Position numbers and translations under genes: made by a program | Source: Salinirussus salinus | GTDB taxonomy: Archaea > Halobacteriota > Halobacteria > Halobacteriales > Haloarculaceae | Assembly: GCF_009831455.1 (NCBI RefSeq) | Contig: NZ_WOWO01000001.1 | Coordinates: 558,001 to 622,000 of the forward strand | Direction of reading: 5' to 3' | DNA: 64,000 bases | Notes under the pieces: generated by a model | The model's database searches: none | What the model saw: the letters and a program-made list of their open reading frames with translations, nothing else | Told to the model about the DNA's origin: nothing | Shown here: piece after piece, positions 1-64,000 of the stretch | How positions within the stretch are numbered: the stretch's first letter is position 1 | How the letters are laid out: each line of letters begins with the position of its first letter

Positions 1-11
1 GAGGTGCCGGC

Positions 12-440
12 ATGGACCACACCCAGACCGTCAGCGCCCGCGGCCACGAGCACGTCAAGGCAACCCACGGGAGCACGTTCGAGGTGACGACCGACGACTA
101 CCTCACCCCGGCCGGTGACTGCATCCTCGCGGTCGGGGCCGACCGCGCGCCCGCCGACTTCGACGACGCCTTCGTCGCCGCCTGCCGCGACCCCGACGCG
201 ACGGTCACGGCCACCATCGAGGCGGGCGGGCACCGTGACCGGGTCGTCGGGCGCGGTCACCCCGACCTGAGCTTCGACAGCGACCGCTCGGCGGTGTGTC
301 GCACCAGCGACTACGTCGACGACCGGACGGTGATGGTCGGGGCCGGACGTGCCGCCGCCGGCCTGGACCGGGAGCTCGTCGCCGCGCTGGCCGACGGCGC
401 GTCGTGTACGTTCGCGCTTTCGGTGTCGGTTGCAGTGTAG
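12..440 (+). CDS. DUF371 family protein
   Basis: This 142-residue protein matches the archaeal DUF371 family. It has the family's opening Gly-His block (GHEHVKATH, residues 12-20) and then a Thr-rich LTPAGDCILAVGADRA block near residues 31-46. The length is normal for a single-domain member. A GAGGTG ribosome-binding site at positions 1-6 lies five bases before the ATG and fixes the start. There is no signal peptide or membrane segment, so it should be cytoplasmic. The family has no established biochemical function and none is proposed here. The next gene has its own promoter, so the two are probably not co-transcribed. Confidence 0.8.
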   Translation: MDHTQTVSARGHEHVKATHGSTFEVTTDDYLTPAGDCILAVGADRAPADFDDAFVAACRDPDATVTATIEAGGHRDRVVGRGHPDLSFDSDRSAVCRTSDYVDDRTVMVGAGRAAAGLDRELVAALADGASCTFALSVSVAV

Positions 441-470
441 TGTCCGGTTTGAAGCCGGGCGCAGAACGCT

Positions 471-478
471 CAAATATC
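471..478 (+). promoter_or_regulatory. TATA-like box of the squalene/phytoene synthase gene
   Basis: CAAATATC lies 20-27 bp before the GTG codon at 498. That spacing would start the transcript at or within a few bases of the GTG, giving a leaderless mRNA as is common in haloarchaea. No ribosome-binding site precedes the GTG, which agrees. Confidence 0.5.
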
Positions 479-497
479 TCGGACCCTTCCCTACCGT

Positions 498-1595
498 GTG
501 TCCCGTTTTCACGAGGACGGTCGGTCGGTCGACCCGGCGAACGGGCGCCGAACGGACGGCGCCGCGGCCGGCGGAGCGGAGGCCGTCGAGTGGTGTTACG
601 ACGCCGTCGGTACGGTCTCGCGCACCTTCGCGCTCACCGTCGAGGAACTCGAGGAGCCGATGGCCCGCGAGGTGTGTGTCGGCTACCTCGTCTGTCGCGT
701 CGCCGACACCGTTGAGGACGACCCGCGGGTCCCGCCCGCCGAGAAGGCGGCCCTCCTGCGGACCTACGACCGCGTGCTCGCCCCCGACAGCGACACCGAC
801 GGCGCCGACTTTCGCCGCCGCGTCGACCCGTGGCTCCCGCCCGACCCCGGACCGGACTGGACAGTCGTCGCGGACGCGCCGCGCGTCCTGACGGCACTGG
901 ACGGGCTCGGCCCGGCCGCCCGCGAGCGCATCGTCCCGCCCGTCCGGGAGATGGTGGACGGGATGGCGACCTTCGTCGAGCGGTACGCCGACGAGCCGGG
1001 ACTGCGGGTCCAGACCGCGGCGGAGCTCGAGGAGTACTGCCAGTACGCCGCCGGGACCGTCGGGACGCTCGTCACCTCGCTGGTCGCCGCCGAGGCCGAC
1101 GCCCCGACCACCGAGCGCCTGCGCGAGACGGCTCGCTCCTTCGGCCTCCTGCTCCAGCTGGTCAACGTCGCCAAGGACGCCGGCGGGGACTACACCGAGG
1201 AGGGGAACGTCTACCTGCCGGCGGTCTGGCTCGAGGAGGCCGGCGTCACCCCCGCGGACCTGGGCGACCCGGCTGCGGCCGACCGGGTCGCACCCGTCAT
1301 CGAGCGCGCGACCGCCCACGCGGAGACGTACCTCGACGACGCCCAGGCCTGGCTGGAGGCGATGCCCGAAGACCGCGGGAACCGCCTCTCCGCGTGGGCG
1401 ACCCCCTACCTGCTGGCTGTCGGTACCATCCGGGAGCTCGCTCGCCGGCCGGCCGACGCTGTCCGGGAGGGTGACGTGAAAGTCGGGCGGGCGGAGGTCG
1501 CCGCGGTGGTCTCCGCCTTCGAGCGGGGTGCGACGGCCGCCGACCTCGGCGACCTGCGTGCCCGGGTCCGGGAGCGTCCCCTCCAGGAGTACTGA
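498..1595 (+). CDS. squalene/phytoene synthase family protein (head-to-head prenyl synthase)
   Basis: Proteins of this family condense two prenyl diphosphates head-to-head, giving squalene from farnesyl-PP or phytoene from geranylgeranyl-PP. Visible signatures are SRTFAL (residues 41-46), the first Asp-rich motif with its YLVCRVADTVEDD context (about 63-75), and a second metal-binding region NVAKDAGGDYTEEGNVYLP (about 219-237). The YLVxRxxDTxEDD form resembles squalene synthases more than CrtB, so squalene is the more likely product; this is inference. The length of 365 residues is normal, with an extra acidic N-terminus of about 25 residues. GTG is the start, placed by the upstream TATA box. 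There is no neighbouring carotenoid gene to help choose. Confidence 0.85.
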   Translation: MSRFHEDGRSVDPANGRRTDGAAAGGAEAVEWCYDAVGTVSRTFALTVEELEEPMAREVCVGYLVCRVADTVEDDPRVPPAEKAALLRTYDRVLAPDSDTDGADFRRRVDPWLPPDPGPDWTVVADAPRVLTALDGLGPAARERIVPPVREMVDGMATFVERYADEPGLRVQTAAELEEYCQYAAGTVGTLVTSLVAAEADAPTTERLRETARSFGLLLQLVNVAKDAGGDYTEEGNVYLPAVWLEEAGVTPADLGDPAAADRVAPVIERATAHAETYLDDAQAWLEAMPEDRGNRLSAWATPYLLAVGTIRELARRPADAVREGDVKVGRAEVAAVVSAFERGATAADLGDLRARVRERPLQEY

Positions 1596-1633
1596 CCTAT
1601 ACGCTTTTGCTCCTGCCCGGTCTAGCGGCGGGC

Positions 1634-1831
1634 ATGACTGTTCTCTCCTTCGACGAGCACGGCGTCGACGTGGTCTACGAGGGCACGGAATTCCGCCTGG
1701 AGAAGAAACTGGTCGAGGACGCCATCGGCAAGTCCTACCCCGACGTGACCGACCACGAGGTTCTGCAGATCGTCGAACCCGACCCCGCGCTCTCGGGCGA
1801 ACCACAGCGGGTCGCCGACATCCTCGCCTGA
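1634..1831 (+). CDS. small DUF5800-type haloarchaeal protein
   Basis: This acidic 65-residue protein contains FDEHGVDVVYEGTEFRLEKKL near its N-terminus and a conserved-looking YPDVTDHEVLQIVE stretch. I recognise it as the haloarchaeal small family DUF5800; its function is unknown. The ATG at 1634 is preferred over an in-frame TTG/GTG upstream because the family starts at MTxLSFD and because an A/T-rich box (CCTATAC, about 1597-1603) lies about 30 bp upstream. No membrane or export signal is seen. It lies downstream of the prenyl synthase in the same direction, with only 38 bp between, but has its own likely promoter. Confidence 0.7.
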   Translation: MTVLSFDEHGVDVVYEGTEFRLEKKLVEDAIGKSYPDVTDHEVLQIVEPDPALSGEPQRVADILA

Positions 1832-2085
1832 CCTGCCCCTCGCCGACACTCCGAGCGCTCCCGCACCGCCGGATTCCACCCCCAGCTACAGGCCCCTGTC
1901 TCCCAGCCGTACACCGCTATCCGCTATATCGAATGCCGGGCCCGTCGACGGACACCGGGACGAACGGTACTGGCGAGTCGGGGACTGCACGCGGGTACGA
2001 CACGCTGGCCACGGGGCGGGGTCGGGCCGGCGACTCGTGGCCGGCCGACCGACGCTGTCGAGATGCTGTAGGGACCTGACCGCCG

Positions 2086-2595
2086 CTACGCCGGGCCCCC
2101 GTCCTCGTTCTCCTGGCCGTCGGCTCCCTCCTCCTGGTCGAGAAAGCCGTGGTAGGGACAGACGTACTCGTCGCGGATGAGCTGTTCGTCGACGATATCC
2201 AGCCCGAGCGCGTCCAGGTCCTGGCTGATCCGGTTGAGGTCGTCGTGGTCTCTCCCGATGGCGTTGACGTAGACGTTGCGCTCGCCGGTCATGATCTCGC
2301 GGACGGCCGTGACGCCGCGGATCTCCCGTGCCCGGTCCGCGAGCGTGTCGCGCTCCGGGATGGGGGCCGTACAGATGATCTTCGTGTACAGCGGGTAGCC
2401 CGCCAGGTCGTAGTCGATGTCGATGTGGTAGCCGCGGACGATACCGCTTTCCTCCAGCTTGTTGAGCCGGGTCCGGACGGTGCTCGGCGAGAGGTCGAGC
2501 TTCTCCGCGATGTCGCTGGAGGAGGTCCCCCGGGCGTCCTGCTGGAGGTAGTAGAGGATGTGCCGGTCGATCGAATCGAGCTCGCCGTCTTTCAT
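2086..2595 (-). CDS. Lrp/AsnC family transcriptional regulator
   Basis: This is a full-length archaeal Lrp/AsnC regulator of 169 residues. An N-terminal winged helix-turn-helix (about residues 8-58, including SDIAEKLDLSPSTVRTRLNKLEESG) precedes an alpha/beta RAM (ligand-binding) domain at about 65-140. An acidic tail of about 20 residues follows. Such proteins form dimers or octamers that bind amino acids. It is divergent from the TrkA-N/amino-acid permease pair, with palindromic sequences in the gap, which suggests that it controls that transporter; this is inferred from position only. Confidence 0.9.
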   Translation of the reverse strand: MKDGELDSIDRHILYYLQQDARGTSSSDIAEKLDLSPSTVRTRLNKLEESGIVRGYHIDIDYDLAGYPLYTKIICTAPIPERDTLADRAREIRGVTAVREIMTGERNVYVNAIGRDHDDLNRISQDLDALGLDIVDEQLIRDEYVCPYHGFLDQEEGADGQENEDGGPA

Positions 2596-2792
2596 CCGTT
2601 GCTCCCCCGAACACTGTGGACCGACATCAGTCTTGTTCCGCCGGCATCGCCGGGAACCGACGGTGGCAACCCGACGGGATGACTGCCCCCGCGGCCGGCC
2701 AGACTGTGGTCGGGACCGGTGCCTGCCCTGGACGTGACGACCCGACGGAGCTACTGCTGCTATGACGGAACAGGATATATAGAGACAATATT

Positions 2793-2820
2793 TGACGATA
2801 CGTCACTAGAATCCGCTAGT
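2793..2820 (+). promoter_or_regulatory. double inverted repeat upstream of the TrkA-N/permease operon
   Basis: Two dyads abut here: TGACG-ATA-CGTCA at 2793-2805, and ACTAG-AATCCG-CTAGT at 2805-2820. They lie directly upstream of a TATA-like TTTAAG box (2820-2825). Further TGACG/CGTCA half sites occur at 2762-2766 and 2832-2835. This is the expected place for an operator of the divergent Lrp regulator. The dyads are seen in the sequence; their role is inferred. Confidence 0.45.
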
Positions 2821-2862
2821 TTAAGTCCTTCCGTCATCTAGCGGCCAGTGTACGACGCCAGA

Positions 2863-2927
2863 GGACACGCGGCCGGCACGGACCCACACACGGCAACCGG
2901 CGGACGCGCGGCCGGCACGGACCCACA
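2863..2927 (+). repeat. 26-bp tandem direct repeat with 39-bp period
   Basis: Two copies of a 26-bp unit (GGACRCGCGGCCGGCACGGA followed by CCCACA), at 2863-2888 and 2902-2927, differ at one base. The period of 39 bp is 13 codons. If translation starts at the GTG at 2848, the repeats encode GHAAGTDPH and GRAAGTDPQ at the N-terminus. If it starts at the ATG at 2932, the repeats are leader DNA. Confidence 0.7.
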
Positions 2928-2931
2928 GCCA

Positions 2932-3354
2932 ATGAACGATGACACACCCACGGCGGACGACCCACCCGACGGAGCGCACGGGAGCGCCCGCTACGTCCTG
3001 GGCGGTGGCCCGCTCGGGACGGCCGTCGCCCGACGCCTGCGGGCGGCCGGTCGGGAGGTCCCGGTCGTCGACGTCTCGGCCGACGCGGACGGCGCGTCCG
3101 GGTTCCAGGGGAGCCCGGTGGACGCCCGGCTGCTGGACGAAGCCGGCGTGGCGGACGCATCGACGGTCGTCGTCGCGACCCAGTCCGACCGGCGAAACCT
3201 CCTCATCGCACAGCTCGTCAGCGCTCGCTTCGACGTCCCCGACGTCGTCGTCCTGGTGAACGCCCCCGACAGACTCGACGCCTTCGCCGACGCCGGGCAC
3301 GACCCGGTCTGTGCGACGTCCGTCCTGTCCGACGCACTCGCAACCAGCGTATGA
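2932..3354 (+). CDS. short TrkA-N (NAD-binding) protein
   Basis: This protein of about 140 residues carries one Rossmann fold of the TrkA-N/RCK type. The glycine loop is YVLGGGPLGTAVARRL (residues about 21-36), and a TQSDRRNLLIAQL stretch near the middle is typical of TrkA-N helices. No TrkA-C domain follows. Its stop overlaps the permease start (ATGA, 3351-3354), so the two are translationally coupled and it is probably a nucleotide-sensing partner of the permease. The ATG at 2932 starts a normal-length domain. An in-frame GTG at 2848 fits a leaderless start 23 bp after TTTAAG and would add 28 repeat-derived residues. Confidence 0.75.
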   Translation: MNDDTPTADDPPDGAHGSARYVLGGGPLGTAVARRLRAAGREVPVVDVSADADGASGFQGSPVDARLLDEAGVADASTVVVATQSDRRNLLIAQLVSARFDVPDVVVLVNAPDRLDAFADAGHDPVCATSVLSDALATSV

Positions 3355-5528
3355 AGGAACTGGAACGCGACCTGGGCCTGCCTTCCGTCCTCGCGATCAG
3401 CATCGGCGCGATGATCGGCAGCGGCATCTTCATCCTGCCGGCACTCGCACTCGACATCGCCGGTCCCGCCGTGATCGTGGCGTACGCCCTCGCGGGGCTG
3501 CTGGTGGTCCCCGCCGCACTCTCGAAGTCGGAGATGGCCACCGCCATGCCCGAGGCCGGTGGGACCTACATCTACATCGAGCGCGGCATGGGGCCGCTGC
3601 TCGGGACGGTCGCCGGCGTCGGGACGTGGTTCTCGCTGTCGTTCAAGGGAGCGCTCGCGCTCGTGGGCGGCGTCCCGTACCTGCTGTTGTACCTCGACCT
3701 CCCGCTGAAGCCGGTCGCGCTGGCGCTGGCGGCGGTGCTCATCCTGGTGAACGTCGTCGGCGCCAAACAGACCGGGCGGCTCCAGCTGGTCATCGTCGTG
3801 GTCATGCTGGCGGCGCTTGGCTGGTTTGCCGCCGCCAGCGCGCCCGGCGTCCAGTCGGCGAACTACGCGGACTTCTTCGCGGACGGTCTGGGCGGGCTGC
3901 TCGCCGCGACCGGGCTGGTCTTCGTCTCGTACGCCGGCGTCACCAAGGTCGCCAGCGTCGCCGAGGAGGTCGAGGACCCGGGCCGGAACATCCCGTTGGG
4001 CATCCTTGGCTCGCTGGCCTTCACGACGCTGCTGTACGTGGCCATCGTGGCGGTGCTGGTCGGGGTGACCGACCCCGGCAGCGTCGCCGGCTCGCTGACG
4101 CCGATGGCGGTCGCCGCCGAGGCGACACTCGGCCAGGCCGGGGTGGTCGCCGTCGTCCTCGCAGCCATCCTCGCGCTCGTCTCGACGGCCAACGCCGGTA
4201 TCCTCTCCTCCTCCCGGTACCCCTTCGCGATGAGCCGGGACGAGCTCGCGCCGCCGTCGCTGTCGACGGTCAGCGAGCGCTTCGGCACCCCGGTCACCTC
4301 GATCACCCTCACCGGGGCGGTCCTGCTCGCGCTCATCGCCTTCGTGGACATCCTCGAGATCGCGAAACTCGCGAGCGCCTTCCAGATCCTGGTGTTCGCG
4401 ATGATCAACCTCGCGGTCGTCGCCTTCCGCGAGGGGAGCGCGGCGTACGAACCGGAGTTCACGTCGCCGCTGTACCCCTGGATGCAGATTTTCGGTGCCG
4501 TCACCGGGGTGCTCCTGCTGACCCAGATGGGGACGGTCGCGCTCGCCGGGGCCGTCGTCATCGCGCTCGGGAGCCTCCTCTGGTATCTCGCCTACGTCCG
4601 GCCGCGGGTCAGCCGGGAGGGAGCGGCGACGGACGCGATCCGGCGCCAGGTGGGCCGGGACGCCCTCACGGACGTCGAAACCACGATGGCCGAGGACACC
4701 CGCGAGGTGCTCGTCGCGCTCACCAAAGGCGGGGACGAGGCCCGCGAGCGCTCGCTGGTCGCGCTGGCCGCGGACCTGGTCCGACCCGACGACGGCCGCG
4801 TCGTCGCGGTCCGGTTCGAGGAGATCCCCGACCAGGTGCCGCTCACCGAGCGCGCGACCGTCCAGTCGGACTCCGACATCTCCTTCGAGACACGGACCGA
4901 GGAGCTCTCCGCGGAGCTCGGCGTCGACATCGAGGCCGACGAGGTCGTCAGCCACGACACGAAACACGCGATCGTCAACTTCGCCGACGACCGCGGCGTG
5001 GACACGGTCGTCGCCGAACACGAACCCCTCCGGCTCCGGTCGCGACTGGTGGGCGACCCGATCGACTGGGTGGTCCGGCACGCGCCGTGTGACGTGCTGC
5101 TGGTAGACAACCTCGGTTACGACCGCCCGGAGCAGGTGGCCCTCTCCGGGCGGAGCGGCCCGTACCCGCCGCTGGCGGTCGACGTCGCAAGCGCCGTCGC
5201 CGGGGCGAACGGCGGGGAGATCTCGCTGTGGTATCCGTCCGACCGCGAGGGAACCGACGAGTACAGACAGACGATCGAGGACTACCAGTCCGAACTCTCG
5301 GAGTTGCTCTCCGTCCCGGTCCGTGCCGAGTCGGTCAGGACCGACGGCGGCCAGCCCTCCCGACCCGACCTGCTGGTCCGCCCCGGTGCCGACGACAGGC
5401 TCCGCGACGCGCTGTTCGACGACCGCCCGACCTTCCCGAGCCCGGGGTGTACGACGGTCACCGCCTACCCCCACGAATCGGGCCGGCCGCCGCTCGCGCG
5501 CCGGCTGCTCGAACGGCTCACGTTCTGA
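3351..5528 (+). CDS. APC-family amino acid permease with C-terminal UspA-like domains
   Basis: This is a 725-residue membrane transporter. Residues about 1-430 form an APC-superfamily permease of about 12 segments, with the substrate-loop signature ISIGAMIGSGIFILPA near residue 16 and the TM2-3 motif PEAGGTYIYIERGMG near 66-80. Residues about 445-590 form a universal-stress-protein-like domain (TREVLVALTKGG ... HAPCDVLLVDN). A second, degenerate Usp-like unit runs to the C-terminus. Haloarchaeal permeases of this architecture are annotated as cationic amino-acid transporters; the substrate is not determined here. ATGA overlap with the TrkA-N gene implies one operon, plausibly controlled by the divergent Lrp. 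Confidence 0.88.
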   Translation: MKELERDLGLPSVLAISIGAMIGSGIFILPALALDIAGPAVIVAYALAGLLVVPAALSKSEMATAMPEAGGTYIYIERGMGPLLGTVAGVGTWFSLSFKGALALVGGVPYLLLYLDLPLKPVALALAAVLILVNVVGAKQTGRLQLVIVVVMLAALGWFAAASAPGVQSANYADFFADGLGGLLAATGLVFVSYAGVTKVASVAEEVEDPGRNIPLGILGSLAFTTLLYVAIVAVLVGVTDPGSVAGSLTPMAVAAEATLGQAGVVAVVLAAILALVSTANAGILSSSRYPFAMSRDELAPPSLSTVSERFGTPVTSITLTGAVLLALIAFVDILEIAKLASAFQILVFAMINLAVVAFREGSAAYEPEFTSPLYPWMQIFGAVTGVLLLTQMGTVALAGAVVIALGSLLWYLAYVRPRVSREGAATDAIRRQVGRDALTDVETTMAEDTREVLVALTKGGDEARERSLVALAADLVRPDDGRVVAVRFEEIPDQVPLTERATVQSDSDISFETRTEELSAELGVDIEADEVVSHDTKHAIVNFADDRGVDTVVAEHEPLRLRSRLVGDPIDWVVRHAPCDVLLVDNLGYDRPEQVALSGRSGPYPPLAVDVASAVAGANGGEISLWYPSDREGTDEYRQTIEDYQSELSELLSVPVRAESVRTDGGQPSRPDLLVRPGADDRLRDALFDDRPTFPSPGCTTVTAYPHESGRPPLARRLLERLTF

Positions 5529-5551
5529 GTCGCGCTGGGCCAGGAGTGTCG

Positions 5552-6490
5552 CTACGCCTCGAACCCGGCCCCGACGTCTCCGCGGGCCACGTCCACGAAC
5601 TCCCCGGGGTGCTCGACGTGGGGGAGCAGGAGGGCGTCGTCGAAGACGACCAGACGGGCCCCGGCCCGCTCGGCGAGCCGTTCCCCCTCTGAGAGGGGGG
5701 TAATGTCGGCGTCCCGGCCCCAGACCAGCGTCGTCTCGGCGTCCAGCTCGGCCAGCGTCTCTCCGAGGTCCGCTTCGGGGTCGAGAAAGCCCGAGATGAA
5801 CGACGCGGGGGCAAAGCGGGCGCCGGGCTGGTGGCCCGTGGCCCACTCGTAGTCGACCACCTCGTCGGTGAGATTGTCCATGTCGTAGTAGCCGTGGTCC
5901 TCGTGGAAGTGGCGCAGCGAGGGCTTGCTGACGATGAGGTTGTAGACTGCCTCGCCCAGCACCGGCGACCGGACCAGCGAGCGCAGCCAGGTCCGCCGGC
6001 CACCCATCGAGGTGTCGGTCGGGCAGACGAGCACGAGCCGTTCGACGTCTGCCTCGCGGGCCGCGGTGGCGACGTAGCTGCCGGTCAGCGAGGAGCCGAC
6101 CACCACGGGTTCGTCGGCCAGGTCCGCGACGGCGTCAGCGACGAAGGTCTCGTACAGCGACGCCGAGTACAGAAGCGGCGGACGGTCCGAGCCGCCGAAG
6201 CCGGGCAGGTCCGGCGCGATGACGTGGTACCCCTCGGCCAGGTCGCCGAAGACGCGGTAAAATTCGTGGCTCGACGCGGCTGCGTTGATCCCGTGAAAGA
6301 GTAGCAGGTCCGGGTCCTCGGGGTCGCCGGCCTCCGTGTAGGCGACGTCGAAGCCGCGCCAGCGGTAGGTCCCGTGCTCGCCCTCCAGGAACGGGTCGAG
6401 CTCCCCGGCGCGGGACGCAAGCAGCCTGTTCGCGGCCGCGGTCGCGCCCGCGGCCCCGACCGCACCGGCGACGAGGTTTCTGAGTTTCAT
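5552..6490 (-). CDS. alpha/beta hydrolase
   Basis: This 312-residue alpha/beta-hydrolase-fold protein has an N-terminal hydrophobic stretch (residues 5-25), possibly a membrane anchor. The oxyanion-hole HG is at about 66-67 (LLLFHGINAAA). The nucleophile elbow is VVVGSSLTGSY with Ser134; it departs from G-x-S-x-G because Thr replaces the last Gly. A candidate acid lies in WGRDADITP and a candidate His in LLLPHVEHPGEF. The likely reaction is hydrolysis of an ester or epoxide; the substrate is unknown. It is monocistronic and convergent with the permease gene. Confidence 0.8.
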   Translation of the reverse strand: MKLRNLVAGAVGAAGATAAANRLLASRAGELDPFLEGEHGTYRWRGFDVAYTEAGDPEDPDLLLFHGINAAASSHEFYRVFGDLAEGYHVIAPDLPGFGGSDRPPLLYSASLYETFVADAVADLADEPVVVGSSLTGSYVATAAREADVERLVLVCPTDTSMGGRRTWLRSLVRSPVLGEAVYNLIVSKPSLRHFHEDHGYYDMDNLTDEVVDYEWATGHQPGARFAPASFISGFLDPEADLGETLAELDAETTLVWGRDADITPLSEGERLAERAGARLVVFDDALLLPHVEHPGEFVDVARGDVGAGFEA

Positions 6491-6549
6491 GCGCGCCCGT
6501 TGGTGCGCGTGGTGTTTATACCAAGCGGCTGCGGGGGGGCGGTCGGGTC

Positions 6550-7641
6550 TCAGTCCTCGGGGGTCGGCTCCCGCTCGGGCCTTGCGGCGTCCCCCCGGTC
6601 GTCCCCCTCGACGCAGTCGGCGATGGGTGCGAGCAGTTCGTCGGCGACGGTGTAGGGGTCGGTCTCGCCCGCGACGATCTCCTCGACGTAGCCGTCGAGG
6701 CCGCCGCGGCGCTCGATCTCGGCGGCGAGCAGGTCGTTGAGGTCCTCGCGAAGCAGCGTCCGGACCTCCTCGGCGTACCGCGTTCTGGTCTGCTCGTCGC
6801 CCTCGCCCGACTCCGCCAGGTGGGTGCGGTGCTCGGACAGGGCCGCCAGCAACTCCTCGACGCCCTCGCCGCGGTTGGCGACGGTCTCGACGATCGGCGG
6901 CGTCCAGCCGTCCTCGTCGTCCTCGCCATCCCCGGGGCCGAGCCCCTCGACGGTCTCGGCGGTCGCGCCGTGGTGGCCGACGTCGCTGGGGACGCCGCCC
7001 TGCTGGTACTCGACCAGCTCCCGGAGCTCCTGAACGGTGCGGTCGGCGCCGTCAAGATCGGCCTTGTTGACCACGAACAGGTCCGCGATCTCGAGGATCC
7101 CGGCCTTGAGCATCTGGACGTCGTCGCCCGACCCCGGCGGGACGAGCACCGCCACGGAGTCGGCGGTCCGGACGATGTCGATCTCGTTTTGGCCGGCGCC
7201 GACGGTCTCGATGATGACCTTGTCCTTGCCGAAGGCGTCGAGCGCGGTGACGGCGTCGGAGGTGGCCGCCGAGAGCCCGCCCAGCGACCCCCGGGCGGAC
7301 ATCGACCGGAAGAACACGTCCATGTCGCCGACGTTCGACCCCATCCGGATCCGGTCGCCGAGCACCGCACCACCCGAGTACGGCGAGGAGGGGTCGATGG
7401 CGATCACGCCGACCGTGAGCCCGCGCTCGCGGTAGGCGGCGGCCATCTTGTCCACGAGGGTGGACTTGCCCGCGCCCGGCGAGCCGGTGATCCCGATGAC
7501 GTCCGCCCGGCCGGCGTGGGCGTGCAGCGCCGAGACGAGCTCCCGGTACCCCTCCGCGCGGTTCTCGATGGTGGTGATAGCCCGCGCGAGCGCGCGATGC
7601 TCGCCGGCGAGGACGCCCTCGACCAGCTCCTCGGTGTTCAT
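6550..7641 (-). CDS. meaB: methylmalonyl-CoA mutase-associated G-protein chaperone MeaB
   Basis: MeaB is a G3E-type GTPase that protects and reloads adenosylcobalamin on methylmalonyl-CoA mutase. The P-loop GSPGAGKS is at residues 53-60. It is followed by the MeaB/ArgK signature DPSSPYSGGAVLGDRIRM (about 83-100) and the guanine-specificity NKAD in FVVNKADLDG. At 363 residues it is slightly long because of an acidic insertion (DGEDDEDGW). Its start overlaps by 4 bp the end of the B12-binding mutase subunit gene upstream, so the pair is an operon. This is the usual partnership in propionyl-CoA metabolism. Confidence 0.95.
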   Translation of the reverse strand: MNTEELVEGVLAGEHRALARAITTIENRAEGYRELVSALHAHAGRADVIGITGSPGAGKSTLVDKMAAAYRERGLTVGVIAIDPSSPYSGGAVLGDRIRMGSNVGDMDVFFRSMSARGSLGGLSAATSDAVTALDAFGKDKVIIETVGAGQNEIDIVRTADSVAVLVPPGSGDDVQMLKAGILEIADLFVVNKADLDGADRTVQELRELVEYQQGGVPSDVGHHGATAETVEGLGPGDGEDDEDGWTPPIVETVANRGEGVEELLAALSEHRTHLAESGEGDEQTRTRYAEEVRTLLREDLNDLLAAEIERRGGLDGYVEEIVAGETDPYTVADELLAPIADCVEGDDRGDAARPEREPTPED

Positions 7642-8051
7642 CGGTCGGGCGCGTGCTCGCGGACGTACTCGACCATCTCGCCCATCGACGCGCCGGGGCC
7701 GAACACCTCGTCGACGCCCTGGGCTTTCAGCTCCGTCTCGTCCTCGTCGGGGATGATCCCGCCGACGATGATCAGTGTGTCCTCGAAGGCACCGTACTCC
7801 TCCAGCCCCTCGACGATCTGGGGGACCAGCGTGTCGTGGGCTCCCGAGAGGATGGAGATGCCGAGAACGTTGACGTCCTCCTGGACTGCGGCCTGGACGA
7901 TCTCCTCGGGCGAGCGGTGCAGCCCGGAGTAGATGACCTCGAAGCCGGCGTCACGGAACGCCCGGGTGATGACGTGAGCCCCGCGGTCGTGTCCGTCCAG
8001 TCCCACCTTCGCCACCAGACAGCGGATCGTCTGTTGCTCCTCGACGCTCAT
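7638..8051 (-). CDS. methylmalonyl-CoA mutase, B12-binding (small) subunit
   Basis: This 137-residue stand-alone cobalamin-binding domain belongs to the mutase that converts methylmalonyl-CoA to succinyl-CoA. The B12 signature is DGHDRG (residues 19-24), with His21 the expected lower axial ligand to cobalt. SILSG and VGGIIP follow at the positions that cradle the nucleotide tail. The large catalytic subunit is not in the window; a split two-gene mutase is usual in archaea. It is the first gene of the operon with meaB. The B12 importer about 8 kb away serves the same cofactor. Confidence 0.93.
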   Translation of the reverse strand: MSVEEQQTIRCLVAKVGLDGHDRGAHVITRAFRDAGFEVIYSGLHRSPEEIVQAAVQEDVNVLGISILSGAHDTLVPQIVEGLEEYGAFEDTLIIVGGIIPDEDETELKAQGVDEVFGPGASMGEMVEYVREHAPDR

Positions 8052-8137
8052 ACCACCCCTTACACGCCGAACCCGCTTTCACGCTTACGGTGAGACGCCG
8101 TCGCATACCTCCCGGCCCGCCGCGCCGCGTCGACGGC

Positions 8138-8872
8138 TCACGATAGCGTCCCGACGACCCACAGCCACCGCTGCTCGACGGTCCCCGAAAGCGGTTCCAG
8201 CAACTCGCGCGCCCGCTCCACACGTTCATCCGGCGGGAGTCTCGGGTAGAGGCGGGCGGCCATCGCCGGGATGGCGTGAAAGCGCCTGACGTCCGCGGCG
8301 GTCGTCGCAAAGCGCCAGGTCCCGGTCGCGACGTCGAACTCCCCTTCGAGCGCCGCCCGAACCTCGTCGGCACCCGTCGGGGACCGCGAGTCGCGCTCCA
8401 GGCTGGCGAAGACTCCCTCGCCGTCCGCGGTGACCCAGCCGAGCGGCGCCGTGGCGCCGACGACCCCCTCCGACCCCAGGACGCGGGCGGCCTCCCGGGC
8501 CGCGACGGCGGGGTCGGGGACCAGAAAGAGCGAGGCGGTGAAGGCGACGGCGTCGGCGGCCCCGTCGACGAGCGGGAGCCGGTCGACGTCTGCCTGGACC
8601 GGGTGGCCGTCACCGCGGCCGACGGCCCGGAGCATCTCCCGGCTGACGTCGACGGCCACGACCCGCTCCGTCCGCTCGCCGGCCGCGAAGACGCGGCTGC
8701 TCGCGCCCGTCCCGGCACCGGCGTCGACGACCGTCCGCAGACGCGCGTCGGCGCGGGCCCGCAGTTCCGCGTCGAGCAGGCGCGCGAGGGTCTCGAACCG
8801 CCCGGTCCGGCGCTCGTAGGCCTCGTAGGCCGAGACGCTGTCGTCGAAGTTCGCCCGGACGACCTCCTTCAT
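8138..8872 (-). CDS. class I SAM-dependent methyltransferase
   Basis: This protein of about 244 residues has the Rossmann methyltransferase motif I VVDAGAGTGASSRVF, then motif II VVAVDVSREML and a motif-IV-like AVAFTASLFLVPDP. The layout resembles UbiE/BioC-type methyltransferases, but the substrate cannot be told. The start is set at MKEVVRANFD (8872) rather than an in-frame ATG 17 codons upstream, because the upstream residues look non-homologous and would run into the promoter of the divergent DUF420 gene. It stands alone in its orientation. Confidence 0.8.
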   Translation of the reverse strand: MKEVVRANFDDSVSAYEAYERRTGRFETLARLLDAELRARADARLRTVVDAGAGTGASSRVFAAGERTERVVAVDVSREMLRAVGRGDGHPVQADVDRLPLVDGAADAVAFTASLFLVPDPAVAAREAARVLGSEGVVGATAPLGWVTADGEGVFASLERDSRSPTGADEVRAALEGEFDVATGTWRFATTAADVRRFHAIPAMAARLYPRLPPDERVERARELLEPLSGTVEQRWLWVVGTLS

Positions 8873-8959
8873 GCCTCCGACTGTGGCGGCCGGCTGATAG
8901 TGATTTCCCTCCGAACTCGACACCGCAAGGGAGTTTTGCCTCCGCGCCTACCTCCGGGT

Positions 8960-9592
8960 ATGGCAGTCGCCGACCGCATGCAATCGACGCTCCGGGCGCG
9001 GCCGGGCGCCGTCACGGCCGTGCTCTCGGTCATCGGATACGTCCTCGTCGGGAGCGCGCTCAACGGCGTCCTCCCGCTGTTTCCCGAGCTCTCCCGGGAC
9101 ACCGTCCTCCTCTTCAGCCACCTCATCGCCGGGATCAACACGCTGGCACTCGCCTCGATCCTCGCCGGCGTCTACTTCATCCGCAATCGCGAGTACCGCA
9201 AGCACCGCGCCGCCATGCTCACCGCTTTCGGGCTCATCGTCCTCTTCCTGTTTTTCTACCTCTGGAAGACCGGCGGCGGCTTCGAGAAGTCTATCGTCGC
9301 CCCCGAGGCAGTGACGCTGGTCTATCTGGTGATGCTGGGGATCCACATCCTGCTCTCGGTCGTCGCCGTCCCCGTGGTGCTCTATGCCGTGATCCTCGGG
9401 CTGACACGCTCCGTCGAGGAGCTGAAGGAGACCCGCCACGCGCAGGTCGGCCGGGTCGCGGCGGCCGCCTGGGCAGTCAGCCTCTTTCTGGGCGTCGTCA
9501 CCTATCTCCTCCTGAACCACGTCTACTCCTGGGAGGTCCGGGAGGCCACGGCGCTGCTGGTGCTCGTCGCCGCGCCCCGGCTGCGGCGGTAA
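8960..9592 (+). CDS. DUF420 family membrane protein (first copy)
   Basis: This 210-residue integral membrane protein has about five to six hydrophobic segments and the DUF420 pattern: SHLIAGINTLALASILAGVYFIRNREYRKHRAAM around the second and third segments, and a final WAVSLFLGVVTYLLL. DUF420 genes often sit beside cytochrome oxidase assembly genes, as here, and conserved histidines suggest a heme or copper role, but the function is unproven. The C-terminus extends about 20 residues beyond the usual end. A second, divergent copy lies at 42323-42880. The start ATG at 8960 begins a typical MAVADRMQ N-terminus; longer in-frame extensions upstream overlap another gene. Confidence 0.85.
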   Translation: MAVADRMQSTLRARPGAVTAVLSVIGYVLVGSALNGVLPLFPELSRDTVLLFSHLIAGINTLALASILAGVYFIRNREYRKHRAAMLTAFGLIVLFLFFYLWKTGGGFEKSIVAPEAVTLVYLVMLGIHILLSVVAVPVVLYAVILGLTRSVEELKETRHAQVGRVAAAAWAVSLFLGVVTYLLLNHVYSWEVREATALLVLVAAPRLRR

Positions 9593-9699
9593 CGGCCCGG
9601 CAGTCGGCTCCGGCGGCAGCCGCTCGGCAGGGTTGGGACTACGCCGCCGCTCGTGTGGAACATCCGTCGCGACACGACGCCGTCTGAAACAGATCCGGG

Positions 9700-10116
9700 T
9701 CAGCGAACGACGATGACCGTAACCGGAGAACGCCGGACGACGTTCTCGGCGACGTTCCCGAGCAACACGCGGGAGACGCCCTCCCGGCCGTGACTTCCGA
9801 CGACGATCTCCGACACGTCGTGTTCCTCCGCGAACGAAACGATCTCCCTGGAGGGCTTGCCGACGACGGTCTCGACCCGGAACTCCACGTCCTCCGTCTC
9901 CAGCACCGCTTTGAGGTCCTCGGACAGCTCGGTCGTCTTCTCGTGTTGCATCTCTTTGAGCCGCTCCTGGATCATATCCAGCCCCGCCTCGATCATCCCG
10001 TCGGCCGCTTCGATGACCCGCAACAGAACGATCTCCTCCCCGTCAGCGGCTTTGATCGCACGCTTTACCGCTTTCTGTGCCGGGTGGGACCCGTCGTAGG
10101 CCACGAGGATCGACAT
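9700..10116 (-). CDS. universal stress protein (UspA family)
   Basis: This 138-residue single-domain UspA protein begins MSILVAYDGSHPAQKAVKRA. The ATP-binding G-x2-G-x9-G(S/T) motif is near its end: VVGSHGREGVSRVLLGNVAENVVRRSPVTV. A charged coiled stretch (MIQERLKEMQHEKTTELSEDLK) fills the middle. Family members bind ATP or act in stress survival. The ATG at 10116 is the first that gives the canonical N-terminus; the frame stays open upstream without homology. It is a single gene convergent with DUF420. Confidence 0.9.
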   Translation of the reverse strand: MSILVAYDGSHPAQKAVKRAIKAADGEEIVLLRVIEAADGMIEAGLDMIQERLKEMQHEKTTELSEDLKAVLETEDVEFRVETVVGKPSREIVSFAEEHDVSEIVVGSHGREGVSRVLLGNVAENVVRRSPVTVIVVR

Positions 10117-10187
10117 ACGACTACTCGACGCCGGGCGAAAATAAACCCCGCCTCTTGCCGGATCGCCGTCCGACTTCGGGGCCCCGT

Positions 10188-10949
10188 TCAGTCGGTGGTC
10201 GGCAGCGCGCGCGCCCCGACCGCCAGCGCCAGCACGGCCAGCACGGCGAGCACCGCCAGCATCGTCGCGGGGTCGCCGACGCCCGTCCCGTCGCCGGTGT
10301 AGGTGACCGCGCGCACCCCCCGCGAGAAGTAGGTCAGCGGCGACAGCTCCGTGGGCAGCCACGCGGGCAGGAGACTCCGCGGAACGAACGTCTCGGAGAG
10401 AAAGAGCAGCGGGAGCGCGACGGTGTTGCTCGCCGCGATCACGCCGTCCTGGGAGTCGGCGAGCGCGCCCAGCAGTGCCCCCACCCCACAGAACAGCGCG
10501 ACGCCGAGGACGACGAAGGGCACGAGCAGGGCAAGTGTCGGCGAGAGGGGAAGCGAGACGCCCGTGAGGCCGACAAGCAGCCCCAGAAGCAGGAGGCCGG
10601 CCGCGCCGATGACGGCGACGTTGACGAGCGTGCCGGCGAGCAGCCACTCGACCCGCGAGAGCGGCGTCGTCGCCAGCTTCTCGAAGCGGTTGCCCTCGCG
10701 GTGGCGGGCTACCTCGCTGCCCACCCGCGAGAGCGGCGTGAACAGCACCACCACGGCCAGATACCCCGGCACGTACCAGCCCGCGGGCTCCGCGAAGAGC
10801 CCGCCCGCCGCCTGCGCCTGCACGAGCACGCCGAAGATGAGGACGACCAGGAAGGGAAAGACGAAGGTGAAGAAGACGGCGGTGCGCCGGCGGAGGAAAC
10901 TCCGCGAGGCGGCGACGAACTCCCCGCGGACCCGTCCGAGCCGGCTCAC
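10188..10949 (-). CDS. ABC-2 type transporter permease
   Basis: This 253-residue membrane protein of six hydrophobic segments has an ABC2_membrane layout: an N-terminal cytoplasmic helix (FVAASRSFLRRRTAVFF), a loop with a REGNRFEKLATTPLSRVEWLLAG coupling-helix motif, and a C-terminal YFSRGVRAVTY. It pairs with the ATPase gene upstream, whose last 4 bp it overlaps. The substrate is unknown. Similar pairs beside ctaB and coxB genes in haloarchaea resemble the NosFY type linked to copper or heme-copper oxidase assembly; here that link rests on neighbourhood only. Confidence 0.88.
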   Translation of the reverse strand: MSRLGRVRGEFVAASRSFLRRRTAVFFTFVFPFLVVLIFGVLVQAQAAGGLFAEPAGWYVPGYLAVVVLFTPLSRVGSEVARHREGNRFEKLATTPLSRVEWLLAGTLVNVAVIGAAGLLLLGLLVGLTGVSLPLSPTLALLVPFVVLGVALFCGVGALLGALADSQDGVIAASNTVALPLLFLSETFVPRSLLPAWLPTELSPLTYFSRGVRAVTYTGDGTGVGDPATMLAVLAVLAVLALAVGARALPTTD

Positions 10950-11926
10950 GCCACCGCCTCCTCGGCGACGGCCTCGCCCTCGACGACCCGCTGGCCGGTC
11001 AACTCGAGGTAGACGTCCTCGAGGTCGGGCTCGGTCCAGGTCAGCGAGTCGTAGCGCACCCCGGCGCCCGAGAGCCGGTCGGCGACCGTCCCGACCTCCT
11101 CGGGCGGGACCCCCCGAACGGTCAGCCGGCCGTCGCGGCGCTCGACCGGGTAGCCGAGCTCCGGCAGGCCCGGCATCTCGGCCGCGTCGGGCGTCGCGGC
11201 CGTGCCGCCCCCATCGCTCCCGGAGCCGCCCCCACCGCCCCCACTGGTCAGCCGGACCCGCAGGAGGCTGTCGCCGCCGTGTTCCGCGACGAGCCGCTCG
11301 GGCGTGTCGACCGCGAGCAGGCTGCCGTCGGTCATCAGGCCGACCCGGTCGGCCAGCCGCTGGGCCTCCTCCATGTAGTGGGTGGTCACGAGCACCGTCG
11401 CCCCGGCCTCGGCGCGGGCCGAGAGCAGGTCCCAGAGCTGGCGGCGGCCGGCGGGGTCGATGCCAGTCGTCGGCTCGTCGAGCACGAGCAGGTCGGGGTC
11501 GTTGACCAGCGCCGTCGCCACGCAGGTCCGGCGCTGTTGCCCACCGGAGAGGTTCTCGTAGTAAGTGTCGGCGTCACCGGCCATCCCCACGTCTTCGAGG
11601 ACGGCTTCGACCGGCCGGCGGTCGTCGTAGAGGCTGGCGTAGTAGGCGAGCAGTTCGCGAGCGGTCAGCCGCGCCGGCGGGTCGAAGTTCTGCGGGAGGA
11701 GGCCGACGCGCTCGCGGGCCACCGCCCGGGGGTCCTCGCCGAACAGCTCGACGCGACCCTCGGCGTCGGTCGTGCCCACGAGCGCCCGGACGAGCGTGGT
11801 CTTCCCCGCGCCGTTGGGCCCGACGAGCCCGAACACCTCCCCCTCCTCGACGCTGAGCGAGACGCCGTCGACGGCGACCGTGTCGCCGTAGGCCCGCGAG
11901 ACGTCCTCGGCGACGATGGCTGTCAT
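10946..11926 (-). CDS. ABC transporter ATP-binding protein
   Basis: This 326-residue nucleotide-binding subunit has Walker [10 protein letters not shown] (residues 36-44), a Q-loop in GLLPQNFDPP, the signature LSGGQQRR, Walker B LLVLDEPT and an H-loop in LVTTHYMEEA. A C-terminal DUF4162-like domain follows a low-complexity Gly/Ser linker (TSGGGGGGSGSDGGG). The ATG at 11926 starts the canonical MTAIVAEDVSRAYG; the frame extends 24 codons further upstream without homology. It overlaps the permease gene by 4 bp, so the two form a two-gene exporter operon. Confidence 0.92.
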   Translation of the reverse strand: MTAIVAEDVSRAYGDTVAVDGVSLSVEEGEVFGLVGPNGAGKTTLVRALVGTTDAEGRVELFGEDPRAVARERVGLLPQNFDPPARLTARELLAYYASLYDDRRPVEAVLEDVGMAGDADTYYENLSGGQQRRTCVATALVNDPDLLVLDEPTTGIDPAGRRQLWDLLSARAEAGATVLVTTHYMEEAQRLADRVGLMTDGSLLAVDTPERLVAEHGGDSLLRVRLTSGGGGGGSGSDGGGTAATPDAAEMPGLPELGYPVERRDGRLTVRGVPPEEVGTVADRLSGAGVRYDSLTWTEPDLEDVYLELTGQRVVEGEAVAEEAVA

Positions 11927-11978
11927 GTCCGGTCCTGCGTGTGGGGCGGCAAAATGCCGTTCGGTCAGCGCCCGGCGG

Positions 11979-12071
11979 TCAGCCTGCGAGCAGCGCAACC
12001 ACGAACCCGACGACGATCAGCAGGACTACGAGCACGAGTCCGTAGAACATGAACCGGTCCGCGCCCTCCAT
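11979..12071 (-). CDS. 30-residue single-span membrane microprotein
   Basis: This open frame is too short for usual gene callers. It starts ATG (12069-12071) and ends TGA (11979-11981). The peptide has a short polar head (MEGADRFMFYG) and then one uninterrupted hydrophobic helix of about 19 Leu/Val/Ile residues, ending ALLAG. It sits 52 bp upstream of the ABC ATPase start, on the same strand, so it may be its first co-transcribed gene. Haloarchaea encode many single-span microproteins of this kind. A chance frame is possible, but an all-hydrophobic helix in 70% G+C DNA with a clean start and stop favours a gene. Confidence 0.5.
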   Translation of the reverse strand: MEGADRFMFYGLVLVVLLIVVGFVVALLAG

Positions 12072-12165
12072 GCGCTCTGGTTATGCTTCTACCCGCTTGA
12101 CCGTGACGCCGGAATGATGGGGGTGTCCATCCGCCGGATCCGCCGGTCCCGCGGCCGCGACCCGG

Positions 12166-12396
12166 CTACAGCGCCGCCCGGACCGCGCGGACGATCCCGT
12201 CCACGTCGAAGGCCTCCTCCTGCTTGTCGTAGACCGTCTCGCCGTCGACGCGGACCTCGAACACGCCGCCGTCGCCCATCACCAGCCGGAACTCGTCGAT
12301 CTCCGCTTCGAGTGCCCCCAGGACTGCCGTCTCCACATCCAGCGCGCGCCGCCGGAACTCACAGGGGACGCAGTACTCCAGTTCGACCGTGGTCAT
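12166..12396 (-). CDS. Rdx/SelW-family thioredoxin-like protein
   Basis: This 76-residue protein of the Rdx (SelT/SelW/SelH) family has a thioredoxin-like fold with the redox motif C-V-P-C at residues 9-12 (ELEYCVPCEFRRRA). The FEVRVDGETVYDKQ strand-turn is characteristic of the family. The cysteines replace the selenocysteine of animal SelW. Its redox partner is unknown. It lies 54 bp before the end of the next minus-strand gene and follows the heme-synthase cluster, which suggests a link to respiratory-chain redox maintenance; that is inferred. Confidence 0.85.
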   Translation of the reverse strand: MTTVELEYCVPCEFRRRALDVETAVLGALEAEIDEFRLVMGDGGVFEVRVDGETVYDKQEEAFDVDGIVRAVRAAL

Positions 12397-12450
12397 GGTC
12401 GCGGATAGGCCGCGGGCGGACTCGAAGCTGTCGACTCCGGCCGGAACGGC

Positions 12451-13146
12451 TCACCCGTCGCCGCGGACGAGGCTCGGCCGCCAGGTCAGCAGGACCACCG
12501 TCACCCCGAACACGGCCGTCGAGAGGAGATAGGAGTTGGCGTAGGTGAAGCCGGCGATGGCGCTCCCGCTCCCCGCCAGGCCGGAGGCCAGGCCGGCGAC
12601 GACCGGGAAGGTACAGGAGACACAGGAGAAGAGGCCGAGGACGCCGCCGGCGAGCGCGCTCGCGGCGTCCAGCGCGGTGACGTAGACGAGGTAGGCGAGC
12701 GCCGCGAACCCGACCAGCTTGTAGGGGAGGACGACGAGGCTGAACAGCGAGCCGCTGTAGAAGAAGGCGGGGTTCCAGCCCGGCGGGAGCTGGAGGACGT
12801 TCAGGTAGGAGCTCGTCACGCCGCTGGGGCCGTTGACGATGCCGCCGAAGACCGCGAGCAGCCCGAAGTAGCCGACGGCGACGGCGGCCGCGGTGGCCTT
12901 CTTCCGGGAGGGGGCGGCGGGGACCTCCGTGTGCATCACTGCCCAGCCGGAAAGGTTGATCCAGACGAACGGGATGACCGCGAAGAGGGGGTCCCGGAGC
13001 GTCACGTCCGTCGCGAGGGTGTAGTAGCCAACCAGGATCAGGAACTCGGCGTTGAGAACCATCGCCCAGTAGACGGCTGTCCGGCGGTCGGGCCGGAGCC
13101 CGGCCAGTCGCTCGCGCCAGCCGGCCAGCGTGGCGTCCGCGCTCAT
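12451..13146 (-). CDS. conserved haloarchaeal membrane protein next to heme O synthase
   Basis: This 231-residue protein has about seven hydrophobic segments. It starts MSADATLAGWRERL, and its GTDR-free segments include GLFSCVSCTFPVVAGLASGLAGSG, with a Cys-Val-Ser-Cys pair inside a helix. Its first codons overlap the stop of the CtaA-CtaB gene by 4 bp (13143-13146), so the two are translationally coupled. I recognise it only as a haloarchaeal conserved gene found at this position. The intramembrane CxxC-like pair suggests metal or thiol chemistry in oxidase assembly, but this is speculative. Confidence 0.75.
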   Translation of the reverse strand: MSADATLAGWRERLAGLRPDRRTAVYWAMVLNAEFLILVGYYTLATDVTLRDPLFAVIPFVWINLSGWAVMHTEVPAAPSRKKATAAAVAVGYFGLLAVFGGIVNGPSGVTSSYLNVLQLPPGWNPAFFYSGSLFSLVVLPYKLVGFAALAYLVYVTALDAASALAGGVLGLFSCVSCTFPVVAGLASGLAGSGSAIAGFTYANSYLLSTAVFGVTVVLLTWRPSLVRGDG

Positions 13147-14543
13147 AGCACCAGCCCGTCGACCACGATGGCCAGCAGGACGGTCCCGAGGTAGGCGTTC
13201 GAGGCGTGGAAGGCCCGGAACGCAGCCGCTTCGGTCTGCTCGCGGTGCAGGCGGACCACGGCCCAGACGAAGACGGCCCCCACTGCCGTGCTGGCGGCGG
13301 CGGAGAGCCAGCCAAGCGGCGTCAGCCAGATCAGCGCTGCCGCGGCCACGAGCGTCAGCCCGGCCCACAGAAGGATGTGCTTGCGCGTGGCCGTCTCGCC
13401 CCTGACGACGGGCATCATCGGGAAGCCCCCGCGGGCGTAGTCGTCCTTGTACGCGAGCGCGAGGTTGTAGAAGTGGGCGGGGGTCCAGACGAAGATGAGC
13501 CCGGCCAGAAGCAGCCCCGGCAGGCCGACCTCGCCGGTGACGGCGGCCCAGCCGATGAGCGCCGGCAGGGCGCCCGCCGCGCCGCCGATGACGGTGTTCT
13601 GGACGGTGTTGGGCTTGAGCAGGAGGGTGTAGACGACGCTGTAGAAGAGTATCGCGGTGAGGCCCAGCAGCGCGGCCAGCAGGTTCACCTGCAGGAAGAG
13701 CCCGAGCGACAGGGCCACGAGCAGGCCGCCGAAGGCGACGGCGTTGCGGACGGGGATGGCCTGGGTGACCGTCGGTCGGTCGTCGGTCCGGGACATCCGG
13801 CGGTCGCGGTCGCGCTCCAGCACGTGGTTGAACGTCCCGCTCGCGCCGATGGCGAGCACGCCGCCACCGAGTGTCAGGACGATGGTCCGGGCCGACAGCC
13901 CGTCGGGCCCGGCCGCCAGCGCCATCGCCGCCGCCGCGACGAGCGCGAGCAGCCACATCAGCCGCGGCTTCATCAGCCGGAAGTACGCGTACAGCCGGTC
14001 CGAAAGCGAGAGGTCCGGCGCCGCCGACGGCGTGGGCTCCGGAGCCGACTCCGCGCTGCCGAGTCCGGACGGCGGCGCGGACGCGGGGCCGACGGGGTCG
14101 TCGTCGCCGCCGGTCTCGGCCTCGAGGCGCCAGGCCAGCGCGAACAGGAAGGCGGCGAAAATACTCATCCCGACGAGGAGGTGGAGGCCGGGAAGCGGCA
14201 GCGCGCCGCCCGAGACCGCGACCCAGGCGCCGATGCCGACCTGGACCGGATAGAGCGCGAGGCCGGCCGCGCCCGCCAGGCGGACGCGGCGGCTGTCGTC
14301 ACGGAGCGCGGTGAGTCCCGCGGCGAGCACGGCGACGCCGACGAGCGCCGCGAGCGCGCGGTGGCCGACGGCGACCAGCACCGTCGGTGCCGAGAGGTCA
14401 CCGGCACAGAGCGGCCAGGACTGGCAGGCACGGGCGGCGTCCGCGATCCCCGCAGTGGCGCCGGCGACGACCAGCAGGTAGACGCCGGCGACCGCCGCGG
14501 CGTACAGCGTCGCCGGACGCGGACGCCATCGGGTGCCCGTCAT
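13143..14543 (-). CDS. ctaB: fused heme A synthase-like (COX15/CtaA) and heme O synthase (CtaB)
   Basis: This 466-residue membrane protein joins two enzymes. Residues about 1-145 form a four-helix half of COX15/CtaA, with a His in VAVGHRALAALVG, a second in GLHLLVG, and a CQSWPLC pair. A Pro/Ala-rich linker follows (about 150-175). Residues about 180-466 form protoheme IX farnesyltransferase, with the prenyl-PP motif NHVLERDRDRRMSRT and the second YNLALAYKDDYARGGFPMMP. The CtaB part converts heme B to heme O. The fusion is known in haloarchaea. A full CtaA has eight helices, so the half module may need a partner. It starts the operon with the downstream membrane protein. Confidence 0.93.
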   Translation of the reverse strand: MTGTRWRPRPATLYAAAVAGVYLLVVAGATAGIADAARACQSWPLCAGDLSAPTVLVAVGHRALAALVGVAVLAAGLTALRDDSRRVRLAGAAGLALYPVQVGIGAWVAVSGGALPLPGLHLLVGMSIFAAFLFALAWRLEAETGGDDDPVGPASAPPSGLGSAESAPEPTPSAAPDLSLSDRLYAYFRLMKPRLMWLLALVAAAAMALAAGPDGLSARTIVLTLGGGVLAIGASGTFNHVLERDRDRRMSRTDDRPTVTQAIPVRNAVAFGGLLVALSLGLFLQVNLLAALLGLTAILFYSVVYTLLLKPNTVQNTVIGGAAGALPALIGWAAVTGEVGLPGLLLAGLIFVWTPAHFYNLALAYKDDYARGGFPMMPVVRGETATRKHILLWAGLTLVAAAALIWLTPLGWLSAAASTAVGAVFVWAVVRLHREQTEAAAFRAFHASNAYLGTVLLAIVVDGLVL

Positions 14544-14545
14544 AC

Positions 14546-15757
14546 CTAGGTCTTTGAGTTGGGATACTTAGTCCCCGCGTTTCCGCCCGTCTCCGGAGCC
14601 GGTGTCCCCTCGCCTCCGGCCTCCTCTTCCAGGACGGCCGCGACGGGGTCCTCGCCCTCCCCGACGGTCACGGTGTGGCCCGCCCCCCGGGGCAGCGCTC
14701 CCGCCTGGACCCGCTCGCGGGCCACCTCGCTGCCCGGCCCGCCGGTGTCGACACAGACGTCGGCCTCCCCGAGCAGCCGGTCGAGGTCCTCCGTCACCGC
14801 GGGGGCCGTCGGGTCGCCGAATGCAGGGACGGTGACGACCGGACAGTCAAGCCCGCGTGCCGCCTCCGCGGCGGCGTCACCCTCGGGGACGGGCCCGAGA
14901 CTCACGGTACAGCCGGCCCGCCAGAGCGCGCTCACCGCCCGGGCCCCGGCCCGGCCGCCGCCGGCGACGTGGACCCGCAGGCCCCGCTCGGGGCGGTCCC
15001 GCAGCGCCGTCACGGTTGGGGCTCCGGTCGCGGGGTCGACCTCCACGGCGGCGGCCGTCCCGAAGACGGCCTCGAGAGCGTCCGCGGTGAGCACCTCCGC
15101 GGGCGGCCCGGCGGCACGGATCTCCCCGCCCGAGAGCAGGCAGACCCGGTCACAGAAGCGGGCCGCCAGGTCGAGGTCGTGGATGGCCGCCAGCGCCGTC
15201 CGGCCCTCGCTCACCAGGTCGGCGACGAGGCCGAGCATCCGGACCTGGTGGTCGATGTCGAGGCTGGCAGTGGGCTCGTCGAGCAGCAGGGCGGGGGTCT
15301 CCTGCGCGAGCGCGCGGGCGAGCAGGACGCGGCGGCGTTCGCCGCCGCTGAGCGAGCCGATGTCGCGGTCGCGAAACCGGGCGACGCCGGTCCGCTCCAT
15401 CGCTCGCTCGACGGCGTCGCTCCCGTCGGACCAGTCCAGCCGGGAGCGGTGTGGCGTCCGCCCCATCTCGACGACCCGCTCGACGGTGAAGTCGAAGGCG
15501 ACCGAGCCGTCCTGTGGCACCGTGGCCACCAGCCGGCTGACCGCCTCGGAGGCGGTCTCGGCGACCGGCCGGCCGTCCAGGGTGACGGCTCCACCGTCCG
15601 GTTCGAGCACGCCGTTGATACACCGCAGCAGGGTCGTCTTCCCGGCGCCGTTCGGGCCGACGAGGCCGACGAACTCCCCGTCCCCGACGCGGAGAGTCAC
15701 ACCCTCCAGCACCTCGGTCCCTCCGAGCGCGAGTTCGACCCCCTCGGCGCGGATCAC
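14546..15757 (-). CDS. btuD: cobalamin ABC transporter ATP-binding protein, with extra C-terminal Rossmann-like domain
   Basis: Residues about 1-250 form the ATPase of a FecCD-type importer: Walker [10 protein letters not shown] (about 34-42), signature LSGGERRRV, Walker B ALLLDEPT and switch His in AAIHDLDL. Residues about 270-390 are an added domain beginning [16 protein letters not shown], a glycine-rich Rossmann loop, with CPVVTVPAF further on. Long BtuD proteins of about 400 residues are usual in haloarchaea. The GTG at 15757 overlaps the permease stop (GTGA, 15754-15757) and fixes the start. B12 specificity follows from the neighbouring BtuF-like and BtuC-like genes and is probable, not proven; heme or siderophore import is the alternative. 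Confidence 0.88.
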
Positions 15758-16854
15758 AGCGCGTGCACCTCCCGCTTGCGCAGCAGGTAGAGGAAGAAGG
15801 GGGCGCCCACCGCGGCGGTGACGATGCCGACGGGCAGTTGTTCGGGGCCGGCGCGGGCGAGCGTGTCCGCGAGCACGAGGAAGGTCGCGCCACCGAGCGC
15901 GCTCGCGGGCAGGAGCACGCGGTGGTCCGGCCCGACGAGCAGGCGCATGATATGAGGGACCACGAGGCCGACGAAGCCGATGACGCCCGCGACCGCGACC
16001 CCGGCTGCGGTGACGACGCTGGCGGCCGCAAGCAGCAGCCGCTTGGTCCGTTCGACCTCGACGCCCAGCGTGTGGGCGTCCTCCTCGCCGAGCAGGAGCG
16101 TGTTCATCTCGCGTGCGTACGTGAGCAGGAGGACGAAGCCGAGCACGGCGACCGGCAGCGTCGCGCCCACCTCCCCCCAGGTGGTGTTGTAGAGGTGCCC
16201 CATCAGCCAGAGCACGGCCTGTTCGAGGCTGTCGCCGGACTGCAGGAGGAGATAGGAGATGACCGCACCCAGAAGCGTCTGGACGGCGACGCCGGCCAGT
16301 AGGAGGGTGGCGACGGGGGTCCGGCCGCCCTCGCTTGCGATCAGGTAGACCGCGAAGGCGGTGACGAGCGCGCCGACGAAGGCGGCCGTCTGGAGTCCGA
16401 ACGGGAGGGACAGCGGCAGGGCGATTGTCGCCACCGCACCCACGGCAGCGCCCGAGGAGACGCCGATGATCGAGGGGTCGGCCATCGGGTTCCGGAAGAA
16501 GCCCTGCATGACGGTGCCCGCGGCCGCCAGCGAGAAGCCCACCACGGCCGCCAGCGCGATCCGCGGGAGCCGCAGGCTCCGGACGATCGTCTCCGCGCTC
16601 CCGTCGACCTGGAAGTCGAAGAGGTAGGTGTACTGCAGGTCGACGGTCGGGAACGGCATACTGAGGGTGCCCACGCCCGCGGCGGCGGTGTTGAGGTCGA
16701 CACCCGTCGGTATCCCGACCGCGTTCAGGCTGGCCCTGGCGACCGTTCCCGGCGCGAGCGCGACCGGCCCGACCATCGCGCTCCCGACGACCGCGACACA
16801 CAGCGCGCCGAGCAACCCGGCCGACCAGGCGGCGGCGCGAGCAGTGGTCCGCAT
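15754..16854 (-). CDS. btuC: cobalamin ABC transporter permease (FecCD family)
   Basis: This 366-residue permease has about ten hydrophobic segments and the FecCD/BtuC signatures [34 protein letters not shown], with the conserved RLPR and the N-P-(L/M)-A-(D/E)-P loop, and later [17 protein letters not shown] with the cytoplasmic coupling region. It is transcribed away from btuF, with 60 bp between the two starts. A CCTAAAG box lies about 20-26 bp before its ATG, which suggests a near-leaderless transcript. Its last bases overlap btuD, so the ATPase is co-translated. Confidence 0.9.
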
Positions 16855-16914
16855 CTCTCAGCAACTCCGATTGCTTTAGGCAAATATTTGTTGCATAAGT
16901 CCGACCGGGTGGGT
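16855..16914. promoter_or_regulatory. bidirectional btuF / btuC promoter with central palindrome
   Basis: Only 60 bp separate the divergent starts. The perfect palindrome CAAATATTTG is at 16881-16890, and outer arms GCAAC (16861-16865) and GTTGC (16890-16894) form a wider dyad. A TTGCATAAG box (16890-16898) could serve btuF, and a CCTAAAG box read on the other strand (about 16874-16880) could serve btuC. One operator could therefore switch both directions together. No riboswitch fits in so short a gap. Confidence 0.5.
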
Positions 16915-18135
16915 ATGCGGCGCACACTGGTCGCGGTCGTGGCGCTGGCACTCCTGGTGCCGGCGGCCGCGGGCCCCGCGACGGCGGGCGGAGTCGTACA
17001 GGCAGCCGGCGACGCGCCGGTTTCACAGCAGGGCGGCGTGGACTGTTCGTTCCCGGTCTCGGTGACCGACGCGACGGGTCAGACGGTCACCGTCCAGCAG
17101 GAACCGGACCGGGCGGTGGCGCTGCAGGCGAGTGCCGCCCAGACGATGTGGGAGGTCGGCGCCCGGGGGAAGGTCGTCGGGATGCCGGTGCGGCCGTACA
17201 CGGCCTACCTGAACGGCTCGACCGAGCGGACGGGCGTCCTCGCGGAGGACGGCAGCGTCGTCCAGGAGCAGGTCGTCGCGCTCGAGCCGGACCTGGTGCT
17301 GGCGCCGAACGCGCTGCTCGCGCCCAACGAGACCGTCGAGAGCCTCCGGCAGTCGGGGCTGACGGTGTACCACTTCCGGCAGGCCAACTCGCTGGAGTAC
17401 GTCTACGAGAAGACCCGGACGACCGGGCTGCTGGTCGGCGAATACAACAACGCCTCCCGGCGCGCCGCGGAGATGGAGGCGACCGTCGAGGCCGTCCGGG
17501 ATGCAGTCGCCGACGAAGAGAACCCCCGGGTGCTCTACCTGCTCGGCCCGAGCGGCTTCGCCGCGGGGTCGAACACCTTCATCGGTGAACTGGTCGCGGC
17601 CGCGGGCGGGAACAACGTCGCCGGCGAACTCGAGGGCGGGTACAGCGTTGTCAGCGGCGAGACGGTCGTCGCCGAGGACCCCGAGTGGATCGTCGTCCCC
17701 GAGGGACGGGAACTGCCCAAGACCGACGCGATAAACGGGACCACGGCGGTCCAGGAGGGGCAGGTCCTGCGGGTCAACGACGACTTCCTGAACCAGCCCG
17801 GCCCGCGCAACACGGAGCCGCTGAAGGCGATGGCTCAGGCCTTCCACCCCGAGGCCTACGCGGCGGCGAACGTCGAGAACCCGGAACTGCCGTCGTACCC
17901 GACCTGTGAGGCCGACAGCGGGACGCCGACGGACGCCGGCGGTGACGGCGGCACGGGGACGGCCACTGCCACCGCGACGGCGAGCGACGCGACAGCCGGC
18001 GACGACACCGGGCCGGATGGCACCGACGAACCCGCGACGACGCCCGGCGCGGGCAGCCCGGGCTACACGGTCGTGACGGCGCTGGTGGCACTGCTCTCTG
18101 TGCTCGGGGCGGGCGCGCTCCGCGGGCAGGACTGA
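16915..18135 (+). CDS. btuF: cobalamin-binding substrate-binding lipoprotein/anchored protein BtuF-like
   Basis: This 406-residue exported solute-binding protein has an N-terminal Sec signal (MRRTLVAVVALALLVPAAAG). The periplasmic-binding type III fold follows, with DATGQTVTVQQEPDRAVALQASAAQTMWEVGARGKVVGMP. A Thr/Ala/Asp-rich stalk (TATATATASDATAGDDT) leads to a C-terminal SPGYTVVTALVALLSVLGAGALRGQD-like tail, which is a PGF-CTERM-type sorting signal with its helix and short charged end. There is no lipobox Cys, so anchoring would be by the archaeosortase route. The ATG at 16915 gives a clean signal peptide. It is divergent from btuC-btuD and supplies the ligand to them. Confidence 0.88.
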   Translation: MRRTLVAVVALALLVPAAAGPATAGGVVQAAGDAPVSQQGGVDCSFPVSVTDATGQTVTVQQEPDRAVALQASAAQTMWEVGARGKVVGMPVRPYTAYLNGSTERTGVLAEDGSVVQEQVVALEPDLVLAPNALLAPNETVESLRQSGLTVYHFRQANSLEYVYEKTRTTGLLVGEYNNASRRAAEMEATVEAVRDAVADEENPRVLYLLGPSGFAAGSNTFIGELVAAAGGNNVAGELEGGYSVVSGETVVAEDPEWIVVPEGRELPKTDAINGTTAVQEGQVLRVNDDFLNQPGPRNTEPLKAMAQAFHPEAYAAANVENPELPSYPTCEADSGTPTDAGGDGGTGTATATATASDATAGDDTGPDGTDEPATTPGAGSPGYTVVTALVALLSVLGAGALRGQD

Positions 18136-18278
18136 CTGTCGGCCGACGGGCCGCGGGACCGCCCGCACGTGGCGCCCGCGGACGTGCTCGTTCGGACCGT
18201 CCGGCGTCGCTCCTCCTGGGGGCTCACGGGCTCGCTCCTGCCGGTGGTTCACCGGCCGCCGAACGGGAGATGCACCAG

Positions 18279-18287
18279 TTATTTACG
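18279..18287 (+). promoter_or_regulatory. TATA-like box of the cytochrome oxidase subunit II gene
   Basis: TTATTTACG lies 26-34 bp before the ATG at 18313, inside an otherwise G/C-rich 177-bp gap after btuF. It marks an independent promoter for coxB with a very short leader. Nothing else is seen in the gap. Confidence 0.5.
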
Positions 18288-18312
18288 GACCAGTTCCTAA
18301 GCCCCGCTCACA

Positions 18313-19065
18313 ATGGAACTTCGCCGCGTCGGACCTGCCGCGCTGGTCGCGGCGGTCGGTCTCGCCGTGCTCGTCGACCCCGTGGCCGCCCAGTCCGGGG
18401 CCGACACGACGACGGAGGCCCTCATCAACGACCTCAACAGCCTGTTGCTGTACATCGCGGTTCCGATCGCGGTGCTGGTCGAGGGCATCCTCATCTACAC
18501 GGTCTGGAAGTACCGGAAGAGCGACGAGCCCCAACCGACAAAGGAGAACCGCCGGCTGGAGATCGCCTGGACGGTCGCCACCGCTGTCATCCTCGTGGCC
18601 GTCGGGATCGGCGCGTACACCGTGATGGCCAGCCCCTGGGTCAGCGCCCAGTCCGACCAGGCGCTGGACTCCCAGCAGGAGCCAGTCGAGATCAAGGTCG
18701 TCGCCCAGAAGTACTTCTGGAGCTTCGAGTATCCCAACGAGACCGTCCGGGAGATCACCGGTAACGAGTCGGCAACGGGCTTCAGCTCGACGGACAGGCT
18801 GGTGATGCCGACCGACAGGCCGGTGGAGCTGAACATCACCTCCCGGGACTGGCTGCACGCGCTGCACGTCCCCGACATGGGACTGAAACAGGACGCCTTC
18901 CCCGGCCAGTGGAACACCCTGCTGACCCAGGCCAACAACGAGGGTGAGTACCAGCTCTACTGCGCGGAGTACTGCGGAGCCGGTCACTCCAACATGTTCG
19001 CGACCGTCGACGTCCGGAGCCAGCAGGGCTTCCAGGAGTGGGTCGAAGAGGAGTCCGGTAGCTGA
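18313..19065 (+). CDS. coxB: cytochrome c oxidase subunit II
   Basis: This is the 250-residue subunit that carries the CuA electron-entry site of a heme-copper oxidase. It has a signal peptide (residues 1-27), two membrane helices (about 40-62 and 80-102), and an exported cupredoxin domain. The domain contains the aromatic patch KYFWSFEYPN and the CuA ligands: a His in WLHALHVPDMG and the CAEYCGAGHSNM motif near residues 217-228. All CuA residues are present, so it should be functional. Subunit I is not in the window. The heme O synthase gene lies upstream in the opposite direction, with the btu genes between. Confidence 0.93.
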   Translation: MELRRVGPAALVAAVGLAVLVDPVAAQSGADTTTEALINDLNSLLLYIAVPIAVLVEGILIYTVWKYRKSDEPQPTKENRRLEIAWTVATAVILVAVGIGAYTVMASPWVSAQSDQALDSQQEPVEIKVVAQKYFWSFEYPNETVREITGNESATGFSSTDRLVMPTDRPVELNITSRDWLHALHVPDMGLKQDAFPGQWNTLLTQANNEGEYQLYCAEYCGAGHSNMFATVDVRSQQGFQEWVEEESGS

Positions 19066-19235
19066 GGCCCGCTGACTGACACGCCTCCTGTCGTATCCGT
19101 GCTCGCCTCCGGCTTCGTTCCCTGTCCGGAGAGCGGCCGTGCTGCGGGTGAGCGGACATGTTCGGCCAGGAGCGGGTCGCTGGACGGCGCTGCTGTGTAG
19201 AAACTTCTAACTACACCCGGTACTTCGCCCGGGGT

Positions 19236-19625
19236 ATGAGCACGCTAGACAGAGGGACCATCGAGGACTTCGGACGGTGGCGGGAGTTCGCGCCCGGGAT
19301 GTGGGCGTGGATCTTCCACAAGTTCACCGGCTGGGTACTCGTCGGCTACCTGTTCACGCACATCGCCGTGTTGAGCACGGCGACCGGCGGTGCCGAGCTG
19401 TACAACAGCACGCTGGTCGGGCTGGAGAGCCTGCTCGTGGTCCGGTTTCTGGAGGTGGGGCTGCTCGCCGTCGCCGTGTTCCACATCCTCAACGGGATCC
19501 GGCTGCTCTTCGTCGACCTCGGCGTCGGCCTCACCGCACAGGACAAGAGCTTCTACGCCTCGCTGGTGCTGACGGGCGTGATCGTCGTCGCCAGCATCCC
19601 GACGTTCCTCGGGGGTGCGGTCTGA
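19236..19625 (+). CDS. sdhC: succinate dehydrogenase cytochrome b556 subunit (SdhC)
   Basis: This 129-residue protein has three membrane helices and belongs to the SdhC family of complex II. Conserved features are the [22 protein letters not shown] stretch near the first helix, with His residues for heme b, and [15 protein letters not shown] before the third. The ATG at 19236 starts [15 protein letters not shown]; the frame extends upstream without homology. A TTCTAACTA box lies about 25 bp upstream. It overlaps sdhD (TGATG) and begins the sdhCDB operon. Confidence 0.9.
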
Positions 19626-19990
19626 TGGCCGAACACTACTCCTCGTTCGAACGCGGCGGCCGGCGGTGGCTGCTCCAGCGGATTACCGCGGTGTTCCTGA
19701 TCGGCGTGCTCGCCTTCCACTTCGTCCTGCTTCACTTCGTCAATCACGCCGCCGACATCCGCTTTGCCGGCACGCAGATGCGGATGAGTCAGCTCGGCTA
19801 CTTCGTCACCATGTGGCTCTTCCTGGCCACCGCCACGTTCCACGGCGTCAACGGCGTCTACAACGCGCTCGTGAACATGGGGATCGAGGGGACACAGAAG
19901 CGCGTCGTCGCGGGCGTACTGGCCGTGGCCGGCCTCCTGCTGGTCGCGCAGGGCACCCGCGTCGCGCTCGCAATGACCAACATCGTCTAA
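19625..19990 (+). CDS. sdhD: succinate dehydrogenase membrane anchor subunit (SdhD)
   Basis: This 121-residue protein of three membrane helices begins [25 protein letters not shown]. It contains the His-rich FHFVLLHFVNHAADIRF, where heme and quinone ligands are expected, and FHGVNGVYNALVNMGIEGTQKR after the second helix. It forms the membrane anchor of complex II with SdhC. The start overlaps the sdhC stop by one base, and sdhB begins 2 bp after its stop. Confidence 0.9.
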   Translation: MAEHYSSFERGGRRWLLQRITAVFLIGVLAFHFVLLHFVNHAADIRFAGTQMRMSQLGYFVTMWLFLATATFHGVNGVYNALVNMGIEGTQKRVVAGVLAVAGLLLVAQGTRVALAMTNIV

Positions 19991-19992
19991 CA

Positions 19993-20877
19993 ATGAGTAC
20001 ACTCGAACACGAGGAGCCCGAGACGGAGACCGAGACCGAGACCGAACCGGAGTTCGACCAGGAGGGGGCCGTCGGGGCCGCCCGGGCCCTGGAGGAGTCC
20101 TACGGCGAGGAGCGCGCCCGCCGGGTCGACGAGGACCTGGAGGACGCCGACGAGATAGTCGAGCTGAAGGTGTTCCGCTACGACCCCGAGGTCGCGGGCA
20201 AGGAGGAGCCCCGCTTCGACTCCTTCCTCGTCCCCTTCCACAAGGGGATGACGGTGCTCGACGCGCTGATCTACGCCCGGGACTACTACGACTCCTCGCT
20301 CACGTTCAGACACTCCTGCCAGCAGGCCGTCTGTGGCTCGGACGCGCTGTTCGTCAACGGGCGCCAGCGGCTGGGCTGTAAGACCCAGCTCGCGGACCTC
20401 GAGGACCCGGTGCGGATCGAACCGCTCCCCCACCAGGAGGTCGTCAAGGACCTCGTGGTCGACATGGAGCACTTCTACGAGCAGATGCATGCGGTCGAGC
20501 CGTTCTTCGACCCCGACGACCTGCCCGAGGGCGAACTCGAGGAGCAACGGCAGTCACCCGAGAACCGCGAGAAGGTCAAACTCTCGACGCGGTGTATCTG
20601 GTGTGGCGCCTGCATGTCCTCCTGTAACATCGCCGCCGGCGACAACCAGTATCTCGGCCCCGCGGCGATCAACAAGGCCTACCGCTTCGCGATGGACGAA
20701 CGCGAGGGCGAAGACCGCAAGCAGGAACGCCTTCGGATCATCGAGCAGGAACACGGCGTCTGGCGGTGCCAGACCCAGTTCTCCTGCACCGAGGTCTGCC
20801 CGAAGGACATCCCGCTGACCGAGCACATCCAGGAGCTCAAGCGGGAGTCGGTGAAGAACAACCTCAAATTCTGGTGA
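19993..20877 (+). CDS. sdhB: succinate dehydrogenase iron-sulfur subunit (SdhB)
   Basis: This 294-residue subunit passes electrons from the flavin to the quinone. It has a haloarchaeal acidic N-tail with Glu-Thr repeats (about residues 7-20). A [2Fe-2S] ferredoxin domain carries CQQAVCGSDALF ... LGC, where Asp replaces the third Cys as in E. coli SdhB. The [4Fe-4S] motif is CIWCGACMSSC, and the [3Fe-4S]/[4Fe-4S] motif is CQTQFSCTEVCPKDIP. It is complete and should be functional. The catalytic subunit SdhA is normally the next gene but lies 7.2 kb downstream. Confidence 0.95.
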   Translation: MSTLEHEEPETETETETEPEFDQEGAVGAARALEESYGEERARRVDEDLEDADEIVELKVFRYDPEVAGKEEPRFDSFLVPFHKGMTVLDALIYARDYYDSSLTFRHSCQQAVCGSDALFVNGRQRLGCKTQLADLEDPVRIEPLPHQEVVKDLVVDMEHFYEQMHAVEPFFDPDDLPEGELEEQRQSPENREKVKLSTRCIWCGACMSSCNIAAGDNQYLGPAAINKAYRFAMDEREGEDRKQERLRIIEQEHGVWRCQTQFSCTEVCPKDIPLTEHIQELKRESVKNNLKFW

Positions 20878-21124
20878 TTTCGGGTTCGCGTGCGTCGGTC
20901 GGGCGACAGTACGTGCGGGATACGACACGTGGCGGTCCGACGCATGAGGGTCTGCCAGCGCAGCCGTTTCCCGGCAGCGAGCGGATAACTCTCGTCTTCG
21001 GTGACCGTCTCGGCTTGCGGTGGCGCTATCACGGATCCGGGACCGGACCCGAGGCTGCACCTTCCTGTTCGAGCTTATCCGCGACGGCTTACTGACCGAA
21101 GCAGTGGAGTCGCGCCCCGCGTGC

Positions 21125-23302
21125 CTAGCCACGGAAGCCGAGCAACCGGAGGCCGTTCAGGGACACGAGAACCGTCGAGCCTTCGTGGCCGACGACGGCG
21201 AGGGGGAGCGGGATCCCCTGGAGCAGGATCGTGCCGACCATGAGCGCGATCGCACCGAACGCGATGGCGAGATTGACGGTGAGCGTCCGCCGGGTCTTGC
21301 GCCCGAGACCGAGGACGTAGGGGATCTTGCTGAGGTCGTCGCCCATCAGTACCACGTCGGCAGTGTCGAGCGCGACGTCGGTGCCCGCCCCGCCCATCGC
21401 CACACCCAGCGTCGCGGTCGCGAGTGCCGGTGCGTCGTTGACGCCGTCGCCGACCATTGCCACGTTCTCGTGTCGGTCGACCAGGTCTTCGATAGTCGCC
21501 ACTTTCTCCTCCGGCAGCAGCTCCGCCTGGACTTCGTCGATGCCGACTTCGTCGGCGATCCGCTCGGCGACGCGCTCGTTGTCGCCGGTCAGCATGACGA
21601 TGTGTTCCACGCCGAGCGAGCGGAGGTCTGCGATCATCTCGGCAGCCCCAGGGCGAACGGTGTCGGTGAACGCGAGCCACCCCGACACGGTGACTTCGTC
21701 CCGACCCTCCCGGACGACGATGACGCCCGTTTTGCCCTCCGATTCCAGCGCTTGCAGTCGGTCGAGGCCGGGTTCGATCCCCTCGATAGCGGTGTCTTCA
21801 AGCACGGTTCGAAAGTAACTCCGGTTTCCGATGTGGACGGTGCTGTCTTCGACTTCAGCCCGGACTCCCTTCCCGGCGACTGACTGAAACCGCTGTGCCT
21901 CGGGGACGTCGAGTGACCGCTCTTCGGCCGCCGCCACCGTCGCACGAGCGAGGTGATGCTCCGAGCGGGCCTGCACCGCGGCCGCGAGCGAGAGCAGGCC
22001 GTCGTCGGTCAGTGCTCCGTCTGCCTTCTCGCGGACGAGGACATCGGTCAACCGCGTATCGCCCCGGGTGAGCGTCCCCGTCTTGTCGAACGCGACCGCG
22101 TCGATATTCGCTGCCGCCTCGACGTGTTCGCCGCCCTTGAACAGGACGCCCTGCCTGCCGCCGGAGGCGATCGCCGACAGGACAGCCGCGGGCGTCGAGA
22201 TGATGACCGCACACGGCGACGCCGCGACCATCAGCGTCATCGCACGGTAAAACGCGCTCGTGAACTCGCTCCCGAGCGCCAGCGGAACAGCGATAGCCGC
22301 GACCGTGAGCGCGAACACGCCCAGGACGTACGGCTGTTCGAGGCGGTCGATGAGCCGCTGTGTCGGCGCCTTCTCGCTCTGGGCGCGCTCGACCATGTGG
22401 ATGAGGCGGCTGATCGCCGACTCGTGAGCCTGCCGCGTGACTTCGATTTCGAGGCTTCCGCTTTCGTTGATCGTCCCGCCGAACACCTCGTCGCCGGGCG
22501 CTTTCGGGACGGGCACGGACTCGCCGGTGAGCGAGGCCTGGTCGACCGTGCCCTCGCCGGACGTGACCACGCCGTCGAGCGGGATCTTGTCGCCGGGGCG
22601 GACGACGAACACGTCGCCGACGGCGACCTCGTCGATGGGGACGGTGACTTCCTCCCCAGCGCGCAGCACCTGCGCTTCGTCCGGCCGCATCTCGACGAGG
22701 GACTTGATCGCCCGGCGCGAGCGGCCGATCGCGTAGTGCTGGAGCGTGTTCGACAGCGAGAACAGGAACAGGAGCATCGCACCCTCGAACGGCGCCCCGA
22801 TCGAGAGGGCCCCCAGCGCGGCGACGATCATCAAGAGGTCGATATCGACCGCGCCCGTGCGGAGCGTCTCGACCGCGCCTTTGAGACCGTACCAGCCGCC
22901 GAAGGCGTACGCGACGCCGTAACCGGCCCACACGAGCGGGAGCGGGCCGTCGAACAATCCTGTGACCAGGCCAGTCACCATCCCGAACAGCGTCAGACCG
23001 ACGAACACCGCCTCCCGCCTGAGTTCCGAGCGGGAACTCACGCTATCGGTGTCCGCCTCGGGGTCGTCCCGGACCGAGACACCCCGGTCGCGGACTGCGT
23101 CCCGGATCGTTTCTTCGGTTGTGACTTCACCGTCGTAGGTGACCCGGACACTCCCCGTCCGGAAGGAGACGTCGACGTCGTGGACGCCCGGGACCCTCTC
23201 GAGGTGTCGCTCGAGTGCCCGCCTGCCCGCCTCGCCACGGCCACCCCGCCGTTCGATGCGGACAGTACACGTCGACAGCGCGGGGGACTCAGTAACGGCC
23301 AC
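21125..23302 (-). CDS. heavy-metal P-type ATPase, P1B-4-like (SPC motif)
   Basis: This 725-residue metal pump has an N-terminal ferredoxin-like HMA domain (about 8-75) that lacks the usual C-x-x-C. Membrane helices follow from about residue 100, then an actuator loop SLTGESVPVPKAPGDEV and the membrane metal site A-S-P-C-A in place of C-P-C. Also present are the phosphorylation site DKTGTLT, TGDN, the hinge GDGVNDAPAL, and HEGSTVLVSLNGLRLL in the last helix. SPC plus HEGS/T places it in P1B-4, whose members export Co, Zn, Cd or Fe. The substrate here is not determined. It follows the Usp gene on the same strand within the block that separates sdhB from sdhA. Confidence 0.93.
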   Translation of the reverse strand: MAVTESPALSTCTVRIERRGGRGEAGRRALERHLERVPGVHDVDVSFRTGSVRVTYDGEVTTEETIRDAVRDRGVSVRDDPEADTDSVSSRSELRREAVFVGLTLFGMVTGLVTGLFDGPLPLVWAGYGVAYAFGGWYGLKGAVETLRTGAVDIDLLMIVAALGALSIGAPFEGAMLLFLFSLSNTLQHYAIGRSRRAIKSLVEMRPDEAQVLRAGEEVTVPIDEVAVGDVFVVRPGDKIPLDGVVTSGEGTVDQASLTGESVPVPKAPGDEVFGGTINESGSLEIEVTRQAHESAISRLIHMVERAQSEKAPTQRLIDRLEQPYVLGVFALTVAAIAVPLALGSEFTSAFYRAMTLMVAASPCAVIISTPAAVLSAIASGGRQGVLFKGGEHVEAAANIDAVAFDKTGTLTRGDTRLTDVLVREKADGALTDDGLLSLAAAVQARSEHHLARATVAAAEERSLDVPEAQRFQSVAGKGVRAEVEDSTVHIGNRSYFRTVLEDTAIEGIEPGLDRLQALESEGKTGVIVVREGRDEVTVSGWLAFTDTVRPGAAEMIADLRSLGVEHIVMLTGDNERVAERIADEVGIDEVQAELLPEEKVATIEDLVDRHENVAMVGDGVNDAPALATATLGVAMGGAGTDVALDTADVVLMGDDLSKIPYVLGLGRKTRRTLTVNLAIAFGAIALMVGTILLQGIPLPLAVVGHEGSTVLVSLNGLRLLGFRG

Positions 23303-23392
23303 GTTCTCTACCCCACTGAGTTGCCAGGGCTTGGCGTGTCGGAGACGCCAACGGGTCCGCCACCGATACGGACTCCGTCCGGTCTGACCGAG

Positions 23393-23821
23393 TCATCCGA
23401 TTATCGTCACCGGGATCCGTGCTCGACGAGTGACCGTCTCGGCAACGCTTCCGAGGAGCGTCCGGTCGATCCCCGAGCGACCGTGACTCCCCATGACGAT
23501 CTGATCGATGCCGTGTTCGTCAGCGTATTCGAGGATCGCTCGTGCCGGTCTGCCGACTTCTGTGGCAGTACCGAGGTCGATACCGTGTTCTGCCGCGAGA
23601 TCCGTGGCCGTCGCGTGGATGCTGGATGCGCGCTCTCTGGCGTTATCGTACCAGTCCCTGGCGACTGGCAAGCCGCCAGCCTCCACATCGATCACCGAGT
23701 CGACCGGATCGATGACGTAAATCGCAGTGAGGGTTGCATCCGGGAAGTTCTCGATAGCGTACGCGAGCGCACGCTCGGAGAGCGGCGACCCGTCGAAGGC
23801 GACGAGAACGTTGTCAGGCAT
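23393..23821 (-). CDS. universal stress protein (UspA family)
   Basis: This 142-residue UspA domain begins MPDNVLVAFDGSPLSERALAYA and ends VMGSHGRSGIDRTLLGSVAETVTRRARIPVTIIG. It keeps the full G-x2-G-x9-G-S nucleotide-binding motif. It is 90 bp upstream of the metal ATPase gene on the same strand, so both may share a transcript. Usp and metal-pump pairs are a recurring accessory combination. It is distinct from the Usp at 9700-10116 and not a recent duplicate. Confidence 0.9.
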   Translation of the reverse strand: MPDNVLVAFDGSPLSERALAYAIENFPDATLTAIYVIDPVDSVIDVEAGGLPVARDWYDNARERASSIHATATDLAAEHGIDLGTATEVGRPARAILEYADEHGIDQIVMGSHGRSGIDRTLLGSVAETVTRRARIPVTIIG

Positions 23822-23897
23822 ACGAAACGATTCGGTGCGGGCCGGGAAGAGTGTGCTGCCCAGAACACCGCGGCGCTCGACCGGATAGTACGCGACC

Positions 23898-24119
23898 GTG
23901 ATACCGGGACTGGTCAGCGCCTACGCCCACCGCGAACGGGCGCTGCTGATGGGCGCGCTCAGCGACCCCGGCGACGCGACGGCACTCGCGGAGGGGATCC
24001 GGACCCTGGTCGATTCCCCGGGACTGAGAACCGAGACCGCGGAGAGCGGACACGAGCGAGCAGCGGACTTCTCTCTCGGAAGCATAACTGACGCATATCT
24101 CCGGTTGTACAACCGATAA
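23898..24119 (+). pseudogene. C-terminal stump of a family-4/1 glycosyltransferase
   Basis: Only about 73 residues are open, and the frame is closed by TAG just upstream (23886-23888). The segment ALSDPGDATALAEGIRTLVD, then GHERAADFSLGSITDAYLRLYNR, matches the usual last 55 residues of GT-B glycosyltransferases (compare the intact gene ending at 38212). The N-terminal acceptor domain and nucleotide-sugar site are absent, so it cannot act. The Usp gene on the other strand now occupies the place of the missing part. It is the scar of a deletion or insertion within the sdhB-sdhA interval. The rest of 23822-24258 holds nothing else recognisable. Confidence 0.7.
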
Positions 24120-24258
24120 CGGTCCGGGCGGCGAGGGCGGTCGACCTCCGTTTCCGGAGATGCCGGCCCAGTCTCCGCGCGCCGGGGTCCTGGTTTGCGA
24201 TACCCGCTGGGCTACTCGCCGGTCCGAAACCTGTCGTCTGGCCGCGGGTCCTGACCCG

Positions 24259-26184
24259 TTATCCCTTCTGTCCGATGTCTACAGTGAGCGCAAACGTCAC
24301 GTCCCGCGTCGGGTCGGCGTCGGTGTTGATGCTCAGGCTCTCGCTGGTGAGGTCCGAGACCCACCAGTGACTCGCTGCACCGAGCGGTCCCGTCGGCGTC
24401 ACTGTCACGTCGACCGGATCCGGGGCCGCGAACAGCGGTACCGGATAGCTCCAGGACGTGGAGGTCGACCCGCTCGGTACCGTCGCCGTCCCCTCGGCGT
24501 AGGTCCGGGCCAGCCGGCTGCCGTCGGGGCTGGTGCCGTCGAAGAGGTAGTTGTCCTCGATAACCCAGTCGCGCGTGAACGCGGTGTCGAGTTCCTCAGG
24601 GTCGCCGACGTCGAACCCGACGTTTCCACGGACGACCGCGGGGTTCGTGCCGGATTTCATCTCGTATCCGATGTTGGCGCCCCTGACGGTGTTCCCTTCG
24701 ACCAGCAGCCCTGTCCGGGTTCCGTCGAGTAACACGCCCCTGACGAGCCGTTCGCTTCCGCCGACCACCGTGTTGCTCGAGACCTCCGTCGCGTCCTCGG
24801 CTTTTATTCCGTTTGCAGGCCAGTCCGCTACGGTGTTGTTCCGGATCCCGACCCCCGTCCCTGCACTGTCTCGTACCTGGATGGCACCGGGGCCGGCCCC
24901 CGGGGAACTGTGCCCGAGACAGATGTTGGACTCGACCGCACACGCGACAGTCTCCCTGCCGTCGGCAGACTGTGTGTTGTCTACCGAAACGTGCCGGGAG
25001 GTCGGTGCCCGGGAAACGTTCCAGAAGACGCCGCAGGCATCGCAGGCACCGTCCAGAACGAGATTCCACTCGCAGCCTTCGACGATGTTCCCGGCTATCA
25101 ACCCGTCGGTGCAGTTTTGCGCGCCCGTCACGTCGTTCCCCCAGAACTGGACGCCCGAGTCCGCTCCACCCCTGACGTAGTTGCCGACGAGACGCAGTCG
25201 CTCCCCTCCGAACGAGGCGATACCGGCCGCATCCTCCCCGTTTACGTCGACGCCGAGACTCCGACAGATGGACTCGTTTTGTTCCCTGTCGTAGGTGACT
25301 GCTGTCGCGATATCGCTGCCGCCCGACCCCCACGGACCGCCGCCCGACTCCGCCTTGAGCACTGACTGGAACGGCGTCTTGCCGACGAACGCCCGCCCCT
25401 TCCGGTCGACCGATTCGGACACGAGGTACGTCCCGGACGGGAAGAACACCACGTCACCGACGCCGACGGCATCGCGGGCCGCGCGGACCGCCGACGTGTC
25501 GTCGGTCTCGCCATCACCCGCGGCTCCGTGGGCCGTCACGTCGGCGTGAGGGCGGCGTCCGGTACGCTGCTCGCCGGCGCGGAGCGCGCCACCGACCGCC
25601 GCACTGTCGGGCGTGTACAGGCCGAGGCTGTCGGACGAGCCCGCGACACCCTTGACGCCCGCCCCGCCGGGGGCGTCGGTGTAGCCCTCGACGCCGGCTG
25701 CCGCGCCCGAGGTCGCGGTGGCCCGGCCGAACACACCCGCCCCGTCCGGGGAGTCCACTTCACCGTGTACCCCGCGTGTCCACCCCGAGCCAGCGCGCGC
25801 GTATCCGTACAGCCCGCGCCCACGCTCGGAGTCGCTGACGCCTTTGACACCGATCGTCGGCCCGGAGTCGGCGGGCGTGTACCCGAACACCCCCTTGCCC
25901 TGTGAGGAGTTGGCGATCCCCTGGATAGCCTTCGTCCAGCCGTCGGCGGACGAAGCGCGGGCGAACAGGGCCGTCGCGCCGTCGGCCTGGGACACCGCAC
26001 GCAGTGCGTGTGTGGTGTCCCCCGTGACGTTGATCTCGAGGCCGAAGTCGGCGGCGGGGTCGCCCTTCCAGGTTTCCCCGAGGTGGTCGCCGTCCGCGGC
26101 CGCGGTCTGAGCGCTCGCACCGGTGACCAGGCCCAGCAGACCTATCGACTGCAGGAGCCGGCGTCGCGAAGGAGAGCCTCCCAT
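24259..26184 (-). CDS. Tat-exported right-handed beta-helix protein (pectate-lyase-3-like)
   Basis: This 641-residue protein has a Tat signal with SRRRLLQ near its N-terminus. Residues about 50-200 hold imperfect repeats of the type GV-G / VFGxA / GLYGYA / GVEGYT with about 22-27 residues per unit. Then comes a pectate-lyase-3/tail-spike entry motif, DVTAHGAAGDGETDDTSAVRAARDA with FFPSGTYLVS. Beta-helix coils full of Asn and Gly follow, and a C-terminal beta domain. It should act outside the cell on or in polysaccharide; no catalytic residues can be assigned. The ATG at 26184 is preferred over a GTG at 26196 because GAGGGTGA at 26191-26198 is spaced as a ribosome-binding site for the ATG. Confidence 0.75.
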   Translation of the reverse strand: MGGSPSRRRLLQSIGLLGLVTGASAQTAAADGDHLGETWKGDPAADFGLEINVTGDTTHALRAVSQADGATALFARASSADGWTKAIQGIANSSQGKGVFGYTPADSGPTIGVKGVSDSERGRGLYGYARAGSGWTRGVHGEVDSPDGAGVFGRATATSGAAAGVEGYTDAPGGAGVKGVAGSSDSLGLYTPDSAAVGGALRAGEQRTGRRPHADVTAHGAAGDGETDDTSAVRAARDAVGVGDVVFFPSGTYLVSESVDRKGRAFVGKTPFQSVLKAESGGGPWGSGGSDIATAVTYDREQNESICRSLGVDVNGEDAAGIASFGGERLRLVGNYVRGGADSGVQFWGNDVTGAQNCTDGLIAGNIVEGCEWNLVLDGACDACGVFWNVSRAPTSRHVSVDNTQSADGRETVACAVESNICLGHSSPGAGPGAIQVRDSAGTGVGIRNNTVADWPANGIKAEDATEVSSNTVVGGSERLVRGVLLDGTRTGLLVEGNTVRGANIGYEMKSGTNPAVVRGNVGFDVGDPEELDTAFTRDWVIEDNYLFDGTSPDGSRLARTYAEGTATVPSGSTSTSWSYPVPLFAAPDPVDVTVTPTGPLGAASHWWVSDLTSESLSINTDADPTRDVTFALTVDIGQKG

Positions 26185-26443
26185 CGGTGTAGTCACCCTC
26201 AGAAAATGTCACGAATATCTTCTAACTATTTGGCACTTACATCGCGGTTTCCGTGACCTGGCGGTTCGTCGGGAATCCCCTCGTGTGGCGTCATAAGTGA
26301 CGGTTACCGGGCCGCAGTCGACAACTGTCCGGTCACGGCGGCCGTTCGGTACGGAGCGGTCTCCGACGGACTACCCGGGTCCGCCGGCTTCCGGCGGCCC
26401 TCCGACAGCACGACGGCGAGAGGGACGGTGACGGAGCGCCGAC
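26185..26443. other. intergenic region upstream of the beta-helix gene
   Basis: This 259-bp gap follows the stop of the M20 peptidase gene (on the minus strand) and precedes the beta-helix start. It includes an A/T-rich patch (about 26210-26250), read on the minus strand as CCAAATAGTTAG, that can serve as the beta-helix promoter. The remainder (26260-26443) holds no gene or repeat that I can see. Confidence 0.5.
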
Positions 26444-27808
26444 TCACTCGCCCGGTTCCGGCCCACTCCCGCCTTCGTAGCCCTCCAGTACTTCGAACAG
26501 CCGGTCGGCTCCGAACTCGACGGCCTCGACGGGTACCCGCTCGTCGGCCGCGTGGATCGTCTCCATGAACGAGAAGTCCTCGGGCAGTTGCAGCGGCGTG
26601 TACCCGTAGGACTGGACGCCGACCCGCGAGAGGTGGCGGCCGTCGGTCCCGCCGGCCATGACGTACGGGACGGCGGTGGCCGTCGGGTCCGCGCGTTCGA
26701 GGGTGTCCGCGAGCAGGTCGAACAGACCCGCGTCGGTCTCGGAGGGGAACGCCTCGTAGCGGAGCGTCTCGAACGCGAACTCCACGTCGTCGGGGACCAG
26801 TTCGCGCAGTTCGCGCTCCAAGTCCTCGGCGGTCTGGCCGGGCAGCAGCCGGCAGTCGAGCGTCACCTCGACCTCGCCTGGGATGACGTTCTCCTTGTCG
26901 CCCCCGCGGACGACCGTCGGCGCGGCGGTGTTGTGGAGGATCGCGTCGAAGATCTCCCCCTCCGGGCCCAGCGCGTCGAGCGCCTCGTCCGTGCGCTCGG
27001 GGTCGAGCAGGTCCCGCACCAGCGCTTCGGTCTCCCCGTCGAGTTCGGCCGCGACGGCCTCGACCATCTCCTCGACGGGCGGGATGACGTGGACGGGCAG
27101 CCGGGAGCCGGCGATGGCGTCGACCGCGCGGGCCATGTCGGCCATCGCGCCGCCGTCGCCGGGCATCGAGGCGTGGCCCGCGGGCCCGGAGAAGGTGAGC
27201 TTCGACCAGCAGATCGCCTTCTCGTTCATCTGGACGGGGTAGAACCGCTCGCCGGCGATGGTCATCGGGAAGCCGCCGAACTCCCCGAGGGCGTACTCGA
27301 CGTCCGCGAACAGTTCGGGATGCTGCTCGACCATGTACGCGGCGCCCTCGTCGCCGCCGGCTTCCTCGTCGGAGAGGACCATCACCATCAGGTCGCCGGC
27401 GAGGTCGACGTCCTCGCGTGCGGCCCGCAGCGCAGCGGCCAGCAGCATCGCCACGCCGCCTTTCATGTCCAGCGTCCCGCGGCCCCAGACGAAGCCGTCC
27501 TCCACCACGGCGTCGAAGGGCGGGTAGGTCCAGTCCTGTCCCTCCGTCGGGACGACGTCGACGTGGCCGTACAGCAAAAGCGGCGGGGCGGGACCGTCGC
27601 CGGGCAGCCGGGCGACGAGGTTCGGGCGGTCCGGGTCGCTGGCGTAGGTCTCGGTCTCGAAGCCGGCGGCGTCGAGCAGCCGTTCGGTCCACTCGACGCA
27701 GGCGCGCTCGTTGCCCGGGGGGTTGGTGGTGTCGAAGCGGACGAGCCCCTGGAGCAGCGTCACGGGGTCGTCGGCGAGGCCGGGGTCAGGGTCCGGAATC
27801 TCTCCCAT
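26444..27808 (-). CDS. M20 family metallopeptidase (ArgE/DapE/Acy1-like)
   Basis: This 454-residue di-zinc hydrolase has the first metal motif LLLYGHVDVVP (His-x-Asp), then RGTLDMKGG with the bridging Asp, SDEEAGGDEGA with the catalytic Glu-Glu, and a late His in GGTDGRHLS. A dimerisation lid starts near SKLTFSGPAGHASMPGDGG. The family deacylates amino-acid derivatives or cleaves dipeptides; the exact substrate is unknown. The start MGEIPDPDPGL at 27808 suits the family. The frame extends 47 codons upstream with no homology. It is the last gene before sdhA and is divergent from it. Confidence 0.88.
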   Translation of the reverse strand: MGEIPDPDPGLADDPVTLLQGLVRFDTTNPPGNERACVEWTERLLDAAGFETETYASDPDRPNLVARLPGDGPAPPLLLYGHVDVVPTEGQDWTYPPFDAVVEDGFVWGRGTLDMKGGVAMLLAAALRAAREDVDLAGDLMVMVLSDEEAGGDEGAAYMVEQHPELFADVEYALGEFGGFPMTIAGERFYPVQMNEKAICWSKLTFSGPAGHASMPGDGGAMADMARAVDAIAGSRLPVHVIPPVEEMVEAVAAELDGETEALVRDLLDPERTDEALDALGPEGEIFDAILHNTAAPTVVRGGDKENVIPGEVEVTLDCRLLPGQTAEDLERELRELVPDDVEFAFETLRYEAFPSETDAGLFDLLADTLERADPTATAVPYVMAGGTDGRHLSRVGVQSYGYTPLQLPEDFSFMETIHAADERVPVEAVEFGADRLFEVLEGYEGGSGPEPGE

Positions 27809-28100
27809 GGCTTTTCCCGGCCCGAGAGTTCCAAAAGCGTTCGGGTGGGTCCGCAGCGACGACCCGGCGACGCCGTCAGCCGCGGCGCCGACAGCGTGGT
27901 GAAGGCCCTCGATATCGGGGGCCGGTGGCCGGGAAGACGCCGGAAGCATTTACTTTCCGTAGACCGGAGACGGAGGTACGACCGAGCGCGGGCACGCGAG
28001 CGCGAGGGGGTTCGAGGCGTCGTCGGGGCGCCGACGGGTCCCGCAGTGCCGCCGGGCCCGCAACCGGAACCATTAGAACACTCCAGTCAACCCTTCAACT
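27809..28100. promoter_or_regulatory. divergent gap between M20 peptidase and sdhA, with sdhA promoter
   Basis: The 292-bp gap has a CATTTACTTTCC patch (about 27946-27957) and a CCATTAGAAC box about 25-30 bp before the sdhA ATG at 28101. The second is a plausible TATA element giving sdhA a promoter of its own, which it would need once separated from sdhCDB. No gene is seen in the gap. Confidence 0.4.
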
Positions 28101-29951
28101 ATGTACGAACACGACGTCATCGTGGTCGGCGCGGGCGGCGCCGGGCTGCGCGCGGCGATCGCGGCACACGAAGAGGGAGCGGACGTCGCGCTTGTGACCA
28201 AGCTCCACCCGGTGCGCAGCCACACCGGGGCTGCCGAGGGCGGGATCAACGCCGCCCTCCACGAGGAGGACTCCTGGGAACTGCACGCCTACGACACGAT
28301 GAAGGGGTCGGACTACCTCGGCGACGCCCCCGCCATCGACACCTTCGCCCAGGACGCCCCCGACGAGGTCATCCAGCTCGAACACTGGGGGATGCCCTTC
28401 TCCCGCGAGGAGGACGGCAAGGTCTCCCAGCGCCCCTTCGGCGGCCTCTCCTTCCCGCGGACGACCTACGCCGGCGCCGAGACCGGCCACCACCTCCTCC
28501 ACACGATGTACGAGCAGGTGGTCAAGCGGGGGATCGAGGTCTACGACGAGTGGTACGTCACGGACCTGGCGGTCACCGACCACGACGACCCCGAGGACAG
28601 GGTCTGTTACGGCTGTGCCGCCTACGACATCAAGACCGGCGAGGTCGCTGGCTTCCACGCACGGGACGGGGTCATCCTGGCCACCGGCGGCCCGGGACAG
28701 GTCTACGACCACACGACCAACGCCATCGCCAACACCGGCGACGGGCCGGCGATGGCCTACCGGGCAGGTGTCCCGCTGGAGGACATGGAGTTCGTCCAGT
28801 TCCACCCCACCACGCTGCCCTCGACGGGCGTCCTGATCAGCGAGGGCGTCCGCGGCGAGGGCGGGATCCTCTACAACGGCGAGGAGGAGCGGTTCATGTT
28901 CGAGCACGGCTACGCCAACAACGAGGGCGAACTCGCCTCGCGTGACGTGGTCTCCCGCGCGGAGCTGACGGAGGTCAACGAGGGGCGGGGCATCGAGGAC
29001 GAGTACGTCCACCTCGACATGCGCCACCTCGGCGAGGAGCGGATCATCGACCGCCTCGAGAACATCCTCCACCTCGCGGAGGACTTCGAGGGGGTCGACG
29101 GGCTGGACGAGCCGATGCCGGTCAAGCCCGGCCAGCACTACGAGATGGGTGGCATCGAGACCGACGAGAACGGCGAGACCTGCATCGAGGGGCTGTACGC
29201 CGCCGGGGAGTGCGCCTGCGTCTCGCTGCACGGCTCGAACCGGCTGGGGGGCAACGCCCTGCCCGAGCTGCTGGTCTTCGGCGCCCGCGCGGGCCACCAC
29301 GCCGCCGGCGGCGACATGGCCGAGGCGGAGATCCCGACCGGCCCCTCCGCGAGAAGCGAGGACGGCGCCGTCGACACGCCCGTCGAGCCCGGGGCAGTCG
29401 AGCCCGCGACCGGCGACACCGTCGCGGACGGCGGGGAGGTCCGGTCCGATGGGGGAGCTGTCGCAGCGGCCGAGGAGGTCGTCGAGCAGACCGTCACCCG
29501 GGAGCGCGAGCGCGTGGAGACCCTGCTCGAGGAGGACGGCATCAACCACGCCGAGGTCCGGGACGACATCCAGGAGACGATGACCGAGAACGTGAACGTC
29601 TTCCGGGAGGAGGACAACCTGAAGTCGGCCCTGGAGGACATCCGGCAGGCCCGCGAGGCCTACCAGGACGTCGCGGTCTCTGACCCCTCGCGGACGTTCA
29701 ACACCGACCTCATCCACACCATCGAGACCCGCAACGTCATCGACCTCGCGGAGGCGATCACGCTGGGTGCGCTGGCCCGCGAGGAGTTCCGCGGGGCCCA
29801 CTGGCGCAAGCAGTACCAGGAGCGCCGGGACGACGAGTGGCTCAAGCACACGATGCTCGAGTGGAACGGCGGCGACCCCGACCTCTACTACAAGCCGGTC
29901 ATCCTCGAGGGCGAGGAGAAGACCTACGAGCCGAAGGAACGCTCGTACTGA
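28101..29951 (+). CDS. sdhA: succinate dehydrogenase flavoprotein subunit (SdhA)
   Basis: SdhA oxidises succinate to fumarate with covalently bound FAD. The dinucleotide loop is VIVVGAGGAGLRAA (residues about 6-19). RSHTGAAEGGINAAL carries the flavin-linking His region, and the active-site HPTTLPSTG is near residue 234. The capping and FAD segments follow to GSNRLGGNALPELLVFG. A haloarchaeal acidic insertion occupies about residues 415-465, before the C-terminal helical domain. The 616-residue protein is intact. It is separated from sdhCDB by five unrelated loci, so stoichiometric expression would depend on two promoters. Confidence 0.95.
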   Translation: MYEHDVIVVGAGGAGLRAAIAAHEEGADVALVTKLHPVRSHTGAAEGGINAALHEEDSWELHAYDTMKGSDYLGDAPAIDTFAQDAPDEVIQLEHWGMPFSREEDGKVSQRPFGGLSFPRTTYAGAETGHHLLHTMYEQVVKRGIEVYDEWYVTDLAVTDHDDPEDRVCYGCAAYDIKTGEVAGFHARDGVILATGGPGQVYDHTTNAIANTGDGPAMAYRAGVPLEDMEFVQFHPTTLPSTGVLISEGVRGEGGILYNGEEERFMFEHGYANNEGELASRDVVSRAELTEVNEGRGIEDEYVHLDMRHLGEERIIDRLENILHLAEDFEGVDGLDEPMPVKPGQHYEMGGIETDENGETCIEGLYAAGECACVSLHGSNRLGGNALPELLVFGARAGHHAAGGDMAEAEIPTGPSARSEDGAVDTPVEPGAVEPATGDTVADGGEVRSDGGAVAAAEEVVEQTVTRERERVETLLEEDGINHAEVRDDIQETMTENVNVFREEDNLKSALEDIRQAREAYQDVAVSDPSRTFNTDLIHTIETRNVIDLAEAITLGALAREEFRGAHWRKQYQERRDDEWLKHTMLEWNGGDPDLYYKPVILEGEEKTYEPKERSY

Positions 29952-29962
29952 GCGCCTCGCCG

Positions 29963-29999
29963 GTGCGTCTCCGATTTTCGGAACTGGATCCGGACGCAC
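29963..29999 (+). terminator. stem-loop after sdhA
   Basis: Arms GTGCGTC (29963-29969) and GACGCAC (29993-29999) enclose an inner CCGA-TTT-TCGG hairpin (29971-29981). The structure begins 12 bases after the sdhA stop. There is no T-run directly behind it, so it is either a processing/stability hairpin or a weak terminator. Confidence 0.4.
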
Positions 30000-30033
30000 A
30001 GCCGGCGCTTTCGTGGGTGTGAAACGCAGATAA

Positions 30034-30074
30034 GGGGTGGGGGGTGGGGGTGGATGCTGGCACCGTGAGGTGCC
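30034..30074 (+). other. G-tract run followed by a GNRA-type hairpin
   Basis: A 20-base stretch of only G and T (GGGG-T-GGGGGG-T-GGGGG-T-GG, 30034-30053) could form a G-quadruplex in the sdhA 3' transcript. Six bases later GGCACC-GTGA-GGTGCC (30059-30074) forms a perfect 6-bp stem closed by a GNRA tetraloop. Both lie in the 305-bp gap between sdhA and tRNA-Leu, which holds no credible protein gene. Confidence 0.5.
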
Positions 30075-30115
30075 ACACCGGAGGTTTGGAGTTCGTGGTA
30101 ATAAATATTCCGCCA

Positions 30116-30135
30116 AGATATCAGTACTGATATCT
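30116..30135. repeat. perfect 20-bp palindrome
   Basis: AGATATCAGTACTGATATCT is a perfect 20-bp palindrome, and after one mismatched pair CC/GG extends it on both sides. Just upstream is an A/T-rich GTAATAAATATTCC (30097-30110). In 70% G+C DNA this is conspicuous and resembles a dimeric repressor operator. No gene start lies within 100 bp downstream in either direction except the 3' side of tRNA-Leu. Confidence 0.7.
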
Positions 30136-30190
30136 GGGTGCCGGGACGGACCGGGGGCTGGCGGGTCGTCCTTGAGAGGAAGTTTGCGTG

Positions 30191-30218
30191 GGTGCTGATT
30201 CCCGGTGGGGAACGCACC
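30191..30218 (-). terminator. hairpin downstream of tRNA-Leu
   Basis: GGTGC-TGA-TTCCC-GGTG-GGGAA-C-GCACC gives an interrupted 10-bp stem about 39 bases beyond the 3' end of the minus-strand tRNA. It may end or process the tRNA transcript. It is shown by base pairing only. Confidence 0.3.
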
Positions 30219-30256
30219 TCGCACGTGGCCCGCTCGCGTTCGCTCGCGGCCAGTAG

Positions 30257-30341
<85 letters not shown>

Positions 30342-30498
30342 ACTGATGCACTCGGCAGCCAAGACTTCCAGTCGGGCCATAAAATGGCTTTCCATTCCAG
30401 TACGGCGGGGCCATCCGTCGGCTGGGGGGACGAGCGAGCGGGCGCCTCCCCGGCGGGAAAGCGGACGTTTCAAGGTGTCAAACACGGTAGAGTGAGAC

Positions 30499-30993
30499 AT
30501 GGCCAAGTACTCGACCGGGAGCGGGGGCGGCGGCTCCGGCGGGAGCTGCGAGCTCTGTGGCGCCTCCGACGTGGAGTTGCGGACGGCGACGGTCGCGGGC
30601 GCGCGGCTGGAGGTCTGTGACGACTGTGCCGAGCACGACGACGCCGGTCCGGCCGACGCCGGCGGTGACGGCGGCGACCGCGACCGCGCAAAGCGGGCCG
30701 CGCGCAACACCGCGAAGGTCCACGACGCCGCGGCTGCCGACCCCGAGCACTGGGAGGACGGCGCCGACTACGACGACGACCAGCTGCCCTACCTCGTTCC
30801 CGACTACGCCGACCGGCTCACCGACGCCCGCCAGGACGCCGGCTACCAGCTCGGGGAGCTGGCCGAGGAACTCGACGTCGACGAGGCCGACCTGCTCGCA
30901 CTGGAACAGGGTCGGGCCACCCAGGCCGGCGTCGGGGGCTCGACGGTCGGCGCCCTCGAGCGGTTCCTCGACGTCGACCTGGCCGACGAGTGA
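30499..30993 (+). CDS. multiprotein-bridging factor 1 homologue (MBF1 type)
   Basis: This 164-residue protein has an N-terminal zinc ribbon (CELCGASD ... CDDCAEHD, residues about 17-46). A disordered acidic/Gly linker follows, then a C-terminal HTH_3 Cro/C1-type domain (YADRLTDARQDAGYQLGELAEELDVDEADLLALEQGRATQ). This is the archaeal MBF1 layout; the protein links transcription or translation factors and associates with ribosomes. The ATG at 30499 is preceded by a short GTGAG. Its stop is followed at once by the HAD phosphatase frame. Confidence 0.88.
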   Translation: MAKYSTGSGGGGSGGSCELCGASDVELRTATVAGARLEVCDDCAEHDDAGPADAGGDGGDRDRAKRAARNTAKVHDAAAADPEHWEDGADYDDDQLPYLVPDYADRLTDARQDAGYQLGELAEELDVDEADLLALEQGRATQAGVGGSTVGALERFLDVDLADE

Positions 30994-31034
30994 GGAGCGA
31001 AGTCCCTTTGCTGGGTGCCCTCCTACGACCGACC

Positions 31035-31583
31035 GTGACTGACCAGCAGGCACAGAGCGAGTACGACGCTCTCGTCTACGACCTCGACGGGACGCTCGTC
31101 CGCCTGGACGTGGACTGGGGGGCCGTCACCGAGGAAGTCGCGGCGGTGCTGCGGGCCCGCGGGCTGGAGACCGAGGGGTCGCTGTGGGACCTCCTCCAGC
31201 GCGCCGAGGAGGCGGGCGAGCGCTACCGGCGGGCCGTCGAGGACGTCATTGCCGACCACGAGCGAGCGGGCGCCCGCAGCGCCGACCGGCTCCCGCTTGC
31301 CGACGAGCTTCCCGCGGGCGTGCCGACCGGCGTCTGCTCAATGAACTGCGAGGCCGCCTGCCGGATCGCCCTGGAGCTACACGGGCTCGACGGCCACGTC
31401 GACGCCGTCGTCGGCCGGGACACCGTCACGGCGCACAAGCCCGACCCCGAACCCCTGCTGGCGACGGTCGACGCGCTCGGGGCCGGCCCGCAGGCGACAC
31501 TCTTCGTCGGCGACTCCGACAGCGACCGCGTCACCGCCGAGCGCGCGGGCGTCGACTTCCAGCCTGTCGCCGACCGGCGGTGA
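31035..31583 (+). CDS. HAD-superfamily phosphatase
   Basis: This protein of about 182 residues has motif I VYDLDGTLVRL with its nucleophile Asp, a small helical cap, motif II in GVPTGVCSMNC, motif III around AHKPDPEP, and motif IV GDSDSDRVTAERAG. It resembles phosphoglycolate-phosphatase-like haloacid dehalogenases, but the substrate is unknown. The GTG at 31035 (MTDQQAQSEYDAL) is chosen because homologues start close to the DLDG motif. An in-frame GTG at 30990 overlaps the MBF1 stop (GTGA) and would add 15 residues with translational coupling; both are possible. Confidence 0.82.
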   Translation: MTDQQAQSEYDALVYDLDGTLVRLDVDWGAVTEEVAAVLRARGLETEGSLWDLLQRAEEAGERYRRAVEDVIADHERAGARSADRLPLADELPAGVPTGVCSMNCEAACRIALELHGLDGHVDAVVGRDTVTAHKPDPEPLLATVDALGAGPQATLFVGDSDSDRVTAERAGVDFQPVADRR

Positions 31584-31643
31584 CTGCCGGTGTCTGCCGG
31601 CGCTCGTCAGCGTCCGGAGACGCGAGCCAGCACTCGCCGGCGG

Positions 31644-31913
31644 TCAGTCGCTTTCTCGTCCGTCGTCGGCGCCCTCGGCGGGCTCGCGGTACCGCCGTGC
31701 GTAGGCGTAGGTAGCGACCGCGGTGACGAACCAGACGACCGCCCCCACGCGGACCGCGAAGGCCGCCCGCGAACCCCAGTCCGGCAGCCGGACTCCGAGC
31801 GAGAGCGCGGCCACGAGCGGGGCGCCGACGACGATCGTCAGGACGAACGTCACCTGCATGACCCACCCGAAGTCGACGCCGTCGGGGTCCGTCCGTTCGA
31901 CCTCTGGAGTCAC
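31644..31913 (-). CDS. DUF5822-type small membrane protein
   Basis: This 89-residue protein has two membrane helices (about 17-40 and 53-72) joined by SLGVRLPDWGSRAAFAVRV. The FGWVMQVTFVLTIVVGAPLVA segment matches a haloarchaeal family I recognise as DUF5822. Its function is unknown. It is convergent with the HAD gene and divergent from panB; 119 bp separate it from panB, with CTTAAG-type A/T content close to the panB start. Confidence 0.72.
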   Translation of the reverse strand: MTPEVERTDPDGVDFGWVMQVTFVLTIVVGAPLVAALSLGVRLPDWGSRAAFAVRVGAVVWFVTAVATYAYARRYREPAEGADDGRESD

Positions 31914-32032
31914 GGGTGGGCTTGGCCGGCCAGCGACAAGCCCCTGCCGGTTCGTGAGTCGGTCGGCCGCCCCGCCCCAGCCCCTCGCCGGCTTCCCGGA
32001 AGGCCTTAAGGGTCGGGCGTCTACCGCCGCGC

Positions 32033-32842
32033 ATGACGACCGTTCGGGACCTCCGGGCGAAGGCTGGCGAGGAACCTATCACGATGCTCACCGCCTACGA
32101 CGCGGTGACGGCGTCGCTGGTCGACGCCGCGGGCGTGGATATCGTTCTCGTCGGCGACAGCATGGGCAACGCGGTGATGGGTTACGACTCGACGCTTCCG
32201 GTCACGGTCGACGAGGTGGCCTCGCGCACCGGCGCGGTCGCGCGCGGCACCGAGGACGCGCTCGTGGTCGCCGACATGCCCTTCCTCTCGGTGGGCGTCG
32301 ACCGCGCGGACGCCGTCGAACACTGCGGCCGGATGCTCAAAGAGGAGAACGCCCACGCCGTCAAGGTCGAGTCCGGTCCCCACACGGTCTCCCTGACCGA
32401 GCGGCTGACCGACCTGGGGGTCCCCGTCATGGCCCACGTCGGCCTCACCCCCCAGCAGGTCCACCAGACGGGCTACGCCCGCCAGGGCGTCGAGAAAGAG
32501 CGCGCCCGGGAGATCGCCGAGCTGGCCCGCGAGCACGAGGAGGCCGGGGCCTTCGCCTGCGTGCTCGAACACATCCCCGCGAACCTGGCTGCGGGGATCA
32601 CCGAGAAGCTGTCGATCCCCACGATCGGCATCGGCGCCGGGCCCGAGTGTGACGGTCAGGTGCTCGTTTTCACCGACGCCGTCGGGCTCTCGGAGGGGTC
32701 GCCGCCCTTCGCCGAGGCCTTCGGGGACGTGCGCGGGGAGATGGAAGCCGCACTCGACTCCTACGTCGAGGCTGTCGAGGACGGCGAGTTCCCGGGTCCC
32801 GAGCACAGCCGGACCGTCGACGAACTGGACGAGCTGTACTGA
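32033..32842 (+). CDS. panB: 3-methyl-2-oxobutanoate hydroxymethyltransferase
   Basis: PanB adds a hydroxymethyl group from methylene-tetrahydrofolate (or a pterin analogue) to ketoisovalerate, the first committed step to pantoate and coenzyme A. The 269-residue sequence carries ITMLTAYDAVTA at the N-terminus and VGDSMGNAVMGYDST with Mg-binding Asp. MPFLSVGVD, AHVGLTPQQVHQTGYARQG, ITEKLSIPTIGIGAGPECDGQVLV and the catalytic-Glu region EHIPANLAAGIT follow. It is full length and intact. It has its own promoter (GGCCTTAAGG about 30 bp before the ATG). No other CoA-pathway gene is beside it. Confidence 0.95.
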   Translation: MTTVRDLRAKAGEEPITMLTAYDAVTASLVDAAGVDIVLVGDSMGNAVMGYDSTLPVTVDEVASRTGAVARGTEDALVVADMPFLSVGVDRADAVEHCGRMLKEENAHAVKVESGPHTVSLTERLTDLGVPVMAHVGLTPQQVHQTGYARQGVEKERAREIAELAREHEEAGAFACVLEHIPANLAAGITEKLSIPTIGIGAGPECDGQVLVFTDAVGLSEGSPPFAEAFGDVRGEMEAALDSYVEAVEDGEFPGPEHSRTVDELDELY

Positions 32843-32886
32843 CGGCCTCCCGAACCGTCTTTACGCTCGGGGTGGATGGGTGGGCC

Positions 32887-33897
32887 ATGCGCGTCGCAGC
32901 ATTCACCGAGCTGACCGGGCCCGAGGGCGTGAGCGTCATCGAGCGGGAGACACCCGAGCCGGGCGCGAGCGAGGCAGTCATCGACGTCGAAGCCTGCTCG
33001 ATCAACCGCCACGACCTCTGGATCCTCGACGGCGACACGCCGCGCGTGACCGACGACGACCTGCCCTTCGTCTCCGGGCTGGACGTCGCCGGCACAGTAC
33101 GAGAGGTCGGCCCGGACGTCCGCGGCGTCGACCCCGGCGACCGCGTCGTCCTCTGCCCGAACGAGACCTGCGGGAGCTGCCGGTACTGCCGGGAGGGCCC
33201 CGAGAACCTCTGTGAGCGGTTCTCGCTGTTTCACGGCGGGCTGGCCGAGGCCGCCCGCGTTCCGGCCGACCGGCTGCTCGCGCTCCCCGGGGGAGTCACG
33301 CCCGTCGAGGCCGCCGCGGTCCCGACGGCCTACATGACGGCCTACCACATGTTCCGGCGGGCAGACGTCGAGGCCGGCGACCGCGCCTTCGTCCCCGGCG
33401 CGACCGGCGGCGTGGGGGTCGCAGCCGTCCAGATCGCCGACGCGCTCGGGTTGGAGGCGGTCGGCACCTCCTCCTCGGGCCGGAAACTCGACCGCGTGCG
33501 CGAGCTGGGCCTGGACCGCGGGATCGAGTCCGCGGACGTCGACGAGATCCGCGAGGCAGTCGACGGCCCTTTCGAGGTCGTGATCAACCACCTCGGCGGG
33601 GAGTACACCGGTCTGGGGCAGGCGGTGCTCCGGCGGGGCGGGACCATGGCGGTCTGTGGCCGGACGGCCGGCGGCGAGTCGACCGTGGGGGTCACCGACC
33701 TCTTCCTCCAGCACAAGCGCGTCGTCGGATCCACGATGGGGACCCAGGGCGACCTCCGCCGGCTCCTGGGGCTCGTGGCCGACGGGGAGATCGACCCGGT
33801 CGTCGACGAGACCTACCCGCTCGAGGAGACGGGCGCGGCCTTCGCCGCGATGCGGGACCGCGACCAGGTCGGCAAGCTCGTCGTCCGGCCCCAGTAG
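32887..33897 (+). CDS. zinc-type medium-chain dehydrogenase/reductase (MDR)
   Basis: This 336-residue MDR protein keeps the four structural-zinc cysteines (CGSCRYCREGPENLC, about residues 95-109) and the NAD(P) loop GATGGVGVAAVQ. The catalytic-zinc ligands are missing: ACSINRHD replaces the usual Cys near residue 38, and GLDVAG replaces G-H-E. It is therefore more like a quinone oxidoreductase/enoyl reductase than an alcohol dehydrogenase. The ATG at 32887 starts the canonical MRVAAFTE; an ATG five codons earlier is also in frame. It lies 44 bp after panB in the same direction, with no known functional link. Confidence 0.87.
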   Translation: MRVAAFTELTGPEGVSVIERETPEPGASEAVIDVEACSINRHDLWILDGDTPRVTDDDLPFVSGLDVAGTVREVGPDVRGVDPGDRVVLCPNETCGSCRYCREGPENLCERFSLFHGGLAEAARVPADRLLALPGGVTPVEAAAVPTAYMTAYHMFRRADVEAGDRAFVPGATGGVGVAAVQIADALGLEAVGTSSSGRKLDRVRELGLDRGIESADVDEIREAVDGPFEVVINHLGGEYTGLGQAVLRRGGTMAVCGRTAGGESTVGVTDLFLQHKRVVGSTMGTQGDLRRLLGLVADGEIDPVVDETYPLEETGAAFAAMRDRDQVGKLVVRPQ

Positions 33898-34086
33898 GGC
33901 CGGCCGGGTTCGCCGTCCCGGACACAGCCCGCTCCCCGGTACGTGTGTTACCCCCGTTCTGCTGTCCGTCCACAGACCACGTCTGCAGCGAACCCTGCGC
34001 TCCCGCTCGCGCCGCGGGTCGTCCCCGAACCGCAAACAAGTGACTCTTCAGTAGCCCGGTCACGTCTTGCGCTGTCAGAACAAGAT

Positions 34087-34095
34087 TTATATATT
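34087..34095 (+). promoter_or_regulatory. TATA box of the CDC48 operon
   Basis: TTTATATAT, in the A/T-rich run CAAGATTTATATATTACTGT, lies 24-32 bp before the ATG at 34119. It is the clearest TATA element in the window, consistent with a strong housekeeping promoter and a near-leaderless transcript. The preceding 190 bp (33898-34086) hold nothing recognisable. Confidence 0.65.
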
Positions 34096-34118
34096 ACTGT
34101 TACTTACCTGTAGTTAGC

Positions 34119-34349
34119 ATGACTGTGTTACAGCAGTTCGAGGAGGAGGGCATCGACGCCCGTCGCTTCGAGTACGAGGACGGGTTCGTGTTGGCTGCGG
34201 ACTTCGGTCGTGGCACGGACGCGGCCGTCGACGTCGTCGACGGGACGGTCATCGTCGTCGCCGGCGACGACCACCACGAGTTCGAGGTTGACGACGACGC
34301 GCGAGTGTTTATGAACAACGGCGTCCTCACTATCGAGGTGAATGCATGA
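34119..34349 (+). CDS. small acidic partner protein encoded upstream of CDC48
   Basis: This 76-residue protein contains two halves of a beta-rich Hsp20-like pattern ([16 protein letters not shown] and [13 protein letters not shown] ... [11 protein letters not shown], the last resembling the I-x-V end of alpha-crystallin domains). It is very acidic. Its stop overlaps the CDC48 ATG (ATGA, 34346-34349), so the two are translationally coupled. It is a conserved haloarchaeal gene of unknown function; a chaperone or adaptor role for CDC48 is a reasonable inference. Confidence 0.7.
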
Positions 34350-36610
34350 GACTCACTATCAAACCCCTCAAGCAGAAGGACGCCGGCCGCGGCCTGGCGG
34401 CCATCGACCGGGCGGCCATGTCCGAGATGGACCTGGAGAACGGCGACTACGTGGTCATCGAGGGTGAGGGGCGCGCTGTCGCGCGCGTCTGGCCCGGCTA
34501 CCCCGAGGACCAGGGCAAGGGCGTCGTCCGGATCGACGGCCAGCTGCGCCAGGAGACCGGCGCGGGCATCGACGACTCCGTCGCCGTCGAGAAGGCAGAC
34601 GTCAAGCCGGCCACCAGCGTGACCGTCGCGCTCCCCCAGAACCTCCGGGTGCGTGGCAACGTCGGCCCGATGATCCGCTCGAACCTCTCGGGGCAGGCGG
34701 TGACCGAGGGCCAGACGGTCCCCGTCTCCTTCGGGCTGGGGCCGCTGTCCTCGATGTCCGGACAGAAGATCCCGCTGAAGATCGCGAGCACCGACCCCCA
34801 GGGAACCGTCGTCGTCACTGACTCGACGGAGGTCGAGGTGACCGACCAGCCCGCCGAGCAGATCACCGGCGAGCCCGCGGGCAGGGAGACGACCGCCCCC
34901 GACGTCAGCTACGAGGACATCGGCGGGCTCGACGACGAGCTCGAGCAGGTCCGCGAGATGATCGAGTTGCCGATGCGCCACCCCGAGCTGTTCCAGCAGC
35001 TCGGCATCGAGCCCCCGAAGGGCGTCCTGCTGCACGGCCCGCCGGGCACCGGGAAGACGCTGATGGCCAAGGCCGTGGCCAACGAGATCGACGCCTACTT
35101 CACCAACATCTCGGGGCCGGAGATCATGTCGAAGTACTACGGCGAGAGCGAGGAGCAGCTCCGGGAGGTCTTCGAGGAGGCCGAGGAGAACGCCCCCGCG
35201 GTGGTGTTCATCGACGAGATCGACTCCATCGCCCCCGAGCGCGGCGAGACCAGCGGTGACGTGGAACGCCGCGTGGTCGCCCAACTGCTCTCGCTGATGG
35301 ACGGCCTCGACGAGCGCGGCGAGGTGATCGTGATCGGCGCCACGAACAGGGTCGACGCACTGGACCCCGCGCTCCGCCGTGGCGGCCGGTTCGACCGCGA
35401 GATCGAGGTCGGCGTTCCGGACAAGGGTGGCCGGATGGAGATCCTCCAGGTCCACACCCGCGGGATGCCTCTCTCGGAGGCGGTCGACCTCGAGGAGTAC
35501 GCCGAGAACACCCACGGCTTCGTGGGCGCTGACATCGAGCAACTCGCCAAGGAGGCCGCGATGGGTGCCCTGCGGCGCATCCGGCCGGAACTCGACCTCG
35601 AAGAGGACGAGATCCCCGCCGAGACGCTCGAGAAACTCGAAGTCACCGAGAGCGACTTCAAGCAGGCGCTGCGGGGCGTCGAGCCCTCCGCGCTGCGTGA
35701 GGTCTTCGTCGAGGTTCCCGACGTCACCTGGGAATCGGTCGGCGGCCTCGAAGGGACCAAAGAGCGGCTCCGGGAGACCATCCAGTGGCCCCTCGAATAC
35801 CCGGAGGTCTTCGAGCAGATGGACATGCAGGCCGCCAAGGGCGTCCTGCTCTACGGCCCGCCGGGCACCGGCAAGACCCTGCTGGCGAAGGCCATCGCCA
35901 ACGAGGCCCAGAGCAACTTCATCTCCATCAAGGGGCCGGAGCTGCTCAACAAGTACGTCGGCGAATCGGAGAAGGGCGTCCGGGAGGTCTTCGAGAAGGC
36001 CCGGTCGAACGCGCCCACGGTGGTGTTCTTCGACGAGATCGACTCCATCGCGGGCGAGCGGGGCCGCCACGCCGGCGACTCCGGCGTCGGCGAGCGGGTC
36101 GTCTCCCAGCTTTTGACCGAGCTCGACGGGCTCGAGGAGCTGGAGGACGTGGTCGTCATCGCGACCACTAACCGCCCCGACCTCATCGACGCCGCGCTGG
36201 TCCGTCCCGGCCGGCTGGACAGGCACGTCCACGTGCCAGTCCCCGACGAGGAGGCCCGCCGGAAGATCTTCGAGGTCCACACCCGCGGCAAGCCGCTCGC
36301 CGAGGGCGTCGACCTCGACGACCTGGCCGCCCGGACCGACGGTTACGTCGGCGCGGACATCGAGGCGGTCTGCCGGGAGGCGTCGATGGCTGCGACCCGG
36401 GAGTTCATCAACAGCGTCGACCCCGAGGAGGTCGACGACACCGTCGGGAACGTCCGGGTGACGGCCGAGCACTTCGAGGAGGCTCTCGGGGAGGTCGGCC
36501 CCAGCGTCGACGACGACACCCGCGAGCGCTACGAGGAGATCGAAGAGCAGTTCCAGACCCGCGAGCCCGACCAGGCCGAGGAAGGGCAGGTCAGCCGCAC
36601 CTTCCAGTAA
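34346..36610 (+). CDS. CDC48-family AAA+ ATPase
   Basis: This 754-residue double AAA+ unfoldase is related to p97/VAT. It has an N-domain (residues about 1-185, with the double-psi barrel). D1 carries Walker A GPPGTGKT near 230 and Walker [10 protein letters not shown]2 carries the second GPPGTGKT near 505, VVFFDEID and the arginine-finger region [13 protein letters not shown]. It works as a hexamer that extracts and unfolds proteins for the proteasome. The C-terminal tail ([24 protein letters not shown]) is acidic. It is intact and coupled to the small upstream gene. Confidence 0.95.
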
Positions 36611-36634
36611 CGCCGTCCCCGGTACGGGGCGGCG
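36611..36634 (+). terminator. GC-rich hairpin immediately after CDC48
   Basis: The sequence CGCCG-T-CCCCG-GTA-CGGGG-CGGCG begins directly after the CDC48 stop. It folds into a 10-bp stem with one bulged T and a three-base loop. The nearest T-run (CTTTTTG) comes about 57 bases later. It is a terminator or 3'-end stabiliser. Confidence 0.4.
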
Positions 36635-36817
36635 CCGAGTTCGCGTCCTTCCCGTCTCTGCTGTCCTCTCCCCGCCGAGCACGTAGCTTTTTGCCGCTGG
36701 CCGCTCTGGCCCCGGCTGTGAGACCCCTCTCGCGCGTGGAACCGCCTCTCCCGCCGGCACCGAGCCGCTCGAAAGCGAAACCACTATGATTCCGTTTTTT
36801 GTTTCTTGGGGCAACCG

Positions 36818-38212
36818 ATGGTGAGAGGCGCGCTTCGACGGCTGCTGTCGGGGACGCTCGGCGCCAGCGTCTCCTCGGAGGCCTCGCGGCCGTCGGGGGT
36901 CGGACCGGCGGCGACCGGCCGGACGGACGCTGCCGACGCGACGACCGTCGACGGCGACGACCCCCTCGAAGTCTGTCTGCTGAGTTACCGCAGCGACCCC
37001 TACTCCGGCGGCCAGGGCGTCTACGTGAAGTACCTCAGCCGGGCGCTGACCGACCTGGGTCACTCGGTCGACGTCGTCTCCGGGAAGCCGTACCCGGACC
37101 TGGACGAGGACGTCCGGCTGGTGAAACTCCCCGGGGAGAACGTCGTCGACGAGCTCGACCGCCTCGGGCAGTTCGAGCCCGCGTACCTGGCCGACCCGAC
37201 GGCCCTCTACGAGTGGCTCAGCGCGCTCACCGGCGGGTTCCCCGACCCGTACGCCTTCGGACGGCGCGTGCTCGAGCACTTCGAGGCCCGCGAACCCGAC
37301 TACGACGTGGTCCACGACAACCAGTCGCTGTGTTACGCCCTGCCAGAACTCGAAAAGCGGGGCTACCCGGTCGTCGCGACGGTCCACCACCCGATCACGG
37401 TCGACCGGGAGGTCACCCTCGCGGAGGCCGACGGGCTCCGCGAGCGCCTGCTCGTCCGGCGGTGGTACCGCTTTCTCCGGATGCAGCAGGCGGTCGTCCC
37501 GCGGCTCTCACACGTCGTGACCGTCTCCGAGGCGGCGCGCCGCCGGACCGTGACGGACTTCGGCGCCGACCCCGACGCCGTCCGGGTCGTCCACAACGGC
37601 ATCGACACCGACGTCTTCGAGCCCCGGGACCGCGGGGACGAGGCTGGCGGCCCCGCCGACGCGGCCGAGTACCGCCTGATGACGACCGTCAGCGCCGACG
37701 CCCCGATCAAGGGGGTGCGCTACCTCCTCCGGGCGTTCGCGCGGGTCCGCGAGGCCGTCGACGCCGAACTGGTCGTCGTCGGGGAGTTCGACGAGGGTGG
37801 CGACGCGGAAGGTCTGGTCGAGGACCTCGGGGTCGGCGACGCCATCGCCACTCACTCCGGGATCAGCACCGACCGGCTGGTCGACCTCTACGCGAGTGCC
37901 GACGTCGCCGCGGTCCCCTCGGTCTACGAGGGCTTCGGCCTCCCGGCGGGGGAGGCGATGGCCTGCGGCGTCCCGGTGGTGGCGACCGACGGCGGCGCCC
38001 TGCCCGAGGTCGTCGGCGACGCGGGCGTGCAGGTCCCCGCCAGGGACGCCGGGGCGCTGGCGACCGCTATTCTGGACCTGCTCGAGGACCCGGACCGCCG
38101 GCGCCGGCTGGGACGGCGGGGCCGCGAGCGCGTGGTCGAACAGTTCGACTGGGAGCGGGCCGCACGCGAGACGGCGCGGACCTACCGGCAGGCCATCCAT
38201 GGAGACGGTTGA
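36818..38212 (+). CDS. glycosyltransferase family 4 protein
   Basis: This 464-residue GT-B-fold enzyme has an N-terminal acceptor domain (GGQGVYVKYLSRALTDLGHSVDVVSG). The C-terminal nucleotide-sugar domain has HNGIDTDVFEP, VPSVYEGFGLPAGEAMACGVPVVATDGGALPEVVGD with the E-x7-E motif, and ends LLEDPDRRRRLGRRGRERVVEQFDWERAA. It transfers a sugar to an unknown acceptor, probably glycan or lipid. ATG 36818 is taken; a TTG at 36806 is an in-frame alternative. A 12-codon frame (36786-36824) ends across this start. Its stop overlaps the methyltransferase start, so it begins a three-gene operon. Confidence 0.88.
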   Translation: MVRGALRRLLSGTLGASVSSEASRPSGVGPAATGRTDAADATTVDGDDPLEVCLLSYRSDPYSGGQGVYVKYLSRALTDLGHSVDVVSGKPYPDLDEDVRLVKLPGENVVDELDRLGQFEPAYLADPTALYEWLSALTGGFPDPYAFGRRVLEHFEAREPDYDVVHDNQSLCYALPELEKRGYPVVATVHHPITVDREVTLAEADGLRERLLVRRWYRFLRMQQAVVPRLSHVVTVSEAARRRTVTDFGADPDAVRVVHNGIDTDVFEPRDRGDEAGGPADAAEYRLMTTVSADAPIKGVRYLLRAFARVREAVDAELVVVGEFDEGGDAEGLVEDLGVGDAIATHSGISTDRLVDLYASADVAAVPSVYEGFGLPAGEAMACGVPVVATDGGALPEVVGDAGVQVPARDAGALATAILDLLEDPDRRRRLGRRGRERVVEQFDWERAARETARTYRQAIHGDG

Positions 38213-38906
38213 GTTCGACCGGCTCCCGCTGGGGCCGGGGACGCGCGTGCTCGACGTCGGCTGTGGCGAGGGCCGCCACGCCGTCGCCGCCGCCCGCGAC
38301 GCCGGCGAGGTGGTCGGCGTCGACCTCGACCCCGAGCGGCTCGCGGCCGCCTGGGAGGACTACGACGCGTATGCGGACGGAACGCCCGGAACCTTCCTCC
38401 GGGGTGACGCGCTCTCCTTGCCCTTCGCTGACGACGCCTTCGACGTCGTGGTCTGCTCCGAAGTGCTGGAACACATCCCCGACCACGAGGCCGCCATCGC
38501 GGAACTCCGACGGGTCTGCCGGTCCGGCGGGGCGCTCGCGGTCAGCGTGCCCCGCGAGGGTCCCGAGCGGGTCTGCTGGCTGCTCTCCGAGGAGTACCAC
38601 CAGGTCGAGGGCGGCCACGTTCGGGTCTTCGACCGCGACGAGCTGCGCGAGGCCGTCGAGGCGCAGGGCTTTCGGCACCTCGGGAGCCACTTCGCACACG
38701 CGCTGCACGCCCCCTACTGGTGGCTGAAGTGTCTCTGGTGGGGCCGTCACGAGGACCCCGACGAGCAGCCGCTCCCGCTGCGGGCCTACGAGCGCTTTCT
38801 GGAGTGGGACGTGCTGAACGACCCCCGCCCGGTCCGGGTGCTGGAGGGCGCCCTGGACCCGCTGCTGGGAAAGAGCGTCGTCCTCTACTTCGAGGCAAAC
38901 GGATGA
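38199..38906 (+). CDS. class I SAM methyltransferase of the glycan cluster
   Basis: This 235-residue methyltransferase has motif I VLDVGCGEGRHAVAA, the acidic loop VVGVDLDPERL, FDVVVCSEVLEHIPDHEAAIAELRRV, and a C-terminal substrate domain with Trp-rich HAPYWWLKCLWWG. It belongs to the Methyltransf_11 group and is placed between a glycosyltransferase (14-bp overlap) and an alpha/alpha-barrel protein (4-bp overlap). It therefore probably methylates a sugar or lipid-linked glycan. The ATG at 38199 starts METVEFDRLPL; an upstream extension would lie wholly inside the glycosyltransferase gene. Confidence 0.85.
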   Translation: METVEFDRLPLGPGTRVLDVGCGEGRHAVAAARDAGEVVGVDLDPERLAAAWEDYDAYADGTPGTFLRGDALSLPFADDAFDVVVCSEVLEHIPDHEAAIAELRRVCRSGGALAVSVPREGPERVCWLLSEEYHQVEGGHVRVFDRDELREAVEAQGFRHLGSHFAHALHAPYWWLKCLWWGRHEDPDEQPLPLRAYERFLEWDVLNDPRPVRVLEGALDPLLGKSVVLYFEANG

Positions 38907-39946
38907 GCGAGCCCGACCTGCTGGACCCGCGACTCGAACCCAGCGCGGCCTACATCGCCGAGACCCAGCGCGAGGACGGGCTGATCCCCTGGTATCCCGA
39001 CGGCCCCGCGGACCCCTGGGACCACGTCGAGAGCGCGATGGGGCTGTCGGTCGCGGGCCGGACGGACGCCGCGGAGCGCGCCTACGCCTGGCTCGCCGAC
39101 GCCCAGCACGACGACGGCGGCTGGTGGGCGGCCTACGGCGGCGAGGAGTCGAGTCCGAACGGGCACGAGGGCGAGGAGCCACGCAAGGAGACCCACCGGG
39201 CGGCCTACGCCGCGGTCGGAGTGTGGACCCACTACCGCGTGACCGGCGACCGCTCGTTCCTCGCGGAGTACTGGCCGACCGTCCGGGACGCGCTCGACTT
39301 CGCCCTCGCCCAGCAGACGCCCACGGGGGAGGTGTACTGGACCGTCGACGCCGAGGGCGAGCCCCACCGCGACGCGCTTGTCAGCGGCTGTGCCTCGGTC
39401 TACAAGAGCCTGGAGTGTGGGGCGGCCGTCGCGGGGGCGCTGGACCGCGAGGACGCCCGTGGGCGCTGGCTCGACGCGCGGGCTCGCCTGGGTGAGGCGC
39501 TGCGGGAGCACCCCGACCGCTTCGACCGCACCTGGGAGAGCAAGTCCCGCTACGCGATGGACTGGTACTATCCCGTACTCTGTGGCGTTCTCGACGGCGA
39601 CCGGGCCCGCGAGCGCCTCGACTCGGGGTGGGACCGCTTCGTCGAACCGGAGCAGGGCTGTCGGTGCGTGGCCGACGAGCCCTGGGTGACCGTCGCCGAG
39701 TCCTGCGAACTCGCGCTCTCCCTCGCAGCGGTCGGCCGGCGCGAGCGCGCCCGCGAGCTCGTCGAGTGGCTGTTCGAGTGGACCGACGAGGAGGGTGTCT
39801 TCTGGACGGGCTACCAGCTCGAGGACGGGGAGTTCTGGCCGGGCGAGCGGCCCACCTGGACCGGCGGGGCCGCCCTGCTCGCCGACGACGCGCTCGCCGA
39901 CCGGACACCGGCCAGCGACGTCTTTACCGACCACCGCCCGGAGTGA
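38903..39946 (+). CDS. alpha/alpha-barrel (prenyltransferase/squalene-cyclase-like or glycoside-hydrolase-like) protein
   Basis: This 347-residue protein is built of helical hairpin repeats with AAERAYAWLADAQHDDGGWWAAY, ALDFALAQQTPTGEVYWTV and EWLFEWTDEEGVFWTGYQ. Such units are found in the six-hairpin glycosidase and prenyltransferase toroids. Asp/Trp-rich segments (WESKSRYAMDWYYPVLCG) line a likely active cleft. Databases tend to call this a prenyltransferase; a carbohydrate-active role fits the neighbours better, but neither is proven. It overlaps the methyltransferase by ATGA and ends the three-gene operon. Confidence 0.75.
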   Translation: MSEPDLLDPRLEPSAAYIAETQREDGLIPWYPDGPADPWDHVESAMGLSVAGRTDAAERAYAWLADAQHDDGGWWAAYGGEESSPNGHEGEEPRKETHRAAYAAVGVWTHYRVTGDRSFLAEYWPTVRDALDFALAQQTPTGEVYWTVDAEGEPHRDALVSGCASVYKSLECGAAVAGALDREDARGRWLDARARLGEALREHPDRFDRTWESKSRYAMDWYYPVLCGVLDGDRARERLDSGWDRFVEPEQGCRCVADEPWVTVAESCELALSLAAVGRRERARELVEWLFEWTDEEGVFWTGYQLEDGEFWPGERPTWTGGAALLADDALADRTPASDVFTDHRPE

Positions 39947-39973
39947 GCCTGATGCCGGCCTCGGGCGGGCCGC

Positions 39974-40996
39974 CTACCGGACCGTGTGCGCCCCTGCCCG
40001 GTCGGACACCGACAGCGACCACGTGTCCACTTCCTCGCCGAACTCCTCCTGGACTTCGTCGACGAGGCGGTAGGCCCCGTCGACGCGCTCGACGTCACCC
40101 TGGCGCTCGAGGTGAGCGAGGTGGGCGAAGGCCTCCCCCGCGCCGACGAGGATGTGGAACCGCTCGAGTTCGCCGAACAGTTCGGTGCAGACCTCCCAGA
40201 CGTCCGCGGGACCGGTCCGCTCCAGGATCGCGAGGATCTGCCCGGCACGTTGCTCGTGGTGGGCGACGATCTCGTGGGCTCGCCCGGTCGGGTCCCCTAC
40301 CGGCTCGCGGTGGCCCGGCCAGCCACGCTCGTACTCGGCGGCGGCCAGGGCGTGCAGCGACGAGAGGTAGCTGTCCAGCGGGTGTTCCATCCGGGTGTCC
40401 GTCCCGCCGACGTTCGGCGTGTAGTTCGGCAGAACGGTGTCGCCGGTGACGACCTCCCGGCCGCCGTCACTGCTGGCTTCGAAGGCAAAACAGACCGACC
40501 CCGCGGTGTGGCCGGGCGTCTCGAGGACCTCGAGTTCCCGGTCTCCGATTGTGAAGGTCTCCCCGCCGGTGAACGTCGCCACCGAGGAGAGAGTCGAATC
40601 CGGACCGCCGTCGCGCTTCTGTTCGGCGAACAGCTCCTCGCGTTTGGCCTCGGGGACCCCCCACTCCTCGAGGCGGGCGTGCTGGTTTCCGAGAAAGTCG
40701 CGCCAGGCGTCCTCGTCGCGGGTCGCGAGCGGTGCGTCCCGTTCGTGGATCCGGACCGTCGCGTCGCCGGCTCGCTTGACTGTGGCGGCCAGCCCCGAGT
40801 GGTCCGGGTGCCAGTGCGTGAGGAGGACGTCGTCGACCTCGGCGAACGTGAGCCCCTCGGCGGACAGCGCCTCCCGGAGCCGTCCCTCGCGGCCGCGCTC
40901 GCCGGTGTCAACGAGCACCGTCCGCGCGCCGCTGTCGAACAGGTAGACGTTGTTTGCCCCCTCCAGCTCGTCGTTCTCCAGGGAGATCCGCTTCAT
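39974..40996 (-). CDS. MBL-fold metallo-hydrolase
   Basis: This 340-residue metallo-beta-lactamase-fold protein has the metal motif THWHPDHSGL. Further His/Asp ligands lie in VLETPGHTAGSV and VVTGDTVLPNYTP, with GWPGHREPV near residue 225. A C-terminal winged-helix domain (about 250-330, GQILAILERTGPADVWEVCTELFG) recalls the LACTB2 group of hydrolases. The full motif set suggests an active hydrolase for thioesters, glyoxalase-type substrates or RNA. MKRISLENDEL at 40996 is the natural start. It is convergent with the glycan operon; 27 bp separate the stops. Confidence 0.86.
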   Translation of the reverse strand: MKRISLENDELEGANNVYLFDSGARTVLVDTGERGREGRLREALSAEGLTFAEVDDVLLTHWHPDHSGLAATVKRAGDATVRIHERDAPLATRDEDAWRDFLGNQHARLEEWGVPEAKREELFAEQKRDGGPDSTLSSVATFTGGETFTIGDRELEVLETPGHTAGSVCFAFEASSDGGREVVTGDTVLPNYTPNVGGTDTRMEHPLDSYLSSLHALAAAEYERGWPGHREPVGDPTGRAHEIVAHHEQRAGQILAILERTGPADVWEVCTELFGELERFHILVGAGEAFAHLAHLERQGDVERVDGAYRLVDEVQEEFGEEVDTWSLSVSDRAGAHTVR

Positions 40997-41096
40997 GACA
41001 CACGCCACCGCCCCGCTCCGTTTAGGGTTTCCCCTCCCCGGCCGGCGCGGGCGGAGGAGACGGTGCCAGGCGAGGGACCGACGGCCCGCCTCCCGG

Positions 41097-42170
41097 CTAC
41101 CGGTACCCGAGGTCGGCGAGCCGTTCGTTCACCTCGTCGGCGGAGCCGTCCGGCGGGTCCCTCCCGGTGCTCTCGCCGGCGACCGCCTCGGGCAGGCCCG
41201 GGTCGGGGTCGCGCTCGCCGGTGCCCCGGCGGCTGACCCAGGGGACCTTCCGCAGCGCGGGGACGGGGACGCCCGGCGGGTGCGACCAGACGCCCCACTC
41301 GCCGGCGGCGTTGCCGTGGTCGCTCGTGAGCGCGACCCGGGCCGTCGTGCCCTCCAGGAGGCGGGCGACGTCGTCGAGCACCCACCGGAGGTTGTCCCGG
41401 TAGGCCGCCCAGAACTCCCCCCTGTCGAGTTCGCCGTCCCGGAGCCGGGTCCAGGGGTCCTTGATCCCGTCGGTCTCGGCCTCCGAGAGCCGCTCCAGCT
41501 CCGCCAGTTCCTCCGCGGAGAGGTCGGTCAGCGCCGCCGTCTCCGCCGCCTGGCTCCCGCCGTCGCCGCCCTCCTCCGAACCGCGTACCTGCCCCCACGC
41601 CTCGATGTCGGCGGTGCCGAGAAACCACTCCGGCCGGGACCGGAACGGGGCGTGCGGTTGCATGTAGTGGACGAGCACCCGGTCGACTCCCAGCTCGTCG
41701 CGCCGGTTCCAGACCGCGAGCGCGGCGTCTGTCAGCGGCTCCGGCGGGATCGTCGAGATCTCGCCGTCCACCCACTCCTCGCGCCAGGCCTCGTACAGGA
41801 GGCCCCAGTCGCCGGGGGAAAGCGGCAGCGTCTCCCCGGAGGTGACGAGCACGTGCTCGGCCGACTGCGCCGAGAAGGGGTTGCCCGTGACGTAGGCGGT
41901 GCGGGCCATCTCCTCGCGGTGGGTCGACCCGAAGGTCTCGTCCATCCACTCGGCGGACTGGGAGCCGACCGACCAGACCGACTCGACGCCACCATCCGGA
42001 ACGGCCCGGTGCTCGCCGGCTACCTCACGCATCAGGTCCACGCGGCAGCCGTCGAGCACACAGCAGATGTCCCACTCCCGCTCCCAGACCGATTCGCCCG
42101 GGCACAGCCGCGAGACGACCTGACCCAGGCGGCTGGTGACGACCCGGCCGAGCAGTCCCCGTCCACTCAT
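41097..42170 (-). CDS. alkaline-phosphatase/sulfatase superfamily protein
   Basis: This 357-residue protein has the sulfatase-like core: CCVLDGCRVDLMREV near the N-terminus with a metal-binding Asp, FLVTSGETLPLSPGDW-type central segments, VLVHYMQPHAPF, and the late metal ligands in VALTSDHGNAAGEWGVWSHPPGVPVPALRKVPWV. The formyl-Gly Cys/Ser motif (C/S-x-P-x-R) is not obvious, so it may be a phosphodiesterase or phosphatase rather than a sulfatase. It ends NERLADLGYR, the L-x-x-LGY tail seen in many sulfatases. The start is the ATG at 42170. Confidence 0.78.
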   Translation of the reverse strand: MSGRGLLGRVVTSRLGQVVSRLCPGESVWEREWDICCVLDGCRVDLMREVAGEHRAVPDGGVESVWSVGSQSAEWMDETFGSTHREEMARTAYVTGNPFSAQSAEHVLVTSGETLPLSPGDWGLLYEAWREEWVDGEISTIPPEPLTDAALAVWNRRDELGVDRVLVHYMQPHAPFRSRPEWFLGTADIEAWGQVRGSEEGGDGGSQAAETAALTDLSAEELAELERLSEAETDGIKDPWTRLRDGELDRGEFWAAYRDNLRWVLDDVARLLEGTTARVALTSDHGNAAGEWGVWSHPPGVPVPALRKVPWVSRRGTGERDPDPGLPEAVAGESTGRDPPDGSADEVNERLADLGYR

Positions 42171-42322
42171 TCGCGTTCGGTGGGACGCACTCGACACATA
42201 TCAATCCCGACGACCTGGCGGTTTCCCGTCGACTGTCTCACCCGCGACCGCAAAGCGACGGGCCCGGTACCGCCCGGACCAGGAACGCAACCCATAGAGC
42301 CTTGGGCGCCCTACCTGTGACC

Positions 42323-42880
42323 ATGCAACTGGACGCCCGCCACCGAGTCCGGGAGCTGACGGCGGCGCTCACCGTCGTCTCGCTCGCGCTGGTCTTCGGC
42401 GCGGTCCGCGGGGTCATCCCCGCCGGAGCGCTCCCGCGGGTCGACGCCGTCGTCGCCGCGGCGCCACACGTCAACGTCCTCGTCAGCCTCACCGCGCTGG
42501 GAACCATCGCCTACGGCGTCCGCGCCATCCGCCGAGGGCGGGTCGCGGCCCACCGCCGTGCGATGGTGGCCACGACGGTCCTCTTTCTGGCCTTTCTCGG
42601 GCTCTACCTCTACCGGATCGTCCTCGCCGGCACCAAACCCTTCCCCGGGCCGGAGGCCGTCTACCAGTTCGTCTACCTGCCGGTGCTCGGAGTCCACATG
42701 CTGCTCGCCGTCGTCTCGATCCCCCTGGTCTACTACGTACTCCTGGTCGCGACGACGCGCCCGGTCGCCGCCATCCGGGAGTCGCCCCACCCCCGGGTCG
42801 GTCGCGTGGCCGCGTCGCTGTGGTTCGTCTCCTTCGCGCTCGGAGTCGTCGTCTACGTGCTGCTGTACGTGGTCTACTGA
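42323..42880 (+). CDS. DUF420 family membrane protein (second copy)
   Basis: This 185-residue protein has about five membrane helices. It contains the DUF420 landmarks HVNVLVSLTALGTIAYGVRAIRRGRVAAHRRAM and LYLPVLGVHMLLAVVSIPLVYYVLL, and ends FVSFALGVVVYVLLYVVY. Histidines occupy the same positions as in the copy at 8960-9592, but the sequences are well diverged, so this is an old paralogue. It stands alone here, unlike the first copy. ATG 42323 follows an in-frame GTG seven codons earlier that lacks homology. Confidence 0.85.
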   Translation: MQLDARHRVRELTAALTVVSLALVFGAVRGVIPAGALPRVDAVVAAAPHVNVLVSLTALGTIAYGVRAIRRGRVAAHRRAMVATTVLFLAFLGLYLYRIVLAGTKPFPGPEAVYQFVYLPVLGVHMLLAVVSIPLVYYVLLVATTRPVAAIRESPHPRVGRVAASLWFVSFALGVVVYVLLYVVY

Positions 42881-42958
42881 GGAGCGCGACAGTCCGGCAG
42901 GCACGCCGCGGGTCGCATCCTGGCGGGGGCTTATTCCGCTGGCGTCCGGAGTAGGGGT

Positions 42959-44173
42959 GTGCCCGTCGACCGCTCGCACTTTCGCGCGCTCTGCCGGTCG
43001 CGGCCGCGCGCGGACCTCGTGGCGTTCGTGGCCGCCCTCGAGGAGGCCCGCGGCCGGCGAGTCGACCGGCTGGGCGACGGCCGCCTGCGCGTCCACGCCC
43101 CCGCCGGCCTCCGCGAGGTCGCCGTCCGTTTGCCCGGCGAGTACGGCGCCGACGGCCGCGATGGGAAGGACGCGGTCGTACTCGGAGTGCTCGACACGGA
43201 CGACCCGCGGGTCCGGGACCTGGACGACCTCCACCGGGAGCTGTGCTACGCCGTCGACCGGCCCGACGCCCGCCGGCTGGTCGCAACCCACCTCGACCGC
43301 GACCCGGGGACGCTTCCGGACCCGACGCCACCCCGCGACCGGGACGCGGCCGACCGCCGGCTTCCGTCGCCCGGCTGGCCGGGAGTCCGGTCGGGTGTCG
43401 CGCTCGCGGTACTCGGGGTCTGTGTACTCGTCGCCGGGGTCGCGGCCGCCGTCGGCGTTCCCGGGGTACTGGGCTCGCCCGCCGCGGACGCCAGTTCAGA
43501 CCCGGTGGAGCCGGTCGGGGTGGACGGGAGCCGGCTCACACCGGTCCCCGGCGGCGGGGCCGCGCAGGCGCCGGCCGACGACTACCCCTCCGGGATTTCG
43601 GCGGACGGGGCGGTGGACCCGCGCGTGGTCTCGCGGGTCCACCGCGTCACCCTCGACGACCGCTCCTATACCGCCCGGCTGCGCTACCGGGAGTACGAGA
43701 ACGGGACCCTCGCGGGCCGGTACACCGAGCGGATCCGGGTGGAAAACGAGAGCCACTACGCGAGCCGGGTCACGTCGACCGGAACCCTGGAGGGCTCGCC
43801 GATGCGCATCGCCACTGCCGACACCTACGCCGACGGCTCGAGACAGTACGTCCGGGCCAACGGCGACCGGTGGTCCCTGACCGTCCGTGACGGCGACCCA
43901 TTCCTGCCGCGGGTCCGCAACTACCTGGCCTGGAAGTTCTCGGTGAACGACACGGCGGTCGAGCGAACGCCGGCCGGCGTCCGGGTGCGCTTCGCCGGCG
44001 AGGCGTACGGGACGGACGCACCCGTCACCGGGAGCGCGGTGGTCACCGACGGGGGGGTGGTCCGGTCGCTACGCAGGAGCTACAGGCTGGAGAGCGGAAC
44101 CCGCGTGGTCGTCACCCTCAACACGACGAACGTGGACGAGACGACCGTCGAGAAACCGGCGTGGGTGTCCTGA
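42959..44173 (+). CDS. haloarchaeal single-span protein with exported C-terminal domain, function unknown
   Basis: This 404-residue protein was not recognised. Residues 1-135 are cytoplasmic, Arg/Asp-rich and predicted alpha/beta. One membrane helix (about 148-172, VALAVLGVCVLVAGVAAAVGV) follows. Residues about 210-404 are an exported beta-rich domain with repeated strand patterns such as YTARLRYREYENGTLAGRYTERIRVENESHYASRV. That pattern resembles the LolA-like or DUF7537-type secreted domains of haloarchaea, only loosely. The start is GTG. A gap of 78 bp separates it from the DUF420 gene; they may be co-transcribed. It is convergent with purF. Confidence 0.65.
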   Translation: MPVDRSHFRALCRSRPRADLVAFVAALEEARGRRVDRLGDGRLRVHAPAGLREVAVRLPGEYGADGRDGKDAVVLGVLDTDDPRVRDLDDLHRELCYAVDRPDARRLVATHLDRDPGTLPDPTPPRDRDAADRRLPSPGWPGVRSGVALAVLGVCVLVAGVAAAVGVPGVLGSPAADASSDPVEPVGVDGSRLTPVPGGGAAQAPADDYPSGISADGAVDPRVVSRVHRVTLDDRSYTARLRYREYENGTLAGRYTERIRVENESHYASRVTSTGTLEGSPMRIATADTYADGSRQYVRANGDRWSLTVRDGDPFLPRVRNYLAWKFSVNDTAVERTPAGVRVRFAGEAYGTDAPVTGSAVVTDGGVVRSLRRSYRLESGTRVVVTLNTTNVDETTVEKPAWVS

Positions 44174-44196
44174 CCCCGAGCGGAGCCTCGGGGCGG

Positions 44197-45633
44197 TCAG
44201 TCGTCCGCGCTCGCGGGTTCGCTGCCCGGACGCTCGATTTCGCGGTCCCGTTTCTCGCCCTCGATGTCGTAGGGATACGCGCCGGTGACACAGCCGAGGC
44301 AGAGGTCCTCCCGGTCGGAGTCGAGCGCTTCCGTGACCGCCTCCACGGGGAGGTAGGAAAGCGAGTCGGCGCCGATCCGCTCGCCGATCTCCTCGACGGA
44401 CCTGCCGGCCGCGATGAGTTCCTCACGGCTGGCCATGTCGATCCCCAGATAGCAGGGGGCGACGATCGGCGGCGAGCCGATCCGGAGGTGGACCTCCTCG
44501 GCCCCGGCCTCCCGGAGAAGCTCGATGAGCTGTGTGGAGGTGGTCCCGCGGACGACCGAGTCGTCGATGAGCGTGACGGTCCGGCCCTCGACGGTGTCGC
44601 GGATGGGGTTGAGCTTCAGCCTGACCGCGCGCTCGCGCTCGTCCTGGGTGGGCATGATGAACGTCCGGCCGACGTAGCGGTTTTTCATCAGCCCCTCGGC
44701 GAACTCGGTGTCGGCGCCGTCCTCGCCCGCAGCTTCGGCGTAGCCCGAGGCGAAGGAGCGCCCGGAGTCCGGCACCGGCATCACGACGTCGGTCTCGATG
44801 CCGGACTCCGCCCAGAGCTGTCGGCCGAGTTCGCGGCGCACCTCGTAGACGAGGTCGCCGTCCATCTGCGAGTCCGGCCGGGCGAAGTAGACGTGTTCGA
44901 AAAAGCAGTGCGCGGAGTGCTCGCGGTCGAACAGCTGGTAGCTGTCGAACCCGGAGCCGTCGGGGTGAAGCACGACCAGCTCCCCGGGTTCCACGTCCCG
45001 AACGAGGTCGCCGTCGAGCGTGTCGATGGCCGCCGACTCCGAGGCGATGACGTAGCCGTCCTCGAGTTCGCCCAGACAGAGCGGGCGGTTGCCCTGCGGG
45101 TCCCGAACGCCGAGGACGGTCTCATCGTGCATGATCGTCAGCGAGTAGGAGCCGTGCAGGCGCCCCATCGTCGACTTGACCGCCCGCACCAGGTCCTGCT
45201 CCAGGAGGTTGCGGGCGAGCTCGTGGGCGATCACTTCGGTGTCGCCGTCGGAGGTGAATGCGTGGCCCAGCGTGGCGAGCTCCTCGCGCAGCGAGTCCGT
45301 GTTGACGAGGTTGCCGTTGTGCGCCAGCCCGAGCGAGCCGCTCTTGAACGAGACCGAGAAGGGCTGGGCACAGCTGGCGCCCAGGCCGCCCTCCGTCGGG
45401 TAGCGGACGTGACCGATCCCGTTCGTTCCCTTGAGCGCGTCGATGTCCTCGGGGTCGAAGACGTCGCCCACCAGGCCCGTCTCGACGTGGTCGTGTTGCT
45501 GGAAGCCGTCGTGGGTGACGACCCCGGCGGCCTCCTGGCCGCGGTGCTGGAGGGCGTACAGCGAGTAATAGAGGGGGCGGGCGGCGTCGCGGTCGGCCAG
45601 GGAGATGCCGACCACGCCGCACTTCTCGTGCAT
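44197..45633 (-). CDS. purF: amidophosphoribosyltransferase
   Basis: PurF makes 5-phosphoribosylamine from PRPP and glutamine, the first step of purine synthesis. The 478-residue sequence starts [12 protein letters not shown]. Cys5 is the glutaminase nucleophile, exposed after a very short leader is removed. AIGHVRYPTEG-like GHVRYPTEGG and GLAHNGNLVN belong to the Ntn domain. The phosphoribosyltransferase motif is VTLIDDSVVRGTTSTQ. The ATG at 45633 shares a base with the stop of rpl37e (TAATG), and the conserved order LSm-L37e-PurF confirms the start. It is intact. Confidence 0.95.
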   Translation of the reverse strand: MHEKCGVVGISLADRDAARPLYYSLYALQHRGQEAAGVVTHDGFQQHDHVETGLVGDVFDPEDIDALKGTNGIGHVRYPTEGGLGASCAQPFSVSFKSGSLGLAHNGNLVNTDSLREELATLGHAFTSDGDTEVIAHELARNLLEQDLVRAVKSTMGRLHGSYSLTIMHDETVLGVRDPQGNRPLCLGELEDGYVIASESAAIDTLDGDLVRDVEPGELVVLHPDGSGFDSYQLFDREHSAHCFFEHVYFARPDSQMDGDLVYEVRRELGRQLWAESGIETDVVMPVPDSGRSFASGYAEAAGEDGADTEFAEGLMKNRYVGRTFIMPTQDERERAVRLKLNPIRDTVEGRTVTLIDDSVVRGTTSTQLIELLREAGAEEVHLRIGSPPIVAPCYLGIDMASREELIAAGRSVEEIGERIGADSLSYLPVEAVTEALDSDREDLCLGCVTGAYPYDIEGEKRDREIERPGSEPASADD

Positions 45634-45800
45634 TACTCTTTGCTCTGCCACGCGTAGCCGCGCCGCTTCGCCGACTTGCCGAAGCCACACGACGAACAGA
45701 CTCCCTTCTTGCTGTGGTAGGATTTCTCGCCACACCGTCGACACTTGACGTGTGTGGTGACGTTCTTCTTGCCCTGGCTCGGAGTGCCTGCGCCAGTCAT
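45633..45800 (-). CDS. rpl37e: 50S ribosomal protein L37e
   Basis: This 55-residue basic zinc-ribbon ribosomal protein reads [20 protein letters not shown] and then [20 protein letters not shown]. Zinc ligands are Cys20, Cys23, Cys35 and Cys38. It ends [10 protein letters not shown]. It is shorter than common gene-length cutoffs and easily missed. Both ends overlap neighbours: ATGA with the LSm gene upstream and TAATG with purF downstream. The archaeal LSm-L37e pairing is well known. Confidence 0.96.
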
Positions 45801-45991
45801 GGGTTGATGGAAACGACGTTGTCGCCGCGTATAATCGTTGTGTTGTCCCCGTCCTCGACGACGAGGTTCATGTGCTGGTCGTACCCCGAGAGGACCCCCT
45901 CGTACACCTCGCCGCCCTTCAGGTGGACGGTCACTGCCCCCCCGACCGACGCCTCCAGCACGTCCAGCGGCCGACTCCCGTTCTCGGTCAT
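45797..45991 (-). CDS. archaeal LSm (Sm-like) RNA-binding protein
   Basis: This 64-residue Sm-fold protein has Sm1 [40 protein letters not shown] and the Sm2 motif [12 protein letters not shown]. Haloarchaeal LSm proteins are minimal like this one. They form heptameric rings that bind U-rich RNA and influence RNA metabolism. Its stop overlaps the L37e start (ATGA), making it the first gene of the LSm-L37e-PurF operon. The M42 peptidase gene lies 99 bp further along on the same strand's upstream side. Confidence 0.93.
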
Positions 45992-46090
45992 GCGTCTACA
46001 GGGCGCCGGTTCACACTTGAACGTACCGGCTCGGGCTGTGCGGGCCGCCCACGGGGGGCGTCGGGCTCGGGCGCGAGCCGGGCAGCAGGC

Positions 46091-47143
46091 TCAGAGCTCG
46101 ACCCCGAACTCCCCCTCCGCCCGGGCCGCGAAGGCCGCAAGCAGGTCCGCGGTCCGGTCCAGGTCCGCGAGGTCGAGCACCTCCACCGGCGTGTGCATGT
46201 AGCGGTTGGGCACCCCCAGATTCAGCGACGGGATCCCGCCCCGCGAGGTGTAGAAGGCGTCGGCGTCGGTGCCGGTCCGCGAGCCCGCGGCCGACAGCTG
46301 GACGTCGATCTCTTCGGCCTCGGCGGCCTCCCTGACGGCCGCCACGACTGCGGGGTGATTGGCGGCCCCGCGGCCGACGACCGGCCCCTCGCCGAGCTCG
46401 ACCCCGCTGCCCTTGTCGGCGGGCGCGCCGGGGGTGTCGGTGGCGTGGGTGACGTCGGTCGCCACGACGGCGTCGGGCGCGAGGTCGAACCCGACCATCT
46501 TCGCGCCCTGCAGCCCGAGTTCCTCCTGCACCGTCGAGACTGCGTAGACCGTCGCGTCCGGGTCCTGCCGTGCGGCACGGCGCAGCCCCTCGGCGGCCGC
46601 CCACGTCCCGACCCGGTTGTCGAGCCCGCGGGCCGCGACCCGGCCGTTCTCCAGGTCGGCGACGGTCTGGCGGAAAGTGACGGGGTCCCCGCGCTCGACC
46701 AGCTCCTCGGCCTCCTCGGCGTCGGTCGCGCCGACGTCGACGTACTGTTCGCCGATATCGTCGACGGACTCGTCCTCGGGGTCCCGGAGGTGGATCGCGG
46801 TCTGGCCGACGACGCCGGCCACGGGGCCGCCCTCGGCGTGGACCTGGACGTGCTGGCCCTTCGTGACGGTGCGGTCCGAGCCCCCGACCGCGGTCAGCTT
46901 GAGCATGCCGTCCTCGGTGACGTCGCGGACGAGAAAGCCGATCTCGTCGCCGTGACCCGCCAGCGCTACCTCGGTGTCGCCGCCCTCCAGCACCGCGACG
47001 GCGTTGCCGTAGTCGTCGGTCCGGACCTCGTCGGCGAAGCTCTCGACGTAGTCGACCCAGACCCGCTGGCCGGCGGTCTCGAAGCCGGACGGGGTAGCGG
47101 TGTCGAGCAGGTCCTCCAGGAACGCGCGTCGTCGCTGGTCCAT
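46091..47143 (-). CDS. M42 family aminopeptidase (TET-like) / glucanase-like
   Basis: This 350-residue di-metal peptidase has the first metal His in VALAGHGDEIGFLV, the bridging Asp in ARGLDNRVGTWAAAEGL, the catalytic Glu pair in STVQEELGLQGAK, Asp in VVATDVTHATDTPG, and the last His in VPNRYMHTPVEV. Residues about 75-165 are an inserted PDZ-like/beta-barrel domain. M42 enzymes form dodecameric TET particles that trim peptides released by proteasomes. The ATG at 47143 (MDQRRRAFLEDLLDTATPSGFE) is the family start. It was formerly called cellulase or CelM, which is misleading. Confidence 0.9.
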   Translation of the reverse strand: MDQRRRAFLEDLLDTATPSGFETAGQRVWVDYVESFADEVRTDDYGNAVAVLEGGDTEVALAGHGDEIGFLVRDVTEDGMLKLTAVGGSDRTVTKGQHVQVHAEGGPVAGVVGQTAIHLRDPEDESVDDIGEQYVDVGATDAEEAEELVERGDPVTFRQTVADLENGRVAARGLDNRVGTWAAAEGLRRAARQDPDATVYAVSTVQEELGLQGAKMVGFDLAPDAVVATDVTHATDTPGAPADKGSGVELGEGPVVGRGAANHPAVVAAVREAAEAEEIDVQLSAAGSRTGTDADAFYTSRGGIPSLNLGVPNRYMHTPVEVLDLADLDRTADLLAAFAARAEGEFGVEL

Positions 47144-47255
47144 GGCCCGGGTTGGGCGGCCCGGGACTTCAACGGCCCGGACCGCCCGACTGACCGCAGG
47201 TCCGCGTGCCCGCACGTGTCAGCACAACTAAGGCCCGCCCCGACGAAGGCGGGGT

Positions 47256-47534
47256 ATGGCGAAGTTCACGCTACTCGAAATCCACCTGGAAGACGCGACG
47301 TTCACGGCAAACGCCCCCTACAGCGGAGCGAGCGAGGAGGAAGCCACGGAAGAGGGCGACCAGACTGACGAGGACGCCGCGGCGGGCGCCGACGACTCCG
47401 GCGGTCCCGGGAAGGCGCTCGTGGGGCTGCTGGTCGTCGTCGCCATCCTCGCGCTCGCCTACCTCGGGAGCCGCCGGCTCGGCGGCGGCGAGGACGTGCC
47501 GGACGTGGCAGTCGAAGACGAGTTCGAGACGTAG
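47256..47534 (+). CDS. small haloarchaeal C-tail-anchored membrane protein
   Basis: This 92-residue protein has a short beta-like N-terminus (MAKFTLLEIHLEDATFTANAPY), a disordered acidic linker (about residues 25-50), one membrane helix (ALVGLLVVVAILALAYLGS, about 54-72), and an acidic C-tail. It is a conserved haloarchaeal hypothetical protein, and its function is not known to me. It starts 112 bp from the divergent M42 gene and 35 bp before the zincin gene, with which it may be co-transcribed. An anchored adaptor role is possible but unsupported. Confidence 0.75.
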   Translation: MAKFTLLEIHLEDATFTANAPYSGASEEEATEEGDQTDEDAAAGADDSGGPGKALVGLLVVVAILALAYLGSRRLGGGEDVPDVAVEDEFET

Positions 47535-47569
47535 GAAAGACATATCCCCGTCCGCGGGCTGATTCCGGT

Positions 47570-48517
47570 ATGAGTCTCTACCGGAGCGTGCAGGCGGTCA
47601 CCGGCGCCTCCGGCGACGGCCCCATCGACTGGGCGGCCGTCGCCGACGCCGCAAAGGCCGCCACGGACCCGGGCGACGTGGACCTCCCGGCGGCCGAGCG
47701 GGAGGCCTACGCAACCGACGTCCGGGAGGCCCGCGACCGCGTGCGCGAGGTCACCGCTCTCGATTTCGACCTCCCCGACCGGGTCGAGATCCAGCACCGC
47801 CACCACTGGGTCGACGCCAACATCGCCACCTTCGAGCGGCTGATGGCCCCCGTCGAGACCCAGGCACAGTACATCCCTGGGGTCGCCCGCGTGGTCAACA
47901 CCGGCTCGATGGCGTTCGTGCTCTCCTTTCTCTCCCGGAACGTGCTCGGCCAGTACGACCCCCTCCTGCTCGCGGACGGGGACGACCACGCCCTGTACTT
48001 CGTCCGGCCGAACATCCAGCGGGTCGCGGACGACCTGCCCGCCCCCTACGACCGGTTCCGGCGGTGGATCGTCTTCCACGAGGTGGCCCACGCCGCCGAG
48101 TTCGGGGCCGCCCCCTGGCTGCCCGACCACCTCGAGAGCGAGATGACCGAGGCCGTCGAGAAACTCGCCGAGGGGACGCTCGACCGGGACTCGCTGGGCC
48201 GGCTCGACACGACGATGACCGCCGTCGAGGGCTACGCCGAACTCGTGATGGACCGCGCGTTCGACGAGGAGTACGCCGACCTGCGGGACGCGCTGGACGC
48301 CCGCCGGCAGGGGCGGGGCCCGCTCCAGCGGCTCGTCCGCCGGCTGCTCGGCCTGGGGATGAAACGCCGCCAGTACGAGCGGGGCAAGGACTTCTTCGAG
48401 GCGGTCGTCGAGGCCAGCGACATCGAGACCGCCGGCCGGGTGTGGGAGAGCCCGGAGACGCTGCCGACCGACGCGGAACTCGACCACCCCGGCCGGTGGC
48501 TCGCCCGCGTCGCCTGA
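47570..48517 (+). CDS. zincin-like metalloprotease-fold protein (DUF2342 type)
   Basis: This 315-residue helical protein contains the zinc signature FHEVAHAAEF (H-E-x-x-H at about residues 170-174) and a later Glu in TTMTAVEGYAELVMDRAF. These match the DUF2342/zincin_2 group sometimes linked with coenzyme F420 genes. Other landmarks are VETQAQYIPGVARVVNTGSMAFVLSFLSRNVLGQYDPLL and KRRQYERGKDFFEAVVE. There is no signal peptide, so it is intracellular. Its substrate is unknown. It is followed 1 bp later by the MBL-fold gene in the same direction, so the two are probably an operon. Confidence 0.82.
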   Translation: MSLYRSVQAVTGASGDGPIDWAAVADAAKAATDPGDVDLPAAEREAYATDVREARDRVREVTALDFDLPDRVEIQHRHHWVDANIATFERLMAPVETQAQYIPGVARVVNTGSMAFVLSFLSRNVLGQYDPLLLADGDDHALYFVRPNIQRVADDLPAPYDRFRRWIVFHEVAHAAEFGAAPWLPDHLESEMTEAVEKLAEGTLDRDSLGRLDTTMTAVEGYAELVMDRAFDEEYADLRDALDARRQGRGPLQRLVRRLLGLGMKRRQYERGKDFFEAVVEASDIETAGRVWESPETLPTDAELDHPGRWLARVA

Positions 48518-48518
48518 G

Positions 48519-49220
48519 ATGCCGCGCCGACTCGCCGAGGGCGTCTGGCTGCTCGACCTGGGCCTCGTCGAGCCCGTCGACTCCTACGCCTACCTGGTCG
48601 ACGACCCCGCCGACGGGACGGTGACGCTCGTCGACACCGGGCTCTTCCTGAACCGGCCGACACTGGGAGCGGAACTGGCTGCTGCCGGCGAGGGGTACAC
48701 GCCCGCCGACGTCGACCGGGTGCTCGTCACGCACTACGACCTAGACCACGTCGGCGGGCTGCGCGCGTTCGTCGACTCCGGGGTCCCTGTCTACGTCGGT
48801 ACCGCCGACGCCGCCCTCATCGCGGGCGACGCCGACCTGCCCTTGCTGCACCACAAGGGGCTCTTTCACCGGGTGGCCAGGCGGGTCTGGAAGTTCCCCG
48901 ATGTCGAGGTCGTGCCCGTCGAAGACGGGACGGAGGTCGGGGGCTTCCGGGCCTACCACACCCCCGGCCACAACCCCGGCCACACCGTCTACGTCCACGA
49001 GGGGCTCGGGGTAGCCTTCCTCGGGGACCTCGTCTGGGGCGAGGACGGCGCGCTCACCACTCCTATCCGGCTGGACTCCTACGACATGGACGAACTCGCG
49101 GCGAGCGTCCGGGACCTGGCCGCCCGGGCCGGGGAGTTCGAGGTGGCGGCGATGGGCCACGGCGACCCGCTGACCTCCGGCGGGTCGCGCGCACTCGCCG
49201 ACCTGGCCGAGCGGGTGTGA
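48519..49220 (+). CDS. MBL-fold metallo-hydrolase with T-H-Y-D-L-D-H motif
   Basis: This 233-residue protein has the MBL core. The metal motif is VLVTHYDLDHVGGL: the second His of H-x-H-x-D-H is Asp. Later ligands are in AYHTPGHNPGHTVYVHE and AFLGDLVWGEDG. The substitution is shared by a haloarchaeal subgroup and may change the metal (a mono- or iron site). The reaction is unknown. It follows the zincin gene with 1 bp between and precedes the ferredoxin gene by 86 bp. Confidence 0.83.
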   Translation: MPRRLAEGVWLLDLGLVEPVDSYAYLVDDPADGTVTLVDTGLFLNRPTLGAELAAAGEGYTPADVDRVLVTHYDLDHVGGLRAFVDSGVPVYVGTADAALIAGDADLPLLHHKGLFHRVARRVWKFPDVEVVPVEDGTEVGGFRAYHTPGHNPGHTVYVHEGLGVAFLGDLVWGEDGALTTPIRLDSYDMDELAASVRDLAARAGEFEVAAMGHGDPLTSGGSRALADLAERV

Positions 49221-49306
49221 GCCCGCGACAGCGACCGGGCGACCCCCCGGACGCCGCCACAGGACGGTGATAAAGAGTTTTGTCGGGCTCAGTCGTAGCC
49301 GCGGGC

Positions 49307-49636
49307 ATGGCGGAGTACACCGTCGAGTTCGTCGGGACGGGCGAGGTCATCACCGTCTCGGAGAAGGAGACCATCCTCAGCCGCTGCATCGAAGAGGGCA
49401 TCGCCCAGGAGTACTCCTGCCGGGTGGGGATGTGTCTGGCCTGCTCGGCGGAGATCGTCGAGGGGGAGGTCACCCAGCCCGCGGCCCGCGGCCTCACGGA
49501 ACAGGAACGCGAGCGCTACGCCCTGACCTGCATGGCCCGCCCGCAGTCGGACCTGAAACTCGACCGCGGGAAGTACCCGCCGAGCATCGAGGGCGATGTC
49601 GGCGAGAGCGACGCTGCAGCTGCCGCGGACGATTAG
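49307..49636 (+). CDS. [2Fe-2S] plant-type ferredoxin
   Basis: This 109-residue ferredoxin has the four cluster cysteines as CRVGMCLAC (C-x4-C-x2-C) and a distant Cys in YALTCMARPQSD. It lacks the large acidic insertion of the main haloarchaeal ferredoxin, so it is a secondary form. The acidic tail (DVGESDAAAAADD) is a salt adaptation. ATG 49307 gives the usual MAEYTVEFVG; a GTG-type start nine codons earlier is in frame. A role as electron donor to a nearby oxidoreductase is possible; the flavoprotein at 49769 is convergent with it. Confidence 0.9.
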   Translation: MAEYTVEFVGTGEVITVSEKETILSRCIEEGIAQEYSCRVGMCLACSAEIVEGEVTQPAARGLTEQERERYALTCMARPQSDLKLDRGKYPPSIEGDVGESDAAAAADD

Positions 49637-49641
49637 ATACA

Positions 49642-49768
49642 AGCATCCGCGCGCCGCAGGCGCGCGGTTCACTCGCCGCGAGTGAAATGAGCGGCGAGGT
49701 CTTTTTCGCCCACGTTTTTGTGCCGAGCGGTTCGCCGCAGGCGAACCCGAGGCAAAAAAAGGTGGTGG
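49642..49768 (+). repeat. structured intergenic repeat element, copy A
   Basis: The element of about 127 bp fills the gap between convergent ferredoxin and flavoprotein genes. It contains hairpin CGCGCGCC-GCAG-GCGCGCG (49649-49667). TTCACTCGCCGC follows, pairing with a later GCGGCGAG. Then come a TTTTTCGCCCACGTTTTTG tract (49692-49710) and a CGGTTCGCC-GCA-GGCGAACCCG hairpin (about 49728-49748), and it ends in an A-run before GGTGG. The same order of blocks recurs in inverse orientation at 53003-53154. T-runs follow stems on both strands, so it could end transcription from both sides. Confidence 0.75.
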
Positions 49769-50818
49769 CTAGTCGTCAGCAGACGCCTCGGACCCGGGCG
49801 CGTCGACAGCCACGTTCGATTCGTGGGCGCGTGCGCGCTCGCGCAGCTCGCCCGAGATGGCCGGTGCGTCGGCCTGCGTGAGCTCGCCGGCCTCCTCCAG
49901 CTCCGCGAGGGACATCGGGAACGTCCGGAGGTCGTAGTGGATGGCGATGCCGGCCTTCGCGCCCATTCCCATCGCGACGGGGACCTGGTTGTGGCCGGGG
50001 ACGACGTCGCCGACGGCGAAGACGCCGTCGACGCTGGTGCGGCCGTGGTCGTCCACGCTGACGGTGCCGTCGTCGTTCAGTTCACAGCCCAGCTGCTCGG
50101 CCAGGTCGGTGTTGTACTCGGAGCCGTACATGGCGAAGCCGCCGCGGTAGGCCCGCCGGGTGCCGTCTTCGAACTCCATGGCCTCGAGCCAGCCGTCCTC
50201 GTCGTTCTCGACGCCGACGACCTCCTCCTCGACGATGTCGAGGGGGTGGGCGCGGACCTGGCGGTCGGTCTCCTCGTCCCACTCGGGTTCGTCGCCATTG
50301 AGAAGGATGTCGACCTCGTCGGTGAAGTTGAGCATGATCATCGCGACGTGGGCCGCGCTCGAGCCGGTGCCCATCACGTAGACGGGTGCGTCGACGAACA
50401 TGTAGGCGTCACAGTGCAGACAGTAGTGGAGACCGCGGGCCGTCCGGGGGGCCGGCGGGTCGGGGCGGCCGTCGGTGAACCCCGTCGCGAGGACCACCGC
50501 CTCGGCGACGATGTCGACCTCGTTGCCCTCGAGGCGGACCCGCCCGTCGTCGGTGTGTTCGGCGTCGGAGACCAGGTCGCGGTAGTGGTCGGCGCCGTAC
50601 TCCTTGACCTGCTGGAGGCCGGTCTGGAGGAATTCGTTGCCGGAGGTGTCCTCGGTGACGCCGATGACGTTGTGGGTGTCCTGCATCATCGCGGCGCGGC
50701 CCCCGCCCCGGTCAACCAGTGCGGTGCTGTGACCGAGGCGGGTGGTGTACAGCGCTGCAGTGAGGCCGGCGGGACCGCCCCCGACGACCGCGACGTCGTA
50801 CTCTGCTGGCTCGCTCAT
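49769..50818 (-). CDS. thioredoxin-reductase-like FAD/NAD(P) oxidoreductase
   Basis: This 349-residue flavoprotein has the FAD loop VVGGGPAGLTAALYTTRLG (residues 11-29) and ATGF near 111. The redox pair is C133-L-H-C136 (HYCLHCDAY) instead of the usual C-A-T-C. The NAD(P) loop is VMGTGSSAAHVAM, in which the second Gly-x-Gly is replaced by GTGSSA. VFAVGDVVPGHNQVPVAMG closes the FAD site. The electron acceptor is unknown; the altered loop suggests it may not use NADPH as TrxB does, as in ferredoxin-dependent relatives. The nearby ferredoxin fits, but that is inference. Confidence 0.85.
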   Translation of the reverse strand: MSEPAEYDVAVVGGGPAGLTAALYTTRLGHSTALVDRGGGRAAMMQDTHNVIGVTEDTSGNEFLQTGLQQVKEYGADHYRDLVSDAEHTDDGRVRLEGNEVDIVAEAVVLATGFTDGRPDPPAPRTARGLHYCLHCDAYMFVDAPVYVMGTGSSAAHVAMIMLNFTDEVDILLNGDEPEWDEETDRQVRAHPLDIVEEEVVGVENDEDGWLEAMEFEDGTRRAYRGGFAMYGSEYNTDLAEQLGCELNDDGTVSVDDHGRTSVDGVFAVGDVVPGHNQVPVAMGMGAKAGIAIHYDLRTFPMSLAELEEAGELTQADAPAISGELRERARAHESNVAVDAPGSEASADD

Positions 50819-50953
50819 GTGGGCCCGGTAGGGGCTGGCCGTATTTCAACGTCGGGTAACCCGGCGGTAGCCTTTCCCCCCGCGCCGGGAGCGGCTGCCC
50901 GGCGTCCGCCGGGCCGGCCGGCGGGGCGGGGCGCCGGAGCGAGCGCCAAGAGT

Positions 50954-50985
50954 AGCCCATAAATGTATGGGCTCCCTACGTAGGG
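50954..50985. promoter_or_regulatory. two adjacent perfect palindromes over the promoter of the 51028 gene
   Basis: AGCCCATA-AATG-TATGGGCT (50954-50973) is a perfect 8-bp-arm inverted repeat and contains CATAAA, the likely TATA element. CCCTACGTAGGG (50974-50985) is a perfect 12-bp palindrome that follows with no spacer. The transcript should start close to 50988, 40 bp before the ATG at 51028. The second palindrome therefore sits between TATA and start, where a bound protein would block polymerase. Confidence 0.6.
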
Positions 50986-51027
50986 TGAGGACCGGCGTCA
51001 GCGGACGGTCGTCGACCCCACCCAAAT

Positions 51028-51621
51028 ATGAGCAGTCGCGTATACAGACTCCACTCGACACTCGAACTGCCACTCGAAGACGTCTACGACTACTTCGAGA
51101 ACGACCCCGACCTCCCGTCCGGTATCGCCGACATCGATATCACGCGCCGGAACAACACGCTCATCATCAGTGCCGTCCCGGCCGACGACAGCATCAGCAA
51201 GTACACGCCGACGGCACAGCTCAAGGCCAGCGTCACCGAGAACCGGGTCTACGAGGAGGACCCCGACGAGCGACAGGGCGGGCCGCCCTCGGGTGGCGGC
51301 GGCCCGCAGTGGGGGGCCTTCGAGGAGGAAGAGGAGGAGATCGAGTCCGAACTCGTCGAGTACGCCTGTTTCAAGGGCGACCGCGAGACAGTCCTCCAGA
51401 ACAGTGCCCTCCAGTACGAGATGTTCGAGGTGCTCTGTGAGGTGGCCGTCCGCTCGGAGAAGGGCAACCTCACCGCCATCGCCGGCAACGACACCGACCT
51501 CGAGGCCGTCCGCATCGTCGACGGCGAGCGCCGACCGGCCTCCGTCACCGTGACCGAGGACCCCAGCGAGGACGACGGCGACGGCGGCGTCGACTGGCGC
51601 GACAACGAGTTCATCAGCTAA
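51028..51621 (+). CDS. conserved haloarchaeal acidic protein (DUF7110-like)
   Basis: This 197-residue protein begins MSSRVYRLHSTLELPLEDVYDYFENDPDLPSGIADIDI. It has a low-complexity Gly/Pro then Glu-rich break (about 90-112, GGPPSGGGGPQWGAFEEEEEE), a second conserved block YACFKGDRETVLQNSALQYEMFEVLCEVAV, and an acidic tail. It is soluble, with no known motif. I recognise it only as a family widespread in haloarchaea and am not sure of the DUF number. It stands alone, under a promoter with two palindromes. Confidence 0.75.
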   Translation: MSSRVYRLHSTLELPLEDVYDYFENDPDLPSGIADIDITRRNNTLIISAVPADDSISKYTPTAQLKASVTENRVYEEDPDERQGGPPSGGGGPQWGAFEEEEEEIESELVEYACFKGDRETVLQNSALQYEMFEVLCEVAVRSEKGNLTAIAGNDTDLEAVRIVDGERRPASVTVTEDPSEDDGDGGVDWRDNEFIS

Positions 51622-51663
51622 CCGCCCGTCGCCGGCGAGCGGTGTGCGCCCCGTCCGCGCCGG

Positions 51664-51876
51664 TCAGTCGATGTACCCCAGCCGCCGGAGGTTCTCGAGT
51701 GCCTCCGAATCGAGGGTTTCCTCGTGCAGGGACTTGCCGTGTTCCCGGAGCCGCTCGTCGTAGACCATCACCAGCTGCCGGGCGGTCCGGAGCTTGAACG
51801 TGAGCTCCGAGTCCTCGACCTGCTCCTGAACGCTTGCCAGCATCTCGTCAATGTCGTCCGCAAGTGTCTGCCCCAT
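51664..51876 (-). CDS. small conserved haloarchaeal protein ending in LGY
   Basis: This 70-residue helical protein (MGQTLADDIDEMLASVQEQV ... ELTFKLRTARQLVMVYDERLREHGKSL) is probably a helical bundle. It ends ENLRRLGYID, so shares an L-R-x-L-G-Y tail with the divergent PP-loop protein (MERLRDLGYM). The promoter CTTTATTTG lies about 25 bp before the ATG, implying a leaderless message. Function unknown. Convergent with the 51028 gene and divergent from the PP-loop gene. Confidence 0.7.
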   Translation of the reverse strand: MGQTLADDIDEMLASVQEQVEDSELTFKLRTARQLVMVYDERLREHGKSLHEETLDSEALENLRRLGYID

Positions 51877-52031
51877 ACATTACGATAGTATTGCACAAAT
51901 AAAGAATCTGTTTACTGTTCTCACAACTCTGGAACACCACCCCTCTTCGACGGGCCCGCCCTCGACGCGCAGGCTCCGAGACGGCGGAGTCCAAAAGACA
52001 TTTATTCACCGTAATTACATTTCATTACACC
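51877..52031. promoter_or_regulatory. divergent promoter region with repeated ATTAC motif
   Basis: The right-hand promoter has a TTTATT box (52001-52006) about 26-31 bp before the ATG at 52032. It is followed by GTAAT-TACATTTC-ATTAC (52011-52028), an 18-bp dyad between TATA and start. Another ATTAC lies at 51879-51883, next to the leftward start, whose own box is TTTATT read on the minus strand near 51903. Shared half sites on both sides suggest one regulator for both genes. The middle is unremarkable. Confidence 0.5.
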
Positions 52032-53006
52032 ATGGCAACGGAGACGTTCCCCGACTACGTCGACGTCGACTACACCGACGGCGAGGGCGAGGACCCGGAG
52101 GACTACCCCGCCATCGAGGACAAGATCGAGAAGGCGATCGAGGTCACCCGGAAAGGGTTGGAGGAGTACGAGAACCCGGTCGTGATGTGGACCGGCGGGA
52201 AGGACTCGACGCTCACTCTCTACTTCGTGAAGGAGGTCGCCGAGCAGTTCGACCTGGAGGTCCCCCCCGTCGTCTTCATCGACCACTACCAGCACTTCGA
52301 CGAACTGTTCGACTTCGTCGAGCACTGGGCCGACGAGTGGGACCTGGAGGTCATCTGGGCGCGCAACGAGGACGTCGGCGAGTACGTCGACGAGAACGGC
52401 CTCGAACCGGGCGACGACATCCCCGTCGACGCGCTCTCGGAGCACAACCAGCACCACATCCGGAACATTCTGGAGTACGAGGAGGACACGTTCCCGTTCC
52501 TGCTCGACACCTACGTCGGCAATCACCTCCTGAAGACGGTGGCGCTCAACGACGCCATCGAGGAGTACGGTGTCGACGGCATCCTCTCGGGAGTCCGCTG
52601 GGACGAGCAGGAGGCCCGCGCCGACGAGACGTTCTTCTCGGAACGGCACGACCCCGACATCTACCCGCCCCACGACCGCGTCCAGCCGATCCTCCAGTTC
52701 GCCGAGCCCGACGTCTGGGAGGCATACTGGAACTTCGTCGTCCCGGATACCGTCGAGGGCTACCCCGACGAGGGGTACGTCCCAACCGGGACCGACGACA
52801 TCCCCGGCGACCTCACCAAGGAGGACCTGCCTGTGAGCCCCAAATACTTCGCCGGCTTCCGGTCGCTGGGCTCCGAGGTCTCGACCGACAAGTCGGCGGA
52901 GGAGCCCGCCTGGCTCCAGGACATGGCCAACACCACCGAGCGCGCCGGTCGCGCCCAGGACAAGGAGGACCTGATGGAGCGGCTGCGCGACCTCGGGTAC
53001 ATGTAA
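52032..53006 (+). CDS. PP-loop ATPase of the PAPS-reductase/CysD family
   Basis: This 324-residue protein has the adenylating PP-loop VVMWTGGKDST (residues 50-60). FIDHYQHFDELFDFV, the nucleotide-binding VDGILSGVRWDEQEAR, and the C-terminal SPKYFAGFRSLGSEVSTDKSAEEPAWLQD with AGRAQDKEDLMERLRDLGYM follow. This C-terminal Arg-Ala-Gly-Arg module is shared with CysD and CysH-like proteins. There is no catalytic Cys of true PAPS reductases near the end, so ATP sulfurylation or thiolation chemistry is more likely than reduction. It is highly acidic and soluble. The near-leaderless ATG sits behind a strong TATA box. Its tail ends in L-x-x-LGY. Confidence 0.82.
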   Translation: MATETFPDYVDVDYTDGEGEDPEDYPAIEDKIEKAIEVTRKGLEEYENPVVMWTGGKDSTLTLYFVKEVAEQFDLEVPPVVFIDHYQHFDELFDFVEHWADEWDLEVIWARNEDVGEYVDENGLEPGDDIPVDALSEHNQHHIRNILEYEEDTFPFLLDTYVGNHLLKTVALNDAIEEYGVDGILSGVRWDEQEARADETFFSERHDPDIYPPHDRVQPILQFAEPDVWEAYWNFVVPDTVEGYPDEGYVPTGTDDIPGDLTKEDLPVSPKYFAGFRSLGSEVSTDKSAEEPAWLQDMANTTERAGRAQDKEDLMERLRDLGYM

Positions 53007-53154
53007 CCACTTTTTACTCCCTCGGGTACCGCGCGCGGCTCCGTCGCGTTGCGGTACCACTCGGTCGCAAAAACGTGGGGAAAAACACCCTCGCCGCTCG
53101 ACCGCTCCGCGGTCTTGCGGCGAGTGAACCGCGCGCCGCAGGCGCGCGGATGCT
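53003..53154 (-). repeat. structured intergenic repeat element, copy B (inverted relative to A)
   Basis: This copy lies between the convergent PP-loop and SRPBCC genes. On the minus strand it shows the same block order as copy A: AGCATCCGCGCGCC and then GCGCGCGGTTCACTCGCCGC (53117-53154; about 34 of 38 positions identical, differences in the loop), a GTTTTTCCCCACGTTTTTG tract (about 53068-53086), a GGTACCGC/GCGGTACC hairpin (53025-53032 with 53051-53058), and an A-run before GTGG. It begins at the stop codon of the PP-loop gene. The remaining gap (53155-53201) has nothing else. Confidence 0.75.
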
Positions 53155-53201
53155 GCGCTCCTGCAGGCTGGCCACCACTGCGACCGCAGGCCGACCGCCG
53201 G

Positions 53202-53636
53202 CTACTGGTTCTCGATAGCCACCTTCGCGTTCTCGGCCCACGACTCCACGTCGCTTTGGAGATACCGCCGGACGAGCGGGTCCGCCAGCGAGCCGAGCAC
53301 GTCCGGGCCCGGGAGTTCGTAGCTGTTGGTCAGCGTGAAGCGGGTGCCGCCGTCCTCGGCCTCGAACTCGTAGGTCGCGACCCCCTCCATCGGCCCGGTC
53401 ACCTCGAAGACACGCTCGTGGGGCGGGTCAAGTTCCACGTCTTGGAACGCCAGGTCGAGTTCGACGCCGGCGACGGTGTAGACGAAGCTCCCCTCATAGC
53501 CCTCGCCGTCCAGCGGTTCGGCGTCGATCTTCCGGAGCCCCGGAACGACGCCGACGTGGTTGTCGGGGTCGCGCAGATAGGCGAAACACTCCTCCGGCGA
53601 CGCGTCGATGTGGACGCTCGCGGTCGCGCTCGGCAT
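53202..53636 (-). CDS. SRPBCC-fold (polyketide cyclase/START-like) protein
   Basis: This 144-residue protein of the helix-grip fold reads MPSATASVHIDASPEECFAY near the N-terminus and has FEVTGPMEGVATYEFEAEDGGTRFTLTNSYELPG in the central sheet. A long C-terminal helix RRYLQSDVESWAENAKVAIE follows. Family members bind hydrophobic ligands in a cavity. No catalytic residues are evident. The ATG at 53636 starts the fold; the longer frame upstream overlaps the next promoter and lacks homology. Divergent from the RecA-like/DICT pair. Confidence 0.85.
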   Translation of the reverse strand: MPSATASVHIDASPEECFAYLRDPDNHVGVVPGLRKIDAEPLDGEGYEGSFVYTVAGVELDLAFQDVELDPPHERVFEVTGPMEGVATYEFEAEDGGTRFTLTNSYELPGPDVLGSLADPLVRRYLQSDVESWAENAKVAIENQ

Positions 53637-53780
53637 GGCCGGACGTAGCCCCCGGAACGTATTGGATGTCACGCAGGCGCGCCCGCGAGCGGGGGCCGCC
53701 GACCGGGACGGGACACCCACGTCGGGGCGACACCTGACCGCGGCCGCGCTCACAGCCCCGGGGGCGGCGGTCCGGAGTCG

Positions 53781-53786
53781 TTTTAT
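53781..53786 (+). promoter_or_regulatory. TATA box of the RecA-like/DICT operon
   Basis: TTTTAT lies 29-34 bp before the GTG at 53815 (and 35-40 bp before the next in-frame GTG at 53821). This suggests a near-leaderless message. The rest of the 178-bp divergent gap is G/C-rich and shows nothing else. Confidence 0.5.
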
Positions 53787-53814
53787 CTACGCCCTTCCAA
53801 GCGACCGCGAGCGA

Positions 53815-54504
53815 GTGCACGTGGCCCGAACAAAGGATCCGCCGGACCCGGCGGAGAAAGCGACGGTTGCCGACGGGATCCCCGCGGACGCACGGGAGTC
53901 AGACCTTCTCGTCGTCGGCCCGACCCTCAGCGACAAGGACCGCATCGCCTTCGACGTGCTCGCCGAGTCCTGGGCGGCCGGCTCGGCCCCGTTCGCGGTC
54001 ACGGCCACGGACCCCGCCCCGCAGTTCCGGGCCCGGTTCGAGCCGTTCGTCCCGGCCGGGAGGGACGTCGAGGAGGTGTACGTCATCGACTGTACCGAGG
54101 CCGGACAGCCGGAGGCGGAGGCCGACCGGGGAGGCTGTTCCGTGGCGTCGCCGGTCGACCTGACCGGGGTCTCGGTCTGTCTGTCGAAAGGCTACGACGA
54201 ACGCGGGAGTCCCGGAGGGCGTCGGGTGCTGGTCGACAACCTCTCGACGCTGCTCATCTACTCCGACATCGAACGCGTCTACCGGTTCACGTCGACGGTC
54301 ACCAGCAACGTGTCCGAGGTCGGGGACGCGACCGTCCAGCTGCTCGATACCGACGCCATCGACGCCGAGGACAAGAACAGGCTGTTCCAGCTGTTCCCGA
54401 CCGTCGTCGAGGTCCGGCCGGACGCGGACGCGACGCTGTTCAGGGTGCGCGGGACCGCACGGACGGGATGGTACGAGTACCAGCCCCGGGAGGGGCGGCG
54501 ATGA
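53815..54504 (+). CDS. RAD55/RecA-like protein with degenerate P-loop (DUF7504-like)
   Basis: This protein of about 229 residues keeps the RecA/KaiC order of strands: SDLLVVGPTLSDKDRIAFDVLAESW where a Walker A would lie, EEVYVIDCT, VSVCLSKGYDERGSPGGRRVLVDNLSTLLIYSD resembling Walker B, then VQLLDTDAIDAEDKNRLFQLFPTVVEVRP. The P-loop G-x4-G-K-T/S is replaced by GPTLSDKDR, so ATP hydrolysis is unlikely. It looks like the haloarchaeal family often annotated DUF7504, thought to act in signalling. It starts with GTG, chosen from the TATA spacing. Its stop overlaps the DICT gene (ATGA). Confidence 0.7.
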   Translation: MHVARTKDPPDPAEKATVADGIPADARESDLLVVGPTLSDKDRIAFDVLAESWAAGSAPFAVTATDPAPQFRARFEPFVPAGRDVEEVYVIDCTEAGQPEAEADRGGCSVASPVDLTGVSVCLSKGYDERGSPGGRRVLVDNLSTLLIYSDIERVYRFTSTVTSNVSEVGDATVQLLDTDAIDAEDKNRLFQLFPTVVEVRPDADATLFRVRGTARTGWYEYQPREGRR

Positions 54505-55283
54505 GGGCGCTGCTCGACTACCTCTCGCAGTACGTGCGGACCCTGACGGTGTACGGGTTCGCGGGCTCCGAGAAGCAACTGACGGAGCTCGCCGACTGGC
54601 TCGACGGCTACGGAGTCCACCTCCAGACCGTCGAGACCGACGGGTCGGGGCCGGGGAACGTGGCCGTCCTCCACCGCGACAGCGAGGTGCTCGGCGCCTG
54701 TACCGTCGAGGGCCTGCTCGCGCGGGCCGACATCGGGGCCGAGACCGGCGACGAGGGTGAGCCGGCGCTCGACATCCTCTCGCAGTTCCCCGCGGAGGTG
54801 GTCGTGAAACGGGGCCTGTCGGTGACGGAGATGGTCCGCGTCTCCAGGGAGTACGAGCGCCGGGCGCTGCGGGAGGGGGCGGGCACGCTCCACGCCGGCT
54901 TCCAGCAACTCTCGCAGATCGCCGGGTCGGAGCAAACGATGGAGACGTACGCCGCACTCGTGGACGCCGGCGTCGACGCCTACGTCTACGGCTACCCGGA
55001 CACCGGGCTCGAGAACCCCCCGTTCACCGTCGTCGAGGACCGCCAGCGGGACCTGGAGCGGTACTGGTTTCTCCTGTACGACGGGGGCGGGAACCCCCAC
55101 CGGACGGCGGCGCTCGTCTCCGAGGAGTGTCTGACCGACGAGACGGGCGGGGACGCCGACGGGGCTCCCGGCGGTCCGGCCGGGAGCTACGACAGCTACT
55201 TCACGACCGCCCCCGAGGTCGTGGCGGACCTGTTCGACCTGGCCGACGAGGAACACGGCGACCTCCTCCGTCTCTCGGCGTAG
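54501..55283 (+). CDS. DICT sensory domain protein
   Basis: This 260-residue protein begins with a short helical MRALLDYLSQYVRTLTVYGFAGSEKQLTELADWLDGY part and continues with the DICT domain: VLGACTVEGLLARAD, ALREGAGTLHAGFQQLSQIAGSEQTMETYAAL, VYGYPD and ERYWFLLYDGGGNPHRTAALVSEE. DICT domains accompany diguanylate cyclases and two-component proteins and are suspected light or stress sensors; haloarchaea often pair them with degenerate RecA-like proteins as here (4-bp overlap). No output domain is present, so signalling would be through the upstream partner. Confidence 0.78.
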   Translation: MRALLDYLSQYVRTLTVYGFAGSEKQLTELADWLDGYGVHLQTVETDGSGPGNVAVLHRDSEVLGACTVEGLLARADIGAETGDEGEPALDILSQFPAEVVVKRGLSVTEMVRVSREYERRALREGAGTLHAGFQQLSQIAGSEQTMETYAALVDAGVDAYVYGYPDTGLENPPFTVVEDRQRDLERYWFLLYDGGGNPHRTAALVSEECLTDETGGDADGAPGGPAGSYDSYFTTAPEVVADLFDLADEEHGDLLRLSA

Positions 55284-55417
55284 AGACAGGTCTCGTCCCC
55301 GCATGTCCGTGTCTGTGCCGCCCGGCCCCGGCTGCGGGCTCCCGAGGCCGCGCCGAACGCTCGGTGGCGCGCTCGTCGCGCCCGCGGGAAACACAAGCGG
55401 CAGGAGTCACGACCCAC

Positions 55418-55966
55418 TCACAGCCGGCGGTCGTCGACCGCCTCCGACCGGATGGCAGCCGCCGCGGCCTCGTCGGCCCGCCTGACGAGTTCCGCCTCGA
55501 GGGTCGCCGGCTCGACGGTCGTCCGGGGGGTGTGCGAGAGCACGATGTGGGCGAGTTCGACCGGCAGCCCCGCCCGCGCGACGACGTGGACGCCGTAGTA
55601 GGGGTGGCCCAGCAGGTCGTAGACCGGCGTCGGTTCCATCCCGTCGAACTCCGCCAGCTTGCTGACGTCGTGGACGAGCGCGCCCGCGACGACGGTGTCA
55701 AGCGAGAGCGCGAGGGCCCGCCGGTCGGCCAGCGTCTCCGCCAGCGCGAGCGCGCACTCCGTCACGTCCCGGACGTGGTCGACCAGCCGGGCCTCCTCCA
55801 GGCCGAGCTCGCGCTGTGTCGGCGGCAGCCACGGCACCGCGGCGAGGTCGTCCACGCCGTTCTCCGCCATGGCCGTCGCCCAGGCCCGGACCACGCCGGC
55901 CCGGAGGTCGCCGTCCTCGACCGCTTCCAGTTCGGGAAAGGCCGCCCGGACCGTCTCCTCGGTCAT
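55418..55966 (-). CDS. HD-domain phosphohydrolase
   Basis: This 182-residue helical protein has metal-binding residues in LVDHVRDVTECALAL, the central His-Asp in VAGALVHDVSKLAEFDG, and a downstream His in ELAHIVLSHTPRTT. These make a complete HD signature. Members remove phosphate from nucleotides or cyclic nucleotides; the substrate here is unknown. The N-terminal 45 residues look like a lid helix. It is convergent with the DICT gene (134 bp between) and divergent from the ribosomal operon. Confidence 0.85.
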   Translation of the reverse strand: MTEETVRAAFPELEAVEDGDLRAGVVRAWATAMAENGVDDLAAVPWLPPTQRELGLEEARLVDHVRDVTECALALAETLADRRALALSLDTVVAGALVHDVSKLAEFDGMEPTPVYDLLGHPYYGVHVVARAGLPVELAHIVLSHTPRTTVEPATLEAELVRRADEAAAAAIRSEAVDDRRL

Positions 55967-56095
55967 GTCCTCCTTCCCGTCCCGGCCGGTGAAATGTCTG
56001 GCGCGGGGCCGTTCGCGCCGGGGGACAGCCGGCCGAGGGACCGGACACGACCCAGGCGTGCGAGTCGGTCACGTGGTAGCGGCAAAAACGGACCC

Positions 56096-56103
56096 TTTTT
56101 ACG
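56096..56103 (+). promoter_or_regulatory. TATA-like element of the S10 ribosomal operon
   Basis: TTTTTACG lies about 57-64 bp before the ATG of the SPOUT gene. It would start the transcript near 56125-56130, leaving a leader of about 30-35 nt. That is unusual here, where most leaders are shorter, but normal for a ribosomal operon. GGCAAAAACGG just upstream (56081-56091) adds A-rich sequence. Confidence 0.45.
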
Positions 56104-56159
56104 TTCGGACGGGGGAGTAATCGGCACAGTCTAGTGGCGGGACGTGGAAGCGTCACGGC

Positions 56160-57020
56160 ATGACTGTCAGCGTGCTCGTGCCGTCGTCTCTCACCAGGGA
56201 GGCCGAGGACAAACGCGAGGCGACTCGCAAACTCGGCTACGTGGCCCGTGCGGCCGCGGTCTTCCGGGTGGACCGGTTGACGGTGTTTCCGGACCCCGAC
56301 GGGGAACGGAAGCTGGACGGCGGGTTCGTCGAAACCGTGCTGCGGTACGCCGCGACGCCGCCGGAGCTCCGAAAGGAGGTCTGGGGAACGCGGGACGAAC
56401 TGGAGTACGCGGGCGTCCTGCCGCCGCTCCGTATCCCGACACGGACCGGCTCCGGATCCGAGGGTTCGGGGTCGTTAAGACAGGGAATCGTGACCGAGGT
56501 CGGTCCTGATGGGCGCGTGCGGGTCAATTGCGGACTGCAACACCCCATCTCCCTTCCGGTCCCCTCCAGCATGGAGGCACCCGGGCAGGGGGAGCGCGTC
56601 ACCGTCAGGGTCTCTTCGCGAGAACCGGTCCGCGCGAAACTCGTCGAGGCCCCCACACCGGGCTTCGAGGTGGAACGTGCGGACCTTGCTCCGGCACTCG
56701 CGCGCGAGGACGCCGGGCTCGCCGTCGCTGCGTCGCGACACGGCGAGCACCTCCGGGTGTCCCGTCTCGACGAGCTCGTCGAGGGGATCCGGGAGGGCGG
56801 CGAGCCGTCACTGACGGTCGCCTTCGGCGCCCCCGAGCGCGGGCTGCCGGCCATCCTCGGTGTCGACCCAGCGGGGGTCGGCGCCGGGCGCGGAGAGGCC
56901 GCGAGCGACGAACACGGGTTCGACCTCTGGCTGAATACGGTTCCAAACCAGGGAAGCGAGGTGGTCCGCACGGAGGAAGCCGTCTGGGCCACGCTCGCGA
57001 CGCTGACCCTCAGGAGATAA
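56160..57020 (+). CDS. SPOUT-class RNA methyltransferase (COG2106 type), first gene of the S10 operon
   Basis: This 286-residue protein has an N-terminal SPOUT half beginning VSVLVPSSLTREAEDKREATRKLGYVARAAAVFRVD, and an inserted OB-like beta domain near residues 105-160 (LRQGIVTEVGPDGRVRVNCGLQHP). The C-terminal knotted half has SLTVAFGAPERGLPAIL and FDLWLNTVPNQGSEVVRTEEAVWATLATL. The trefoil-knot motif TVPNQGSEVVR-T binds SAM. This family methylates rRNA, probably a uridine N3. Leading the ribosomal operon is its normal archaeal place. The rpl3 start follows 2 bp after its stop. Confidence 0.85.
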   Translation: MTVSVLVPSSLTREAEDKREATRKLGYVARAAAVFRVDRLTVFPDPDGERKLDGGFVETVLRYAATPPELRKEVWGTRDELEYAGVLPPLRIPTRTGSGSEGSGSLRQGIVTEVGPDGRVRVNCGLQHPISLPVPSSMEAPGQGERVTVRVSSREPVRAKLVEAPTPGFEVERADLAPALAREDAGLAVAASRHGEHLRVSRLDELVEGIREGGEPSLTVAFGAPERGLPAILGVDPAGVGAGRGEAASDEHGFDLWLNTVPNQGSEVVRTEEAVWATLATLTLRR

Positions 57021-57022
57021 GC

Positions 57023-58036
57023 ATGCCACAACCAAACCGACCACGGAAAGGCTCACTGGGCTTCGGCCCGCGTACGCGCGCGGCCAGCGAGACCCCGCGG
57101 TTCAACAGCTGGCCCGACGACGACGGCGGGCCGGGACTGCAGGGGTTTGCCGGCTACAAGGCCGGCATGAGTCACGTCGTTATGATAAACGACGAGCCCG
57201 ACTCCCCGCGGGAGGGGATGGAGGAGACCGTCCCGGTGACGGTCGTCGAGACCCCCCCGATGCGGGTCGTCGCGCTGCGAGCCTACGAAGACACGCCGTA
57301 CGGACAGCGTCCGCTGACGGAGGTCTGGACCGACGAGTTCCACCCGGAGCTCGACCGGGCCCTTGACCTGCCGGAGGATTCGAACCCGGACGCTGCAGAG
57401 GAACAGATCTACGACGCACTCGCCGACGGTCGCCTGGCGGACCTGCGTGCGGTGACGCACACGGTCCCCGGCGACCTGCCCGGCGTGCCCAAGAAACGCC
57501 CGGACGTCATGGAGAACCGCGTGGGCGGCGGGAGCCTCGAGGACCGCCTAGAACACGGGCTGGAGCTGCTCGAGGACCGCACCTACGAGGCGACCGACGT
57601 CTTCCGCGCCGGCCAGTACGCCGACGTGGCGGGCATCACGAAGGGCAAGGGCACCCAGGGCCCCGTCAAGCGCTGGGGCGTCCAGAAGCGCAAGGGCAAA
57701 CACAAACGCCAGGGATGGCAGCGCCGCATCGGCAACCTCGGGCCGTGGAACCCCTCGCGCGTGCGCTCGACGGTCCCCCAGCAGGGGCAGACCGGCTACC
57801 ACCAGCGGACCGAACTCAACAAGCGCCTCGTCGACCTCGCGGAGGGCGACACGACGGTCGACGGCGGCTTCGTCAACTACGGCGACGTCGACGGCGCCTA
57901 CGCGCTGGTCAAGGGCTCGGTCCCGGGGCCGGAGAAGCGCCTGGTCCGCCTGCGACCGGCAGTGCGACCGAACGACCAGCCGCGCCTCGACCCCGAGGTG
58001 CGCTACGTCTCGACGGCATCGAACCAAGGCACATGA
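57023..58036 (+). CDS. rpl3: 50S ribosomal protein L3
   Basis: This 337-residue haloarchaeal L3 begins MPQPNRPRKGSLGFGPRTRA, with FAGYKAGMSHVVMI. The conserved peptidyl-transferase loop region has GVTKGKGTQGPVKRWGVQ-type TKGKGTQGPVKRWGVQKRKGKHKRQGWQRRIGNLGPWNPSRV. It ends DPEVRYVSTASNQGT. It binds domain VI of 23S rRNA near the peptidyl-transferase centre. The stop overlaps the L4 start (ATGA). A tRNA-like T-arm string in its coding region (57373-57390) is chance. Confidence 0.97.
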   Translation: MPQPNRPRKGSLGFGPRTRAASETPRFNSWPDDDGGPGLQGFAGYKAGMSHVVMINDEPDSPREGMEETVPVTVVETPPMRVVALRAYEDTPYGQRPLTEVWTDEFHPELDRALDLPEDSNPDAAEEQIYDALADGRLADLRAVTHTVPGDLPGVPKKRPDVMENRVGGGSLEDRLEHGLELLEDRTYEATDVFRAGQYADVAGITKGKGTQGPVKRWGVQKRKGKHKRQGWQRRIGNLGPWNPSRVRSTVPQQGQTGYHQRTELNKRLVDLAEGDTTVDGGFVNYGDVDGAYALVKGSVPGPEKRLVRLRPAVRPNDQPRLDPEVRYVSTASNQGT

Positions 58037-58776
58037 ACACGACAGTACACGACCTGGACGGCGAGGAAGCCGGGGAACTCGAACTCCCCGGGGTCTTCGA
58101 GACCCCCTACCGCCCGGACCTGATCCGGCGGGCCGTGCTGGCCGCCCAGGCAAACCGGAAACAGGACTACGGCACAGACGAGTACGCCGGCCTGCGGACG
58201 CCCGCCGAGTCCTTCGGCAGCGGCCGCGGCCAGGCCCACGTCCCCCGCGAGGGCGGCCGGGCCCGGCGCGTGCCGCAGGCGGTCGGGGGCCGACGCGCCC
58301 ACCCGCCCAAGACCGAGAAGGACCGCTCGCTCTCGATCAACGACAAGGAGCGCCAGAAGGCGGTCCGGTCGGCCATCGCGGCCACCGCGGACCCCGAAGT
58401 GGTCGCCGAGCGCGGCCACGCCTTCGACGAGGACGTCTCCTTCCCGGTGGTCGTCTCGGACGACTTCGCGGACCTGGAGAAGACCAGGGAGGCCGTCGAG
58501 GCACTCGAGGCGCTGGGCGTCCACGCGGACGTCGAGCGCGCCGAGGAGCGGACGGTCAAGGCCGGTCAGGGGTCGGCCCGCGGCCGGAAGTACCGCCGCC
58601 CGAAGTCGGTGCTGGTCGTGACGACCGGCGAGCCCTCGCGGGCCGCCCGCAACCTCGCGGGCGCGGATGTCGCGACCGCCCGCGAGGTCAACGCGGAGGA
58701 CCTTGCACCAGGTACCCACGCCGGCCGGCTGACGGTCTACACCGAATCCGCCGCCCAGGAGGTTGGTGAACGATGA
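58033..58776 (+). CDS. rpl4: 50S ribosomal protein L4
   Basis: This 247-residue L4 (L4e family) has the N-terminal globular part LPGVFETPYRPDLIRRAVLAAQANRKQDYGTD. The long extended loop SFGSGRGQAHVPREGGRARRVPQAVGGRRAHPPKTEKD lines the exit tunnel. The C-terminal domain GRKYRRPKSVLVVTTGEPSRAARNLAGADVATAREVNAEDLAPG follows. It starts inside the L3 stop and ends in an ATGA that also opens a 21-codon micro-ORF before rpl23. Confidence 0.97.
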   Translation: MNTTVHDLDGEEAGELELPGVFETPYRPDLIRRAVLAAQANRKQDYGTDEYAGLRTPAESFGSGRGQAHVPREGGRARRVPQAVGGRRAHPPKTEKDRSLSINDKERQKAVRSAIAATADPEVVAERGHAFDEDVSFPVVVSDDFADLEKTREAVEALEALGVHADVERAEERTVKAGQGSARGRKYRRPKSVLVVTTGEPSRAARNLAGADVATAREVNAEDLAPGTHAGRLTVYTESAAQEVGER

Positions 58777-58838
58777 CTACCGTCGCACGCACGGCGCGCG
58801 ACGACGTCCTCGTTCTCACCGGAGGTGAGAAACGATGA
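58773..58838 (+). CDS. 21-codon micro-ORF between rpl4 and rpl23
   Basis: The frame starts at the ATGA shared with the L4 stop (58773-58776) and ends with the TGA that overlaps the L23 start (58835-58838). The peptide reads MTTVARTARDD, then VLVLTGGEKR. It shares 11 of 21 positions with the micro-ORF before rps19 (M1, V4, A5, R6, A8, R9, D10, D11, T16, G18, E19), and both are exactly 22 codons including the stop. GGAGGTTGGTGA at 58759-58770 could be its ribosome-binding site. Whether the peptide itself matters or translation only opens the hairpins cannot be told. Confidence 0.45.
   Translation: MTTVARTARDDVLVLTGGEKR
58782..58834 (+). promoter_or_regulatory. twin-hairpin module sequestering the rpl23 ribosome-binding site
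   Basis: Hairpin a: GTCGCACGC (58782-58790), loop ACG, GCGCGCGAC (58794-58802), eight pairs and one A-C mismatch. Hairpin b: G-TTCTCACC (58812-58820), loop GGA, GGTGAGAA (58824-58831), then a bulged A and a closing C. The Shine-Dalgarno GGAGGTGA (58821-58828) lies wholly in the loop and 3' arm of hairpin b, six bases before the rpl23 ATG. In its folded form ribosome binding would be blocked; ribosomes translating the micro-ORF would melt it. Confidence 0.65.
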
Positions 58839-59083
58839 CAGTCAAGTACCCACACGTCACCGAGAAGGGCGTCGACAAGATGGACTTCCAGAACAAGATG
58901 CAGTTCATCGTCGACCTCGACGCCACGAAAGACGAGATCGCGGCGGCCGTCGAGGAGCGCTTCGACGTGACCGTCGAGGGCGTGACCACGCAGGTCACCC
59001 CCGACGCCGAGAAGAAGGCGGAGGTACAGCTCTCGGAGGACGACGACGCACAGGAGATCGCCTCCAGGATCGGGGTGTTCTGA
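58835..59083 (+). CDS. rpl23: 50S ribosomal protein L23
   Basis: This 82-residue L23 reads MTVKYPHVTEKGVDKMDFQN, followed by the classical V-D-L-D-A-T-K-D-E-I-A segment (FIVDLDATKDEIAAAVEERFDV) and a C-terminal DDAQEIASRIGVF. It sits at the tunnel exit and docks SRP. The length is normal. It is the only gene here whose start is preceded by a 58-bp non-coding (or micro-ORF) spacer with hairpins; rps19 is the only other one in the operon. Confidence 0.96.
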   Translation: MTVKYPHVTEKGVDKMDFQNKMQFIVDLDATKDEIAAAVEERFDVTVEGVTTQVTPDAEKKAEVQLSEDDDAQEIASRIGVF

Positions 59084-59084
59084 G

Positions 59085-59807
59085 ATGGGACGACGCATCC
59101 AGGGCCAACGGCGCGGCCGCGGCTCGCCCACGTTCCGGGCGCCGTCGCACCGCTACAAGGCCGACCTCTCGCACCGCACCGTCGAGGACGCCGACGTCGT
59201 CTCGGGGACGGTCGTCGACATCGAACACGACCCCGCCCGGTCGTCGCCGGTCGCGGCCGTCGAGTTCGAGGACGGCGACCGCCGGCTCGTGCTCGCGCCC
59301 GAGGGGATCGGCGTGGGCGACCGGCTGCAGGTCGGCGTCTCGGCGGCCATCGAGCCGGGCAACACGCTCCCGCTGGCGGAGATCCCGGAGGGCGTGCCCG
59401 TCTGTAACGTCGAGGCCAACCCCGGTGACGGCGGGAAGTTCGCCCGCGCCTCGGGAGTCAACGCGACGCTGATGACCCACGAGCGCAACGTCACCGTGGT
59501 TCAGCTACCGAGCGACGAGGTCAAGCGCCTTGACCCGCAGTGCCGGGCGACGATCGGCGTGGTAGCCGGCGGCGGCCGGACGGAGAAGCCGATGGTCAAG
59601 GCCGGCAACAAGCACCACAAGATGCGGGCCCGGGGCACGAAGTGGCCCAACGTCCGCGGCGTGGCGATGAACGCCGTCGACCACCCGTTCGGGGGCGGCG
59701 GCCGCCAACACCCGGGCCGTCCCAAGTCGGTTTCGCGGGACGCCGCCCCCGGCCGGAAGGTCGGGGACATCGCCTCGCGCCGGACCGGTCGCGGAGGTGA
59801 CAACTAA
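59085..59807 (+). CDS. rpl2: 50S ribosomal protein L2
   Basis: This 240-residue L2 (L8e) begins MGRRIQGQRRGRGSPTFRAPSHRYKA. The central rRNA-binding fold contains GVPVCNVEANPGDGGKFARASGVNATLMTHE, and the conserved C-terminal KWPNVRGVAMNAVDHPFGGGGRQHPGRPKSVSRDAAPGRKVG includes the His needed for peptidyl transfer. It starts 1 bp after rpl23 ends. Its stop is TAATG, opening the second micro-ORF. Confidence 0.97.
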   Translation: MGRRIQGQRRGRGSPTFRAPSHRYKADLSHRTVEDADVVSGTVVDIEHDPARSSPVAAVEFEDGDRRLVLAPEGIGVGDRLQVGVSAAIEPGNTLPLAEIPEGVPVCNVEANPGDGGKFARASGVNATLMTHERNVTVVQLPSDEVKRLDPQCRATIGVVAGGGRTEKPMVKAGNKHHKMRARGTKWPNVRGVAMNAVDHPFGGGGRQHPGRPKSVSRDAAPGRKVGDIASRRTGRGGDN

Positions 59808-59872
59808 TGAGTTCCGTCGCACGCGAAGCGCGCGACGACCTCATGAGTTTCACCCGAGGTGAAAACGAATGA
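59807..59872 (+). CDS. 21-codon micro-ORF between rpl2 and rps19
   Basis: The frame starts at TAATG (59805-59809) overlapping the L2 stop and ends with a TGA that overlaps the rps19 ATG (59869-59872). It reads [11 protein letters not shown], then [10 protein letters not shown]. Length and both kinds of coupling match the micro-ORF before rpl23. GGAGGTGA at 59793-59800, within the L2 gene, is a good ribosome-binding site for it. Similarity to the other peptide may come from selection on RNA structure. Confidence 0.45.
59816..59868 (+). promoter_or_regulatory. twin-hairpin module sequestering the rps19 ribosome-binding site
   Basis: Hairpin a: GTCGCACGC (59816-59824), loop GAA, GCGCGCGAC (59828-59836). 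Hairpin b: G-TTTCACC (59847-59854), loop CGA, GGTGAAA (59858-59864), a bulged A, then C. The Shine-Dalgarno GAGGTGA (59856-59862) lies in the loop and 3' arm, six bases before the rps19 ATG. Against the rpl23 module, the sixth pair of stem b is T-A here and C-G there, a compensatory change. The closing G-C pair with its bulged A is kept. Confidence 0.65.
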
Positions 59873-60291
59873 GTTCAGACTACCAGATCGGCCACGAGGG
59901 AGAGTTTACCTACCGTGGTCACACGCTCGAGGAGCTGCAGGAGCTGAGCGTCGAGGAGGTCGCGGAACTGCTGCCCGCACGCATGCGGCGAACCATCGAA
60001 CGCGGCCTGTCCGTCGAGCACGAGAAACTGCTCGAGAAGGCCCGCGACGCGGAGCCGGAGGAGACGGCCGACAACCCGATCCGGACCCACCTGCGCGACA
60101 TGCCGGTGCTGCCGGAGATGGTCGGGCTGACCTTCGCGGTCCACACCGGGCAGAGCTTCGAGCGCGTCGAGGTCGAGCCGGAGATGGTCGGCCACTACCT
60201 CGGGGAGTTCCAGCTCACGCGGACGTCGGTCGAGCACGGACAGGCCGGCATCGGAGCGACACGCTCCTCGAAGTTCGTGCCACTCAAATAA
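59869..60291 (+). CDS. rps19: 30S ribosomal protein S19
   Basis: This 140-residue S19 (S15e type) has an N-terminal haloarchaeal extension [47 protein letters not shown]. The conserved core has [64 protein letters not shown]. It binds the head of the 30S subunit with S13. Its start lies in the hairpin module above. rpl22 begins 1 bp after its stop. Confidence 0.96.
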
Positions 60292-60292
60292 C

Positions 60293-60757
60293 ATGGGAAT
60301 CAGCTACTCAGTCGACGCCGACCCGGCGACCACCGCGAAAGCGATGCTCCGGGAGCGGCAAATGAGCTTCAAGCACAGCAAGGCCCTGGCCCGGGAGATC
60401 AAGGGAAAAACCGCCGGCGAGGCGGTCGAGTACCTCGAGGCGGTCATCAACGAGGAGCAGTCGGTCCCGTTCCGCCAGCACAACTCCGGGGTCGGTCACC
60501 GGTCGGACATCGACGGCTGGGACGCCGGCCGCTACCCACAGAAGGCCAGCGAGGCCTTCCTCGACCTGCTGGAGAACGGCATCGGCAACGCCGAACACCA
60601 GGGCTTCGACGGGGAGTCGATGCAGGTCATGCACGCCGCCGCCCACAAGGTCGGCGAGACACAGGGCCGGCGGCCCCGCGCGATGGGCCGGGCCAGCCCG
60701 TGGAACACCGACGAGGTGGACGTGGAACTCGTCCTCGAAGAACAGGAGGGTGAGTGA
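60293..60757 (+). CDS. rpl22: 50S ribosomal protein L22
   Basis: This 154-residue L22 (L17e) reads [20 protein letters not shown], with helices [28 protein letters not shown]. The tunnel hairpin covers [40 protein letters not shown], and [30 protein letters not shown] ends it. The stop overlaps rps3 by TGATG. It lines the exit tunnel with L4. Confidence 0.96.
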
Positions 60758-61701
60758 TGGCCGACGAACAGCAGTTCATCGAGGACGGTCTCCAGCGCAC
60801 CCAGATAGACGAGTTCTTCGCCGACGAACTCGGCCGGGCGGGCTACGGCGGCATGGAGGTCGCCAAGACGCCCATGGGGACCCAGATCGTCCTCAAGGCC
60901 GAGAAGCCCGGCATGGTCATCGGCAAGGGCGGGAAGAACATCCGGAAGATCACCGACACACTCGAAACCGAATTCGAGCTTGAGGACCCCCAGGTCGACG
61001 TCCAGGAGGTCGACGAGCCGGACCTGAACGCCAGGATCGTCGCCGACCGGCTGGCCAACGCCCTGGAGCGGGGCTGGTACTTCCGGAAGGCCGGCCACAC
61101 CACCATCGACCGGATCATGGAGTCGGGCGCGCTGGGCGCGGAGATCGTCCTCTCCGGCAAGGTGACCGGGGCGCGCTCCCGCGTCGAGAAGTTCAACCGC
61201 GGCTACATCAAGCACAACGGCGAACCGGCCGAGGACATCGTCGACCACGGCCAGGGCGTCGCGGTGATGAAACTCGGCACCATCGGCGTGGACGTGAAGA
61301 TCATCCCGCCGGGCGCCGACCTGCCCGACGACTTCCAGATCTACGAGGACGTCGAGGTCGAGGACTACGTCGCCGACGCCGAAGGGCTGGAGGAAGTGCT
61401 GGCCGGCGAGCCCGAGAACGGCGAGGGCGAGGAGCCCGCCGTCGGCGCGCCGCCGGAGAGCGACACCGAGGCCGAGGACGGCGAGGCGGAGTCCGTCGAA
61501 GAGGAGATCATCGAGGAAGCTGCCGAGGCAGACGCCGAGGAGTTCGAGGACCCCGACGTCCCCGACGAGAGCGATGTCGAGGAGGACCTGGAGGACCTCG
61601 ATGCGGCCGTCGAGGAGGAACTCGACGAGGACGCCGAGGCCGAAGCCGAGGAGCTGATGGAGGAGATGGACGAGGATGCGGACGAGGAGGGTGATGCCTG
61701 A
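60757..61701 (+). CDS. rps3: 30S ribosomal protein S3
   Basis: This 314-residue S3 has the KH domain with [15 protein letters not shown] (residues 52-66) and the C-terminal fold [50 protein letters not shown] disordered tail of about 100 residues then follows, made almost only of Glu, Asp, Ala and Ser. The tail is a haloarchaeal addition. S3 holds mRNA at the entry of the 30S channel. The ATG at 60757 overlaps the L22 stop; its own stop overlaps the L29 start (TGATG). Confidence 0.96.
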
Positions 61702-61931
61702 TGGCGATCCTCCACGCCGACGAGATCCGCGACATGACGCCGGCCGAGCGCGAGGCCGAACTCGAGGACCTCGAGACCGAGCTCCTCAACGAGCAGGCGG
61801 TCAAGGCCGCGGGCGGGATGCCCGAGAGCCCCGGCCGCATCAAGGAGCTCCGCCGGACGATCGCGCGGATCAAGACGATCCAGCGGGAAGAAGGCGATCT
61901 CGACAGCGAGGAAAGCGAGGCGAGCGCATGA
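61701..61931 (+). CDS. rpl29: 50S ribosomal protein L29
   Basis: This 76-residue helical hairpin protein reads [20 protein letters not shown] and then [51 protein letters not shown]. It is the typical L29, which lies at the tunnel exit beside L23 and contacts SRP. It is coupled to S3 upstream by TGATG and to rnp1 downstream by ATGA. Confidence 0.95.
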
Positions 61932-62224
61932 TGGCACTCGACCCCGCCACGCTCCCGCGACACGAACTCGTCGGCCTCCGCGTGGAGGTCGTCGAGGCGA
62001 CGGACCCCGGGCTCGTCGGCATCGCCGGCGAAGTCGTCCGGGAGACCGCCAACACGCTGGGCATCGAGCCCTCGCGGAACGGGCGGGTTCGGCAGGTACC
62101 GAAGGAGGCAGCGACCTTCCGCTTTACACTCGAGGACGGCCAGCGGGTCGTCGTCGAGGGCGAGCGGCTGGTCGCGCGGCCGGCAGAACGAACGGAACGA
62201 CGAGGCGATTCGACATGGCGCTAG
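61928..62224 (+). CDS. rnp1: ribonuclease P protein component 1 (Rpp29/Pop4)
   Basis: This 98-residue Sm-like-barrel protein has [35 protein letters not shown] and [29 protein letters not shown], the Rpp29 hallmark. It supports the RNase P RNA in 5' tRNA processing. Two ATGs lie side by side at 61928 and 61931; the first overlaps the L29 stop. Its C-terminus overlaps the rps17 start by 10 bp, so the two are coupled. The position between L29 and S17 is the normal archaeal one. Confidence 0.95.
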
Positions 62225-62541
62225 GACTGAACGTACAACAGCCGGAGGAGGCCTGCGACGACCAGAACTGTCCGTTCCACGGGGGACTCTCCGTGCGCGG
62301 GCAGACGCTGGTCGGCGAGGTCGCCTCCACAGACATGGACAAGACCGTCGTCGTCGAACGCGAGTACGACGTCAAGGTACCGAAATACGACCGGTACATG
62401 AAGCGGCGCAGCCGGGTTCCGGCACACGCGCCGCCCTGTCTCGACCTCGCGGTCGGCGACACGGTCACGATAGCAGAGACACGACCGCTCTCGAAGACGA
62501 AATCCCACGTGGTAGTGAGCATCGAGGGAGGTGACGAGTGA
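62215..62541 (+). CDS. rps17: 30S ribosomal protein S17
   Basis: This 108-residue OB-fold S17 reads [20 protein letters not shown] and then [81 protein letters not shown]. It binds 16S rRNA helix 11. It overlaps rnp1 by 10 bp and rpl14 by TGATG. Two N-terminal Cys residues (CDDQNC) and one near 79 are conserved in archaeal S17. Confidence 0.96.
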
Positions 62542-62939
62542 TGGAGGCGCTCAACGCCGACGTCACCCAGGGCCTGGAGAAGGGCTCGCTGGTGACGTGT
62601 GCGGACAACACGGGCGCACGCGAGCTGAAGATCATCTCCATCGCCGGCTACTCCGGTACCCACAACCGCCACCCGAAGGCGGGGCTGGGCGACAAGGTGA
62701 CCGTCTCGGTGACGAAGGGCACCCCGGAGATGCGCCGGCAGGTGCTCGAAGCAGTGGTGGTCCGCCAGCGCAAGCCGATCCGGCGGCCCGACGGCACCCG
62801 CGTGAAGTTCGAGGACAACGCCGCCGTCATCGTCGACGAGAACGAGGACCCCCGTGGCACCGAGCTCCGGGGCCCCATCGCTCGCGAGGTGGCAGAGCGG
62901 TTCGGAAGCATCGCGTCAGCGGCAACGATGATCGTATGA
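62541..62939 (+). CDS. rpl14: 50S ribosomal protein L14
   Basis: This 132-residue L14 (L23e) has [83 protein letters not shown] in the beta-barrel, and [22 protein letters not shown] at the end. It forms intersubunit bridges. The ATG at 62541 overlaps the S17 stop; its own stop overlaps rpl24 (ATGA). Confidence 0.97.
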
Positions 62940-63298
62940 CAGAGCAACCAGCCAAACAGCGGAAACGACAGCGAACGGCGCCGCTGCACGAGCGCCACGA
63001 GCAGGTCCGTGCCACCCTCTCCGATGACTTGCGGGAGGAGCACGACCAGCGCAACGTGCGCGTCAACGAGGGCGACACCGTCGAGGTGCTGCGCGGCGAC
63101 TTCGCCGGCGAGGAGGGCGAGGTCATCGACGTCGACCTGAAGGACGCCACGGTGAGCGTCGAGGACGTCACCCAGGAGGCGGCGGACGGGGAGGAAGTGC
63201 CCCGCCCGCTCGATGCGAGTAACCTCCGGGTGACGAACCTGGACCTCTCGGACGACCGGCGCGAGCAGCGGCTCGATTCGGAGGAGAAAAGCGCATGA
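62936..63298 (+). CDS. rpl24: 50S ribosomal protein L24
   Basis: This 120-residue L24 (L26e) has the N-terminal basic helix [32 protein letters not shown] and the KOW motif [36 protein letters not shown] variable acidic insertion ([15 protein letters not shown]) and the C-terminal [19 protein letters not shown] follow. It helps start 50S assembly. The stop overlaps the S4e start (ATGA). Confidence 0.96.
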
Positions 63299-64000
63299 GC
63301 AACCATCAGAAACGCCTCTCGGCACCCGACGCATGGCCCGTTGAGCGCAAGACCGAGACCTTCACCGTCAAGGCCGACGCCGGCCCGCACGGCGAGGCGG
63401 GGGTTCCCCTGCTCGTCGTCCTGCGGGACGTGCTCGGCTACGTCGACAGCCGCAAGGAGGCCCGGTACGCGCTCAACCAGGACAACGTCGTCATCAACGG
63501 CGACCCCGTCAACGACGAGGAGCGCCCGGTCGGGATGTTCGACATCCTGGCCTTCGACGAGCGTGAGGAGTTCTACCGGGTGTTCCCGGGCGAGGGCGGT
63601 CGGCTCGCGCTGACCCCCATCGACGCCGACGCTGCGGAGTCCAAACTGGGCAAGGTCGTCTCCAAGCGCAACGTCCCCGGCGGCGACGTACAGCTGACGC
63701 TGCACGACGGCGAGACGCTACTCGTCGACGACGGGACAGAGTACGACGCCGGCGATTCACTCGTGGTCGCCAACGACGACGGCTCGGTCGTCGCCCACTT
63801 CGAGTTCGAGGAGGGCGCGCTCGTGACCGCCGTCGACGGCGCACACTCCGGGGAGATCGGCCGGGTCGAGGAGGTCGTGGTGACCCCCGGGAGCGCCCCG
63901 AACAACGTCATCGCGAGCCAGGACGACGTTCCCGGCGTCTCCGGCGACGGCTTCGAGACCGTCGCGGAGTACGTCGTCGTCATCGACGAGAACTTCATCG
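63295..64000 (+). CDS. rps4e: 30S ribosomal protein S4e (3' end beyond the window)
   Basis: The frame is open from the ATG at 63295 to the edge and covers about 235 residues, nearly all of the protein. It reads [20 protein letters not shown]. The S4-like domain [39 protein letters not shown] comes next, then the KOW domain ending in [23 protein letters not shown] and [16 protein letters not shown]4e is archaeal/eukaryotic only and binds the 30S shoulder. The missing end should be only a few residues. It overlaps rpl24 by ATGA, as the last gene visible in the operon. Confidence 0.95.

Follow-up and report, generated by a model that had tools for sequence, protein, structure and literature searches.

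Among the closest described systems are viral tailspikes, of which LKA1 gp49, a PF12708 phage protein, is described as an O-antigen lyase that is trimeric and has a C-terminal jelly-roll domain (PMC5701251). A PF12708 cap followed by a right-handed β-helix is common to LKA1 gp49, the phiAB6 tailspike, gp26 of Haloarcula tailed virus 3 (HATV-3) and the 641-residue protein considered here, which is encoded in a 64,000-nucleotide stretch of the Salinirussus salinus genome (the window); LKA1 gp49 resembles it also in a small C-terminal domain and in a polysaccharide target, which is presumed for the haloarchaeal protein. In contrast to the viral tailspikes, the gene is chromosomal, a Tat-like signal and a GVxG-repeat module replace the virion-binding part, and the likeness is strongest in the cap. 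The trimeric adhesins UspA1/YadA and the BclA/C1q fibre proteins share with it the plan of a stalk bearing a head, and such heads are carried by relatives of its N-terminal module (N-module), although the stalks of those proteins (coiled coil, collagen) and their export routes differ from those of the GVxG protein. Haloarchaeal Tat-GVxG proteins (loci L003, L004, L008 and L024/L038) have the same succession of signal, leader, array and GLYTP linker, but their head is a β-domain of ~110 residues rather than a β-helix. The nearest β-helix, 43% identical and likewise haloarchaeal, belongs to a lipoprotein of genome G162 (L002), which differs in having a lipobox (by eye) in place of the GVxG array, in lacking the C-terminal domain and in lying near nucleotide-sugar genes. 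We give about an even chance to the reading that the gene encodes a host-made, exported, probably trimeric spike of modular build that acts on polysaccharide and is tailspike-like in its working.

Layout of the gene and the N-terminal repeat

The open reading frame was confirmed on the minus strand (ATG at 26184, stop 24259-24261), and its product is divided as listed in Table 1. GC at codon positions 1/2/3 is 0.67/0.57/0.83, compared with 0.72-0.96 at position 3 in four neighbours, and the overall GC is local, on which ground a recent foreign insertion by composition was rejected. At the N-terminus a Tat-like SRRRLLQ motif and a hydrophobic stretch were read by eye. As the first cysteine is residue 307 there is no lipobox, and no membrane-type segment follows the signal in 19-residue windows (maximum mean hydropathy 0.99), so that the lack of a visible anchor, described in an earlier note on this DNA, is borne out by cysteine positions and hydropathy. 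The small C-terminal domain (565-641) is absent from that note.

Table 1. Features of the GVxG/β-helix gene and its 641-residue product, in positions of the window
Feature	Position	Strand	Basis
Complete gene (641 aa), from Tat-like signal through GVxG array and PF12708 β-helix to C-terminal domain	24259..26184	-	
Tat-like signal peptide, residues 1-30, SRRRLLQ...ASAQTAAA, without lipobox Cys	26095..26184	-	By eye, Cys positions, hydropathy
Conserved leader of N-module, residues 31-56, GDHLGETWxGDP	26017..26094	-	Alignment
GVxG array, residues ~57-192, period 26 built of 12- and 14-residue rungs	25609..26016	-	
Linker GLYTPDSA, residues 188-195, kept at array end in close relatives	25600..25623	-	Alignment
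Right-handed β-helix, residues ~216-561; PF12708 cap 216-282, Beta_helix match 435-528	24502..25539	-	
Small C-terminal domain, residues 565-641, resembling the C-terminus of a Vibrio phage hypothetical protein	24262..24492	-	

All six repeat strings quoted in the note are found in the translation. The GVxG rungs alternate between 12 and 14 residues (14+12 = 26), the first of them being degenerate, and they follow signal and leader, which together occupy residues 1-56. Over residues 91-195 identity at lag 26 reaches 0.41, whereas 2000 shuffles gave no more than 0.25 at any lag from 5 to 44; over residues 31-205 it is 0.28, with a shuffle maximum of 0.20. As the shuffle maximum is exceeded, the repeat is not due to chance. 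An N-module profile from which this protein was left out gives it 120 bits, compared with 0.5 for the reversed sequence and 1.4 for the best of 200 shuffles, and this score together with the lag-26 identity led us to reject the view that the region is just a low-complexity run.

By this profile score the N-module is a distinct family. It has no match in Pfam, NCBIfam or PDB, the alignments to kinesin chains in the PDB being chance, and a literature search of limited range brought up no title that deals with a GVxG spike, or a Tat-exported one, from haloarchaea. AlphaFold models from two-row alignments were of low quality: the full-length model (pLDDT 35) is too weak for a statement on fold or oligomer, and the N-module model (pLDDT 62, pTM 0.57), in which regularly spaced strands are drawn, is of low confidence and gave nothing at E ≤ 0.001 in Foldseek searches of PDB and BFVD.

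Relatives of the N-module and their heads

The full leader (GDHLGxxWxGDP), array and GLYTP linker of the haloarchaeal Tat-GVxG family are present in this protein, which is 39-45% identical to L003, L004, L008 and L024/L038 over the N-module, the five-row alignment having 28 invariant positions. The N-module profile matched 5 of the 292 genomes drawn from the class and 1 of the 246 drawn from the phylum (the window's own), and the linker pattern occurs in 3 of 292 genomes. When the whole protein was the query, matches were obtained in 19 of 292 genomes and, within the family, in 12 of 146, partly through the cap only. Among genome contigs the module was found in one locus, L038, from a Halobacteriales MAG, whose protein is identical to that of L024. 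Weaker arrays are present in L025, L013, L027, L035, L036 and P0003, which score 32-81 bits compared with at most 8.9 for reversed or shuffled versions (200 shuffles each); those of L035 and L013 have a heavy composition bias, and in L036 and P0003, where a spacing of 12/14 is not conspicuous, the assignment rests on the profile score only.

The array is reused with other heads. In L003, L004, L008 and L038 the head is the β-domain of ~110 residues; in L025, whose N-terminus is cut by the contig end, it is a C1q domain (PF00386, 1.8e-6, over the cut-off); and L035 ends in a C1q/BclA_C-like region below both cut-offs. P0003 bears a UspA1-like roll (3.9e-19 to 3pr7), which also matches the Grass antifreeze roll model at its cut-off, and L036 an SpdA-like phosphodiesterase head (40.8 bits, far under the 400-bit cut-off). 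In L027, whose C-terminus is cut, an Mtd_N-like part (below cut-off) stands before the array, and this protein may be a viral fibre; it had no match among phages. PDB matches of L025 to chains labelled WD-40 repeat only (E 0.002-0.007) were set aside, and a match of the L038 C-terminal domain to two phages (E 0.6-0.7) was taken as chance. Since by eye a Tat signal is missing from L027, L036 and P0003, the GVxG array is not tied to Tat export. Among the best few candidates scored per genome in the searched sets of 292 and 146 genomes, no second protein joins array and β-helix. What is new here is the N-module, which is uncatalogued, and the variety of heads attached to it.

Three of the four β-domain relatives examined lie in surface-glycan loci (G165, G050, G161). 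In the G165 locus Pfam confirms a sulfatase, a dTDP-sugar epimerase, a nucleotidyl transferase and a dehydratase/epimerase, the remaining genes of the three loci having been read by eye from ORF starts. The gene of L038/L024 lies elsewhere, near gyrase-like and glycosyltransferase-like genes (by eye), so that a surface-glycan location is not a strict mark of the Tat-GVxG family.

Several further features of these loci were observed. One surface-polysaccharide locus (L152, G165) encodes three GVxG proteins with three different heads (3488-5242, 9622-10569 and 15565-17499), two of them without a signal peptide by eye. In L013, L035 and L008 a long, possibly coiled-coil stretch (by eye) precedes the twin-arginine motif. 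Also by eye, L010, L018, L019 and L027 share an N-terminal part (HGxxxxxxGxxxWxxxxNxxF, followed by ATDTGxxYxGxGxxW) that precedes PF12708 helices or a GVxG array; some of these four may be proviral because of the Mtd_N-like match in L027 (below cut-off) and the strong tail-spike PHROG matches of L010.

Genomic setting and the β-helix

The gene sits between a universal stress protein (Usp) and an M20 peptidase, and the seven neighbours that were typed (SdhA-type, SdhB-type, P-type ATPase, Usp, M20 peptidase, regulator and HAD hydrolase) are all ordinary cell genes, with none for virion parts, sugar uptake, degradation or a surface-glycan locus among them. In the window (20877-28101) sdhB and sdhA are ~7.2 kb apart, split by the minus-strand P-type ATPase, Usp, this gene and the M20 peptidase; sdhB lies at most 1.5 kb from sdhA in 13 of 21 other orthologous loci and farther away in 8. 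In the sole congener compared (G379, a genome 78% complete; L150, 1971-9390) sdhA adjoins the M20 peptidase, followed by aldolase-, phosphatase- and dehydrogenase-like genes (by eye). The gene is probably accessory, as it is missing from the matching place in this one congener.

The pectate-lyase-3 β-helix that the earlier note placed after the repeats is present, with a PF12708 match in the cap (E 3.4e-12, 47.1 bits, cut-off 27) and a match to Beta_helix (PF13229) farther along that scores 24.9 bits, just below the cut-off of 25.9. No NCBIfam model scores over its cut-off for the 641-residue protein. A profile of this helix together with that of L002, run against 392 genomes of the order, has matches at E ≤ 1e-15 in 2, namely the window's own and G162. 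The two helices are identical at 150 of 364 residues, E317, D318, E372, D378 and H398 being among the shared ones, and in this pair of sequences D (16/29), N (12/19), H (3/4) and W (4/6) are kept above the overall rate, whereas E (8/21) and R (7/26) are not. A second PF12708-like protein (a 644-aa frame) is encoded in the same genome on another contig (G000:C2:25457-25759, locus L125).

PF12708-type caps in cellular proteins occur in glucanases, a polysaccharide lyase, C5 epimerases and adhesins. Two readings without a viral element have to be weighed. According to the first, the protein is an ordinary secreted lyase or hydrolase that degrades polysaccharide for feeding, a monomer in which the array serves as spacer or carbohydrate-binding stretch. 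The enzymes among these cap-bearing proteins speak for it, as do the Tat-exported, anchor-free polysaccharide lyases (PL8 enzymes) reported in haloarchaea (PMC13260240). We nevertheless consider it rather unlikely, as the C1q-like and UspA1-like heads of N-module relatives are non-enzymes and genes for sugar uptake or degradation are lacking among the seven typed neighbours. According to the second reading, the protein is a non-catalytic adhesin or matrix component whose β-helix only binds sugars or other cells. This is consistent with the C1q and UspA1 heads of relatives, which are binding domains, and with helix-profile matches to 3zpp (labelled cell wall surface anchor protein) and 4mr0 (plasmin- and fibronectin-binding protein A), but the preferential retention of D, H, N and W between the two β-helices, although based on two sequences only, hints at a cleft, and we hold this reading to be slightly less probable still.

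Kinship with viral spikes and a proposed working

The comparison with tail spikes made in the earlier note holds for the helix, which lies in a superfamily that holds viral tail spikes. Tail-spike families are among the PHROG matches, the best of which is phrog_2234 (tail spike, 1.2e-7), whose best stretch, residues 289-486, lies beyond the cap; in the cap region the phiAB6 tailspike matches the profile of the helix (7e-5), and the alignment with a PF12708 protein of Pseudomonas phage GP100 covers 157 profile columns (probability 91). With L002 as query 78 phage records are found at E ≤ 0.1, including HATV-3 gp26, annotated as a tailspike (85% aligned, 27.6% identity, E 1e-3). A comparison with haloarchaeal virus proteins, as that note had suggested, yields a weak match, HATV-3 gp26 being 24% identical to this protein (single-comparison E 4e-6), with a profile comparison that is confident over 57 cap columns only. 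The fold kinship between the β-helix and viral spikes, judged from these alignments, is real, centred on the cap and reaching into the helix in places.

Over the small C-terminal domain identity is 28% (E 0.01) to the very end of a Vibrio phage protein of 675 residues, which is annotated as hypothetical and has a faint PF12708 match below the cut-off; the whole 641-residue protein finds one phage match, from Vibrio and in this domain, at E 0.3. A profile of the domain gave two further weak matches in 194 haloarchaeal genomes (L122, 4.7e-4; L123, 6.3e-4, with an internal stop). Its PDB matches to MS2 coat and oxysterol-binding chains were taken as chance.

A broad scan of viral contigs for the cap returned at least 600 stretches, at least 167 of them encoding a relative; the 80 best were retained, and in most of these the similarity is confined to the cap. 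Neither the array module nor the C-terminal domain is present in these best 80 of at least 167 viral loci with a PF12708-type cap. Three open frames in the 80 loci with at least four GVxG-like strings were discarded by eye, none having an N-module profile match: in L110 the strings belong to a collagen-like GATG run, in L096 four are scattered over a PF12708-type protein, and L069 is probably not a gene. Pattern-based scans of viral contigs with the protein, the N-module, the β-helix pair and the C-terminal domain confirmed no relative, the N-module was not found in phage records (a result weakened by low-complexity masking in BLAST), and plasmids gave no match at E ≤ 0.01. The GVxG module was thus found only in genome assemblies, some loci of which may be proviral.

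These results bear on a third reading, compatible with the preferred one, in which the β-helix and C-terminal domain of a tailed virus were captured by the host and fused to a host export-and-stalk module. The phrog_2234 match beyond the cap, the long GP100 alignment, the relation of HATV-3 gp26 to L002 and more weakly to this protein, and the resemblance of the C-terminal domain to that of the Vibrio phage protein point in this direction, as does the C1q-like end of L035, which is 38.7% identical over 89 residues to a tail protein of Vibrio phage D69 (E 4e-3). Against it, caps from haloarchaeal genomes come closest, at 64% and 62% identity over ~45 residues compared with 58% for the best viral cap among the matches listed, and the genome protein L010 aligns with the helix profile over 241 columns compared with the 57 of HATV-3, although L010 may itself be viral in origin because it matches tail-spike PHROGs at 9e-19. 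The nearest β-helix, that of L002, is likewise in a haloarchaeal genome, ~6 kb from a UDP-glucose/GDP-mannose dehydrogenase and a nucleotidyl transferase; a mobile origin at G162 is conceivable because a Cdc6-like gene (by eye) lies within ~6 kb on the other side of L002. Further counterevidence is that none of the seven typed neighbours is viral, that the overall GC is local and that the C-terminal domain is missing from the 80 viral loci. To viral capture of the spike we assign a low probability. Of the earlier claim of a repurposed viral protein used by the host, the chromosomal gene, the export-type signal and the spike-like helix stand, whereas the searches of viral loci lend capture no support. 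We do not class the protein as a viral tailspike: virion genes are lacking among the seven typed neighbours, and at the N-terminus the virion-attachment domain is replaced by an export-type, Tat-like signal (by eye) and the GVxG module.

For the host-made spike that we favour, we infer export, trimer formation, substrate class, catalysis and final location as follows. The Tat signal would carry the folded protein out of the cell, where the GVxG array would form a β-rich stalk, probably a homotrimer, presenting the PF12708 right-handed β-helix. As C1q and UspA1/YadA heads, which are trimers, are found on relatives of the N-module, the stalk is by analogy likely to be trimeric too. The β-helix would bind, and probably cleave or epimerise, a surface or extracellular polysaccharide, and the small C-terminal domain may cap the trimer or add carbohydrate binding. 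LKA1 gp49 (PMC5701251) makes the tailspike comparison apt for this mode of working. The reading is further supported by the reuse of the module or array with other heads, by the surface-glycan loci of three β-domain relatives and the nucleotide-sugar genes near L002, and by the above-average retention of D, N, H and W. Against it, NCBIfam and PDB profile matches assign no catalytic residues, the PDB ones lying mainly in the cap and including the plasmin- and fibronectin-binding protein; E and R are not preferentially retained in the two helices compared; and this gene, like that of L038/L024, lies outside polysaccharide loci. A broader proposal, which we hold to be less likely than not, is that haloarchaea produce a range of exported trimeric spikes by joining a single GVxG stalk module to exchangeable heads (β-helix, C1q, UspA1-like roll, phosphodiesterase-like and β-domain). 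As cellular analogues of tail spikes and trimeric adhesins, such proteins would fold and assemble into trimers ahead of Tat export and then recognise or modify polysaccharide of the cell surface, possibly to counter competitors or viruses.

If true, the protein would represent an uncatalogued archaeal stalk module that displays different heads, one of them tailspike-like, and could serve as a test case for the construction of exported fibres by archaea, for their action on surface glycans, and for the sharing of spike components between cells and viruses.
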